Shown: positions 1 through 44,540 of the stretch, in pieces
How the letters are laid out: each line of letters opens with the position of its first letter
Position numbering within the stretch: position 1 is the stretch's first letter
Source of the DNA: Bacteroidota bacterium
Lineage (GTDB): Bacteria > Bacteroidota > Ignavibacteria > Ignavibacteriales > Ignavibacteriaceae
Direction of reading: 5' to 3'
DNA: 44,540 nt
Assembly: GCA_022564295.1 (NCBI GenBank)
Contig: JADFLR010000034.1
Coordinates: 1 to 44,540 of the forward strand
The notes under the pieces: generated by a model
Databases searched by the model: none
The model's input: the letters and a program-made list of their open reading frames with translations, nothing else
What the model was told of the DNA's origin: nothing
Program-made: the position numbers and the translations under genes

Positions 1-295
1 GATTAAGGTTTGTCTGCGGTATGTTCCAGTGAAGATTATTTTTACCGGTTTGAATAGTATTGGTCCCTTCAACTTTGATATTGCCATCAATTGAAGATGC
101 CGTAAAGTAAGATAACCCGGCTAATATTGTTACTTTGTTTGTATCTGATTCTGATAAAAATAGGGGAGGAATATGAAGATTTCCTTCTGCGCGCCCATAA
201 ACAAATGGGGGAGGAGATGGTGGCCCGCCTCCGAATCCAAACACAGTAGAGAAAAAGAGGGCTAGAAAAATTATTATTTTTTTAATGATTTTCAT
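1..295 (-). CDS. Exported protein of unknown function, 3' end outside window
   Basis: The frame is open from an ATG at 293-295 to the window edge, giving about 98 residues of the N-terminus. A good GGAGG ribosome site lies 7 bases before the ATG. The protein starts with two lysines, a hydrophobic stretch and a small-residue/Gly-Pro segment (GFGGGPPSPPP), which looks like a signal peptide with a flexible mature start. What follows is polar and beta-prone, and I recognise no family. It has its own promoter with an 11-bp-repeat operator at 344-396, so it is probably co-regulated with the genes at 3122-4222, 7473, 8202 and 13737. The coding call is firm; the function is unknown. Confidence 0.75.
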   Translation of the reverse strand, partial: MKIIKKIIIFLALFFSTVFGFGGGPPSPPPFVYGRAEGNLHIPPLFLSESDTNKVTILAGLSYFTASSIDGNIKVEGTNTIQTGKNNLHWNIPQTNLN

Positions 296-343
296 TTTAT
301 GCCTCCAAAACAAATTTTATTTATTGTTATTAATTTCATATCC

Positions 344-396
344 ATAATAATTGGTAATGAGGATGGAGTTGTCATGGAAATGTCAAGGGATTGTAA
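344..396 (-). promoter_or_regulatory. Box A: 11-bp-repeat operator and promoter
   Basis: Read on the minus strand there are three consecutive 11-bp units. Unit 1 is TTACAATCCCT (386-396), unit 2 is TGACATTTCCA (375-385) and unit 3 is TGACAACTCCA (364-374). TGACAA of unit 3 can act as a -35. Seventeen bases on is ATTATT (346-351), with TATTAT overlapping it. Four other promoters in the window show the same layout. Head-to-tail repeats of about 11 bp overlapping a -35 are typical of OmpR/PhoB-class activators. It drives the gene starting at 295. Confidence 0.75.
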
Positions 397-490
397 AAAC
401 CTTTAACTGTGAAACGAAAGTCATTCTCATCATTTTAGTCTATCCAGATGAAGGATTAAACGTATCTAGATAAAAATTTATTTATTGGAA

Positions 491-829
491 CTACAATCTA
501 ATATCTACCCGAAACATAGGTAATACAAAAGTTGAAGTTGATGGATCCTTTAATTGCGTCTCGAAATAAAATCTTGCACCTAGCAGAACCCTGCTGTTCT
601 CACCGATATTAAAATAAATTCCGGAAGTAAAATTGATAAATCCTGCGGAGCTTTCGCCTCTGAAGTCTTCCGTAATAACTATTCCAGTTGGGAATAATAG
701 CAGAAAGTTATAATATCTTGTATTAGGAGTTTGAGGTCCGAAATCGTAAAGAGTCTGGATGCTGCAGCCTGCGTTAATAAACAAATTTACCTGCCAGGAT
801 TTATATGCTGTGTTGCAAGTAAAATTCAA
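491..829 (-). CDS. Small beta-strand-rich protein, possible remnant of an outer-membrane protein
   Basis: This is a 112-residue frame with a TTG start and a GGAGG three bases upstream. No ATG is available, and the frame stays open for about 22 more codons upstream without a conventional start. The protein has no signal peptide but is full of alternating beta-type segments and ends in a strand-like MFRVDIRL, as the last strand of an outer-membrane barrel would. I recognise no family. It lies 106 bases downstream of the Asp-box protein and could be co-transcribed. Lack of a signal peptide, weak start and short length suggest the C-terminal remnant of a longer barrel protein, though a genuine small protein is possible. 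Confidence 0.4.
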   Translation of the reverse strand: MNFTCNTAYKSWQVNLFINAGCSIQTLYDFGPQTPNTRYYNFLLLFPTGIVITEDFRGESSAGFINFTSGIYFNIGENSRVLLGARFYFETQLKDPSTSTFVLPMFRVDIRL

Positions 830-935
830 AGACCTCCAAATCAGTAAGATTTTTTGAAATTCTTTACTGATATCAGTTTCACAGCGATTCGTTCATTTCC
901 TAAAAACCTGTCTTCCAGCCAGATCTCCGTCGTGA

Positions 936-3053
936 TTAACGAAGAAGGATCATCTTCTTAGTATCAACATATTCCCCGGTTTTCAATTGATAAAAATATA
1001 CTCCACTCGGAATATCAATTGCATTCCATTCAACTTCATAAGTGCCTGCAGGTTTTTCTTCGTTAACAATAGTTGCAATTTCTTTTCCTAAAACATCATA
1101 AACCTTCAAACTAACAAATTGCCTATTGCTTACTGAATACTGAATACTGGTTAATGGGTTGAACGGGTTGGGGTAGTTTTGTTCCAGAAAAAAACCGGTT
1201 ACTGAACCAGTTTGATTAGCATTAAAAATTCCGGTCGTTATGTCCCTGCGATATATGCCATTACCAAAAGTACCCGCAAACAAATAATTTTCTGGCGAGC
1301 TTTCCATCGAAAATACAAAATGATTGACCAAGCCATCATTTATCTGTATCCAATCATCCCCGTTATTTGTTGATTTAAACACTCCCTGACCAAAAGTACC
1401 AACAAAGATATTGTTAAGAATATCGACAGATAGAGTCCTTACAGATTCAGGATTTAATAGTCTATTAGTAACTGCCTCCCAGGAATTACCGTCATCAGTA
1501 GAGCGGAAAACACCGCTATCTGTAGCAGCAAAAATATAATCATTTGTAGTAATTACAATATCGGTGATGGTATTAGTGGAGATGCCAGCACCTACAGGAG
1601 ACCAGGAATCTCCGCTGTTAGTTGAGAAGAAAATACCGTTAGAGGCAGTAACTGCGAACAAGTGGTCACTGGAATTCAGTGCCATTTTTCCAATATCTTC
1701 ATTTGTAAGTCCACTTTGATTCCAGTTTCCACCGTTGTCTGTAGAACGAAATATTCCTTCATCCGTTCCGGCAAATATCTGCTCTGCCGAATTGGATTTA
1801 AACACATTTACAGTATTGTTGGGCAGGGCGTCAGTAATCCAGGAGCTTCCCTCGTCAGTGGAACGGAATATACCGTTCAGCGAACCACACAACAAATCAC
1901 CAGATGGTATTTCAATAATGTCGAATACAATAGTATTTTCGATTCCGTCATTAACCCGTTCCCAAATTCCTCCGTTATCCAGCGAGCGGAAAAGTATGCC
2001 CCTTGTGAATTCCCAAAACGTTTCAGCGAATAAAGTTCCCTGAGTAAAACTGATAGAAGCAATGAAGGAACCTGGTACCCCGAAAAGGTGCCAGTCATTT
2101 CCATTATTGGTTGTGCGAAACAGTCCGTGTTCTGTTCCGGCAAAAACATCACCTGCAGAGTTGGTTGTGATATAACGCAGATTGAGACTGTCTGCCAATC
2201 CCTGGTTTACTTTTTCCCAGCTAACACCGCTATTCGTGGAACGGTAAACACCGTCTCTGTCTCCTGAGTTATCCCATACTCCTGCATATAATTGATTACC
2301 CGGCGAAGCGGTAAAGAATTGAACCACATAGACGCTGTCCGGTAAGATATGGAAAAGTGACCAGCTATCGCCGTTGTCAGTCGAAAGGTAAACACCGGAA
2401 GTTCCCGCAAAAATTTGATTCTGACTATCTATGCTTAAAGAACTTATACCTGAAGTTAGGTTCGTCTGTGTCCAATGATCTCCACCGTCAATCGATATGT
2501 GAACGCCGTCAAAATTTCCTGCAAACAGATTGCCTTGTGAGTTTTCTGCTAATGATGAAATTCCGAACAAAGGTGTTGTGGGCTGCTGCCAAGTTGTGCC
2601 GTCATCAGTTGAAATATAAAGTTCTCCGGAATAAGCAGCGAAGATGCGGTCTGATGAATCGATAAACAGTAAGGTGATGTGAATATCTTCACCTGCCAAT
2701 GCTGTTGGTATCCAGTTGTCACCATTATCGGTAGATAAATAAACACCAGCGTGAGTACCTGCGAAAATCCAATCCATAGAATTAATTGCAATTGCCCTAA
2801 CTGCTTCAAAGAAAACAGAATCTGAATCTATAGGTAATCCGGAAGTAACCGGTAGCCAGATGTCAGCGGTTCCATCCGATCTGAAAATACCGGAAGTCGA
2901 TGTTCCAGCAAAGACATTCCCATTTGATTGAAAAGCAACTGCTTCGACTTCTCCACCAAAGGGTCCGTTGGTAGATTCCCAGAAATTTGTTTGTGCTTTG
3001 GTTTGAACTGTAATAGCCGCAACCAACATAAATAGTACAGATAACTTTTTCAT
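936..3053 (-). CDS. Secreted Asp-box (BNR-type) repeat protein with type IX-like sorting domain
   Basis: A protein of about 705 residues, taking the ATG at 3053 as start: an AAGGA site lies just upstream, and the signal peptide begins there (MKKLSVLF, ending near KAQ). The body is a run of repeats of the form STDNGxxW preceded by xIFAGT. These are Asp-box hairpins as in sialidases and Vps10/photosystem-stability-type beta-propellers, here probably one or two large propellers. The last ~85 residues are the sorting domain: NYPNPFNP, then VYDVLGKE, then SGVYFYQ and a KKMILLR end, marking export by a type IX-like system and surface attachment. No sialidase active-site set is evident. It starts 68 bases after the gene at 3122-4222 and probably shares its promoter. 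Ligand unknown. Confidence 0.85.
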   Translation of the reverse strand: MKKLSVLFMLVAAITVQTKAQTNFWESTNGPFGGEVEAVAFQSNGNVFAGTSTSGIFRSDGTADIWLPVTSGLPIDSDSVFFEAVRAIAINSMDWIFAGTHAGVYLSTDNGDNWIPTALAGEDIHITLLFIDSSDRIFAAYSGELYISTDDGTTWQQPTTPLFGISSLAENSQGNLFAGNFDGVHISIDGGDHWTQTNLTSGISSLSIDSQNQIFAGTSGVYLSTDNGDSWSLFHILPDSVYVVQFFTASPGNQLYAGVWDNSGDRDGVYRSTNSGVSWEKVNQGLADSLNLRYITTNSAGDVFAGTEHGLFRTTNNGNDWHLFGVPGSFIASISFTQGTLFAETFWEFTRGILFRSLDNGGIWERVNDGIENTIVFDIIEIPSGDLLCGSLNGIFRSTDEGSSWITDALPNNTVNVFKSNSAEQIFAGTDEGIFRSTDNGGNWNQSGLTNEDIGKMALNSSDHLFAVTASNGIFFSTNSGDSWSPVGAGISTNTITDIVITTNDYIFAATDSGVFRSTDDGNSWEAVTNRLLNPESVRTLSVDILNNIFVGTFGQGVFKSTNNGDDWIQINDGLVNHFVFSMESSPENYLFAGTFGNGIYRRDITTGIFNANQTGSVTGFFLEQNYPNPFNPLTSIQYSVSNRQFVSLKVYDVLGKEIATIVNEEKPAGTYEVEWNAIDIPSGVYFYQLKTGEYVDTKKMILLR

Positions 3054-3121
3054 TATGTCCTTCATTAATTAGTTTATTTATTAATTATTGGTGCAGTCTA
3101 TAAAAGGACTGCACCTTGTTA

Positions 3122-4222
3122 TTATTTAAGCAATATCATTTTTTTAGTCTCAATAAAAGAACCTGCTTGAAGTCTGTAGAAATAAACTCCGCTTGGTAAA
3201 CCAACCGCATTCCATTCAAACTCATAAGTGCCGGTTGTTAATTCCTTATCTAACAGCACAACTACTTCTTCACCTAAAGCATTATAAATTTTAAGTGTAG
3301 CATAAACTGAAGAGGGAAGTGAAAATTTTATTATTGTACTAGGGTTAAACGGGTTTGGATAGTTTTGTTCTAGGGCAATTTCTTCCGGTAAAAATACTTT
3401 TCCATCATCCACGGAAGTAATAATAACAGAGTCAATCTTAGTTATTAATCCCGGTATAAAGAACGGGTCGATTTCTAAAACTGACAGATCAACATTTGTT
3501 GCCGGGATAACTCCCTGGACAATCCAGTATTCTTCGGCAATCCAGATAGAATCATTCAGAAAAAAAATTGGTATCACAATTGGAGGAAGCGGTGGTGGAG
3601 GTATTATTAGATAGCTGATTCCGAATTTTCTTACAAACTTTTTACAATTAAAGTCACCGATAGGTGTTGATATGGAATCATCCGGAAGTCTTTCTCCTAG
3701 AACCTCAAGCCTTAACGGCAGAGTTAGTCCATCAATAGTAACTGAAGTATCAAACTGGAGAATTGTGTACTCATCATTAATGGTTTGGTCGAACCGATAT
3801 ACAGAATACCATTCTTCCAACGAGTTGAATAATTCTGCGAAACTAAAATTTGGATTGTTTAATACTGAATCAAGAACCGAGAGGAGAATCCCGAGGTATC
3901 CAACATTAAAATATTCATATCCATCGGGACCTGAAAAATGGAAGAACAATGAATCAAGATAAGACTGAAAACGGATAGTTTCTGCCGGACCTGATTTGGT
4001 CTGGACTATTTTGGCAAGCTTACCCTCGTAATTACTTTCCGTAATAAATAAGTCATGCCTATAATATCTAAGTGTTTCAATTTCATTGTTTACTGAATCT
4101 AAGGGGGTTACTTGGTATTCCCACCTTAAGCCTGGTTGCTCCGGAAAATAATCGCTTGCCTGCTGTGCGTGGTTATTTTCAAAGATAATTAGTAATAAAA
4201 GAAAGTAAATAAATCTCTTCAT
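3122..4222 (-). CDS. Secreted protein of unknown function with type IX-like sorting domain
   Basis: A 366-residue protein with an N-terminal signal peptide (MKRFIYF, hydrophobic core, cleavage near NHAQ) and an AGGAGG-like site before the ATG. The middle (about 25-270) is beta-rich and opens with YFPEQPGLRWEYQV. Proteins starting this way occur as exported proteins in this group, but I cannot assign a function. A proline-rich loop (IIPPPPLPPI) lies near residue 210. The C-terminal ~85 residues are a sorting domain (NYPNPFNPST, IYNALGEEV, SGVYFYRLQ, TKKMILLK). It is the first gene after box B and is followed closely by the Asp-box protein, so the pair probably forms a surface operon under the repeat operator. 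Confidence 0.8.
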   Translation of the reverse strand: MKRFIYFLLLLIIFENNHAQQASDYFPEQPGLRWEYQVTPLDSVNNEIETLRYYRHDLFITESNYEGKLAKIVQTKSGPAETIRFQSYLDSLFFHFSGPDGYEYFNVGYLGILLSVLDSVLNNPNFSFAELFNSLEEWYSVYRFDQTINDEYTILQFDTSVTIDGLTLPLRLEVLGERLPDDSISTPIGDFNCKKFVRKFGISYLIIPPPPLPPIVIPIFFLNDSIWIAEEYWIVQGVIPATNVDLSVLEIDPFFIPGLITKIDSVIITSVDDGKVFLPEEIALEQNYPNPFNPSTIIKFSLPSSVYATLKIYNALGEEVVVLLDKELTTGTYEFEWNAVGLPSGVYFYRLQAGSFIETKKMILLK

Positions 4223-4321
4223 AACAAACCTCCTTGTTTTTAATAAAAATTTTCTTTGTCGAAATCCTTATCCATTTGTTCCATTTCTCAATATATGTCA
4301 ATTGTCCTTAATTTCATTTCC

Positions 4322-4374
4322 ATAATAATTAGTAAAAAGGATAGAGTTGTCATGGAATTGTCATGGAATTGTAA
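4322..4374 (-). promoter_or_regulatory. Box B: 11-bp-repeat operator and promoter (most regular copy)
   Basis: On the minus strand: unit 1 TTACAATTCCA (4364-4374), unit 2 TGACAATTCCA (4353-4363), unit 3 TGACAACTCTA (4342-4352). Units 1 and 2 differ at only one or two positions, so this is the cleanest copy. TGACAA of unit 3 is followed 17 bases later by ATTATT (4324-4329). The stretch continuing downstream to about 4309 is nearly identical to that after box A. It drives the sorting-domain gene starting at 4222 and probably the Asp-box gene after it. Confidence 0.8.
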
Positions 4375-4451
4375 AATATTTACAGGAATTGAGAATTAAT
4401 ATTTATCAAGAATTGATAGAAATGTTGAAAAGGAAGTAAAAAATTAAGAGT

Positions 4452-7109
4452 CTAAAAAGAATACTTAAGACGTAGAATCGCCAATCTGCCAATTTCCGGA
4501 ACAGCTATAAATTCCCGATGTAAATTGTTCAGGACGTTTTGTATTGAGAGAGCCAGCTCAAAACTACGATTGAATGGCAATTTGTAACTTGCATTTATAT
4601 CCACTACAAAATAAGAGGGTACAGTACCTCTTCCAACTCCGGATACAACAGGGAAGCTATCAATATAGCGCAAGCGAAGCTGGCTGTTCAAACCAAGCTC
4701 CCAATTATTATAATGTACAGTCACTCCAATTTTATGTTTTGGCGCATTCAATGCTACGTCTTCGGGTTCCCCAACTTCTCTTTCCCAAAAATTCTCGCTA
4801 ACATAACTGTAGTTACCTCTGAATGACCAATATCCTAAAGTATAATAAGTCAGACTTAATTCCACACCATAGTGCGATACATTACCATAGGTTCTCGTAG
4901 TTACAAGCAAATCAGCTGGATTACCTTCCTCAGGTGTTACAGTTCCTACGGGAATTCTTTTACTAATAAAATCAGCTAACTCCATTGCATCTTCAGAAGG
5001 CATAAAGTTACTCAAATACACTGCAAGAGAAGTAGGTTCAAAGAAAACATTTGGTGTTTCAACAACGTAGGGAGCTATAAAATTTATGTTGTTTTCATAA
5101 TAAATATTTGTACCTATAACAAGTTTCTCACTTACATTACCAATGTACCCAATTTCAAATGCAGTTGTACGCTGTGGTTCAAGAGGTGCAATATCTATAA
5201 CATCATCAGGAGAGGCGGCTACAAACTCTCCGGTATTTGTATCGAGCAACTTAAGTATTGACCCAACCTGTTCTGAATTAGGGGGTGGCAATGCTGAGAG
5301 ATCGATGCCTTCCTGTGCTAAAAGAGATACAACAACATCCCACATTTGTGTTGCTTCAGCCGGTAGATCCAACGGGTCAGGCATAAATGGCGATTGCATA
5401 TACAATCCTCCGATACCACCATTTTCATCCCTTCTGAAATTATAACCAGTTTCCGGTACACCACGTAACCGAGCTCGATAGGGATCCAGTTCTGGTGAAC
5501 TAACATCAAAATCGAAGAAGAAATCTCCTGTTTCAGGAGTTTGATATGCTCTGTTAAATGTTATCCGAAAAGTGTTATTTTCATTTGCCCGGTAAACTAT
5601 TGCAGCCCGGGGTGAGAACACGATATCCTGTAGTCGGCTGTTTTCATCAACACGTGCTGCAAGGATTAATTTTAATTTTGAGGATAGAATTGTTTCAGAT
5701 TGTAGATAGACACCAATTTCATTTATATCATCATTATCTTCATTGCTCCCATGCAAAGTGCTTTGTGTATTTGGTCTGGTTAATAATAAATCAGCACCAT
5801 AAGTGAAATGTTGACGTTCATTAATTAAAGTGAACCCGTGCTGGATCTGCGCAACGAGCAAACTTGAATTATCAATTAAGAGATCACCATTTCGTAAAAA
5901 AAATGATTCTCCGGCATCACTGCGATTGAAATATACCTGGGCAAAAAGTGCTTTATAACTTAATCTACCCTGTATGTAACTAGAAGTCCAGTCTATTGCC
6001 TGAACAGCGCTGGCTCCTGTAATCTCGATATCACTGATCCTGGAAATCCCACCGGATAGTATAGCAGTAAAGTCGTTAGTTAAAAGAAAATCAAAACGGG
6101 CATCAGCACTGATTTTTTCAACATCGAAGTCTCTTTCATTTGCAATTTTCCCACCCTCATCAATTCTGCCTTCACTTGTTTGAACACCCTTGGTAATTGA
6201 ATCAGGTTCAGCCGGATCGAAATATTTCCAATCATTTCCCTGATAGTATTGACCGGAAATTTTATAGCCAATTTGCTGATTAATAATACCGGCGTGCCTA
6301 AACGAAGCTAAAAATAAACTTCGTTCTCCTCCCCCAATTGTTACAGTGGTTCCTTGAGAACTAAAAGGTGATCTTGTAATTATATGCATCACACCTCCGG
6401 CAGAATTTGGCCCGTATAAAGCCGAGCCAGGACCCAATACCAATTCAATACGCTCGATATCATCATCGATAGTTGGAATAAGGTTATAAACATTAAACCG
6501 AAGAGATGGAACCTGTGCAAGACGGTTATCTATGAGAACCAATAGGCGAGAGGAGATTGCACCATTAAAACCACGTATTACAACACGGTCCTGATTTAAT
6601 CCCGTACTCACTACATCAACCGCTGTTAATCCTTTTAAATGTTCGGTTGTTACTAAGGTTGGATTTGATTCAATATCCGTTGATTTAAGCACAATTACTG
6701 CTGCGGGGGCTTCAGTAACTTTTTCGGGACGACGTGAAGCAGTAACAACCACTGGATTCATTTCAATCCCTGTTGGTATTAATTCAACATTTAATAATTT
6801 CGTTTCATAAGCAGCAAGTACAATATCTTTTATGATTTTACTTTTATAACTGATGAAGGTAATGGATAGAGTGTAACTGTCCGCCGGGAGATCCTGAATT
6901 TTATATTCACCTTTTGAATTTGTAGAGGTTCCTTTTCTGAATTCTCCGGAGGTTATAATAACATTTGCACCAGCGAGTTCTTCGTTGGTCTTTGCATCAG
7001 TTATTATCCCATGTAATAAGGCGACTTGTCCAAAAGATTTTGTTGATGAAAATATTATTATTGATGATAGAATCAAAGCGGTCAGGATCCATTGTGCTTT
7101 ATGTCTCAT
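4452..7109 (-). CDS. TonB-dependent outer-membrane receptor with carboxypeptidase-regulatory N-domain
   Basis: About 885 residues from the ATG at 7109, chosen because an AAAGG site precedes it and the signal peptide begins there (MRHKAQWILTALIL, cleavage near SFGQ). Order of parts: a CarboxypepD_reg-like beta-sandwich (HGIITDAKTNEELAGANV), then the plug (TASRRPEKVTEAPAAV; VVIRGFNGAISSRLLVLID; LGPGSALYGPNSAGGVMHI), then a large beta-barrel ending in the typical aromatic LRLKYSF. It imports or binds a ligand at the outer membrane using TonB energy. The substrate cannot be read from sequence; there is no SusD partner next to it, so a SusC role is unlikely. A siderophore, vitamin or oligopeptide role is possible. 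It is divergent from the lipoprotein at 7473 and carries no clear 11-bp box of its own. Confidence 0.9.
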   Translation of the reverse strand: MRHKAQWILTALILSSIIIFSSTKSFGQVALLHGIITDAKTNEELAGANVIITSGEFRKGTSTNSKGEYKIQDLPADSYTLSITFISYKSKIIKDIVLAAYETKLLNVELIPTGIEMNPVVVTASRRPEKVTEAPAAVIVLKSTDIESNPTLVTTEHLKGLTAVDVVSTGLNQDRVVIRGFNGAISSRLLVLIDNRLAQVPSLRFNVYNLIPTIDDDIERIELVLGPGSALYGPNSAGGVMHIITRSPFSSQGTTVTIGGGERSLFLASFRHAGIINQQIGYKISGQYYQGNDWKYFDPAEPDSITKGVQTSEGRIDEGGKIANERDFDVEKISADARFDFLLTNDFTAILSGGISRISDIEITGASAVQAIDWTSSYIQGRLSYKALFAQVYFNRSDAGESFFLRNGDLLIDNSSLLVAQIQHGFTLINERQHFTYGADLLLTRPNTQSTLHGSNEDNDDINEIGVYLQSETILSSKLKLILAARVDENSRLQDIVFSPRAAIVYRANENNTFRITFNRAYQTPETGDFFFDFDVSSPELDPYRARLRGVPETGYNFRRDENGGIGGLYMQSPFMPDPLDLPAEATQMWDVVVSLLAQEGIDLSALPPPNSEQVGSILKLLDTNTGEFVAASPDDVIDIAPLEPQRTTAFEIGYIGNVSEKLVIGTNIYYENNINFIAPYVVETPNVFFEPTSLAVYLSNFMPSEDAMELADFISKRIPVGTVTPEEGNPADLLVTTRTYGNVSHYGVELSLTYYTLGYWSFRGNYSYVSENFWEREVGEPEDVALNAPKHKIGVTVHYNNWELGLNSQLRLRYIDSFPVVSGVGRGTVPSYFVVDINASYKLPFNRSFELALSIQNVLNNLHREFIAVPEIGRLAILRLKYSF

Positions 7110-7276
7110 CTGTACCGACCTTTCTTTTCTGAATAAGTTAATCGATGAACAATATATTAATCCAGTAAACTGAAAATAATTATTCCACACAATGGGAAAT
7201 TAAGGGTAATGGATAAACCAGTAAAATCAAAATCTTACTCTACAATTTCAACACGATGTGCAGATATTCAGATTTA

Positions 7277-7292
7277 GTTAACAATAGTTAAC
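7277..7292. promoter_or_regulatory. Paired GTTAAC palindromes, candidate operator
   Basis: Two copies of the palindrome GTTAAC (7277-7282 and 7287-7292) sit 10 bp apart in the gap between the divergent TonB receptor and lipoprotein genes. One helical turn of spacing suits a dimeric or tandem regulator. It lies about 70 bases from box C and could serve either gene. No binding protein can be assigned. Confidence 0.35.
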
Positions 7293-7362
7293 ATCGAATT
7301 ATTTTTTGCCAATAGCAAGCAAAATAAGTTTGCTGGAAGCGATAATGGCCATTACAACTTTT

Positions 7363-7435
7363 TTACAATTCTGTTGCAAAAGTTTTACTTCATTTTGACA
7401 TTTAGGTGACAACTCCAGATTAATAATGGATTATG
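7363..7435 (+). promoter_or_regulatory. Box C: extended 11-bp-repeat operator (five units) and promoter
   Basis: Five 11-bp units follow each other in register: TTACAATTCTG (7363-7373), TTGCAAAAGTT (7374-7384), TTACTTCATTT (7385-7395), TGACATTTAGG (7396-7406) and TGACAACTCCA (7407-7417). The last unit supplies TGACAA (7407-7412); ATTATG follows after 17 bases (7430-7435). The first unit matches unit 1 of box D exactly. It precedes the lipoprotein gene at 7473. Confidence 0.75.
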
Positions 7436-7472
7436 TTTCATCACAAACGATAACATTAGAAGGAGATGTAAA

Positions 7473-7871
7473 ATGTTAAAGAAGATTTTGATATACATAA
7501 TACTATTTTCATTTCTTCATTTGGTAGGTTGTTATTCAACTTCAATTATGAACCCCGCTCAATATCAAGAGCTTAAAGACCATACCGATCAGCCTGATGA
7601 AATCATAGTAAATTTCTATAATAATGAAAAATACAAATTTGCCAGAGGACATTACTTTATAATAAACGATACTCTTGGTGGCGAAAGGTTTGCAATAAAA
7701 AGTGAAATTGAGGAGCCTTATATGAGCAAAATTCCTCTTTCACGAATTGGGTCAATAACAGTTGAAGAAGTGGATAGTGAAAAAACACCTTCTTTAGTGG
7801 AGGAAATTATTGGAATAACGCTTGTAATTATTGCAATTTTCTTTTTATGGAACATTAGTTTTAATAAATAA
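7473..7871 (+). CDS. Small lipoprotein with C-terminal membrane segment, unknown function
   Basis: A 132-residue protein with a strong AGAAGGAGA ribosome site. The N-terminus has a lysine pair, a hydrophobic core and a lipobox LVGC, so Cys20 is probably lipidated. The mature part is beta-rich (EIIVNFYNNEKYKFARGHYFI; IPLSRIGSITVEEVD), which reads like a short domain mapping a value to a structural strand pattern. Residues about 106-128 form a hydrophobic segment (EEIIGITLVIIAIFFLW). A lipid anchor plus a terminal transmembrane helix is unusual for so small a protein. It is transcribed from box C. I recognise no family; similar small lipoproteins are common in Bacteroidota. Confidence 0.8.
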   Translation: MLKKILIYIILFSFLHLVGCYSTSIMNPAQYQELKDHTDQPDEIIVNFYNNEKYKFARGHYFIINDTLGGERFAIKSEIEEPYMSKIPLSRIGSITVEEVDSEKTPSLVEEIIGITLVIIAIFFLWNISFNK

Positions 7872-8030
7872 ATCTGCCAATGATTCTGCAAAGTTAAGAT
7901 TAACGAATTTCATCATCCTTTAATTGTCGGAAGGTGAGGTCAAAAAAAAATTGAAAAAATATTTTATAATGTGCGAGGGTATCTCACCCACAAAGCCGAC
8001 GTCCCCTTTGCGCCCCATACTCCCTCCAAT

Positions 8031-8080
8031 CAGGTTGAAAATTCTCATCAACTTTCAGGTTAAAAATCTCAATCAAATCT
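8031..8080. repeat. Imperfect 25-bp tandem duplication upstream of box D
   Basis: Two adjoining 25-bp copies, 8031-8055 and 8056-8080, both begin CAGGTT and continue with an AAAAT..CTCA..CAA pattern. They differ by a few substitutions. The second copy ends three bases before the first unit of box D, so the array could extend the regulator-binding region or simply be a local slippage product. The rest of the 330-base gap (7872-8030) shows no convincing gene. Confidence 0.55.
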
Positions 8081-8083
8081 ATT

Positions 8084-8134
8084 TTACAATTCTGTGACAT
8101 TTCCATGACAACTCCCACAAATTAAAGATATAGA
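8084..8134 (+). promoter_or_regulatory. Box D: 11-bp-repeat operator and promoter
   Basis: Unit 1 is TTACAATTCTG (8084-8094), unit 2 TGACATTTCCA (8095-8105), unit 3 TGACAACTCCC (8106-8116). TGACAA (8106-8111) is separated by exactly 17 bases from TATAGA (8129-8134), a good -10. It precedes the gene at 8202. Confidence 0.8.
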
Positions 8135-8201
8135 TTAAAATCAAAGGAAATTAAGATTGTAGTTTGAAAGGATTCATAAATATTTTGAGGAAGATTAGCA
8201 A

Positions 8202-9020
8202 ATGTTAAATAAAATTCGAATCATAATATTTCTAAACCTGTTAATTGTTTACTACTTTACCATCGCACAAGAACAAAAAAAGTCTATCATCATTCATCCA
8301 TTAATTGGGAATAAACTTGATGCTGTTGAAGAAGAGTATTTTAAGTTATTTCCAAATATTAGCGGATTCCAGGAATCGGTATTCTATCTCAATCCTGATA
8401 GCACACTCAGAGCTAAAATAGTATATGTATCTGATGGAATAATAAAGGATACAGTCATAGAGAAATATGCCAATTTAAACATAATCAGTGCGCGAATTGA
8501 AAGAGTTGTACGGATTAAAATGAATAATGATATCGGCTCGAAAGTGAGAATAACAATTAACGAAAATGAAAAAGTTAAGGAACAGCTCTTTAGTGCTGAT
8601 GAGAATTACATTTATACTGTAAACCCTGAAAAGTTAAACCAACACATTGGAGCAAAAAAGAATAATTTAATAACATTAACTCCAACGAGTAGCGTACAAA
8701 AAATATCAATCGAACGATCAGCTTCAGGATGGGACTATACAGATTATGGTTTAAAAATCGGAGCTGCAATTGGACTGGTTGGAGGTATTATATATACAGC
8801 AACTAGAAGTGGAAGTATATACGAACAATATATGGGAGAAATTGCAAGAGTTGCAGTTACTATGGCCGGTGTGGTAATTGGGATGGGTGTAGGTTTATTG
8901 AGCGGGTTTATAATATGGCTCATCGATAAAGAAGATGATGTAATTGTTGATCCTAATTTACCTACAGGACTTTCAGAGTTGAAGCAGTATGTAAGATACC
9001 CAGAACCTAAAAGTGATTGA
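8202..9020 (+). CDS. Exported protein with glycine-rich membrane hairpin, unknown function
   Basis: A 272-residue protein preceded by a weak GAGGAAG site. The signal peptide runs MLNKIRIIIFLNLLIVYYF with cleavage near TIAQ. Residues about 20-185 are soluble and beta-rich. Two hydrophobic, glycine-spaced segments follow (LKIGAAIGLVGGIIYTA near 190 and VTMAGVVIGMGVGLLSGFIIWLI near 225), resembling glycine-zipper membrane hairpins. The tail is charged and short. I do not recognise the family. It sits under box D, next to the lipoprotein gene under box C and just before the histidine kinase, so an envelope role inside the same regulon is likely. Whether the hairpin lies in the inner or outer membrane cannot be told. 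Confidence 0.75.
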   Translation: MLNKIRIIIFLNLLIVYYFTIAQEQKKSIIIHPLIGNKLDAVEEEYFKLFPNISGFQESVFYLNPDSTLRAKIVYVSDGIIKDTVIEKYANLNIISARIERVVRIKMNNDIGSKVRITINENEKVKEQLFSADENYIYTVNPEKLNQHIGAKKNNLITLTPTSSVQKISIERSASGWDYTDYGLKIGAAIGLVGGIIYTATRSGSIYEQYMGEIARVAVTMAGVVIGMGVGLLSGFIIWLIDKEDDVIVDPNLPTGLSELKQYVRYPEPKSD

Positions 9021-9221
9021 AAGAATATTATTCATAATTCTTTATCTATTTAGTTCTAAGAATCGTACAGTAAACTTTTAAATCAACAGTTATAAATCAA
9101 ATCCATTCTAGCTAAAAATCTTAAAAATATTGCACTTCTAAATATTACACTGTAACTTAAGGGCAATAATTGCTATAGCCTTTACCATTAATTCAAATGA
9201 ACGAGATACGGTAATTATAAA

Positions 9222-11681
9222 ATGAAAAGTGCATTTAAAAATAGAACTGCGCTCATAATTATTGATGCAATCATTTTTCTTCTCTGTATATTCGGGGTTT
9301 ACAGGGTTGCATTAAAAGCTTATCTCCCATTCAATGTCACATCAAATAATTCCTATTTAATTATAAGTGAACTCATTACTGAAGAAGCCCAGGTTGCAGT
9401 AAAAGATACAATATTAACAATAGATGGCTACGAATTCCGGAATTGGGAGGAAATTGAATTATATACTGATGGGAAAAATATTAATGATAACGTAAATATC
9501 TCATATTTTAAAAGTGGTCAGATTGCTTATTCAAGCGTTTCTCTTATAAATTATTATTCGGTTTTTGAAGTCATAATTATTGCTTTTGTTTCAGCTCTCT
9601 TTATTTTTCTTTCAATATTTGTAGTATTGAAATCCGATGAAGATTCCGCAATACTGTTCCATTGGGCAAATATAAGTTTGGCTATGGTAATTGCAATGAC
9701 ATCAGCTAATTACACAGTTGGACCACAATTTTTAAGTCGATTTCTTCATATGCTTTTCCTCCTTGCATTCTGTTTAACACCGATATTCTTTATGCACTTT
9801 ATAAGTAATTTTATAGGATGGACAAATAAAACATATCGATTTGTTCTTTTGATGTTTTATTCAATTGGAATTATCCTCGCCGGCTTCCTTAGTTATTCGT
9901 ACCTTCTTGCAGTAAGAAATTTATCGCTGGAGTCTATTCAACATTATATTTCGATATATAATTTTATATTTCGCCCATTTCTTCTTTTATGTATAATTGG
10001 AATAACATCAGTTCTGATTTATTCATTTATAATAGCAAAAGATGCAATTACAAGTAAAAAGCTTAAATGGTTGTTATTTGGATTCTTGATCGGACCGGTA
10101 GCATTTGCAATTCTCTGGGCATTCCCATTAATGTTCTTTGGCTATCCGTTAATGCCGGAATACTTAATGCATTTATTACTTTTATCATTTCCTGTATCAA
10201 TTGCTATTGCTATCGTCAAATATCAAATGATGGATATAGACCTTATTTTAAGACGAAGTATGGTTTACTCAATAGTCGTAGGTGGACTTATACTAACATA
10301 TATATTACTGTTAACGCTAATTACTGATTTGGTAAAAGGTATCAATGATACTATTCCGGCAGTGATAGCTGCGGTGATGGTGGCGTTCCTACTTCAACCG
10401 GTAAAAAACAAGGTGCAAAAATTTGTCGATAAAAAATTCTTCCGGCTGGAATACGATTACCGTGAAGCGCAGAAAATGTTTTTAGATGAAATAAAAAATT
10501 CAAACGATATTAAATCTCTTGCAGATAAAATTGTTACACAGGCGGATGCATTAATACCAGTTGAAAAAATTGGATTTTTCATTATTAGGCAACCCGAGAA
10601 TAGAGTATCAATTCTAGCGCACAAGGGATTTGAAATTCTTATTGGAAGAAGTCTGAAATTTGACGAGGAGAATCTTAAAACTGATTTATCAATTCCAGTT
10701 GCTCTTGATGATGAAGTAGAACCAGGAGTGGTGATTGAATCAGCAGATTTAAATGTATTTAAACGCTGGGGGATGGTACTGGTTTTTCCAATCAAATCTC
10801 CCTCCGGGGTTTTTCATGCATTTTTGGTTTTAGGAACAAAAAAGTCAGGAGCTAGATATTATCAGGAAGATATTGATCTTCTAAACAACGTGGCCGCAAA
10901 TTCCGCATTAACAATCGATAGAATAAAATTGCAGAAAGAGTTGATTATTGAACATCTTGAAGCCGAGCGTCTGGAAGAATTAAATAAAATGAAATCGCTT
11001 TTTGTTTCAAATGTTACGCATGAACTGAAAACTCCACTTTCTTCTATAAAGATATTTACTGAACTGTTAAAAGAAAAAGCAGGATGTGAGTCGGAAAAGT
11101 CACAGGAATATCTTGATATTATTGAAGGTGAGAGTGACAGGTTGAAAAGATTAATTGATAATGTTTTAGATTTTGCAAAAATTGAGCGTGGAATAAAAAC
11201 CTACGAAATGTCTGTGGTTGATTTTAACCATCTTTCACTCGAAGTATTAAATATGATGCAGTACCAGTTCAAAATATCAAAGATAAATTTAATAATGGAT
11301 ATCGGTTCAGATGAGTCTTTTATAACTGCCGATAAAGATGCAGTTGAAGAAGCAATGATGAATATTTTATCCAACGCAATTAAATATTCAGAGCAGAATA
11401 CCTCAATAACCGTATCGACATTCAAAAGAAATAGTTATGTTTGCTTTGAAGTTGTAGATGAAGGATATGGAATTTCTGAAACCGAATTAGATGATATATT
11501 TAAGCCATATTATAGAACAAAAGACACTAATTTGGTAAAAACAAAAGGGACAGGCCTTGGTCTAGCAATAGTTAAAGACATTCTGGATGCTCACAATGGT
11601 AAAATAATAGTAGAAAGTTCTTTGGGTAAGGGAAGCTCGTTTACATTACAATTTCCAAATGAAAGTAGCAACAAAAAATAA
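9222..11681 (+). CDS. Hybrid-architecture sensor histidine kinase: PDZ-like, multi-TM, GAF, HisKA, HATPase
   Basis: An 819-residue membrane histidine kinase. A first TM helix (about 11-30) is followed by a periplasmic PDZ-like stretch (about 40-105, with KDTILTIDGYEF), then some seven or eight TM helices to about residue 375. A GAF-like cytoplasmic domain (about 420-575) follows. The HisKA box FVSNVTHELKTPLSS holds the phospho-acceptor His600. The ATPase has an N box (MMNILSNAIKY), DEGYGIS and GTGLGLAIV. It autophosphorylates and should pass phosphate to the two regulators that follow: the gene at 11659 overlaps it by 23 bases and the OmpR-type gene comes next. The signal is unknown; this is not a classical PhoR layout (no PAS with two TM helices). 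No 11-bp box precedes it. Confidence 0.9.
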   Translation: MKSAFKNRTALIIIDAIIFLLCIFGVYRVALKAYLPFNVTSNNSYLIISELITEEAQVAVKDTILTIDGYEFRNWEEIELYTDGKNINDNVNISYFKSGQIAYSSVSLINYYSVFEVIIIAFVSALFIFLSIFVVLKSDEDSAILFHWANISLAMVIAMTSANYTVGPQFLSRFLHMLFLLAFCLTPIFFMHFISNFIGWTNKTYRFVLLMFYSIGIILAGFLSYSYLLAVRNLSLESIQHYISIYNFIFRPFLLLCIIGITSVLIYSFIIAKDAITSKKLKWLLFGFLIGPVAFAILWAFPLMFFGYPLMPEYLMHLLLLSFPVSIAIAIVKYQMMDIDLILRRSMVYSIVVGGLILTYILLLTLITDLVKGINDTIPAVIAAVMVAFLLQPVKNKVQKFVDKKFFRLEYDYREAQKMFLDEIKNSNDIKSLADKIVTQADALIPVEKIGFFIIRQPENRVSILAHKGFEILIGRSLKFDEENLKTDLSIPVALDDEVEPGVVIESADLNVFKRWGMVLVFPIKSPSGVFHAFLVLGTKKSGARYYQEDIDLLNNVAANSALTIDRIKLQKELIIEHLEAERLEELNKMKSLFVSNVTHELKTPLSSIKIFTELLKEKAGCESEKSQEYLDIIEGESDRLKRLIDNVLDFAKIERGIKTYEMSVVDFNHLSLEVLNMMQYQFKISKINLIMDIGSDESFITADKDAVEEAMMNILSNAIKYSEQNTSITVSTFKRNSYVCFEVVDEGYGISETELDDIFKPYYRTKDTNLVKTKGTGLGLAIVKDILDAHNGKIIVESSLGKGSSFTLQFPNESSNKK

Positions 11682-12591
11682 AATATTAGTAATAGAAGAT
11701 GACCCGGCAATCTTAACTGGACTGGAAGACTATCTAAGTGCAGAAAATTATGAAATACATACAAGTCAGGATGGATTGGAAGGTTTAAATATTGCATTGA
11801 ATGAACATCCTGATTTGATATTGCTTGATGTAAATCTCCCAGGTCTAAATGGATTCGAGGTCTGCAGAAAACTTAGAGAAGAAAATTTTGTAAATCCCAT
11901 TATCATCATTACGGCAAGTGCTGAACAAGTTGATGAGGTTGTCGGACTTGAGATAGGCGCGGATGACTATATTAAAAAGCCATTTATTTTACGAGAAGTG
12001 TTGGCCAGGATCAGGGCTAACCTTAGACAATCTGAAAGGAAAATTTCAGTTGAGGAAGATGTTAGGCAACATGGAGAAAAATTCAATAGAAATCTTATGT
12101 GCATCATGTTCACTGATATTAAGGATTATTCAAAAAAAATGCATGAGGATGAACTTCTTACAATAGAATTATTGCAAATGCACAACAGGATTATGAATGA
12201 AGTGATAGCTAAATTCAATGGTAAAATAATAGAAATTGTTGGAGATGCATTCGTAGTTTCATTTAATAGCGCTGTAAAAACAGTTAGTTGTGGTGTAGCC
12301 ATACAAGAAAAGTTTAAAAAATATAACAGCTTAAAATCCCAAAATGAAGAGATTGAATTAAGGATGGGAATTCATCTCGGAGACTTAGTTGAGTTTGAAG
12401 GCAAATATAAAGGTGATGCTATGAACATTGCTGCAAGGATACAGCAAAATGCTAAAGAATCCGAAATTTGGATGTCTGAAAGTGTTTATCTAGCTGTGAG
12501 AGGTAAAGTAAAATTTAAATTTAATAAAGTAGGTCTGCGGAATTTTAAAAATATTAAAGAACCAATAACAATTTATAGTATCAGCGAATAA
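11659..12591 (+). CDS. Response regulator fused to class III nucleotide cyclase domain
   Basis: 310 residues. Residues 8-125 are a receiver (IEDD acid pocket, phospho-acceptor Asp57 in LILLDVNLPG, Lys in IKKPF). Residues 145-310 are a class III cyclase homology domain with metal aspartates Asp153 (FTDIKDYS) and Asp196 (VGDAF) and the MNIAAR transition-state motif. At the usual adenine-recognising Lys position there is Glu192, and at the partner Asp/Thr/Cys position Lys249, so the nucleotide cannot be predicted. Phosphorylation by the neighbouring kinase probably controls cyclic nucleotide output. The receiver closely resembles that of the next gene, suggesting tandem duplication. Start: first ATG, overlapping the kinase gene. 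Confidence 0.88.
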   Translation: MKVATKNKILVIEDDPAILTGLEDYLSAENYEIHTSQDGLEGLNIALNEHPDLILLDVNLPGLNGFEVCRKLREENFVNPIIIITASAEQVDEVVGLEIGADDYIKKPFILREVLARIRANLRQSERKISVEEDVRQHGEKFNRNLMCIMFTDIKDYSKKMHEDELLTIELLQMHNRIMNEVIAKFNGKIIEIVGDAFVVSFNSAVKTVSCGVAIQEKFKKYNSLKSQNEEIELRMGIHLGDLVEFEGKYKGDAMNIAARIQQNAKESEIWMSESVYLAVRGKVKFKFNKVGLRNFKNIKEPITIYSISE

Positions 12592-12641
12592 AGTAGTTTT
12601 ACTAACAGAAATTTATTGATCCAAAAAAGTTGAGGGATGAA

Positions 12642-13331
12642 ATGAAGAAAATATTAATTATCGAGGATGATCCTGCAATCTCAAAAGGTCTTGTTGATGC
12701 ACTAAATGCTGAAAACTATCAGACTATGGATATTGATAATGGGGAAAAAGGGTATCATCTGGCTAAGAATGAAAAATATGATCTAATCGTTTTGGATTTA
12801 AAGTTACCGGGCAAAAATGGAATTGATGTTTGTAGGGATTTAAGAAAAGATGGTGTGAATACTCCTATTATAATGGTAACAGTTTTGAAAGAAGAACTTG
12901 ATCAAGTGTTAGGTCTTGAATTAGGCGCTGATGATTATATAACAAAGCCATTTAGCTTAAGAGTGTTGTTAGCAAAAATAAAAGCCATATTAAGAAGAAA
13001 ATCTGAAATAGTTTCAGACATTGAAGAATATTCTTTTGGTGATGTGTATATTAATTTTAAGGCGCAGGAAGCAACTAAGAATAAAAAACCAATAGAGCTT
13101 ACTAATATGGAATTTAAACTACTCAAATATCTTTGTCAGCAGGAAAATGTAGTAATTGATAGGGACACTATGTTAGATGAAGTTTGGGGTTATGATAATT
13201 TTCCAAACACACGCACAGTAGATAATTTTATATTAACTCTAAGAAAAAAAATTGAAGATGATCCTTCTCATCCCCAGCATTTTGTTACAGTGCATGGAGC
13301 AGGTTATAAATTTATTAAAGGGGAAGAATGA
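12642..13331 (+). CDS. OmpR/PhoB-family response regulator
   Basis: 229 residues from the ATG at 12642, preferred over a TTG 12 bases upstream because GAGGGAT is then a well-spaced ribosome site. The receiver has phospho-acceptor Asp52 (LIVLDLKLPG) and ADDYITKPF. The C-terminal winged helix (about 130-227) has the recognisable LTNMEFKLLKYL, VWGYDNFPNTRTVDNFI and VHGAGYKF pieces of the Trans_reg_C family. Members bind head-to-tail direct repeats about 11 bp apart. It is the best candidate in the window to bind boxes A-E, which flank this cassette and have precisely that geometry. The partner kinase is the gene at 9222. Confidence 0.92.
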   Translation: MKKILIIEDDPAISKGLVDALNAENYQTMDIDNGEKGYHLAKNEKYDLIVLDLKLPGKNGIDVCRDLRKDGVNTPIIMVTVLKEELDQVLGLELGADDYITKPFSLRVLLAKIKAILRRKSEIVSDIEEYSFGDVYINFKAQEATKNKKPIELTNMEFKLLKYLCQQENVVIDRDTMLDEVWGYDNFPNTRTVDNFILTLRKKIEDDPSHPQHFVTVHGAGYKFIKGEE

Positions 13332-13628
13332 TTTTGTTTTACAACAAAACCCTATTAGATATAATAATAGTTTGTATTATGCCCTATATTAAAAAAGTTT
13401 GCTCCAGAATTCTATGATAATTAAGTATATCATAAATCATGGTGTAAACTCTGGCTACAGTTTCTATTCGATCCAAACCTATCTCTCTTTTCAAGGTTAT
13501 TTCGAAATGACAAAAAAGAAACTGTTTCGAAAAGTAGGTGATTAAACGGGGCGATTGATTTATTACTCATCGAGTTATTCATTACATCAAATAAGTATTA
13601 ACCCCCTCCATACTCCTTTACATTCTTT
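13332..13628. other. Non-coding gap between regulator and lipid operon
   Basis: I see no gene here. A 7-bp perfect hairpin (TTTTGTT / AACAAAA, loop TTAC, 13332-13349) follows the regulator's stop but lacks G+C and a T-run, so it is at best a weak terminator. Two TTTCGAAA palindromes occur at 13500-13507 and 13525-13532. The rest is AT-rich and unstructured up to box E. Confidence 0.5.
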
Positions 13629-13679
13629 TTACAATTCCCAGATAATTTACTGACAACTTAGGCTAATGTCTTTTATACA
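13629..13679 (+). promoter_or_regulatory. Box E: 11-bp-repeat operator and promoter of the lipid operon
   Basis: Unit 1 TTACAATTCCC (13629-13639) and unit 3 TGACAACTTAG (13651-13661) match the consensus. Unit 2 (AGATAATTTAC, 13640-13650) is degenerate but keeps the 11-bp register. TGACAA (13651-13656) is followed after 17 bases by TATACA (13674-13679), a good -10. It lies 58 bases before the first gene of the lipid operon. Confidence 0.7.
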
Positions 13680-13736
13680 TTGGACATAAGAATTTATTGA
13701 ATAAAAAGAAACAAGAAGTACAAGAAAGAATTAAAA

Positions 13737-14900
13737 ATGAATAAAAAGATTTTAATAACGGGAGCAACGGGATTCCTTGGAAGCAACTTAATGATGAGAA
13801 TATTAAAGAATGAATCTCAAACAAATTTAGTGTTGCTGATAAGAGCAAAGTCCGATGATGAAGCCAAAAACCGGATTCATCTAATCCTGAAAAAGATGAT
13901 AACCAAGGAGAATATTGAGCGTTTACTCTCACGTGTTGAGATATTAAAGGGTAATATAATTGATGAAAAGTTAGGATTGTCAAATTCCACTTATGAAAGG
14001 ATATCGAGCGAAACTACACATATAATTCACTCTGCAGCAAGTGTAAAATTAAATATGAATCTTGAAGATGCAAGGAATGTAAACTGTAACGGAACTAAGA
14101 ACATAATTTCATTTGCAAAATGTGCTAAAAAGTTTGGAGTCCTTGAAAGGCTTGGTCATATAAGTACAGCTTATGTTGCCGGTAATCGGACAGGTACCAT
14201 TTACGAGGACGATTTTGAAGTAGGACAAATATTTGCAAACACTTATGAACAAACAAAATTTGAGGCAGAACAATTAGTTAGAGAACACTTTTCAGAACTA
14301 CCAATCACCATCTTCCGCCCGAGTATTATAGTAGGAGATTCAAATACTGGAGCAACAACATCCTTTAATGTACTCTATTCCCCTTTGAGGCTAATCTATC
14401 ACGGTTACCTGAAAATGATATCGGGATTCAGGAATACACCGATGGATGTAGTTTCAGTTGATTTTGTAGCCGATTCTGTCAGTCAAATCCTACTTCATTC
14501 ACGCAATGGTATCGGTAAAACTTTTCATCTTACTGCAGGAAAAGGCAATACAATGACAGCGGGAGAAATTATAGATGAAGCGGTAGAATACTTTAATCAA
14601 AGAGGAATTAATACTTCAAATTCAGAGGTAGAGTTCTGTCCGCCAAATTTATTTAAGAATGCCGCTAAACAATTATGTGATGAAGCGGGATTGATAATCA
14701 TCGTAGGAAAGCTTTACGAAGCTTATGTGAGTATTATGAGGTTTTTTGATAATAACAAAACATTAAATGAATTAAGAGATACTTTGATCAAGCCAAAGCC
14801 TTTAAATATTTACTACAACAACTTACTTGCTTACTGTGTTAACACAGAATGGGGGAAACGTGAAATGCAAGTTGCACAGTCTATCACGGAGAAGATATGA
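13737..14900 (+). CDS. Thioester-reductase-like SDR (NAD_binding_4 / fatty-acyl reductase type)
   Basis: 387 residues. N-terminal Rossmann motif GATGFLG (9-15), then the extended-SDR catalytic set Ser143 (GHISTAYVAG), Tyr170 and Lys174 (TYEQTK), and a FRPSIIVGDS substrate-side motif. This arrangement is that of the male-sterility/thioester-reductase group, which reduces acyl-CoA or acyl-carrier thioesters to aldehyde or alcohol with NAD(P)H. The C-terminal ~100 residues resemble the helical tail of such enzymes. As first gene of a seven-gene lipid operon it may supply a fatty aldehyde or alcohol, but a sugar or sterol-type SDR role cannot be excluded. It ends in an ATGA overlap with the next gene. 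Confidence 0.8.
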   Translation: MNKKILITGATGFLGSNLMMRILKNESQTNLVLLIRAKSDDEAKNRIHLILKKMITKENIERLLSRVEILKGNIIDEKLGLSNSTYERISSETTHIIHSAASVKLNMNLEDARNVNCNGTKNIISFAKCAKKFGVLERLGHISTAYVAGNRTGTIYEDDFEVGQIFANTYEQTKFEAEQLVREHFSELPITIFRPSIIVGDSNTGATTSFNVLYSPLRLIYHGYLKMISGFRNTPMDVVSVDFVADSVSQILLHSRNGIGKTFHLTAGKGNTMTAGEIIDEAVEYFNQRGINTSNSEVEFCPPNLFKNAAKQLCDEAGLIIIVGKLYEAYVSIMRFFDNNKTLNELRDTLIKPKPLNIYYNNLLAYCVNTEWGKREMQVAQSITEKI

Positions 14901-15841
14901 AGATTAAAGCAATAATAAATACAAATTCTAAAAAAGGTTGTGAAAAGCAGCTCTCGAATATTATACAAAATGAGTTTGCCTTACACGATATTAGTATTGA
15001 ATTTACAAAGTTTCCGAAACATGCCACTGAGATTTCACGAATTGCCAGTGATTCAAATGTGGATCTAATAATTGCTGTAGGAGGGGACGGAACTGTTAAT
15101 GAGATAGTTAACGGAATTACAGGAAGCAATACTGCACTTGGAATAATTCCAACGGGAACAGCGAATGATCTGGCGACACTTCATCGCATCCCAACTGATA
15201 TTAATGCTGCTTGTAAATTAATTAAGCAACGCCATACAAAAGAGATTGATATTATAAATGTGAATGGCTGGAATTATATAACCGGTGGAGGCATTGGTCT
15301 TCCAACTGAAGTTGCACGTATCTCGGAAGTAATTAAATCAAACAAAATTTATGGTAACCTGCTTAAACAAACACTCGGCAGTAAGGTTTACATACTTGCA
15401 ATGATTGTCGCGCTAATCAAACTAAATAGTTTCCTGAACTATGTTGAAATATATAATAACGAAAAAGTAATAAGAATAAAGACTCTATTTATGGTGATAA
15501 ACAACCAGTCTTTTGTTGGTAAATTTTATCATCTTTGTCCAAAAGCTCGTAATAACGATGGTGTAATTGATATATGCCTGCTCGAATATTCTCCAAATAT
15601 TTGGAAAATGCTGCGTGTTCTTTTTAAAACTCTCTCCGGAACTCATATCAATTCACCGTTGGTTCAATCATGGAAAGTCAAAAACATTACAGTAAAAACA
15701 AAAGTAGAGTTACCATATCTCGGCGATGGTGAGATCGGACGATGTTCATCCACTTTTAATATTTCAGTGAAACCCCGTGCAATAAAGCTTATTACACCGG
15801 TTAATGGCTTAATGAATAAACAAACAAGAAGGATTGATTAA
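14897..15841 (+). CDS. Diacylglycerol/sphingosine kinase family lipid kinase (YegS/DgkB-like)
   Basis: 314 residues with the DAGK_cat signature VGGDGTVNEIVNG (61-73) and IIPTGTANDLA (83-93), and the C-terminal beta-domain ending with a DGEIG motif near 280. Family members phosphorylate diacylglycerol, ceramide or other lipid alcohols with ATP, mostly at the membrane surface. Start ATG overlaps the preceding stop by four bases, implying translational coupling. In this operon it competes for, or prepares, the same diacylglycerol used by the BtaA-type enzyme at the operon end. The exact lipid substrate is not visible. Confidence 0.85.
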   Translation: MKIKAIINTNSKKGCEKQLSNIIQNEFALHDISIEFTKFPKHATEISRIASDSNVDLIIAVGGDGTVNEIVNGITGSNTALGIIPTGTANDLATLHRIPTDINAACKLIKQRHTKEIDIINVNGWNYITGGGIGLPTEVARISEVIKSNKIYGNLLKQTLGSKVYILAMIVALIKLNSFLNYVEIYNNEKVIRIKTLFMVINNQSFVGKFYHLCPKARNNDGVIDICLLEYSPNIWKMLRVLFKTLSGTHINSPLVQSWKVKNITVKTKVELPYLGDGEIGRCSSTFNISVKPRAIKLITPVNGLMNKQTRRID

Positions 15842-16786
15842 ATGTTATTAGCTATAAAATATAATGGATTTATTACCCGAATAGGAATTTACCTTAAAGA
15901 AATGTTCCCAATTCCACAGAGGTTAATCTATTCTATGCTTATGTATATAAGTTTTGCAATAATTGCATCAAAGATTCATTCAGTAACATTGGATGCAGCT
16001 TCACCAATTCATTTTATAGGTATCATTAACGTCTTTACAATTTTGCTTATCCTCAGACTGATGGATGAGTTGAAAGACAAAGATTTAGATGAGGATCTTT
16101 TTAGTGAAAGACCGCTTCCTTCAGGAAGGGTAAGGGAATCTGATATTTCATTTTCACTTATAGCACTGATTGTTTTATTCATCACAATAAATGTTTTTAA
16201 CTGGATTACACTATTAGCTGCTCTAACGGTTCTTTGTTATACTCTTTTAATGTTCAGGTACTTCTTCATCCCAAAAATTTTACGTAGGTATTTATTACTC
16301 AACCTTGCAACACATAACCCTGTCATTCCTATAATTATTATCTTTTTATGGATAATGTTTGGTGCTCAGAATGATCTTCCGCTTAGTAGTTTATTCAATC
16401 ATTACAGCGTTTTGTTGGTTGTATGGTTTTGGCTGTTGTTATTCTCATGGGAAATAACTCGTAAAATAAAATCACCTGAAGAGGAAAACGAGTATGTAAC
16501 ATATTCTCAAATTTTCGGTTACATCGGGGCGGTCATTATAGCTGCTGTTGTTCAAACCTTAACTTTTATAATATCGATTTATTTCTTTTTAATTTTTAAT
16601 CTGTCATGGTTTTATCTTTTAACCGTAACTTTTGCATACATTATTGTTATCTCTGGACATGTTCGATTCATTCATATCCCAAATTCATCAACATCAAAGC
16701 TAAAGTATTTTACTGAGGCATACATACTAACATTGTTCCTTGCTGTAATCATTGATTATGTCTTCATCAATTTATTAGGAAATTAA
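15842..16786 (+). CDS. UbiA-like membrane prenyltransferase-family protein
   Basis: 314 residues with about eight hydrophobic helices. After the second helix pair comes LRLMDELKDKDLDEDL, followed by ERPLPSGRV (residues ~71-97). This is the first aspartate-rich motif and RPLPSGR signature of the UbiA superfamily, which transfer prenyl groups to quinone, heme or lipid acceptors. The second aspartate motif is replaced by EITRKIKSPEEENEYVTYS near residue 205, without a clear DxxxD. It begins directly after the previous stop codon. Given the lipid neighbours, an acceptor such as a glycerolipid is conceivable, but the prenyl donor and acceptor are unknown. Confidence 0.7.
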   Translation: MLLAIKYNGFITRIGIYLKEMFPIPQRLIYSMLMYISFAIIASKIHSVTLDAASPIHFIGIINVFTILLILRLMDELKDKDLDEDLFSERPLPSGRVRESDISFSLIALIVLFITINVFNWITLLAALTVLCYTLLMFRYFFIPKILRRYLLLNLATHNPVIPIIIIFLWIMFGAQNDLPLSSLFNHYSVLLVVWFWLLLFSWEITRKIKSPEEENEYVTYSQIFGYIGAVIIAAVVQTLTFIISIYFFLIFNLSWFYLLTVTFAYIIVISGHVRFIHIPNSSTSKLKYFTEAYILTLFLAVIIDYVFINLLGN

Positions 16787-16788
16787 TA

Positions 16789-19449
16789 ATGTATTGGAAA
16801 ACAAATAATATTATAACGTACAAATCTTTACCGTTTTTAATCACAACTAAAACTGTTGGTGGAAAGGGTTGGAACCTGTTTCGATTAAGAAAATATGGAA
16901 TAGCGACGAAACCATGGATTGTAATTTCCACAAATCTATTTGATCAATTCATCAGTGATTTAAAAGCAGAAATAGAAGAAATTATTAATGGACTTGACTT
17001 CTCCAACCCAAAGCAAGTCGAGGAATCTTCACTCAGTATAAAACAACTCATAGTTAAGAAAGGATTAAACTCCAGATTTCTTACGTGTCTCTATAAAACA
17101 ATGAACAAAATATTTGGAGAAATAACTTTATTCGCTGTTCGATCCTCACTTACTGATGAAGATTCAGCTAACAATTCATTCGCAGGGCAGATGGATTCAT
17201 TCCTAAATGTGAAGAAAAAATACATAGAAGAATCTATAAAAATGGTTTGGGCATCGGCTTACTCACCAAGGGCTCTCTTATACAGATATAAAAAGAAGAT
17301 TTCATTTACTCATATTTCTTCAGCTGTAATCATTCAGGAAATGGTTCAATCGGAAGCATCAGGAATTATCTTTACAAAAAATCCGGAAACACATGTAAAT
17401 GAATGTATTATATCTGCCGGATATGGACTTGGTGAAGGTATAGTTGGAGATATAGTTGAGACAGATACATATACAATTGACCGGGATACGAATAAAATTC
17501 AAAAAAAGATAAACAAAAAAGAATTAAGATTAGTAATTGATTGTTATGAAAAGGGAAGGACACGGAAAGAAGTTGTTCCGAAAAATTTAAAATCAAAAGC
17601 GGTTCTTACCGATGATGAAATTGATAGGTTATTAAAACAGACTCTAAAAATGGAAAGGAAATTTGGTTTTCCCATCGATGTTGAATGGGCAATGGATAAG
17701 AAGAGGGAAATATTCTTTTTACAATCGAGACCGATCACATTTAAAAACGAATCTGCATCAGCATCAACGTTACGGATCTGGGATAACTCAAATATTGTTG
17801 AAAGTTATTCAGGTATTACTCTTCCGTTGACTTTTAGTTTTATACGAGAATGCTACGAAACAATTTTTCAAAATGCAGTAATGGAAATTGTTTCATCAAA
17901 AAAAGCTGTAAAAAATGATGTAGCTATTTTTAAAAACATGGTTGGGCTTCAGAAGGGAAGAGTTTATTATAATTTGCTCAACTGGTACAAGATGCTCTCC
18001 TTCCTCCCGGGATTTAAAAATAATAAACCTGCCTGGGATCAAATGATTGGTATAAAACATACGGTCGAATTCCCAGAGAGAAAAATATCCGTGTATAATT
18101 CCATCTTTGCCTCAGTCAAGTTTTTATACCTTCTTTTAAGTGTTAAAAGAACGGCAATGAAATTTCATTCCTATATCGATCCACTATATAAAAAATTTCA
18201 AAAAATTGATGTTTCTCATATGACGCCTGATCAATTAGTTGATCATTACGATTCTCTTTGGAAGACATTCATGCCAAAGTGGCATTTGACTCTTTATAAC
18301 GATGTATTTGCAATGAAGTATTATGAATGGCTTAAATCTCTTTGCAGCAAGTGGGGACTATCTAAATACGATGATCTGCACAATAAATTACTTTGTGGCG
18401 AAAGGGAAATGGAAAGTTTAAAACCACTTCATTCACTATTAAAGATCACGGCAGTTATTCTTAAATCAGATTCATATCAACATCTATTGAGAAACAATAA
18501 TAGTTCAACTATTTGGAAAAGAATTCAGACAACAAAATCGTATGCTGAATTAAAGCAAATGTTTGATTCTTATTTAACTGATTTTGGAGATAGAGGAATA
18601 GAAGAACTCAAACTGGAAAAAGAATCATTTCATCAAAATCCTGAATTGCTTATAGATTTAGTTAAGAAGTACTGCAGACAAAATTTATCAATTAATATAC
18701 TACAGCAAAACGAAATTAAGATCCGAAAAGAAGCTGAACAAATTATAAGGAAAGAACTTAGCAATCCCTTCAAAAGATTTGTATTCCGATTTGTCTTGAA
18801 GAATGCTAGACGTTCGATTACTAACAGAGAAAATATGAGGTTTGCACGTACGCGTAATTTCGGCTTAGTTAGAAATATATTCAGACAGATCTCTCAGCGA
18901 TTTGTAGAACAGGGGATCTTAAAAAATGAAAGCGATATTTTTTATTTAACCGTCAATGAAATTTTCGATTTTATCAGAGGAACTTCTACAAATTGCAACC
19001 TTGCTTCTATTGTTAAGATAAGAAAAGCCGAGTATGCCAGCAATTCTTTTATAACACTCCCGGACCGATTCCAAACTATTGGAATACCATATTTAAATAA
19101 ACTAAATAAGGATCCAAAGTTTAAATCTTCAAATAAATCATTACAAGGTACCGGCTGTTCAAGTGGAGTTGTAAAAGCAGAAGCATTGGTTGTTATTGAT
19201 CCTTCATCTGTTAACGGTAAGTCGGGTCATATATTAGTTGCAAGATCCACTGATCCGGGATGGATTTTCCTTATGGTGTCTGCTAAAGGAATTATAGTTG
19301 AGAAGGGCAGTGTTTTATCACATTCTGCAATAATCGGACGGGAGCTTGGCATTCCAACAATTATTGGTGTTACGGATGCAACTGGTAAAATTCCTGATGG
19401 TGCAATTATAGAGATGGACGGAAGTAACGGAGAAATTCAATGGCAGTAA
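16789..19449 (+). CDS. PEP-synthase / rifampicin-phosphotransferase-like dikinase
   Basis: 886 residues in the three-part layout of the PPDK/PEP-synthase/RPH superfamily. The N-terminal ATP-grasp (about 15-320) has VGGKGWNLFRL, AVRSSLTDEDS and GLGEGIVGD, and ends in DVEWAMDKK and FFLQSRPI. A long central segment (~330-780) is divergent and helical. The swivelling phosphohistidine domain at the end has LSHSAIIGRELGIP with His845 as the likely phospho-carrier. Such enzymes split ATP into AMP and Pi and move the beta-phosphate to pyruvate or, in RPH, to a small alcohol. The central part does not show the pyruvate barrel of true PpsA, so an RPH-like small-molecule or lipid phosphotransferase is more likely. 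It overlaps the next gene by ten bases. Confidence 0.82.
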   Translation: MYWKTNNIITYKSLPFLITTKTVGGKGWNLFRLRKYGIATKPWIVISTNLFDQFISDLKAEIEEIINGLDFSNPKQVEESSLSIKQLIVKKGLNSRFLTCLYKTMNKIFGEITLFAVRSSLTDEDSANNSFAGQMDSFLNVKKKYIEESIKMVWASAYSPRALLYRYKKKISFTHISSAVIIQEMVQSEASGIIFTKNPETHVNECIISAGYGLGEGIVGDIVETDTYTIDRDTNKIQKKINKKELRLVIDCYEKGRTRKEVVPKNLKSKAVLTDDEIDRLLKQTLKMERKFGFPIDVEWAMDKKREIFFLQSRPITFKNESASASTLRIWDNSNIVESYSGITLPLTFSFIRECYETIFQNAVMEIVSSKKAVKNDVAIFKNMVGLQKGRVYYNLLNWYKMLSFLPGFKNNKPAWDQMIGIKHTVEFPERKISVYNSIFASVKFLYLLLSVKRTAMKFHSYIDPLYKKFQKIDVSHMTPDQLVDHYDSLWKTFMPKWHLTLYNDVFAMKYYEWLKSLCSKWGLSKYDDLHNKLLCGEREMESLKPLHSLLKITAVILKSDSYQHLLRNNNSSTIWKRIQTTKSYAELKQMFDSYLTDFGDRGIEELKLEKESFHQNPELLIDLVKKYCRQNLSINILQQNEIKIRKEAEQIIRKELSNPFKRFVFRFVLKNARRSITNRENMRFARTRNFGLVRNIFRQISQRFVEQGILKNESDIFYLTVNEIFDFIRGTSTNCNLASIVKIRKAEYASNSFITLPDRFQTIGIPYLNKLNKDPKFKSSNKSLQGTGCSSGVVKAEALVVIDPSSVNGKSGHILVARSTDPGWIFLMVSAKGIIVEKGSVLSHSAIIGRELGIPTIIGVTDATGKIPDGAIIEMDGSNGEIQWQ

Positions 19450-20576
19450 TATCTTTTACATATCAAACTGAGTTGGTTGAACGATTTGTGAATTTTGGTT
19501 TTGAACTTTACAAGGAGGATAGCAATTGGATCCCTCCGTTTAAAAAAAGTATTTACACACAACTCTCTAATGCATATCCATTCTATCAGAATTCTGCAAA
19601 TCATCATAAACATTTTTTATCTATTAAAAATGGAAAAGTTATTGGTCGTGTAAGTGCCTTTATCAACCATGAACTAAAAAGCAAAGATGGTAAACAGATT
19701 GGTTCAATTGGTTTCTTTGAATGCATTGATGATTACAGTGTTGCCTATGAATTGTTCAGCCATGCAGTTTCCTGGCTTAACGATGACAAGGGAATTGAAA
19801 TAGTATGGGGTCCAATGAATTTTGACATCTGGCACAACTACAGGCTAATGACTCGCGGATTTGAACAGAAACAATTTACCGGTGAACCATATAACAAACC
19901 ATATTATGAGAGCTTTTTTATTCGTTATGGATTTAAACAAAAACAACAGTGGCATTCTGTGGAAGTTATCGGTCGTGAGAATATTGAGAAGATGATAGCT
20001 CGCAGTGAAGATTCCTATAATCGCTTAATTAAGAAAGCATATCATTTTGAAGCTATAAATTTAAAATATTTCAAGCGGGAACTCTCCAAACTATATAAAA
20101 TATTAACCGAATCATTTTCTGGTTTTCTTGGCTTCACATCTATTTCAAGAGAATTGTTCTATAAGATATTCTTGCCTTATCGCCGTGCATTTCATACGGA
20201 GTTGTTCACATTTGCTTATAACGAAAGTTCCACTCTTTCAGGTTTTGCCGGAGCGTTCCTTGATATTTCTAATGGACTTCGTGCAATGAACGGGAGAAAC
20301 AATTTAATGGCAAAGCTGCGGTTTCTTAAACAACCACAATCTACTGATAGGGCTATTTTTTTACTTGGCGGAACAACTATGCAGGAGAGAAAAAATAGAA
20401 CTGGATTGGGAAGAGCAGAGTTCTATTACATAATGCGAAAAATACTCAACCTCGGTTATGAAAAAGTTGTAGTTGCATTGATGGCTGAAGGAAACGCTGT
20501 ACGAGGGCTCTTAGGAAAAAGTATAGCTCTGGCACAAAGACAATATACATTATTCGAGATTAACAAAGATGAATAA
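19440..20576 (+). CDS. GNAT-fold N-acyltransferase-like protein
   Basis: 378 residues. The N-terminal ~150 residues include DSNWIPPFK, GKVIGRVSAFINHE and GFFECIDD, then VWGPMNFDIWHNYRLMTRGF. These match the GNAT-like family of ~370-residue bacterial proteins that often sit near lipid genes. The C-terminal half (LLGGTTMQERKNRTGLGRAEFYYIM) is a second GNAT-like unit with a conserved CoA-face segment. The acceptor is unknown; an acyl transfer to a lipid headgroup amine or an amino acid is a reasonable inference from position. It overlaps its neighbours at both ends (10 and 8 bases), so it is firmly part of the operon. Confidence 0.65.
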   Translation: MAVISFTYQTELVERFVNFGFELYKEDSNWIPPFKKSIYTQLSNAYPFYQNSANHHKHFLSIKNGKVIGRVSAFINHELKSKDGKQIGSIGFFECIDDYSVAYELFSHAVSWLNDDKGIEIVWGPMNFDIWHNYRLMTRGFEQKQFTGEPYNKPYYESFFIRYGFKQKQQWHSVEVIGRENIEKMIARSEDSYNRLIKKAYHFEAINLKYFKRELSKLYKILTESFSGFLGFTSISRELFYKIFLPYRRAFHTELFTFAYNESSTLSGFAGAFLDISNGLRAMNGRNNLMAKLRFLKQPQSTDRAIFLLGGTTMQERKNRTGLGRAEFYYIMRKILNLGYEKVVVALMAEGNAVRGLLGKSIALAQRQYTLFEINKDE

Positions 20577-21510
20577 TGATTTTTCTCTAAAATATTATGA
20601 CCGGTACACTAAGCAGATTATTTCTGAACGAATCTTTGCGAAAGAGTTTTTGTTCTGGGCTTATAACACAACAACCGGAAGGTTTTTCACACAAATATTA
20701 TTCAGACAGAAGTTCGTTTCAAAATTTTACGGTTGGTGGCACAAGCAAAGCTGGAGTAAGAAAAAAATTAAGCCATTTATAAAAAAGATGAATGTAAATA
20801 TGAGAGAATCTCTCAAGTCAACGGAAAGTTTTAAATCTTTTAACGATTTCTTTACAAGAGAAATTGATCTATCCCATCGCCCTGTAAACCAGGATGATGA
20901 AGTTTGTGTTGCGCCGTGTGATGGCAGGGTATTGGTTTATCCTAAAATAAGTGCAGATAGCGAATTTCATATTAAGAGAAGTAGTTTCAAACTTGGCAGT
21001 TTTTTACAAGATGATTCTTTAGTACAAAAATATTCCGGCGGTTCAATGTTAGTTAGCCGTCTCTATCTTACAGATTATCATCACTTTCATTTTCCAGATT
21101 CAGGTTTACCAAAAAAATCAAGTGTTATGGATGGAAAGTACTATGCAACAAGTCCATACTCAATTCGTTCACTTACACCATTCTACACAGAGAATCATCG
21201 AATGCTCACCCAGTTTGAATCAGATAACTTTGGCGAAATTGTTATAACTGAAATCGGTGCATTTACAGTCGGTTCGATTAAACAGCAATTTCAGCCGGAT
21301 GTCCAGGTTGGCAAAGGAGAGCACAAAGGTTATTTTGAATTGGGCGGATCCACCATAGTTCTCTTATTCGAAAAAGGATCGGTGATTTTTGATAGTGATC
21401 TTATAAGGAATTCTAAATATGACTTAGAAACCTATGTTCGTCAAGGTGATTCGATCGGTAGATCAGTTAAGATTAATAATAATAATATTCACATGGAGAT
21501 TAATGCATGA
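20569..21510 (+). CDS. psd: Phosphatidylserine decarboxylase proenzyme
   Basis: 313 residues. FNDFFTREI (91-99) opens the core, APCDGR (115-120) gives the catalytic Asp118, and DYHHFHFPDSG (169-179) holds the catalytic His. ELGGSTIVLLFEKG (258-270) contains the self-cleavage site: Gly260-Ser261 with Ser becoming the pyruvoyl group. It is the longer, non-E. coli type with a basic N-terminal extension and no obvious TM helix. The known reaction is PS to PE at the membrane. No phosphatidylserine synthase is nearby, whereas a BtaA-type gene follows with a four-base ATGA overlap. That leaves room for an alternative alpha-amino-acid lipid substrate. Confidence 0.9.
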   Translation: MNNDFSLKYYDRYTKQIISERIFAKEFLFWAYNTTTGRFFTQILFRQKFVSKFYGWWHKQSWSKKKIKPFIKKMNVNMRESLKSTESFKSFNDFFTREIDLSHRPVNQDDEVCVAPCDGRVLVYPKISADSEFHIKRSSFKLGSFLQDDSLVQKYSGGSMLVSRLYLTDYHHFHFPDSGLPKKSSVMDGKYYATSPYSIRSLTPFYTENHRMLTQFESDNFGEIVITEIGAFTVGSIKQQFQPDVQVGKGEHKGYFELGGSTIVLLFEKGSVIFDSDLIRNSKYDLETYVRQGDSIGRSVKINNNNIHMEINA

Positions 21511-22634
21511 ATACGATCCATTATTCCCAGTGCTGGGAAGATCCGCAGACCTTGACTGATGCACTAAATATTAATCCGGCAGATAATGTTTTATCAATCG
21601 CTTCTGCTGGCGATAATACGTTTGCGTTGTTACTAAAAAATCCGGTGTCAATAACTGCAATCGATATTAACCCGGTTCAAATTGATTTGATGGAATTAAA
21701 AATTAGAGCAATACAATATTTAAACTATGAGGATTTTATTTCTTTCCTTGGATATCGTAAATGCAATGATAGAAAGAAACTATACTCTTATATAAAAAGA
21801 GATTTAAGTGACAGGGCAAGGGAATATTGGGATACACAGTCTAGGAAGATATCAAGAGGAATAGCACACTGTGGGAAGTTTGAATCTTATTTTAAATTAT
21901 TTCGCAATTTTGTATTACCATTCATTCATTCCAGGGAAAACATACAGCAGTTATTATCATCACAATGTTTTAAGCAGCAGGAAGTGTTCTATAACGGGGT
22001 ATGGAACAACATCAGGTGGAGAGTTCTGTTTCGTATCTTCTTTTGCAAGTTCATTCTTGGGCATATTGGTAGAGATCCATCCTTCTTCAATTATGTTTCA
22101 CTTCAAAAGATTGCAGAAGAATTATTTGAACGAAGCAGGAAAGGTATAACAGAAGTTCCTGTAAAGAATAATTTTTTGCTCGAATATATACTAACGGGGA
22201 AAATCATGAGTTTACGGAATGCACATCCCTACCTTCTACCGGAAAATTTTGAATACTTAAAGGAGAATGTTGGTGATATTCAGCTTGTGACTGCTAACCT
22301 TATTGATTATTTGAGAACTTTAGATCATAATTCAATTTCGAAGTTCAATCTGTCCGATGTATTCGAATACATGTCACGTTCTGAGTTTGAAATCACATTG
22401 AATGAATTAATTAGATGCGGTACAAACAATTCATCTTTAGTATTCTGGACACTTTTTGTGCCAAGGAAAGTTCCAAATAAATTATTAAAGAAATTAAAGT
22501 CATCGAATTTACTTGCAAACAAGCTGAGAAAAAATGATCGTGGATTTTTCTATGGAAGTTTTAATGTATGGCGAATTATAGCTAAACAAAAAACGCAATC
22601 ATATCCGCCTTTAGAAAAAATTGAAAAGTTATAA
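21507..22634 (+). CDS. btaA: BtaA-type DUF3419 3-amino-3-carboxypropyl transferase
   Basis: 375 residues matching DUF3419: YSQCWEDP (6-13), the SAM-binding LSIASAGDNTFALL (28-41), ITAIDINPVQ, and FNLSDVFEYMS near residue 285. In Rhodobacter, BtaA moves the 3-amino-3-carboxypropyl group of SAM to diacylglycerol, giving diacylglyceryl-homoserine, the precursor of betaine lipid DGTS. The partner N-methyltransferase (BtaB), which is adjacent or fused elsewhere, is not in this operon. Start ATG overlaps the PSD stop (ATGA). The operon lies behind box E; btaA genes are typically induced by phosphate limitation in other bacteria. It is the last gene of the tight operon. Confidence 0.87.
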   Translation: MNTIHYSQCWEDPQTLTDALNINPADNVLSIASAGDNTFALLLKNPVSITAIDINPVQIDLMELKIRAIQYLNYEDFISFLGYRKCNDRKKLYSYIKRDLSDRAREYWDTQSRKISRGIAHCGKFESYFKLFRNFVLPFIHSRENIQQLLSSQCFKQQEVFYNGVWNNIRWRVLFRIFFCKFILGHIGRDPSFFNYVSLQKIAEELFERSRKGITEVPVKNNFLLEYILTGKIMSLRNAHPYLLPENFEYLKENVGDIQLVTANLIDYLRTLDHNSISKFNLSDVFEYMSRSEFEITLNELIRCGTNNSSLVFWTLFVPRKVPNKLLKKLKSSNLLANKLRKNDRGFFYGSFNVWRIIAKQKTQSYPPLEKIEKL

Positions 22635-22701
22635 TTTAAAATAATATTTTATATTGATAGTGAAGTATTGAAGATTTTTTTAAAAATGAAAATAAGCACA
22701 A

Positions 22702-23169
22702 ATGTTAAATCAATCTGATTATAGGCTCCATAAGTGGGTTTTGAAGGGTAGTGGATCTGCATGTCTTGTATTTACTGATATTGTGGCTTCTACTTCGCTG
22801 CTTTCCAAAGTCGGCTCGGTAATGTACACCGATTTCCGAAGAGCGCATCAGGATCGTGCAAACCAGCTTAGGAGAAAATTCGCGGGTATCTTAATCGATA
22901 AAACCGGTGATTGTCTGTTTATCGTATTTCATAAAGCAGTTAAAGCATATGCGTTTGCTATCAGTCTTTTTGATAACCCCGGTCACAATAATATTAAAAT
23001 ACGTATTGGTGTGCACTACGGAAAGGTTTCTGTAGAAAGTGAAGCACTCGTGGGAAAGACAGTTCACTATGCTGCCCGTGTTATGCAAAATGGCAAGTGT
23101 AATGAGTTTTGGCTAAGCAACTCAGCTAAAAATTCTCTTCATAAAGAATCACCAGAAATAGCACACTAA
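22702..23169 (+). CDS. Stand-alone class III nucleotide cyclase domain, possibly frameshifted
   Basis: 155 residues carrying little more than a cyclase homology domain. Metal aspartates Asp26 (VFTDIVAST) and Asp70 (KTGDCLFIVF) are present, as is Arg126 (VHYAAR). The usual Asn of VNxAAR is His122 and the adenine-recognising Lys position is Asp66, so activity and nucleotide choice are uncertain. The domain ends early: after the stop a second frame (23171-23314) reads DLKVKNVILRVYGETTP, resembling the missing C-terminal strand of such domains. It lies 67 bases after btaA. The start has only a weak ribosome site. Confidence 0.65.
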   Translation: MLNQSDYRLHKWVLKGSGSACLVFTDIVASTSLLSKVGSVMYTDFRRAHQDRANQLRRKFAGILIDKTGDCLFIVFHKAVKAYAFAISLFDNPGHNNIKIRIGVHYGKVSVESEALVGKTVHYAARVMQNGKCNEFWLSNSAKNSLHKESPEIAH

Positions 23170-23361
23170 CTTAAGTGACTTAAAAGTGAAGAATGTGATT
23201 TTAAGGGTTTACGGAGAAACAACACCTCTGGCGAATTGCTTAATTAGTTACTCATTACGTACAAGATTATTTTGGTTAGAATTTACTACCTTCATAGATT
23301 CATTATAAATTAACAATAATGCTCAATACAGTAAAGATCAAATAGTTTATGCGTAGATGTT

Positions 23362-25659
23362 ATGAATAGTATCTGGAAAAAAACAGGAATAGCAGCAACG
23401 TTGGTAATCGTTTTTATGATCCCGTTATCTTTCCTGCTTCACAAAACATCAAATCAAATCGTTGAAATGAAGGCAGAGTTTGTTGGCGGTAAAGAATGTA
23501 TAAACTGCCATCAGAGAGAATATCATTTGTGGAAAGGATCCGATCATGATAATGCAATGAATGTTGCAAATGATTCAACTGTACTGGGAGATTTTGATAA
23601 CGCAGAATTTTTTTACAACGGAAAAACTCACAAATTTTATAAAAGAGACGATAAATTTTTTGTATATACCGAAGGACCAAAAGGTGAGATGCAGGAATTT
23701 CAAATCACTCACACCTTTGGTGTGCATCCGCTTCAGCAATATTTAATTCCATTTGAGAATGGTAAGTATCAGTGTCTTCCAATTGCGTGGAACACGGAGA
23801 AAACAGAATGGTATCATCTTGTTGATAGTGTTTACAGTGATCAAACAATAACACCAACCGATTGGCTTTACTGGACAAACCAGGGACAGAACTGGAACGG
23901 GATGTGTGCTGAATGTCATTCTACAAATCTTAATAAGAATTATAATCTTGAAACAGAAAAATTCAATACTACCTGGATTGATATTGATGTAAATTGCGAA
24001 GCTTGCCACGGACCCGGCTCCGAACATATTGAATGGTCGAAACTACCGGAGATGGCGCGCAGTTACGATAACAATATGGGATTGGTTCTTAAAACCAGCG
24101 GCACCACTTCAAAACAATTTATAGAAGCTTGTGCTCCGTGTCATTCCCGCAGAACATCTTTTGGTGTGAATGATCATACTACAAGTGAATTTTTTCAAAA
24201 TCATTTACCTCAATTACCTTCACCTCCTAATTATTTTATTGATGGGCAGATACTCGAAGAAGTGTATGTATACGCTTCATTTACACAGAGTAAAATGTAT
24301 ATGGAGGATGTTATTTGCAGCGATTGCCATGATTCACACAGTATTAAATTTAAGTTTGAAGATAATGCACTCTGTACCCAGTGCCATCGGGCAGATGAAT
24401 TTGATACTTACGATCATCACTTTCATAAATATAAAAATGAAGAAGGACAGCCTGTCATCAGCAAGTTTGGTGATAAGATAGAAGTTGGTGAAGGCGCTCT
24501 GTGTAAAACATGCCATATGCCCGGCAGGTATTTTATGGGTGTTGATTTTAGAAGAGATCACAGTTTTAGAACTCCACGACCAGATTTAACTATAGATTTA
24601 GGAGTTCCAAATGCATGCAACGATTGCCATGCTGATAAATCAGCAGAATGGGCGCAGCAATTTATTACAAAGTTTTATGGTGAAAAGAAAAAATATCATT
24701 ACGCTGCAACTTTTGCTGATGCAGTTGCTTTGGAAGAAGGAGCAGACACTAATCTTATAAAAATCATTAATAATGATCTTTATCCCGAAATAGTTAGGGC
24801 ATCAGCGGTTGAATATCTTGTTAACTATCAAAATGAAAGATCATATAAGGTAATTAAAGAAGCGTTAAATGATTCTGAACAAATTGTTAGGATAAGCGCG
24901 ATTAATTCATTTATTGCAACAGATCCAAAAGATTTGATTAGTTCGCTCTCTCCTCTTTTGAATGATCCGCAAAAAGCAGTAAGAATTCAGGCAGTAAATA
25001 AGTTATCGATGCTGCGTAAAGAAGAATTTACAGAAGCACAGTATAAAACGCTTTCCAAAGTCTTAGATGAATATTATGAAACGCTTAAATACTCAGCAGA
25101 TTTTCCTGCAGGAAGGTTTAATCTGGGTAATTACTATTCCAATAAAGGTGATGTTGTTAATGCGGAAAAGAATTACAATAAAGCAATTGAATTTGATAGT
25201 TTGTTTTATCCTGCAAAATCAAATCTGGCAATGCTTTACTATAACAGCGGTAAATTAAAGGAAGCGGAAGTAATATTTTTAGACCTGATAAAAAATCATC
25301 CTGAATATACTGAAGGCAATTACTTTTTAGGGTTGTTGTACGCAGAACAAAAACGTTATAAAGAAGCCGCTGAAAATCTTGAAATCGCCGCAACTAAAAC
25401 ACTTTCAAATGCAAGGATCTATTACAATCTTGGATTACTATATCAGTATTTAAACGATTTTGCAAAAGCGGAAGAATCATTATTAAAAGCTTATTCTATA
25501 CTATCAGATGATTTTGATATAATTTATGCTCTTGCAGACTTCTACATAAAAAGAGGAAACAGCAATAAAGCTGTTTTATATGCCAATGAAATAAACAATA
25601 AATTTCCATCAAATCCTGTGGGGCAGAATCTTCTGAATCATATAAAAAGTAATATGTAA
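23362..25659 (+). CDS. Octaheme c-type cytochrome with HEAT and TPR repeats
   Basis: 765 residues. An N-terminal TM/signal segment (11-27) exports or anchors it in the periplasm. Eight CXXCH heme motifs start at Cys46, 182, 212, 257, 319, 338, 381 and 419, with spaced extra histidines for bis-His ligation. Residues ~470-545 form HEAT-like helices (VRASAVEYL, VRISAINSF, VRIQAVNKL), and ~570-760 are TPR repeats (NLGNYYSNKGDVVNAEKNYNKAI and followers). The arrangement, multiheme plus HEAT plus TPR, is seen in environmental Bacteroidota and related phyla, with the electron partner unknown. It is separated by 192 bases from the cyclase and appears monocistronic. Confidence 0.88.
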   Translation: MNSIWKKTGIAATLVIVFMIPLSFLLHKTSNQIVEMKAEFVGGKECINCHQREYHLWKGSDHDNAMNVANDSTVLGDFDNAEFFYNGKTHKFYKRDDKFFVYTEGPKGEMQEFQITHTFGVHPLQQYLIPFENGKYQCLPIAWNTEKTEWYHLVDSVYSDQTITPTDWLYWTNQGQNWNGMCAECHSTNLNKNYNLETEKFNTTWIDIDVNCEACHGPGSEHIEWSKLPEMARSYDNNMGLVLKTSGTTSKQFIEACAPCHSRRTSFGVNDHTTSEFFQNHLPQLPSPPNYFIDGQILEEVYVYASFTQSKMYMEDVICSDCHDSHSIKFKFEDNALCTQCHRADEFDTYDHHFHKYKNEEGQPVISKFGDKIEVGEGALCKTCHMPGRYFMGVDFRRDHSFRTPRPDLTIDLGVPNACNDCHADKSAEWAQQFITKFYGEKKKYHYAATFADAVALEEGADTNLIKIINNDLYPEIVRASAVEYLVNYQNERSYKVIKEALNDSEQIVRISAINSFIATDPKDLISSLSPLLNDPQKAVRIQAVNKLSMLRKEEFTEAQYKTLSKVLDEYYETLKYSADFPAGRFNLGNYYSNKGDVVNAEKNYNKAIEFDSLFYPAKSNLAMLYYNSGKLKEAEVIFLDLIKNHPEYTEGNYFLGLLYAEQKRYKEAAENLEIAATKTLSNARIYYNLGLLYQYLNDFAKAEESLLKAYSILSDDFDIIYALADFYIKRGNSNKAVLYANEINNKFPSNPVGQNLLNHIKSNM

Positions 25660-25802
25660 TTTTTCTTTTAATATTCCTTCCATTCTTACAGATCATCCTT
25701 TCTACGTTGCATGAATAATCATCAAAGGGCTATAACAAAAAGTATTTAAAAAATAATTTTAATATCTTTCCTCTCACATAATTTCAATCTTTTCCAGCAA
25801 TT

Positions 25803-26849
25803 ATGAATTCAAATAAAAGTAAAACATCAAAACGAAAAAAAGAGCACCTTGAGTTGTGCCTTACGGATGCTGTGTCTTTTAAGAGAAAATCTACGGGATT
25901 TGAAAATTATGAATTCAAGCATTATCCAATTACCGAAGTTGATATAACAAAGCTTGATTTTCGCAGTAAGTTTTTCGGAAAAAAAATAAATTTTCCTTTT
26001 CTTATTTCTTGTATGACAGGAGGTACTTCCGAGGCAGAAAATATAAATGCACAGCTAGCTATTGTGGCTGAGGAATTAATAATTCCAATTGGAGTCGGCA
26101 GCCAAAGACAAGCACTTGAGGATAAAGATTTTGTCGATTCATTTAAGACTGTTAGAAAAAATGCACCCAACGTACCAGTTCTTGGCAATATCGGAGCAGC
26201 GCAGGTTGTTCAATTTAAATCTGTTGATCCTGTTAAAAAACTTGTTGATATGATTGAAGCTAATGCCATGGTTATACATATTAATCCGCTGCAGGAATTA
26301 CTTCAAAAAGAAGGGGAGACAATTTTTACAGGGCTTTTAAAAAAAATCAGAATGTTAGTTAAAAAATTAGGAGTTCCTGTTATTATAAAAGAAGTTGGTT
26401 CAGGAATTTCTAAAGAAGCTGCAGTAAAATTATTGGAAGCAGGTGTAAGAGGAATTGATGTTTCCGGTGCCGGCGGCACAAGCTGGGCTGGAGTTGAAAT
26501 TCTAAGAAATAAAGATTCTAATGAAAATGTTTTTTGGGATTGGGGTCTTCCAACCTCATACTGTATAAAAGAAGTGTTTATGCTGAAGAAAAATTATAAA
26601 TTTACTTTAATCGGTTCGGGAGGAATTAAAAACGGTTTGGATTCAGCAAAAGCATTTGCCCTCGGTGCTGATGTTGTTGCGTCTGCAAGACTCATACTGC
26701 AAGCACTCGATAAATCCGGAGTGGAGGAAACTGTAAAATATATAAATAGAATATTTGATGAAATTAGTAAAATTATGTACTTAACAGGTTCACATAATTT
26801 GAAGGAACTGAGAAATAACAAACTGATAAAAAAGGAATTATTTTATTGA
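25803..26849 (+). CDS. fni: Type 2 isopentenyl-diphosphate delta-isomerase
   Basis: 348 residues of the FMN- and NADPH-dependent IPP/DMAPP isomerase family. Visible are RKKEHLELCL (11-20), PFLISCMTGGT, GVGSQRQAL, LGNIGAAQVV, HINPLQELLQKEGE and the FMN-phosphate loops DVSGAGGTSW and GSGGIKNGLDSAKA. It interconverts IPP and DMAPP in the cytoplasm, feeding the polyprenyl synthase immediately downstream (four-base overlap). No strong ribosome site precedes the ATG. Confidence 0.93.
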   Translation: MNSNKSKTSKRKKEHLELCLTDAVSFKRKSTGFENYEFKHYPITEVDITKLDFRSKFFGKKINFPFLISCMTGGTSEAENINAQLAIVAEELIIPIGVGSQRQALEDKDFVDSFKTVRKNAPNVPVLGNIGAAQVVQFKSVDPVKKLVDMIEANAMVIHINPLQELLQKEGETIFTGLLKKIRMLVKKLGVPVIIKEVGSGISKEAAVKLLEAGVRGIDVSGAGGTSWAGVEILRNKDSNENVFWDWGLPTSYCIKEVFMLKKNYKFTLIGSGGIKNGLDSAKAFALGADVVASARLILQALDKSGVEETVKYINRIFDEISKIMYLTGSHNLKELRNNKLIKKELFY

Positions 26850-27841
26850 AACCATCGGAACAAAAAAAATATTCTGATATTTATGCGAAAGAAAGAAAAA
26901 AAATAAATTCCCGTCTGGAAAGTGCTTTCAGCAAACGGGAACCAAGATCATTATACAAACCTTCATCTTACATTATTTGCGGTGCTGGAAAAAGAATAAG
27001 ACCCCTGTTAGTGCTTTTAACTGCAAAGTCGGTTGGAGGTAAATTTGATGTTGCATATAATGCTGCTGTAGCTGTTGAACTGCTGCACAATTTTACACTT
27101 GTACATGACGATATTATGGACAACGCTGATAAAAGACGCGGCAGGTTAACTCTTCATAAAAAATATAATGAAAGCACGGCAATTTTGGTTGGTGATAGTT
27201 TGTTATCGGTAGCTTATGAATTTCTTCTTAAAGACTGCAACGGCAACTCAAAAAATATTTTAATTTCTTTTACAAATGGATTGGTTGAAGTATGCGAGGG
27301 ACAGGGGCTCGATACCGAATATGAACGCCGGAAAAATGTATCGCTTGATGAATATCTGTTAATGATAAAAATGAAAACTGCTTCGATGATAAAAATGTGC
27401 TGCAGAATCGGTTCAACTCTTGGCGGAGGTAGTAAAGAAGAGATAAAAGGTATTACAAGTTATGGCTTGAACCTTGGAATTGCTTTTCAAATACAGGATG
27501 ATCTTTTGGATATAACGGCAGACGAAGAAAAATTCGGAAAGCGGATTGGCGGCGATCTTTTGGAAGGAAAGAAAACTTATCTTTTAATTAAAGCACTGGA
27601 AAAAGCAAAGGGTGAAGATAGAAATGCATTGTTAAAAGTAATCGATAAGAAAGGAATAAAAATAAACCAGGTAAATAAATATAAAACGTTGTACGAAAAG
27701 TTGAACGTTATTGATGATGCAAAAAATTTAATTAATTATTATACTAAAAGAGCTTTGAAATCTCTTTATGTAATTAAGAATGAAAATGATAGAAAAATCT
27801 TAATCTGGCTGGCTGATATACTGTTGAAAAGAAATAATTAA
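26846..27841 (+). CDS. Polyprenyl (farnesyl/geranylgeranyl-type) diphosphate synthase
   Basis: 331 residues, TTG start overlapping the fni stop, with AAGGA about ten bases upstream. The first aspartate-rich motif is VHDDIMDNADKRRGR (near 90-104), the second QIQDDLLDITAD (near 215-226), and GKRIRPLL lies near residue 49. It condenses IPP with allylic diphosphates. Residues before the first motif are FTL, without an obvious aromatic stop, so chain length cannot be given with confidence; C15-C20 or longer for quinone side chains are possible. Followed directly (TAATG) by ptsH. Confidence 0.9.
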   Translation: MKPSEQKKYSDIYAKERKKINSRLESAFSKREPRSLYKPSSYIICGAGKRIRPLLVLLTAKSVGGKFDVAYNAAVAVELLHNFTLVHDDIMDNADKRRGRLTLHKKYNESTAILVGDSLLSVAYEFLLKDCNGNSKNILISFTNGLVEVCEGQGLDTEYERRKNVSLDEYLLMIKMKTASMIKMCCRIGSTLGGGSKEEIKGITSYGLNLGIAFQIQDDLLDITADEEKFGKRIGGDLLEGKKTYLLIKALEKAKGEDRNALLKVIDKKGIKINQVNKYKTLYEKLNVIDDAKNLINYYTKRALKSLYVIKNENDRKILIWLADILLKRNN

Positions 27842-28107
27842 TGATTGAGCTAATTGTTACAATTAAAAACAAAGCCGGCTTGCACACTCGTCCTGCTGCT
27901 ACAATCGTTAAGCTTGCTGCAAAATATGAATGCGAATTTTTTATATCGCGTGATGGAATGAATATTAATGGTAAAAGTATTATTGGTGTTATGACACTTG
28001 CTGCAGAGGAAGGTGCTAAGTTAACCTTAACATTCGATGGAGCAGATGAGGAAGAAGCTGCAAAGGAAATTGTAGATTTTTTTGAAAGAGGGTTTGGCGA
28101 AGAATGA
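27841..28107 (+). CDS. ptsH: HPr phosphocarrier protein
   Basis: 88 residues. AGLHTRPA places the phospho-accepting His15, and INGKSIIGVM places the regulatory Ser46. HPr takes phosphate from Enzyme I, whose gene overlaps by four bases. The window has no sugar-specific EII component, so the pair may work as a regulatory phosphorelay, with Ser46 phosphorylated by an HPr kinase encoded elsewhere. Start overlaps the preceding stop by one base. Confidence 0.94.
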   Translation: MIELIVTIKNKAGLHTRPAATIVKLAAKYECEFFISRDGMNINGKSIIGVMTLAAEEGAKLTLTFDGADEEEAAKEIVDFFERGFGEE

Positions 28108-29870
28108 AATCATTTAAAGACATATATAAAGGTTCTGAAAATAAAATTGCCGGAATTGCTGCCGCACCCGGAATTGTTATCGGCGAGGTTTATCTTTTTA
28201 CAAAAGAAAAACTTGAGATAAGTAAAGCTGATATTACTGATGTTGAAGAAGCTAAGATAAATTTTCATGAAGCATTAGAACGATCGAAAAAAGAATTAAC
28301 GAAAATATTTGCAATAGCCAAAGATAGGATGGGCGTTACAAGAGCAGCAATTTTTGAAGCTCAGTTGATGATTCTTGATGACCCGATTCTTATTGGAAAC
28401 ATTTTGAAGCGAATTGAAGATGAAAAAAAGCAGCCGGAATATATTGTTGATGATGAAATTTCAAAATACCAGCAATTGATGATACTTTCAAACGAATCTT
28501 ACATGAAAGAACGTGCAAATGATATTGAAGATATAAAAAACAGGATCGTAAGGAACCTGAGAAAGAAAAGATGGCAATCACGTATTCACAGTGATGCAGT
28601 GATCGTTAGCGATTCATTAACGCCGGCCGATATATTGCTGCTTTCAAGAAATCAAGTGAAAAGTTTTGTAACCGATCACGGCGGTTTGACTTCGCATGCT
28701 GCAATCATATCAAGATCGCTTAACATACCGGCAGTTTGCGGAACACACAACGCAACACAAAAATTAAAAGACGGACAAACAGTTATTGTTGATGGCTTTC
28801 ATGGTTATATAATTTACGATCCTACAGATGAACAAAAATCTTTCTTTAAAGAAAAACATCAACACCTTATTGCCCTGCAGAAAGAACTTGAAGAACTAAC
28901 CGATAAACCTGCTGTTACTAAGGACGGAAAGGAAATTCAGTTATTAGCTAATGTTGATGTAACAGGCGAGATGGATGTAGTTAAAACAAGCGGAGCAAAC
29001 GGAATTGGTCTTTATCGTTCCGAACAAATATTAGATGAGTTAGGAACCATTCCCACTGAAGAAGAGCAGGTAAGAATATATTCAAAATTAGCTTCAAGAA
29101 TATACCCTGATAACATCACAATTCGGGCTTTCGATATCGGCGGCGATAAGTTTCGCCTGTTCGATTATAACGAACCAAATCCTTTTCTTGGTTTGAGAGG
29201 AATTCGTTTGCTGCTTGAAAATCTTAAACTCTTTAAAGCGCAGATACGTTCAGTACTTCGTTCAAGCAGTAATAAAAATGTTCAGTTCATGCTTCCGATG
29301 ATTAGCACGATTGACGAAATTCACAGATCGAAAAAAATAATAAAAGAATGTATGGATGAATTGTCAAGCGAAAATAAATCGTTCGATGCAGAAATGAAAA
29401 TAGGCATTATGGTTGAAGTTCCTTCGGCTGCTGTAATGACAAGAGAATTTGCTGATGTTGTAGATTTTTTAAGTATTGGTACCAACGATTTGATACAATA
29501 TTTGATGGCTGTTGACAGGGGTAATGACCTTGTAGCTGATCTGTACCAGGAATTTAGCCCCGTGGTTTTGCGAACTATTAAGAAGATTGTTGATGATTCA
29601 AAACTTGCGGGCAAGCCCGTAAGTCTTTGTGGAGAGATGGCTGCCGATACACTCGCAATGCCGCTGTTAGTTGGTTTGGGTCTTGAATCATTGAGTATTT
29701 CGCCTGCAACAATACCTTATGCTAAAAGAATAATTAAAAGTTTTAATTATAAAGATGCAAAAAAAATGGCAGATAAATGTATCACTGTCTGTTATGAAGC
29801 TGAGATTGAAAAAACAATACTAAAATTCTTCGAAGAAAATGATATTACAAGAACAAGAAATATAATATAG
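28104..29870 (+). CDS. ptsI: PEP-protein phosphotransferase, Enzyme I
   Basis: 588 residues, near full family length. The N-domain has GGLTSHAAIISRS with the phospho-His198. The PEP-binding TIM barrel shows GIGLYRSE, RAFDIGGDK, FLGLRGIRL, GIMVEVPSA, IGTNDLIQYLMA and LCGEMA with the catalytic Cys. It phosphorylates HPr at the expense of PEP in the cytoplasm. ATGA overlap with ptsH shows coupling; the PGI/PMI gene follows after six bases. Confidence 0.95.
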   Translation: MKSFKDIYKGSENKIAGIAAAPGIVIGEVYLFTKEKLEISKADITDVEEAKINFHEALERSKKELTKIFAIAKDRMGVTRAAIFEAQLMILDDPILIGNILKRIEDEKKQPEYIVDDEISKYQQLMILSNESYMKERANDIEDIKNRIVRNLRKKRWQSRIHSDAVIVSDSLTPADILLLSRNQVKSFVTDHGGLTSHAAIISRSLNIPAVCGTHNATQKLKDGQTVIVDGFHGYIIYDPTDEQKSFFKEKHQHLIALQKELEELTDKPAVTKDGKEIQLLANVDVTGEMDVVKTSGANGIGLYRSEQILDELGTIPTEEEQVRIYSKLASRIYPDNITIRAFDIGGDKFRLFDYNEPNPFLGLRGIRLLLENLKLFKAQIRSVLRSSSNKNVQFMLPMISTIDEIHRSKKIIKECMDELSSENKSFDAEMKIGIMVEVPSAAVMTREFADVVDFLSIGTNDLIQYLMAVDRGNDLVADLYQEFSPVVLRTIKKIVDDSKLAGKPVSLCGEMAADTLAMPLLVGLGLESLSISPATIPYAKRIIKSFNYKDAKKMADKCITVCYEAEIEKTILKFFEENDITRTRNII

Positions 29871-29876
29871 GGAATT

Positions 29877-30908
29877 ATGGGAATTAAAAATTTAATAAAG
29901 AAGCACGATACACAAAATCAATTTAAAGTATTGATTGAATCCTTCAGGCAAATTGAATATGCCTGGGAAAATAAGTTAGATATAAGTTCTTCACACGCAA
30001 AAAATATAAATAATATAGTTGTTGCCGGAATGGGCGGTTCAGCAATTAGTGCTGATTTATTAAAACCTTTTTTAAGGGATGAACTTCAGATCCCTTTGTT
30101 TGTAAACAGAGATTATATCTTACCAAAATTTGCAGATGAAAAAACTTTAGTAATAATTTCATCTTATTCGGGAAACACAGAAGAAACAATTTCCAGTCTT
30201 AAAGGAGCTGTAAAAAAAGGTTGTAAAATAATAACTGTATCAACCGGCGGCTGGATAAAGAATTTTGCAGATGAGAATGATTTACCATGCATCAATCTTA
30301 AGGAAGGATTTCAACCGAGATTTGCTTTGGGCGTTAGTTTCTTTACGCTGTTAAGAATTTTACAATCCATTGAATTAATTCCGTTGCAAGAAGATGTTGT
30401 TAATGAAATAACTTTGTTGTGGAAGAATAAAGGAATTGAATATTCAGGTGAAGAAAATATTGCACTAAAACATGCGGAAGAGTTAGCCGGGTTCATACCG
30501 TTAATTTATTCTTCGGCAAACTTCGAATCAATTGGTTACCGTCTTAAATGTCAATTCAACGAAAATTCAAAATTGCATGCATTTAATAATGTTATTCCCG
30601 AGTTAAACCATAATGAAATCATTGGGTGGGAAACATTTCAGGAAAAGCAGCTAAATGCAAAATTGATTACTATCGTTGATAACGATTATCATCCACAAAT
30701 ATTAAATAGGTTTGAGTTAACAAAAGAACTTGCACAGAAAAGCGGTGTAGAAATTATCGTACTTAAAAGTATTGAAAAAAATGTTAAGGTACGAATTATG
30801 GATTTGATTTTTTTATGTGATTGGATAACTTATTATCTAGCTGTGCTGAGGGGTTTTGATCCTTCGGAAATTGACTATATACATGAGCTAAAGCAGCGTT
30901 TGGGTTAA
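29877..30908 (+). CDS. Bifunctional phosphoglucose/phosphomannose isomerase
   Basis: 343 residues with two SIS domains. VVAGMGGSAISADLL (48-62) and ISSYSGNTEET (near 98-108) form the sugar-phosphate site, and a C-terminal ELNHNEIIGWE segment gives the His/Glu seen in the archaeal-type PGI/PMI family. It interconverts glucose-6-P, fructose-6-P and mannose-6-P. It is last in the fni-ptsI cluster, tying sugar phosphates to that operon. No classical Pgi is seen in the window. Confidence 0.88.
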   Translation: MGIKNLIKKHDTQNQFKVLIESFRQIEYAWENKLDISSSHAKNINNIVVAGMGGSAISADLLKPFLRDELQIPLFVNRDYILPKFADEKTLVIISSYSGNTEETISSLKGAVKKGCKIITVSTGGWIKNFADENDLPCINLKEGFQPRFALGVSFFTLLRILQSIELIPLQEDVVNEITLLWKNKGIEYSGEENIALKHAEELAGFIPLIYSSANFESIGYRLKCQFNENSKLHAFNNVIPELNHNEIIGWETFQEKQLNAKLITIVDNDYHPQILNRFELTKELAQKSGVEIIVLKSIEKNVKVRIMDLIFLCDWITYYLAVLRGFDPSEIDYIHELKQRLG

Positions 30909-30979
30909 TTTGTTAGTTGTTACGCAATAAGAACTTAGCCGCAAAAAATATTTAAGTCATAATTCATTTATAAACAATT

Positions 30980-33802
30980 GTGATCTTCACTCGTTTTTCT
31001 AAATATCTTTTCTTAATCATTCTCCTTTATTCTCAGGTAGTCTCAGCTCAATATTTCTTTTTCGGAAGAAACAAAGTTCATTACGAAGACTTTGATTGGA
31101 AAGTAATGCGGACCGACCACTTCGATATTTTCTATTACGGTGAAATGCAGAACATTGCGGAGATTGGTGCATATTACGCTGAACAGGTTTATGACGAATT
31201 GAAAGTTGAAATGAATAATGTTGTAACACGCAGGGTTCCGCTTATTTTTTATAACACTTCTTTAGAATTCCAGCAAACAAATACCACTCCGGGTTTGCTG
31301 CCTGAAGGTGTTGGCGGCTTTTTTGAATTTTTGAAAGGAAGAGTTGTTTTACCCTCAACAGGTTCGCTTAAAGATTTTAAACATGTTATAAGGCATGAAC
31401 TTGTACACGTTTTTATGACGAACAAAGTTTACCGTGTTTTGCGCGATCACAAATTACCAACTAACAGAATGCCTCCTTTATGGTTTGTTGAAGGTCTTGC
31501 TGAATATTTATCCACCGATATGGATTCGCAGGCAGAAATGGTGATGAGAGATGCTGTTATTAATAATTATCTGGTAGGCATTAAAGATATATTCAGGATA
31601 TACGGTTCTTTTTTAATGTATAAAGAAGGACAAAGTTTCCTTGAATTTGCCGGTGAAAAATATGGCAAGCAGCGTGTGCTAGATATTATTGATAATATTT
31701 GGACAAACACTGCTTTTAGTCGCGTGCTTGAATATACCTTTAGAAAAAATCTTGAAGAATTAGATGCAGAGTGGCAGTATTATTTAAAGAAAAAGTATTA
31801 TCCTTTATTAGAAAAAGATGTTCCTCCTTCAATAGGTGCAACAAAAATTACCCAGGAGGGTTTTAATTTTTCTCCCGTTAGTTTTACAATCGACAGTATT
31901 AAATATATATACTTCATTGCTAACCGTGATGGCTATTCATCCATTTACAGAATGCCGTATTCTCCTGACAATAAACCACTGGATGATCCATCAATAGTTT
32001 TACGCGGAGAGAAGGATGAAGAGTTTGAAGCATTTCATCTATTTCAATCTGGTATGGATGTTTCATCGGAAGGGCTTATAGCATTTGTTACAAAAAAGGG
32101 CGGTACCGATGCCATTCATTTCTTTTCTATTTACCGAAACGAGATTGTTAAAAGATTCCATAGTCATGATTTAATAAATATTATCTCACCCAAATTTTCT
32201 GATAATGGTAACAGAGTTGTTTTCCATGCTGTTGATAGAAAAGGTTATATGGATTTATACATTTATGATCTTTTAGATGATAAACTTTACCGCATAACCA
32301 ACGATTACTATGACGACAGAGACCCTTCATTTGGTTTGAATGACAGACAAATAATTTTTACATCCGATAGAACTGGTGGAAAGTTCGAAAATAAATATAA
32401 TCTTTTCTCAATCAATCTCGATACTTATGAAATTGAATACGTAACCTATTTAAATGCTCATAACTATTCACCATTACTCTCTTCAGATAAGAAAAAATTA
32501 TTATTTACTTCCGAGTTAGACGGTGTAAGAAACATTTGGGAAATTAAAATTGAAGAAAACCAATTCGGCAAACAAATTAAACGTATTACAAGATTTATTA
32601 CCAGCGTTTTCACTCCTGTTTACTTTGATTCCTCTTCAATTGCATTTTCGGGATTTGAGAATTTCTCAATTAACCTTTATATGATGAGCGATTATCAAAC
32701 AGCTTTAGATTCTGCTGAAGTAATATCTATGGAAATGGATTCGGCAAAAGGTAAATGGATGGCTAATAAAATACAGCTTCCCTCCGAAAGAAAAAAACTT
32801 AAGTATGAAAAACAGTACGCACTTGATTTTGCGCAAAGTGTTGTTACAACCGATCCGATTTTTGGAACAAGAGGTGGTGCAATTTTATCTTTAAGTGATT
32901 TGCTGGGTGATGACCGTTATTATCTTTTAATTTATAATTCTGCAAACGTGCAAAGTGATTTTCTAAGAAGCTTCAACATAATATTGCAAAGAGCCAACCT
33001 TGGCAAAAGAGTGAACTATGGTTATGGTGTTTTTCACTTAAGCGGAAGAAGATATGATTTAAGAGATCCGGATGAATTCTTTTACGAAAGAATTTTCGGA
33101 GGTACTTTCGCATTGAATTATCCTGTTTCAAAATTTCAAAGACTGGAAGCAACTGTAACCCTTGCAAATTCGGATAAAGAAGTAGTTCCCGGCGTAATTG
33201 AACGAAAAGCATTGTTGGTTACAAACACCATCGCTTACGTTCACGATAATTCACTGTGGGGTCCAACAGGTCCGTTAGCGGGAAGCAGAGGTATTCTGCT
33301 GCTTGGTTACACTACCGATATAAAATTCAGTAATGTTAATTATTTTTCTTTCGTTGCAGATTACAGGTATTATGCACGGGTTGCCTTAACTACTTTGTTC
33401 GCCTTCAGAGTTGCATTATTTTATAATGAAGGAAAAGAAGCGAGAAGATATATTATTGGCGGAAGCTGGGACCTCAGGGGTTATAGAAGGTTTTCAATAA
33501 GAGGTGAGAAGATATGGTTCTCTTCGGTAGAATTTCGTTTTCCTTTGATCGATCAATTACTAATAAAATTCCCTGTTTTAAATTTAGGATTCGGGGGTAT
33601 AAGAGGAGCGTTCTTTTTTGATGTTGGCGGTGCGTGGGATAACAGATACAGAGAAACTCTCGGTGCTATAGGAACAGGAATAAGAGTAAATGTTTTTGGA
33701 GTGTTTACTTTAAGATACGATATCGGAAAAAAAATAGAAGATAATTTTACTCGGTTTCAGCCGGGTCTGTTTTACCAATTTTTCTTTGGATGGGACTTCT
33801 GA
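30980..33802 (+). CDS. Outer-membrane protein: metalloprotease + PD40 propeller + BamA-like barrel
   Basis: 940 residues from a GTG start, needed to include the signal peptide (VIFTRFSKYLFLIILLYSQ, cleavage near VSAQ). Residues ~40-270 are a peptidase-MA-like gluzincin domain with HELVH (139-143) and Glu171 in WFVEGLAEY as third zinc ligand. Residues ~290-580 are TolB/PD40-type propeller blades (DGYSSIYRMP, PKFSDNGNRVVFHA, IIFTSDRTGG). Residues ~630-940 are a BamA/surface-antigen-like barrel with GGSWDLRGYRRFS and a terminal FFFGWDF. Protease, propeller and barrel in one chain is unusual. It overlaps the PQQ-propeller lipoprotein gene by 13 bases, so the two probably work together in the envelope. 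Confidence 0.85.
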   Translation: MIFTRFSKYLFLIILLYSQVVSAQYFFFGRNKVHYEDFDWKVMRTDHFDIFYYGEMQNIAEIGAYYAEQVYDELKVEMNNVVTRRVPLIFYNTSLEFQQTNTTPGLLPEGVGGFFEFLKGRVVLPSTGSLKDFKHVIRHELVHVFMTNKVYRVLRDHKLPTNRMPPLWFVEGLAEYLSTDMDSQAEMVMRDAVINNYLVGIKDIFRIYGSFLMYKEGQSFLEFAGEKYGKQRVLDIIDNIWTNTAFSRVLEYTFRKNLEELDAEWQYYLKKKYYPLLEKDVPPSIGATKITQEGFNFSPVSFTIDSIKYIYFIANRDGYSSIYRMPYSPDNKPLDDPSIVLRGEKDEEFEAFHLFQSGMDVSSEGLIAFVTKKGGTDAIHFFSIYRNEIVKRFHSHDLINIISPKFSDNGNRVVFHAVDRKGYMDLYIYDLLDDKLYRITNDYYDDRDPSFGLNDRQIIFTSDRTGGKFENKYNLFSINLDTYEIEYVTYLNAHNYSPLLSSDKKKLLFTSELDGVRNIWEIKIEENQFGKQIKRITRFITSVFTPVYFDSSSIAFSGFENFSINLYMMSDYQTALDSAEVISMEMDSAKGKWMANKIQLPSERKKLKYEKQYALDFAQSVVTTDPIFGTRGGAILSLSDLLGDDRYYLLIYNSANVQSDFLRSFNIILQRANLGKRVNYGYGVFHLSGRRYDLRDPDEFFYERIFGGTFALNYPVSKFQRLEATVTLANSDKEVVPGVIERKALLVTNTIAYVHDNSLWGPTGPLAGSRGILLLGYTTDIKFSNVNYFSFVADYRYYARVALTTLFAFRVALFYNEGKEARRYIIGGSWDLRGYRRFSIRGEKIWFSSVEFRFPLIDQLLIKFPVLNLGFGGIRGAFFFDVGGAWDNRYRETLGAIGTGIRVNVFGVFTLRYDIGKKIEDNFTRFQPGLFYQFFFGWDF

Positions 33803-34938
33803 TAAAAAAAATATTAATTATCGCATCTATGATCGTTTGCCTTGTCGGTTGCGGAAAATCGCTCATTAAAATTACTGCAAAGTTAGATAGTGATCCGTAT
33901 CCGATGTTTGGAAGAACATCCGCCAGGAATTTCTATGTTCCGGTAACAGTTTCTGATTCATTGGTACTTAATTGGGAGAATGACGTTCACGGAAGTTTTA
34001 CTAATTCTTCTGTTACTATTTATGATGAGTATGTTTTTACAAGCGATCTTGGAGGTAGAATATATGTGTTTGATATTCATGACGGTTCAAAAGTTGGAAT
34101 GTTAAAAAGTAAAGATGCAATCTATTCAGCACCGCTGATTTTTAAATCTTTGGTTGTTTACGCTGTAGCCGAAGAGCAATACAATCTGACCGAATTAATT
34201 ATTTATAATTTTAAAACCGGTAAAGAAATATTTTACGAGGAAATTTACAGCCGTGTTTTATCTGAAATGATTGCACTTGAAGAGGGAATAATATTTTTAA
34301 CGGAAAGCGGGAGGTTAAACAGGTATGATCTTTCGGGAAAATCAATATGGCAGACCGAAACAGATGTAACAACGCGATGCTCACCATCATTAGAAAATGG
34401 GATAATAATTTTTGGTAATGATGATGGGGAAGTAATAACAGTGGATTTGGAAGACGGTGAGATCATCGATCGAAACTTTATTGGTGGTATGTTCACTGGT
34501 GCACCATCAATTGATAATAATATTGCTTACATGTCTAACAATAACGGAATAATTTATGCAATCGATTTAAACAGTACTGAAATAATTTGGGAACACGATA
34601 CAGGCGCAAGAATTATTATGTCTCCTGCAGTAGATAGTAAAAATGTTATCATCGGAAATTTAAGCGGCTCTCTTCTCTCACTTGATAAACTAAGTGGTGA
34701 ACCAAATTGGGGACAGCAGTTCAAAGGAGTATTCAATTCAACTCCGCTTCTTACAAATTACAGGATAATTATTCCCGATCTTTTTCGTTCATTATATATT
34801 ATCGATAAAAGCACTGGTATCCCTAATAAAATTTATTTACTTGAAGGAAGAGCCAAACTTTCGCCTGTTTATTTTGATGATATTTTATTTATTGGATTTG
34901 ACAGAGGTGTTTTAAGGGCGTATGATTTTGTTTATTAA
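33790..34938 (+). CDS. PQQ-like beta-propeller lipoprotein (BamB-like)
   Basis: 382 residues with an N-terminal lipoprotein signal and lipobox LVGC near residue 21. The body has seven or so PQQ/WD-like blades (GRIYVFDIHDGSKVG; GEVITVDLEDGEIID; GIIYAIDLNSTEIIWE; GSLLSLDKLSGEPNWG). This is the layout of BamB, the outer-membrane propeller of the BAM machine. As in BAM, a barrel protein is encoded next to it. It may be the partner of that barrel rather than true BamB. It overlaps the next gene by 17 bases. Confidence 0.8.
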   Translation: MGLLIKKILIIASMIVCLVGCGKSLIKITAKLDSDPYPMFGRTSARNFYVPVTVSDSLVLNWENDVHGSFTNSSVTIYDEYVFTSDLGGRIYVFDIHDGSKVGMLKSKDAIYSAPLIFKSLVVYAVAEEQYNLTELIIYNFKTGKEIFYEEIYSRVLSEMIALEEGIIFLTESGRLNRYDLSGKSIWQTETDVTTRCSPSLENGIIIFGNDDGEVITVDLEDGEIIDRNFIGGMFTGAPSIDNNIAYMSNNNGIIYAIDLNSTEIIWEHDTGARIIMSPAVDSKNVIIGNLSGSLLSLDKLSGEPNWGQQFKGVFNSTPLLTNYRIIIPDLFRSLYIIDKSTGIPNKIYLLEGRAKLSPVYFDDILFIGFDRGVLRAYDFVY

Positions 34939-35647
34939 AATATTATTTACTCTTGTAATTTCTATTGCTGCAAATGTGTTTCCGCAAGATTGTGAAGTTC
35001 ATCTAACAATAATAAGTGATATTGAAAATGTTTATATATTTATTGATGACTCACTTGCCGGAACGGGTAAAAATATTAATGTTATTTTATCAAAAGGGCG
35101 GCACAAAATCGTTGCTCTAGAAAACAGTGACAGGTGGGATTCTAAAACATTTATTGATTCACTAAATATTACTGATTGTAATGATACAACACTTCAATAC
35201 AACTTTAATAAAGAAGTGCTGCTGAACACCGAACCGCAGGATGTTTATGTGTTCAGTAATGATTCACTGATAGGTTACACTCCGCTATTAATTCCAATGG
35301 AATTGAATAACATCCGCTTAGAAAAAAATGATTTTGAAAGTAAGATAATCAGTTATTCTGATTTTGGGATTAATAAACCGGTTAAATTAAATTATACTGG
35401 CGAATATGATGACGGCAATTTCTTTGATAAAACACTTTTCAAGATATTGATAGGTACTATGGTTGGGTTGGGGGTAACAACTGCTTATTTAAAATTAGAA
35501 GCAGATGATAAATTTGCCGAATACAAGTTAACGGGGGATCCGGCTTTACTCGATCAGACAAATAGGCTAGATACATTGAGTGCTGTTACATTTGTTGCAC
35601 TCCAAATAAATTTTGGTGCAATCATCTACTTATTTCTTGTGGATTGA
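34922..35647 (+). CDS. Exported PEGA-like domain membrane protein
   Basis: 241 residues with a signal peptide (MILFIKILFTLVISIAAN, cleavage near FPQ). Two PEGA-like beta units follow (VYIFIDDSLAGTGKNINVILSKGRHKI; VYVFSNDSLIGYTPLLIPM). These small beta domains occur in surface-layer and secretion proteins. Two hydrophobic C-terminal segments (about 175-193 and 222-240) suggest a membrane anchor. It overlaps the PQQ-propeller gene by 17 bases and may add a periplasmic/peptidoglycan contact to that envelope group. No other family match is evident. Confidence 0.65.
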   Translation: MILFIKILFTLVISIAANVFPQDCEVHLTIISDIENVYIFIDDSLAGTGKNINVILSKGRHKIVALENSDRWDSKTFIDSLNITDCNDTTLQYNFNKEVLLNTEPQDVYVFSNDSLIGYTPLLIPMELNNIRLEKNDFESKIISYSDFGINKPVKLNYTGEYDDGNFFDKTLFKILIGTMVGLGVTTAYLKLEADDKFAEYKLTGDPALLDQTNRLDTLSAVTFVALQINFGAIIYLFLVD

Positions 35648-35697
35648 CAAACACTTTCCATATTTTAAAACCTCATTATATTTTTCTTGCTTATTAA

Positions 35698-36552
35698 ATG
35701 TTAACCGTACTTCAAGTACTTAATAAATCAACCGATTACCTTGAAAAAAAAGGTATTGAATCGCCACGAATGAATGCAGAGCTTTTGCTAGCAGATTTGC
35801 TGAAGTGCAAGAGACTTGAATTGTATTTGATGTATGACCGACCGCTAACTGAAAAAGAACTTACTGTATATAGGGGGTATCTTAAAAGAAGAAGTACATT
35901 TGAACCAACACAATATATTATTGGTACTGTTGAATTTTACGGTTTAGAATTTAGAGTGTCACCCGCTGTTCTCATACCCCGACCCGAAACAGAAATTCTT
36001 GTGGAAACTGTAATCAATTCTGTAAATAAAGAAGATGAATTGCAAATAATGGATATTGGTAGTGGAAGTGGAAATATTAGTATTGCCATTGCCGTAAATT
36101 TACCCAATGCTTATGTAACCGGTATAGAAATAAGCGAATCGGCAATTGCAGTTGCAGAAGAAAATCTAAAAAAATATGATTTAAATAAAAGAGTCGCATT
36201 CCTTAATTATGATATATTAAGAGTAAATAAAGATGAACTTTCTGATTTCGATATTATAGTTTCAAATCCTCCTTATGTTTCTAAAGAGGATTATGGTAAA
36301 GTTCAAAATGAAATTTTAAATTACGAACCGAATATCGCTGTTACAGATTTTCATGATGGTTATAAATTTTACCTGGAAATAATTTCTCTAACAGCGCAAA
36401 TATTAAAACCGAATGGAAAAATATTTTTAGAAATTGCACAGGGTCAATCCAAAAAGATAAATGAAATTATGAAAGAAAATAATTTCAAAGAGATTTCCAT
36501 TGTTCAGGATTATCAGAAAATTGATAGAGTAATTTACGGAGTTAAGAATTGA
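35698..36552 (+). CDS. prmC: Peptide-chain-release-factor glutamine N5-methyltransferase
   Basis: 284 residues. An N-terminal helical substrate domain is followed by the SAM fold: IMDIGSGSGNISIAIA (motif I), VTGIEISESAIAVAEEN and the catalytic IIVSNPPYVSKED. It methylates the Gln of the GGQ loop in RF1/RF2. Family length and motifs are normal. Downstream dtd begins with a TTG inside the stop overlap. Confidence 0.93.
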   Translation: MLTVLQVLNKSTDYLEKKGIESPRMNAELLLADLLKCKRLELYLMYDRPLTEKELTVYRGYLKRRSTFEPTQYIIGTVEFYGLEFRVSPAVLIPRPETEILVETVINSVNKEDELQIMDIGSGSGNISIAIAVNLPNAYVTGIEISESAIAVAEENLKKYDLNKRVAFLNYDILRVNKDELSDFDIIVSNPPYVSKEDYGKVQNEILNYEPNIAVTDFHDGYKFYLEIISLTAQILKPNGKIFLEIAQGQSKKINEIMKENNFKEISIVQDYQKIDRVIYGVKN

Positions 36553-37007
36553 AAGCTGTTGTCCAAAGAGTTAGCAATGCATCAGTAAATATTCCTTTAG
36601 AAAATTATTCCGCGAAGATTGGTAGAGGTATGCTTATCTTATTGGGAATTAATATTGGAGATACAAATGATGATGTAAATTATATCGCAGATAAATGCAG
36701 CCGTCTGCGCATCTTCGAAGACAGTGAAGGTAAAATGAATATTTCTGTGAAAGATATAGATGGTGAGGTTTTAATTATTTCACAATTTACTCTTTATGGT
36801 GAGACTGCAAAAGGAAACAGACCAAGCTTTATTGAAGCAGCAAAGTCGGATGATGCTATTCCTCATTACGAAAATTTTATTGAGAGAATGAAAAACAATT
36901 TGGGTGATGATAAAGTTAAGTGCGGTATTTTTGGTGCGATGATGGACGTATCCCTAATAAATTCCGGTCCTGTAACAATAATTGTAGAAGGGAAGAAAAA
37001 TAAATGA
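36549..37007 (+). CDS. dtd: D-aminoacyl-tRNA deacylase
   Basis: 152 residues. TTG start overlaps the prmC stop; it gives the classic MKAVVQRVSNASV N-terminus. ISQFTLYGETAKGNRPSF (near 78-95) is the conserved active-site region, and MDVSLINSGPVTI near the end is the GP cis-proline motif. It removes D-amino acids mischarged on tRNAs in the cytoplasm. Confidence 0.93.
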   Translation: MKAVVQRVSNASVNIPLENYSAKIGRGMLILLGINIGDTNDDVNYIADKCSRLRIFEDSEGKMNISVKDIDGEVLIISQFTLYGETAKGNRPSFIEAAKSDDAIPHYENFIERMKNNLGDDKVKCGIFGAMMDVSLINSGPVTIIVEGKKNK

Positions 37008-37029
37008 AAATTCCGGAGGAGCAAATCGT

Positions 37030-37935
37030 TTGAATTCGGTTTTAATGATATTTCTTGACGGTGTTGGCATTGGAAAGAAAGATAAAAAATATAACCCTTT
37101 TGTAAAGTACGGGTTTAATACATTTAAAACTATATTCAGCGGAATTCCTACCTTGGAAAATCCTTTTTTAATTGGTGATAAAAAATATCTATTCGGCACA
37201 GATGCGAACCTCGGTGTAAAAGGATTTCCGCAAAGCGGTACGGGGCAGGCATCTTTGTTCTGCGGATTCAACGCACCCAAACAAGTTGGTAAACATTTTG
37301 GTCCATTCCCATATTCAACTACCATTCCTACCGTTAAAGAAGATCATTTACTCAAACATTATTCAAAAAAAAATAAGAGCGGATTTTTTGCTAATGCTTA
37401 TCCAAAAATATTTTTCGATTATTTAAAATCAGACAGAACAAGATTAGGTGTAACAGCAACCTGCTGCAGATTAAATGATTTCCGATTTAACACAGTTACC
37501 GATTTAAGAAAAGGGAAAGCTTTAACATCTGAAATTACAAATGATAGATGGAATGAACGGCTTGGTTACAAGCTTCCGTTAATCAAAGCGCAGACTGCCG
37601 CACATAGATTACTTAAAACGGCAGTGAAATATAAATTCACTCTATACGAATTTTACATGCTTGATCACCTCGGGCATTTAAGAATTAAGAATGAGTTTAA
37701 TAATATTTATAATACTCTCGATCTTTTTCTATTCACAATATTAACAGAATATAATGATAAAATTTTAACTATCATTATTTGTTCGGACCATGGTAACTTC
37801 GAAGATTTATCGGTAAAAACTCATACACGAAATCCTTCCTTAACAATTACCGCAGGCAAATATGCAGAAGACCTGTTCAACTCGGTTAAAAGTATAAACG
37901 ATATTAAACCCGCAATAATTAAATATTGCAGATGA
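37030..37935 (+). CDS. Alkaline-phosphatase-superfamily metalloenzyme
   Basis: 301 residues. TTG start backed by a strong GGAGGAG site. It shows the metal-site pieces of the phosphopentomutase/iPGM/alkaline-phosphatase fold: FLDGVGIGKKD near the start, QSGTGQASL as the nucleophile loop, YMLDHLGH and CSDHGNFED plus HTRNPS for the second metal site. It is shorter than an iPGM and lacks its transferase insert, so it is probably a phosphatase or phosphomutase of unknown substrate. It sits between dtd and comEC with an ATGA overlap to comEC. Confidence 0.78.
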   Translation: MNSVLMIFLDGVGIGKKDKKYNPFVKYGFNTFKTIFSGIPTLENPFLIGDKKYLFGTDANLGVKGFPQSGTGQASLFCGFNAPKQVGKHFGPFPYSTTIPTVKEDHLLKHYSKKNKSGFFANAYPKIFFDYLKSDRTRLGVTATCCRLNDFRFNTVTDLRKGKALTSEITNDRWNERLGYKLPLIKAQTAAHRLLKTAVKYKFTLYEFYMLDHLGHLRIKNEFNNIYNTLDLFLFTILTEYNDKILTIIICSDHGNFEDLSVKTHTRNPSLTITAGKYAEDLFNSVKSINDIKPAIIKYCR

Positions 37936-40325
37936 ACGATTTTGCCGTTATAAAATTTTCAATCGTTTTTGTATTCGGAATTTTACTGCTTCCGCTTGTA
38001 CAGGTTAATATTTTATCGTTAATAATATTAATTATTCTTCTTCTTTTATTAACTATTATATTAAAACGAAAAAGAGTATTTGAAAAATATAATATTTTTT
38101 TAACAGTAATTTCTCTTCTGCTCATCATTTCACTTGGGAACATCACCTCACAATTCAGTAAAGTACAGCTTAATACTTTTGTTTCAAATCTGTATAAAGA
38201 AAAAAATGTTATCGTGTCAGGGAAGATTGATAAAATTGAATTAGAAAGAGAATATGAAATACAATTTCTGTTAAGTGCTGATAAATTTATGGTAAATGAT
38301 ATAACTGTAAATGATAAAATGATTTTCTTATGTAAACTACGCGGAAATGAAAAGGGGAGAGTAGAATTTTACCAGATGATGAAACCCGGTTTCGAAATTG
38401 AACTGACCGGTAGATTTAAAAAAGGACGTGAAAGAAGAAATCCCGGCGAATTTGATTATAACGCTTATTTAAAAACCAAAGGAATTGAAGGAATTATTAC
38501 TATAGATACTTTAACAAACATTAAAGTAATTTATGAATCGCCGGAATTATTTAGCAATTCAATCTTCCAAGTAAGAAAATATATTAATAAACAGATAAGT
38601 TTAATGCACAACTCAGAAACTGCTGCATTGCTAAGAGGATTACTTCTTGCAGACAGAAGGGAAATCGATCAGGAAACGAAAACACAATTTATTAATTCAG
38701 GTGTTATACACGTGCTTGCAGTTTCAGGATTGCATGTTGGATTCATTGCACTGATTTTTATTATCCTTTTCGGAAGATTCAATATTTACCTTCGCTCGGT
38801 GTTAACAATTATTGGTTTATTACTTTTTATGATATTAACGGGTGTTCCGCCGTCCGTATTTCGGGCAACTGTTATGGCTTTGGTTATCATAGTTGCTTTT
38901 CTTACAAACCGTTCAACTAACATTTTTAACTCCCTTGCTATTGCGGCGCTTATAATTCTCATCATAAATCCCGATGAAATTTACTCTCCTGGTTTTCAAC
39001 TTTCCTTTTCAGCAGTAATTGCAATTGGAGTTATCTATCCAATTATTTCACGTGTGATAAACCGCCTTCAAATTAAATCCAAATTTGTACGTTATGTTTT
39101 ATTATTCATGGCAGTTTCATTTGCAGCTCAAATCGGCACTATGCCTTTTACATTAATATATTTTGGTAAGTTATCGGTAATTGCGTTAGCGGCAAATATT
39201 ATAGTCATTCCGGCAATAGGTATCATAATATCCTTGGCTGTTGTTACACTTATTATTGGTTCAATATTTCCTCCGATAGCATTGTATTATGCAGCAGCCA
39301 ATGATTTGATAACATGGCTAATGCTGAACCTAATTAATTTTACAGGCGACTTAAATTTTTCACATTTTAGAATTGTCGGGTACTCAATTTATGATTCTGT
39401 AGTGTTTTATTTTTTCATCGCATTATTTATTTATTTCATCGGAAGATATAAAACAAAATTAGCTATCGTAATTTTATTGATACTAACAATTAGCAATGTA
39501 ATTTTATTTTCTTTTTTAGATGATGAAGAACTATTACCGGAAAATCAATTAAGTGTTCTTATGGTAGATGTCGGGCAGGGCGATTCATTCATTATTAAAT
39601 TCCCAAATAATAAAACTGCTTTGATTGATGCAGGAGAAGCTACTTTTTATTTTGATTATGGAGAAAGAGTTATACTACCGTTATTAAATTATCTTGGAAT
39701 TGAAAAAATTGATTATGGTTTTGTATCACATCTCGATCTTGATCATTATGGTGGATTTGTTGCGTTAATTTTAGAAGATAGAATTGGAGAGATATATAAA
39801 CCTGCATTAGATACATCGCTAACGAAAGATTTAAAGTTTGAAAAATTTCTCAAAAACAAAAACATTCCCATTACATATTACGATAAGCAATCGTTAGAAA
39901 TTGGTAATTGTAAAGTTTATATACTGACTAATAAAGAGGAATCAGAGTTTTATAGTTTATCATCAAACAATAGGAGCGGGATATTAAAAATTGTTTATGG
40001 GGAATCTTCATTTTTATTCACCGGTGATGCTGAAAAAAGAGTAGAAAATATTTTGATTGATAATTATCAATCTTTTCTGGATGTGGATGTTTTAAAAGTA
40101 GGGCATCATGGCAGCAAAACAAGTTCATACGATGAATTTCTTCAATATACATCTCCGCAATACGCACTAATTAGTGCAGGTATTAAAAATAAATTTGGTC
40201 ATCCGGCTCAAAATGTAATTTCCAAATTTAAAAGTAATAATGTAAAAATATTGAGAACTGATAAAAATGGTGCAGTGTTGATGGTAAGCAATGGGGAACA
40301 AATATTTGCAGAGAACTGGAAATGA
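37932..40325 (+). CDS. comEC: ComEC/Rec2 DNA-uptake channel protein
   Basis: 797 residues starting at the ATG at 37932 (an earlier in-frame TTG is less likely because ATGA coupling fits). Two N-terminal TM helices, an OB-like periplasmic region with GRFKKGRERRNPGEFDYNAYL, then the competence TM domain with VLAVSGLHVGFIAL and GVPPSVFRATVMA. A C-terminal metallo-beta-lactamase domain has VDVGQGDSFI and SHLDLDHYGG, plus GHHGSKTS. It transports single-stranded DNA across the inner membrane during natural transformation. Confidence 0.92.
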   Translation: MNDFAVIKFSIVFVFGILLLPLVQVNILSLIILIILLLLLTIILKRKRVFEKYNIFLTVISLLLIISLGNITSQFSKVQLNTFVSNLYKEKNVIVSGKIDKIELEREYEIQFLLSADKFMVNDITVNDKMIFLCKLRGNEKGRVEFYQMMKPGFEIELTGRFKKGRERRNPGEFDYNAYLKTKGIEGIITIDTLTNIKVIYESPELFSNSIFQVRKYINKQISLMHNSETAALLRGLLLADRREIDQETKTQFINSGVIHVLAVSGLHVGFIALIFIILFGRFNIYLRSVLTIIGLLLFMILTGVPPSVFRATVMALVIIVAFLTNRSTNIFNSLAIAALIILIINPDEIYSPGFQLSFSAVIAIGVIYPIISRVINRLQIKSKFVRYVLLFMAVSFAAQIGTMPFTLIYFGKLSVIALAANIIVIPAIGIIISLAVVTLIIGSIFPPIALYYAAANDLITWLMLNLINFTGDLNFSHFRIVGYSIYDSVVFYFFIALFIYFIGRYKTKLAIVILLILTISNVILFSFLDDEELLPENQLSVLMVDVGQGDSFIIKFPNNKTALIDAGEATFYFDYGERVILPLLNYLGIEKIDYGFVSHLDLDHYGGFVALILEDRIGEIYKPALDTSLTKDLKFEKFLKNKNIPITYYDKQSLEIGNCKVYILTNKEESEFYSLSSNNRSGILKIVYGESSFLFTGDAEKRVENILIDNYQSFLDVDVLKVGHHGSKTSSYDEFLQYTSPQYALISAGIKNKFGHPAQNVISKFKSNNVKILRTDKNGAVLMVSNGEQIFAENWK

Positions 40326-40406
40326 CTATAAATTTTAATATCAGTTTTAAAAGTTCTGTTAAAAATTTGTAACTGGAAAATTATTATAAAATATAAGGAA
40401 ATCGTT

Positions 40407-40898
40407 ATGCCCAAAAAGCCAATCGTGGGAATAATAATGGGAAGTGATTCGGATCTTCCTGTAATGAAAAAAGCGTTTGAAACATTCGATTATTTTAACG
40501 TATCCTACGAAGTAAAGATCTTATCAGCGCACCGTACACCTAAGCAACATAGTGAATATTCATTTACGGCAGAGAGGCGTGGAGTTAAAGTTATTATTGC
40601 TGCTGCAGGAGGTGCAGCTCATTTGCCGGGTGTAACTGCTGCACATACTGTATTGCCTGTTATAGGTGTTCCTATTAAAAGTAAAGCTCTTAACGGTATG
40701 GATTCGTTATTATCAATAGTGCAAATGCCTTCGGGAGTTCCCGTTGCAACAGTTGCAATAGATGGAGCAAAAAATGCGGCGCTGTTAGCTTTGCAAATAA
40801 TTGCGTTATCCGATAAGAACATAAAACAAAAATTAAAAAGTTATAAAATTAAAACTGAGAAAGAATCAATAGCCAAAAATGATAAATTAAATGTATAA
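40407..40898 (+). CDS. purE: 5-(carboxyamino)imidazole ribonucleotide mutase
   Basis: 163 residues with [13 protein letters not shown] (8-20), SAHRTPKQ (45-52), [13 protein letters not shown] and [18 protein letters not shown] of class I PurE. It converts N5-CAIR to CAIR in purine synthesis. AAGGA lies ten bases before the ATG. The C-terminal 20 residues are lysine-rich and poorly conserved. No purK is nearby. Confidence 0.95.
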
Positions 40899-41174
40899 TT
40901 TTATTGATTAAAAATAATATTTAATAATAAATAATTTTATTATACTGAATCGTTTTGAGAAGGTATTATATTTGATATACATTTTGCCCTTTCATTTTAA
41001 AAAATATTTTTATCAAATGCTTGCATTAAACTAAAAATTTTCTTAATGTTGGATAATAGAATTATAGTGGGCGCTATTTTTCAGTTTTCGTGTCAAAAAA
41101 TGAATAAACGAGTTACACTTAATATGTGTATAAGTAATATATTAACTAATCAACTTATCATTACTCACTATCTT

Positions 41175-41180
41175 AGGAGG
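41175..41180 (+). promoter_or_regulatory. Strong ribosome-binding site
   Basis: A perfect AGGAGG eight bases before the ATG at 41189, the strongest such site in the window. It suggests a highly translated surface protein. The 290-base gap upstream (40899-41174) is very AT-rich with no gene seen. Confidence 0.75.
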
Positions 41181-41188
41181 ATCTCTTT

Positions 41189-42940
41189 ATGAGAAAAACA
41201 TTTTTTACTCATTTGTTTATTTGGTGTGTTGTGCTTGGCTTCGCTAGTACTGTCTTGGCACAATCGTCGTCTTTAACGGCAGAAAGTAGTAACGAAACAG
41301 GTCAAATCGTTAGATCTGGAGAGGGTGGTTTACTATGGGACAACTTCCAAACAAAAGGCGCATCTGGAGTAATTTCTAATGAACATGGTGGTCTCCCACC
41401 TGGTGCCAATCAGGTACTTTGTGCAGACGACTTTGTTGTTCCGGGCGGTGAAACCTGGACAATAGATGAGATAGCAGCTACAGGATTTTACTCCGCAGGT
41501 GAATCAGAATTTTGGGGAGTTAGATTTTATGCTGATGCCGGAGGAATGCCGGGTGCAGTTCTAGCTACCGAAACTGTGTCGGTAATACTTGGTGATCCTC
41601 TTCCAGCAGGAATGTTAAGTGCACCGGTAGTCTTAACCAAAGGTGCTTACTGGGTTTCAATATATGGAATTCACACAACTGCTGTTGATCTAGCTACATT
41701 TAGATGGAATTGGTATACAAGTGAAGATCCGGAAATTTTATCTGAACCATGGTTAATTGACGAAGCAGGATTCTTTGGATTTTTACCCTGGACTTCATTT
41801 TCAGGTTTAGGTCTTGATGCATTGAATAGTATGCAGTTTCAGTTATTTGGCCAAGTTGGCGGCGGGCCTTTATGTGTATTTATGGATGACTTTGAATCCG
41901 GATTAGGTAATTGGACAATAACTTTAGACGACACATCCGACTGTGTTTGGGTTAATGGAGATATTGGTGATAATTTTTACCTGCTTGACTCAACTGCTGC
42001 TGCTGCTGGTCTCTTAGCAGCTGATGCTGATATTTGCGGTTCCGGTACAACAACTCTTACTACTTCAACTATGAGTGCTGGTGTAAATGCAACTGACTGG
42101 GCCATTGTTTGGATAGAATGGGACAACGACTGGAGAACAATAGATAGTTTGGATATAGCTTATGTTGAGATGAGTATTGACGGCGGTGCAACATGGACTA
42201 CAGTTGTATCCTGGGTAGGTGTTGATCAGCGTAATACTCACGAAGTGTGGGATGTTTCAGGGACTGCAGGTGCACAATCAGATGTAAGGTTCAGATTTAG
42301 AACAATTCAGCCCGGTTGGGACTGGTGGTGGGTAATAGACAACTTTGCCATCTACTTTGATGGTTTCATACCAGTAGAATTAACATCATTTGCAGCATCA
42401 GTTAATGATGGTGAAGTTACGTTAAGCTGGAGCACATCAACAGAAACAAACAACCAGGGCTTTGATGTAGAAAGAAATTCAGGTAACGGATTTGAGAAAA
42501 TTGGATTTGTTGCCGGATTTGGAACATCAACAGAAAATCATAGTTATTCTTATGTAGATGGTTCATTACAAGAAGGATCATACACATACAGACTAAAACA
42601 AATTGATTATGACGGAACATTTGAATATTCAGATGTAATTGAAGTTGATGTGACAGTTCCAAAAGTATTTGCTTTAGAGCAGAACTATCCGAACCCATTC
42701 AACCCAAGTACAAAGATTAAGTTTAGCTTGGCTGCCGACAGCAAAGTAAGTTTAACCGTATTTGATATATTGGGACAGGAAGTTGCTAATCTTATTAGTG
42801 GTAACCTCGCAGCAGGTTCACACGAAATAAACTTCAACGCATCAAACATCCCTAGTGGTGTTTACTTCTATAGAATAGATGCAACAGGAGTTGACGGAAC
42901 TAACTTTACATCAGTTAAGAAGATGATCTTAACCAAGTAA
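41189..42940 (+). CDS. Secreted surface protein with type IX-like sorting domain
   Basis: 583 residues. Signal peptide ends near VLAQ (about residue 25). Residues ~40-220 form a beta-rich domain (QVLCADDFVVPGGETWTI; WGVRFYADAGGMPGAVLATE) that resembles carbohydrate-binding-like or adhesin modules. Residues ~230-400 form a second jelly-roll-like module (FMDDFESGLGNWTI; DWWWVIDNFAIYFDG), MAM-like. A fibronectin-type segment (VELTSFAASVNDGEVTLSWSTS) precedes the sorting domain (NYPNPFNPST, VFDILGQEV, SGVYFYRID, KKMILTK). The substrate is unknown. It has its own strong ribosome site and terminator and is probably monocistronic. Confidence 0.85.
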   Translation: MRKTFFTHLFIWCVVLGFASTVLAQSSSLTAESSNETGQIVRSGEGGLLWDNFQTKGASGVISNEHGGLPPGANQVLCADDFVVPGGETWTIDEIAATGFYSAGESEFWGVRFYADAGGMPGAVLATETVSVILGDPLPAGMLSAPVVLTKGAYWVSIYGIHTTAVDLATFRWNWYTSEDPEILSEPWLIDEAGFFGFLPWTSFSGLGLDALNSMQFQLFGQVGGGPLCVFMDDFESGLGNWTITLDDTSDCVWVNGDIGDNFYLLDSTAAAAGLLAADADICGSGTTTLTTSTMSAGVNATDWAIVWIEWDNDWRTIDSLDIAYVEMSIDGGATWTTVVSWVGVDQRNTHEVWDVSGTAGAQSDVRFRFRTIQPGWDWWWVIDNFAIYFDGFIPVELTSFAASVNDGEVTLSWSTSTETNNQGFDVERNSGNGFEKIGFVAGFGTSTENHSYSYVDGSLQEGSYTYRLKQIDYDGTFEYSDVIEVDVTVPKVFALEQNYPNPFNPSTKIKFSLAADSKVSLTVFDILGQEVANLISGNLAAGSHEINFNASNIPSGVYFYRIDATGVDGTNFTSVKKMILTK

Positions 42941-42962
42941 ACTATAGTTAGTTTAGTTTTGT

Positions 42963-42995
42963 AAAAGCCGGCTCTTGTTAAGGGTCGGCTTTTTT
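42963..42995 (+). terminator. Rho-independent terminator
   Basis: Eight-base arms AAAAGCCG (42963-42970) and CGGCTTTT (42986-42993), extended inward by further pairs, with a short loop and a T-run to 42995. It follows the stop of the sorting-domain protein by 22 bases. The clearest terminator in the window. Confidence 0.88.
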
Positions 42996-43186
42996 AATTT
43001 TAATTTGTGGAATCCTTGAAAAAGAGGATTATTAATTCTAACTTTAAGCAATATTTTGAATGTATAAGGCATTCAAAAATATTGTTATATCTTAAATTTT
43101 GAAAAATGCGAATATTTCCACTATAATAATAGATTCAACATTTTAATAAATACTAAATTAATTGATAAAGTTAATTAGGAGCACCA

Positions 43187-44540
43187 ATGAAATATTTTTC
43201 TACCTTTTCTCTCTTATTTTTTTTAATTGTTTCGTTTCTTATGCCGGCACAGCAAATTACCTTCTCTGATGTTGCTGGTTCGATGGGTATAAATCATCCG
43301 TTTTCTTTCATTCGGGGTAGTGTAAGTTTTTGTGATTTTAATGGCGACGGTAAAGATGATTTATCCTTCAGCAGTATAGAAGGGTTGCCAATGTTTATCT
43401 ATAGAAATGACGAAACTTGGTTTACAGATGTAACAAACGAATTAGGATTGGTAGATTCTTCCCGAACAATGATTTTGCTGTGGAGTGATTATGACAATGA
43501 CGGTGATAAAGATCTTTTCACAGCAGTAAACTCCGCAAGTAGTTATTCCCGCTTATACCGAAATGATGGCTGGGGTGTTTTGAAAGATGTTACTCTTCAG
43601 GCAGGGTTAACTGATTTACCTGGAAGTTGTAATGCAGCTTGCTGGGGTGATTTTAATAATGACGGCTGGATTGATCTTTATGTAACAAATTACAGAGAGT
43701 TTGACCATAATTATCTATATATGAATAATGGTGACGGAACATTTACTGATGTTACAGAAGATGCCGGTGTGGCTGACACTCTGGGAACTACCGGAAATTA
43801 TAAACTACCATTTGCTGTTATTTTCTTTGATTATAATAATGATGGCTGGCAGGATATTTATATTGCCAACGATCACTTTTCAGGAAATACTTTATTTGAA
43901 AATAATGGAGATGGAACATTTGAGGATGTAAGTGAGCAGACATATTCTGCGATGGGTGGAAATATGATGGGTATTGCTGTCGGCGATTATGACAACAATG
44001 GATTCTTAGATCTTTATTTGAGTAATGATCCGTTCGGTAATTTCCTACTGAAAAATAATGGAGACGAAACATTTACGGAAGTTGCTGTAGATTTGGATGT
44101 AACTGTAAATAAAGCTTGTTGGGGTACAAACTTTTTTGATTATGATAACGATACGGATTTGGATTTATATGTTTGTGCTTCAGTTGGTTCACCAAATGGA
44201 ATAAATGAGTTTTTTGAAAACAACGGTGATGGTACTTTTCAGCGAATGAAAGGCATTGGGTTAGACAATGATTATAAAAGCTTTGGAATGAGTATTGGAG
44301 ATTTTAATAACGATGGATTTTATGATATAGCAGTTAATAATCAGCAGGTATTACCAAATCTTTTTATGAATAGTTCTAATGCAAATAATTGGGTGAAGTT
44401 AAACCTGGTTGGCGTGGAAAGTAACAGGGATGGTATCGGTAGCTGGATTGAGGTTTACAATAACGGTAGTATGTTTATAAGAGAAACACATTGTGGAATC
44501 AGTTATATGTCGCAAAATAGCTCATCGCTAATAATTGGTG
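43187..44540 (+). CDS. FG-GAP/VCBS repeat protein with ASPIC/UnbV domain, 3' end outside window
   Basis: The frame is open from the ATG at 43187 to the window edge, about 451 residues. AGGAG lies five bases before the ATG. The signal peptide ends near MPAQ. The body has repeated calcium-loop blades of the form DxNxDGxxDL (DFNGDGKDDLSF; DYDNDGDKDLF; DFNNDGWIDLYV; DYNNDGWQDIYI; DYDNNGFLDLYL; DFNNDGFYDIAV), each followed by NNGDGTF-type strands. From about residue 395, WVKLNLVGVESNRDGIGSWIEV begins an ASPIC/UnbV domain. Such proteins are surface or secreted beta-propellers. A type IX sorting domain may lie past the window end. Confidence 0.88.
   Translation, partial: MKYFSTFSLLFFLIVSFLMPAQQITFSDVAGSMGINHPFSFIRGSVSFCDFNGDGKDDLSFSSIEGLPMFIYRNDETWFTDVTNELGLVDSSRTMILLWSDYDNDGDKDLFTAVNSASSYSRLYRNDGWGVLKDVTLQAGLTDLPGSCNAACWGDFNNDGWIDLYVTNYREFDHNYLYMNNGDGTFTDVTEDAGVADTLGTTGNYKLPFAVIFFDYNNDGWQDIYIANDHFSGNTLFENNGDGTFEDVSEQTYSAMGGNMMGIAVGDYDNNGFLDLYLSNDPFGNFLLKNNGDETFTEVAVDLDVTVNKACWGTNFFDYDNDTDLDLYVCASVGSPNGINEFFENNGDGTFQRMKGIGLDNDYKSFGMSIGDFNNDGFYDIAVNNQQVLPNLFMNSSNANNWVKLNLVGVESNRDGIGSWIEVYNNGSMFIRETHCGISYMSQNSSSLIIG

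Follow-up and report, generated by a model that had tools for sequence, protein, structure and literature searches.

The 33-bp boxes that recur in promoters around a two-component cassette of this little-studied Bacteroidota lineage are, judging by sequence comparison, very probably the binding sites of the response regulator belonging to the neighbouring sensor-regulator pair. We hold with good confidence that they would form the operator of the regulator encoded at 12642-13331, which would serve as activator of an envelope regulon from a class-II position over the -33 zone. The window, i.e., the whole stretch of DNA analyzed, is the entire 44,540-bp contig C37 of a 4.07 Mb genome. The pattern of the preliminary description can now be given as a defined operator with its promoter and its list of targets, belonging to a two-component system of no named family, and a single genome offers the regulator, the kinase and eight promoters for direct testing. 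Among the titles and abstract openings of the literature, with subscription papers mostly outside this coverage, no description of such an operator system was recognised.

The five boxes of the preliminary description lie exactly where it had placed them, and the register of three 11-bp units that it had proposed holds in 5/5. In the direction of transcription, each box consists of three 11-bp units, the third of which opens with TGACAA. Box A (364..396, minus strand) is composed of TTACAATCCCT, TGACATTTCCA and TGACAACTCCA, box B (4342..4374, minus) of TTACAATTCCA, TGACAATTCCA and TGACAACTCTA, and box D (8084..8116, plus) of TTACAATTCTG, TGACATTTCCA and TGACAACTCCC. Box C (plus; core 7385-7417) is extended to 7352..7417 by three upstream units, giving six in register at 7352, 7363, 7374, 7385, 7396 and 7407, and box E (plus; core 13629-13661) has one extra upstream unit from 13618, giving four (13618..13661). 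The weakest units are the middle unit of box E (AGATAATTTAC) and the first unit of box C (TTACTTCATTT). OmpR-family operators have this arrangement, with direct repeats of about 10-11 bp located in promoters. Chance was assessed with a matrix built without the tested box and run on a 2-Mb Markov sequence (one strand) that has the dinucleotides of the window: no random site scored as high as A, B, C, D or a sixth box, F, located on another contig, and only one equalled box E. When boxes similar to the tested one were taken out of the matrix too (F for A, A for F, A and F for B, C for D, D and E for C, and C for E), no equal site was found for any box, which places the boxes beyond chance, as had been supposed. 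Boxes A and F are not independent, having about 148 bp in common (78%) ahead of related genes.

Two sequence-only search models were used for the rest of the genome, R1, built from boxes A, B, C, D and F, and R2, built from 17 genus sites including box E. The count of five boxes is correct for the window, but the genome total is eight clear boxes (E <= 3.1e-5 with R2), the additional ones being C57:9096 (box F), C57:22402 and C48:88054. For sites outside R1, its E-values were 0.0039 (C57:22402), 0.012 (C48:88054) and 0.052 (box E), which makes box E the weakest by covariance model in its own genome. Box F precedes a member of a barrel-like family and C48:88054 a short lipoprotein-like frame, whereas roughly 400 bp separate C57:22402 from the downstream gene of a 697-aa protein with a T9SS tail, and no frame of at least 60 aa was found to start in the gap.

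The gene behind box A (1..295, minus) has a signal-peptide-like start and is cut by the contig end; in a relative (G002), a region 95.9% identical to this locus has the same box ahead of a homolog that is not cut and is related to members of the barrel-like family, and the 112-aa ORF immediately upstream of box A (491..829, minus) matches the C-terminal part of that family. Box B precedes a 366-aa protein with a T9SS C-terminal sorting domain (3122..4222, minus). Behind box C lies a gene for a lipoprotein-like protein of 132 aa without Pfam match (7473..7871, plus), homologs of which occur behind a partial box in G005 and in the same cluster in G006. The 272-aa protein behind box D (8202..9020, plus), encoded directly upstream of the kinase, also lacks a Pfam match and looks membrane-like by eye. 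Box E is followed by a gene run (13737..22634, plus) for a NAD_binding_4/thioester-reductase-like protein, a YegS/DAGK lipid kinase, UbiA, a PPDK_N protein, a 378-aa unknown protein, a PS decarboxylase and a DUF3419 protein. Targets in this genome are barrel-like (A, F), T9SS-tailed (B, C57:22402), lipoprotein-like (C), the protein preceding the kinase (D) and the lipid-related run (E). The Por_Secre_tail domains found in proteins of the window, together with the TAnnTTTG -10, indicate the Bacteroidota group, within which the genome would be Ignavibacteria-like. In relatives, boxes precede 5'-nucleotidases in six genomes (G001, G006, G015, G016, G023 and G034), the T9SS tail scoring higher than the Pfam cut-off in five and lower in G006, UbiA in G004, G012 and G038 (by Pfam for G038 and by similarity for the others), DAGK lipid kinase (G010), an AMP-binding ligase (G005) and an aminotransferase-fold enzyme (G002 and G004), which is read as an alpha-oxoamine synthase. 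The main theme of the regulon is envelope and envelope lipids, and one regulator would connect lipid synthesis with 5'-nucleotidases that carry a T9SS tail and with outer-membrane barrel-like proteins. Outside this theme are, among others, a radical-SAM protein (G014) and an AIR-synthase-like protein (G034), and 8 of the 20 target proteins examined had no Pfam match or only DUF or repeat matches.

The cassette comprises three genes on the plus strand: an 819-aa histidine kinase (9222..11681) with HisKA and HATPase_c domains and a long N-terminal part, apparently multi-pass as judged by eye, a receiver fused to a class III (adenylate/guanylate) cyclase domain (11659..12591), and the proposed box binder (12642..13331, with TTG 12630 as a possible start). 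The last is an OmpR/PhoB-family regulator, scoring 99.9 bits for Response_reg and 88.2 bits for Trans_reg_C against Pfam cut-offs of 30.2 and 26.2, and one of four Trans_reg_C proteins in the genome. Its recognition-helix stretch, TRT[VI]DN[FY]IL[STN][LI]RK, is found in 12/12 aligned orthologs, and its best solved relative is MtrA (2gwr). Among the 25 NCBIfam families listed of 101 matched, the highest scores belonged to YycF and MtrA, and all 25 were under cut-off, so no named family fits the regulator. As a separate observation, the kinase may have its own promoter, since a TTG-N20-TAACTTAA-like stretch looks alike by eye in G000 and G004.

The preliminary description had also read the boxes as PhoB-like. 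Their reverse strand does carry TGTCA-N6-TGTCA at the claimed spacing; a PhoB box or a phosphate signal does not follow from it, since direct repeats of 11-bp pitch are general for OmpR-family regulators (e.g., the TGA-N8-TGA of CenR, in the available part of PMC9275681) and the spacing is not PhoB-specific. The boxes probably do not belong to a classical phosphate (PhoB) system, and it seems unlikely that they form the Pho regulon of this lineage, with the regulator as a functional PhoB and phosphate limitation as its signal. Several observations speak for that reading: PHO boxes are likewise 11-nt direct repeats (as far as the available text of PMC4415409 goes), 5'-nucleotidase genes lie behind boxes in six relatives, the kinase core has its top scores, under cut-off, with PnpS and PhoR models, and lipid-synthesis genes are boxed here while Caulobacter alters its lipids under phosphate starvation (PMC6445935, available part). 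Against it, the regulator is under both PhoB cut-offs (195.2 vs 296.2 bits for TIGR02154 and 161.6 vs 270 bits for NF053854) and scores higher with YycF and MtrA, no PstS family protein was matched in the genome by a search positive in 13 of 14 controls, and the PhoU locus (L298), beside a sodium-phosphate-symporter-like gene, has no box. Moreover, sister genomes have a separate, more PhoB-like regulator (237 and 216.9 of 270 bits for NF053854), of which no counterpart was seen among the four regulators of this genome. Family cut-offs, PstS, the PhoU locus and the paralogs all leave a Pho regulon unsupported in this genome; the best model of the C24:46.5k regulator is PhoB (188.7 of 296.2 bits), so a distant PhoB may exist elsewhere in it. 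As repeat length and nucleotidases fit but the PhoB tests fail, the boxes would work like a PHO-type operator rather than being established as one.

The promoter architecture was analyzed in 45 box promoters from 17 genomes. The element TAnnnT begins 19 nt past TGACAA in 38 of them, including 8/8 boxes of this genome and 23 of the 28 sites unused in the model, and never at 17, 18, 20 or 21 nt (0/45); seven sites lack it at 19 nt. Counted from the base after TGACAA, T19 occurs in 84%, A20 in 98%, T24 in 98% and a purine at position 31 in 89%, and because the search models end at +5, this spacing does not depend on the way in which the sites had been located. The -10-like hexamer previously placed 17 nt past TGACAA was thus two bases off: TATAGA in box D and TATACA in box E do begin there, but the conserved element at 19 nt replaces these hexamers as the -10. 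It corresponds to TATTATGG in promoters A (342..349, minus) and B (4320..4327, minus), TATGTTTC in C (7432..7439, plus), TAGATTAA in D (8131..8138, plus) and TACATTGG in E (13676..13683, plus), with predicted starts at 337, 4315, 7444, 8143 and 13688, respectively. Sites set aside were, among the 40 fetched, three partial boxes (L210, L213 and L215) and one within an ORF (L211), and in addition L106 (partial) and L095 (within an ORF); scored separately, 4/4 partial boxes and 0/2 ORF-internal sites have TAnnnT at 19 nt. The promoter set also leaves out G016:C33 duplicates, G015:C361:1106, G006:752059, G012:852365, the G003 sites and weaker matches. Half-sites are graded, the full T[TG]ACA[AT] match being found in 41/45 promoters for unit 3, 42/45 for unit 2 and 35/45 for unit 1; a fourth upstream unit with at least 5/6 letters is present in 10/45, against a background of 2.7% per position.

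Sigma-A promoters of Bacteroidota have a TTG at -33. In Flavobacterium psychrophilum, the TAnnTTTG element sits at -12 to -5 (PMC9723704, in its available part), a rule that would put the start at offset 31, TGACAA at about -37 to -32 and the box at -59 to -27. A TAnnTTTG-like -10 is present at the fixed position in the box promoters (mean 4.4/6 matches to TA..TTTG), but a TTG in the -33 zone is found in only 8/45. These promoters therefore look weak without an activator, which argues against the opposite sign of control, in which the operator is real and the bound regulator represses by covering the -33 region. Repression would agree with the overlap between box and polymerase site and with CenR, which represses from sites between -35 and start according to the available part of PMC9275681, and we regard it as quite improbable. 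Activation by the regulator would be consistent with the geometry. A rigid distance between half-site and -10 suits class-II activation. It appears that the half-site of the presumed activator replaces the -33 element of a TAnnTTTG promoter with single-base precision.

Assignment of the boxes to the regulator at 12642, as an OmpR-family operator, was already suggested in the preliminary description and is supported by co-occurrence with the kinase, by clustering near the regulator and by the misfit of the C24:48k-type paralog. Kinase presence was scored in 41 genomes as a relative of the sensor part at E <= 1e-38, a cut-off chosen after the score gap was visible, a 66-residue piece of 88% identity being accepted for G002, and a close relative was found in 17/41. 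Boxes at E <= 0.01 occur in 16/17 genomes with the kinase and 1/24 without it (Fisher p 2.7e-9, for genomes related by descent and not independent), and 11/12 vs 1/24 (p 2.3e-7) after subtraction of the five genomes that supplied the model. With other cut-offs, the proportions were 14/17 vs 0/24 (E <= 0.001) and 17/17 vs 5/24 (E <= 0.03). Boxes in kinase-free relatives, which would speak against the link, are thus confined to one genome at E <= 0.01 (G027, a weak box with E 0.0064) and rise to five at E <= 0.03. Kinase and box occur together in each of three families (f1, f2 with G038, and f3 with G034). The single kinase genome without a box at 0.01 (G023) has boxes of E 0.024 and 0.027, located 3.4 kb and no more than 37 bp beyond the regulator gene. 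In G009 and G036, where the regulator is 52% identical, there is no close kinase and no good box (best E 0.151 and 0.084).

Boxes also gather around the regulator gene. In nine non-genus genomes with a regulator 52-61% identical (G006, G007, G010, G011, G013, G014, G016, G023 and G034), 15 of the 28 boxes are at most 25 kb away from it, against 0.37 expected. This set was cut near E 0.027, at which G009 and G036 contribute no box, and leaves out G011:C17:115381 (E 0.0252, 13 kb from the regulator), G012 and G038; with these added (the regulators of the latter two being 49-50% identical), the count is 18/40 vs 0.51 expected. A control set of 80 OmpR-family loci of other bacteria, taken from a regulator-alignment scan of genome contigs whose listed matches are mostly general OmpR relatives, contained no box match better than E 0.49. 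That match and a second one of E 1.3 fall in the same locus of Marinoscillum pacificum (L222), some 1.2 kb beyond a 45%-identical regulator, suggesting that the box may reach further; no box was found in L218, which is 7.8 kb long and has a regulator of 50% identity. G001 has three boxes, a kinase relative about 250 bp from one of them and no detected ortholog of the regulator, whose gene may be missing from an assembly that is 80% complete and has 100-N runs in the stretches read. In G015, kinase and boxes are present and the best regulator match is 40%. A class-wide search, whose filters and cut-off miss the known positives G014 and G038, gave boxes at E <= 5e-4 in 9 of 149 genomes, this genome included, with six in 32 kb in G148.

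The same distribution bears on the idea that the binder is a different OmpR-family member encoded in this genome. There are three more Trans_reg_C proteins, and for one of them (C24:48k), 11-bp T[GT]ATAA repeats occur near its own start in some genomes. Paralog distribution was followed for the C24:48k type, with C24:46.5k placed by its helix only and one regulator of G004 unplaced. The C24:48k type is present in G003, where no box is clear (the best match has E 0.0456). In G004, with four boxes (E <= 3.7e-5), six of the seven OmpR proteins could be placed and none of these is of the C24:48k type, which is thus not a likely binder. In addition, 15-kb and 13-kb stretches around the three paralogs (L020 and L021) contain no box match; judged by the distribution of the C24:48k type and by these stretches, binding by another family member seems very unlikely. 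A dispersed repeat or relic of duplicated genes would account for the common flanks of A and F only, and is a negligible explanation for the other promoters, most of which have box and -10 in common ahead of unrelated genes in 17 genomes, at a spacing whose fixity contradicts it.

Activation by the neighbouring regulator could proceed as follows. The kinase at 9222-11681 would phosphorylate the regulator at 12642-13331, which would then bind head-to-tail, as other members of its family do, to three strong 11-bp half-sites (T[TG]ACAAtTCC), a weak fourth half-site upstream possibly adding to binding in some promoters. The TGACAA of the last half-site would cover about -37 to -32, the place of the sigma-A -33 TTG, so that the last protomer might stand in for the missing -33 element and contact sigma. 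The regulator would thereby recruit polymerase to the TAnnTTTG-like -10 at the fixed 19-nt distance (class-II activation), and transcription would rise. The resulting regulon would remodel the envelope through outer-membrane barrel-like and lipoprotein genes, T9SS-tailed proteins, with 5'-nucleotidases among them in relatives, and lipid-synthesis genes. Feedback of box D on the cassette is a guess.

A broader reading can be offered only tentatively: the boxes may define a new regulon of envelope lipids and outer membrane, patchy in one Bacteroidota class and CenKR-like in motif and theme, whose three-gene cassette would let one kinase drive two outputs, gene activation by the OmpR regulator and cyclic-nucleotide synthesis by the receiver-cyclase (11659-12591). 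Paralogs may read T[GT]ATAA, in which case a single base in each half-site might distinguish their operators from the present one (T[GT]ACAA vs T[GT]ATAA).

Known systems resemble this one in part. MtrA, YycF/WalR and other OmpR-family regulators have the same receiver and Trans_reg_C domains, whereas the present regulator scores under their cut-offs. Sigma-A promoters of Bacteroidota have the same TAnnTTTG box, but here an operator occupies the -33 zone. The PHO box of E. coli and Streptomyces overlaps the -35 zone. Bound by the OmpR-family regulators PhoB/PhoP, it is also made of 11-nt repeats arranged head-to-tail (PMC4415409, available part); unlike it, the boxes read T[TG]ACAA along transcription, so that the E. 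coli core TGTCA is present as its reverse complement, and they go with another regulator subfamily, the lack of a PstS family protein and a Bacteroidota -10.

The closest described case found appears to be the alphaproteobacterial CenKR of Rhodobacter (PMC9275681, to the extent of its available text). CenR has two half-sites, whereas three to six units are present here, and its activated sites lie upstream of -35 rather than over the -33 zone, a difference in layout that counts against the activation model preferred here; the -10 of the present promoters is moreover of the Bacteroidota type. The likeness is one of motif and theme: both systems have an OmpR-family regulator of cell-envelope genes, and the TGA-N8-TGA repeats bound by CenR have the 11-bp pitch and the TGA start of TGACA-N6-TGACA, which contains TGA-N8-TGA in boxes A-D and lies upstream of envelope genes.

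Boxes, the putative 33-bp promoter operators made of three 11-bp units, were also encountered beyond the window. Six of them lie inside 32 kb of G148, a further genome of the family (G148:C1:1525612-1557296), and in the source genome G000 a box near a contig end (G000:C48:88054; loci L016 and L188) stands upstream of a short lipoprotein-like frame, which looks shifted near a T run. Two weak box-like matches, with E-values of 0.49 and 1.3, were detected in Marinoscillum pacificum (L222 11821-11885). They lie about 1.2 kb beyond a 45%-identical regulator and were among the best in the control search around 80 OmpR-family genes of other bacteria.

Two class III nucleotide cyclase domains are encoded in the window (11659-12591 and 22702-23169), one of which is fused to a receiver within the two-component cassette. 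In G002, the closest relative, the regulator forms an in-frame portion of a 440-aa ORF (L072 1860-3182, contig G002:C75) and the start of the kinase is located on a different contig (C65:460-651), a split arrangement that hints at a rearrangement or an assembly break. An unusual run of lipid genes occupies 13737-22634 of the window (reductase, DAGK, UbiA, PPDK_N, an unknown, PS decarboxylase, and DUF3419). This run was not found in the sequence retrieved from the neighbourhood of the cassette in G002, G004, and G005; different genes stand there, UbiA and DAGK again being among those of G004. Elsewhere in G000, phoU adjoins a gene resembling a sodium-phosphate symporter (G000:C16, L298 8262-10053), and no PstS family protein was found in this genome.

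Repeats of 11 bp, of the type T[GT]ATAA, were also observed close to the start of a paralogous OmpR-family regulator gene of the source genome, G000:C24:48k (L020 7899-7931 and the stretch ~57 bp before the regulator), with similar repeats at the paralogous regulator in G001 and G005. In a shuffle comparison that took in G000, G001, G002, and G005, two units exceeded shuffles in G000 (score reached by 3 of 300) and G001 (2 of 300), as did three units in G005 (8 of 300); the G002 paralog had no repeats above shuffles (276 and 235 of 300). The repeat of the paralog reads TKATAA, whereas that of the boxes reads TKACAA.
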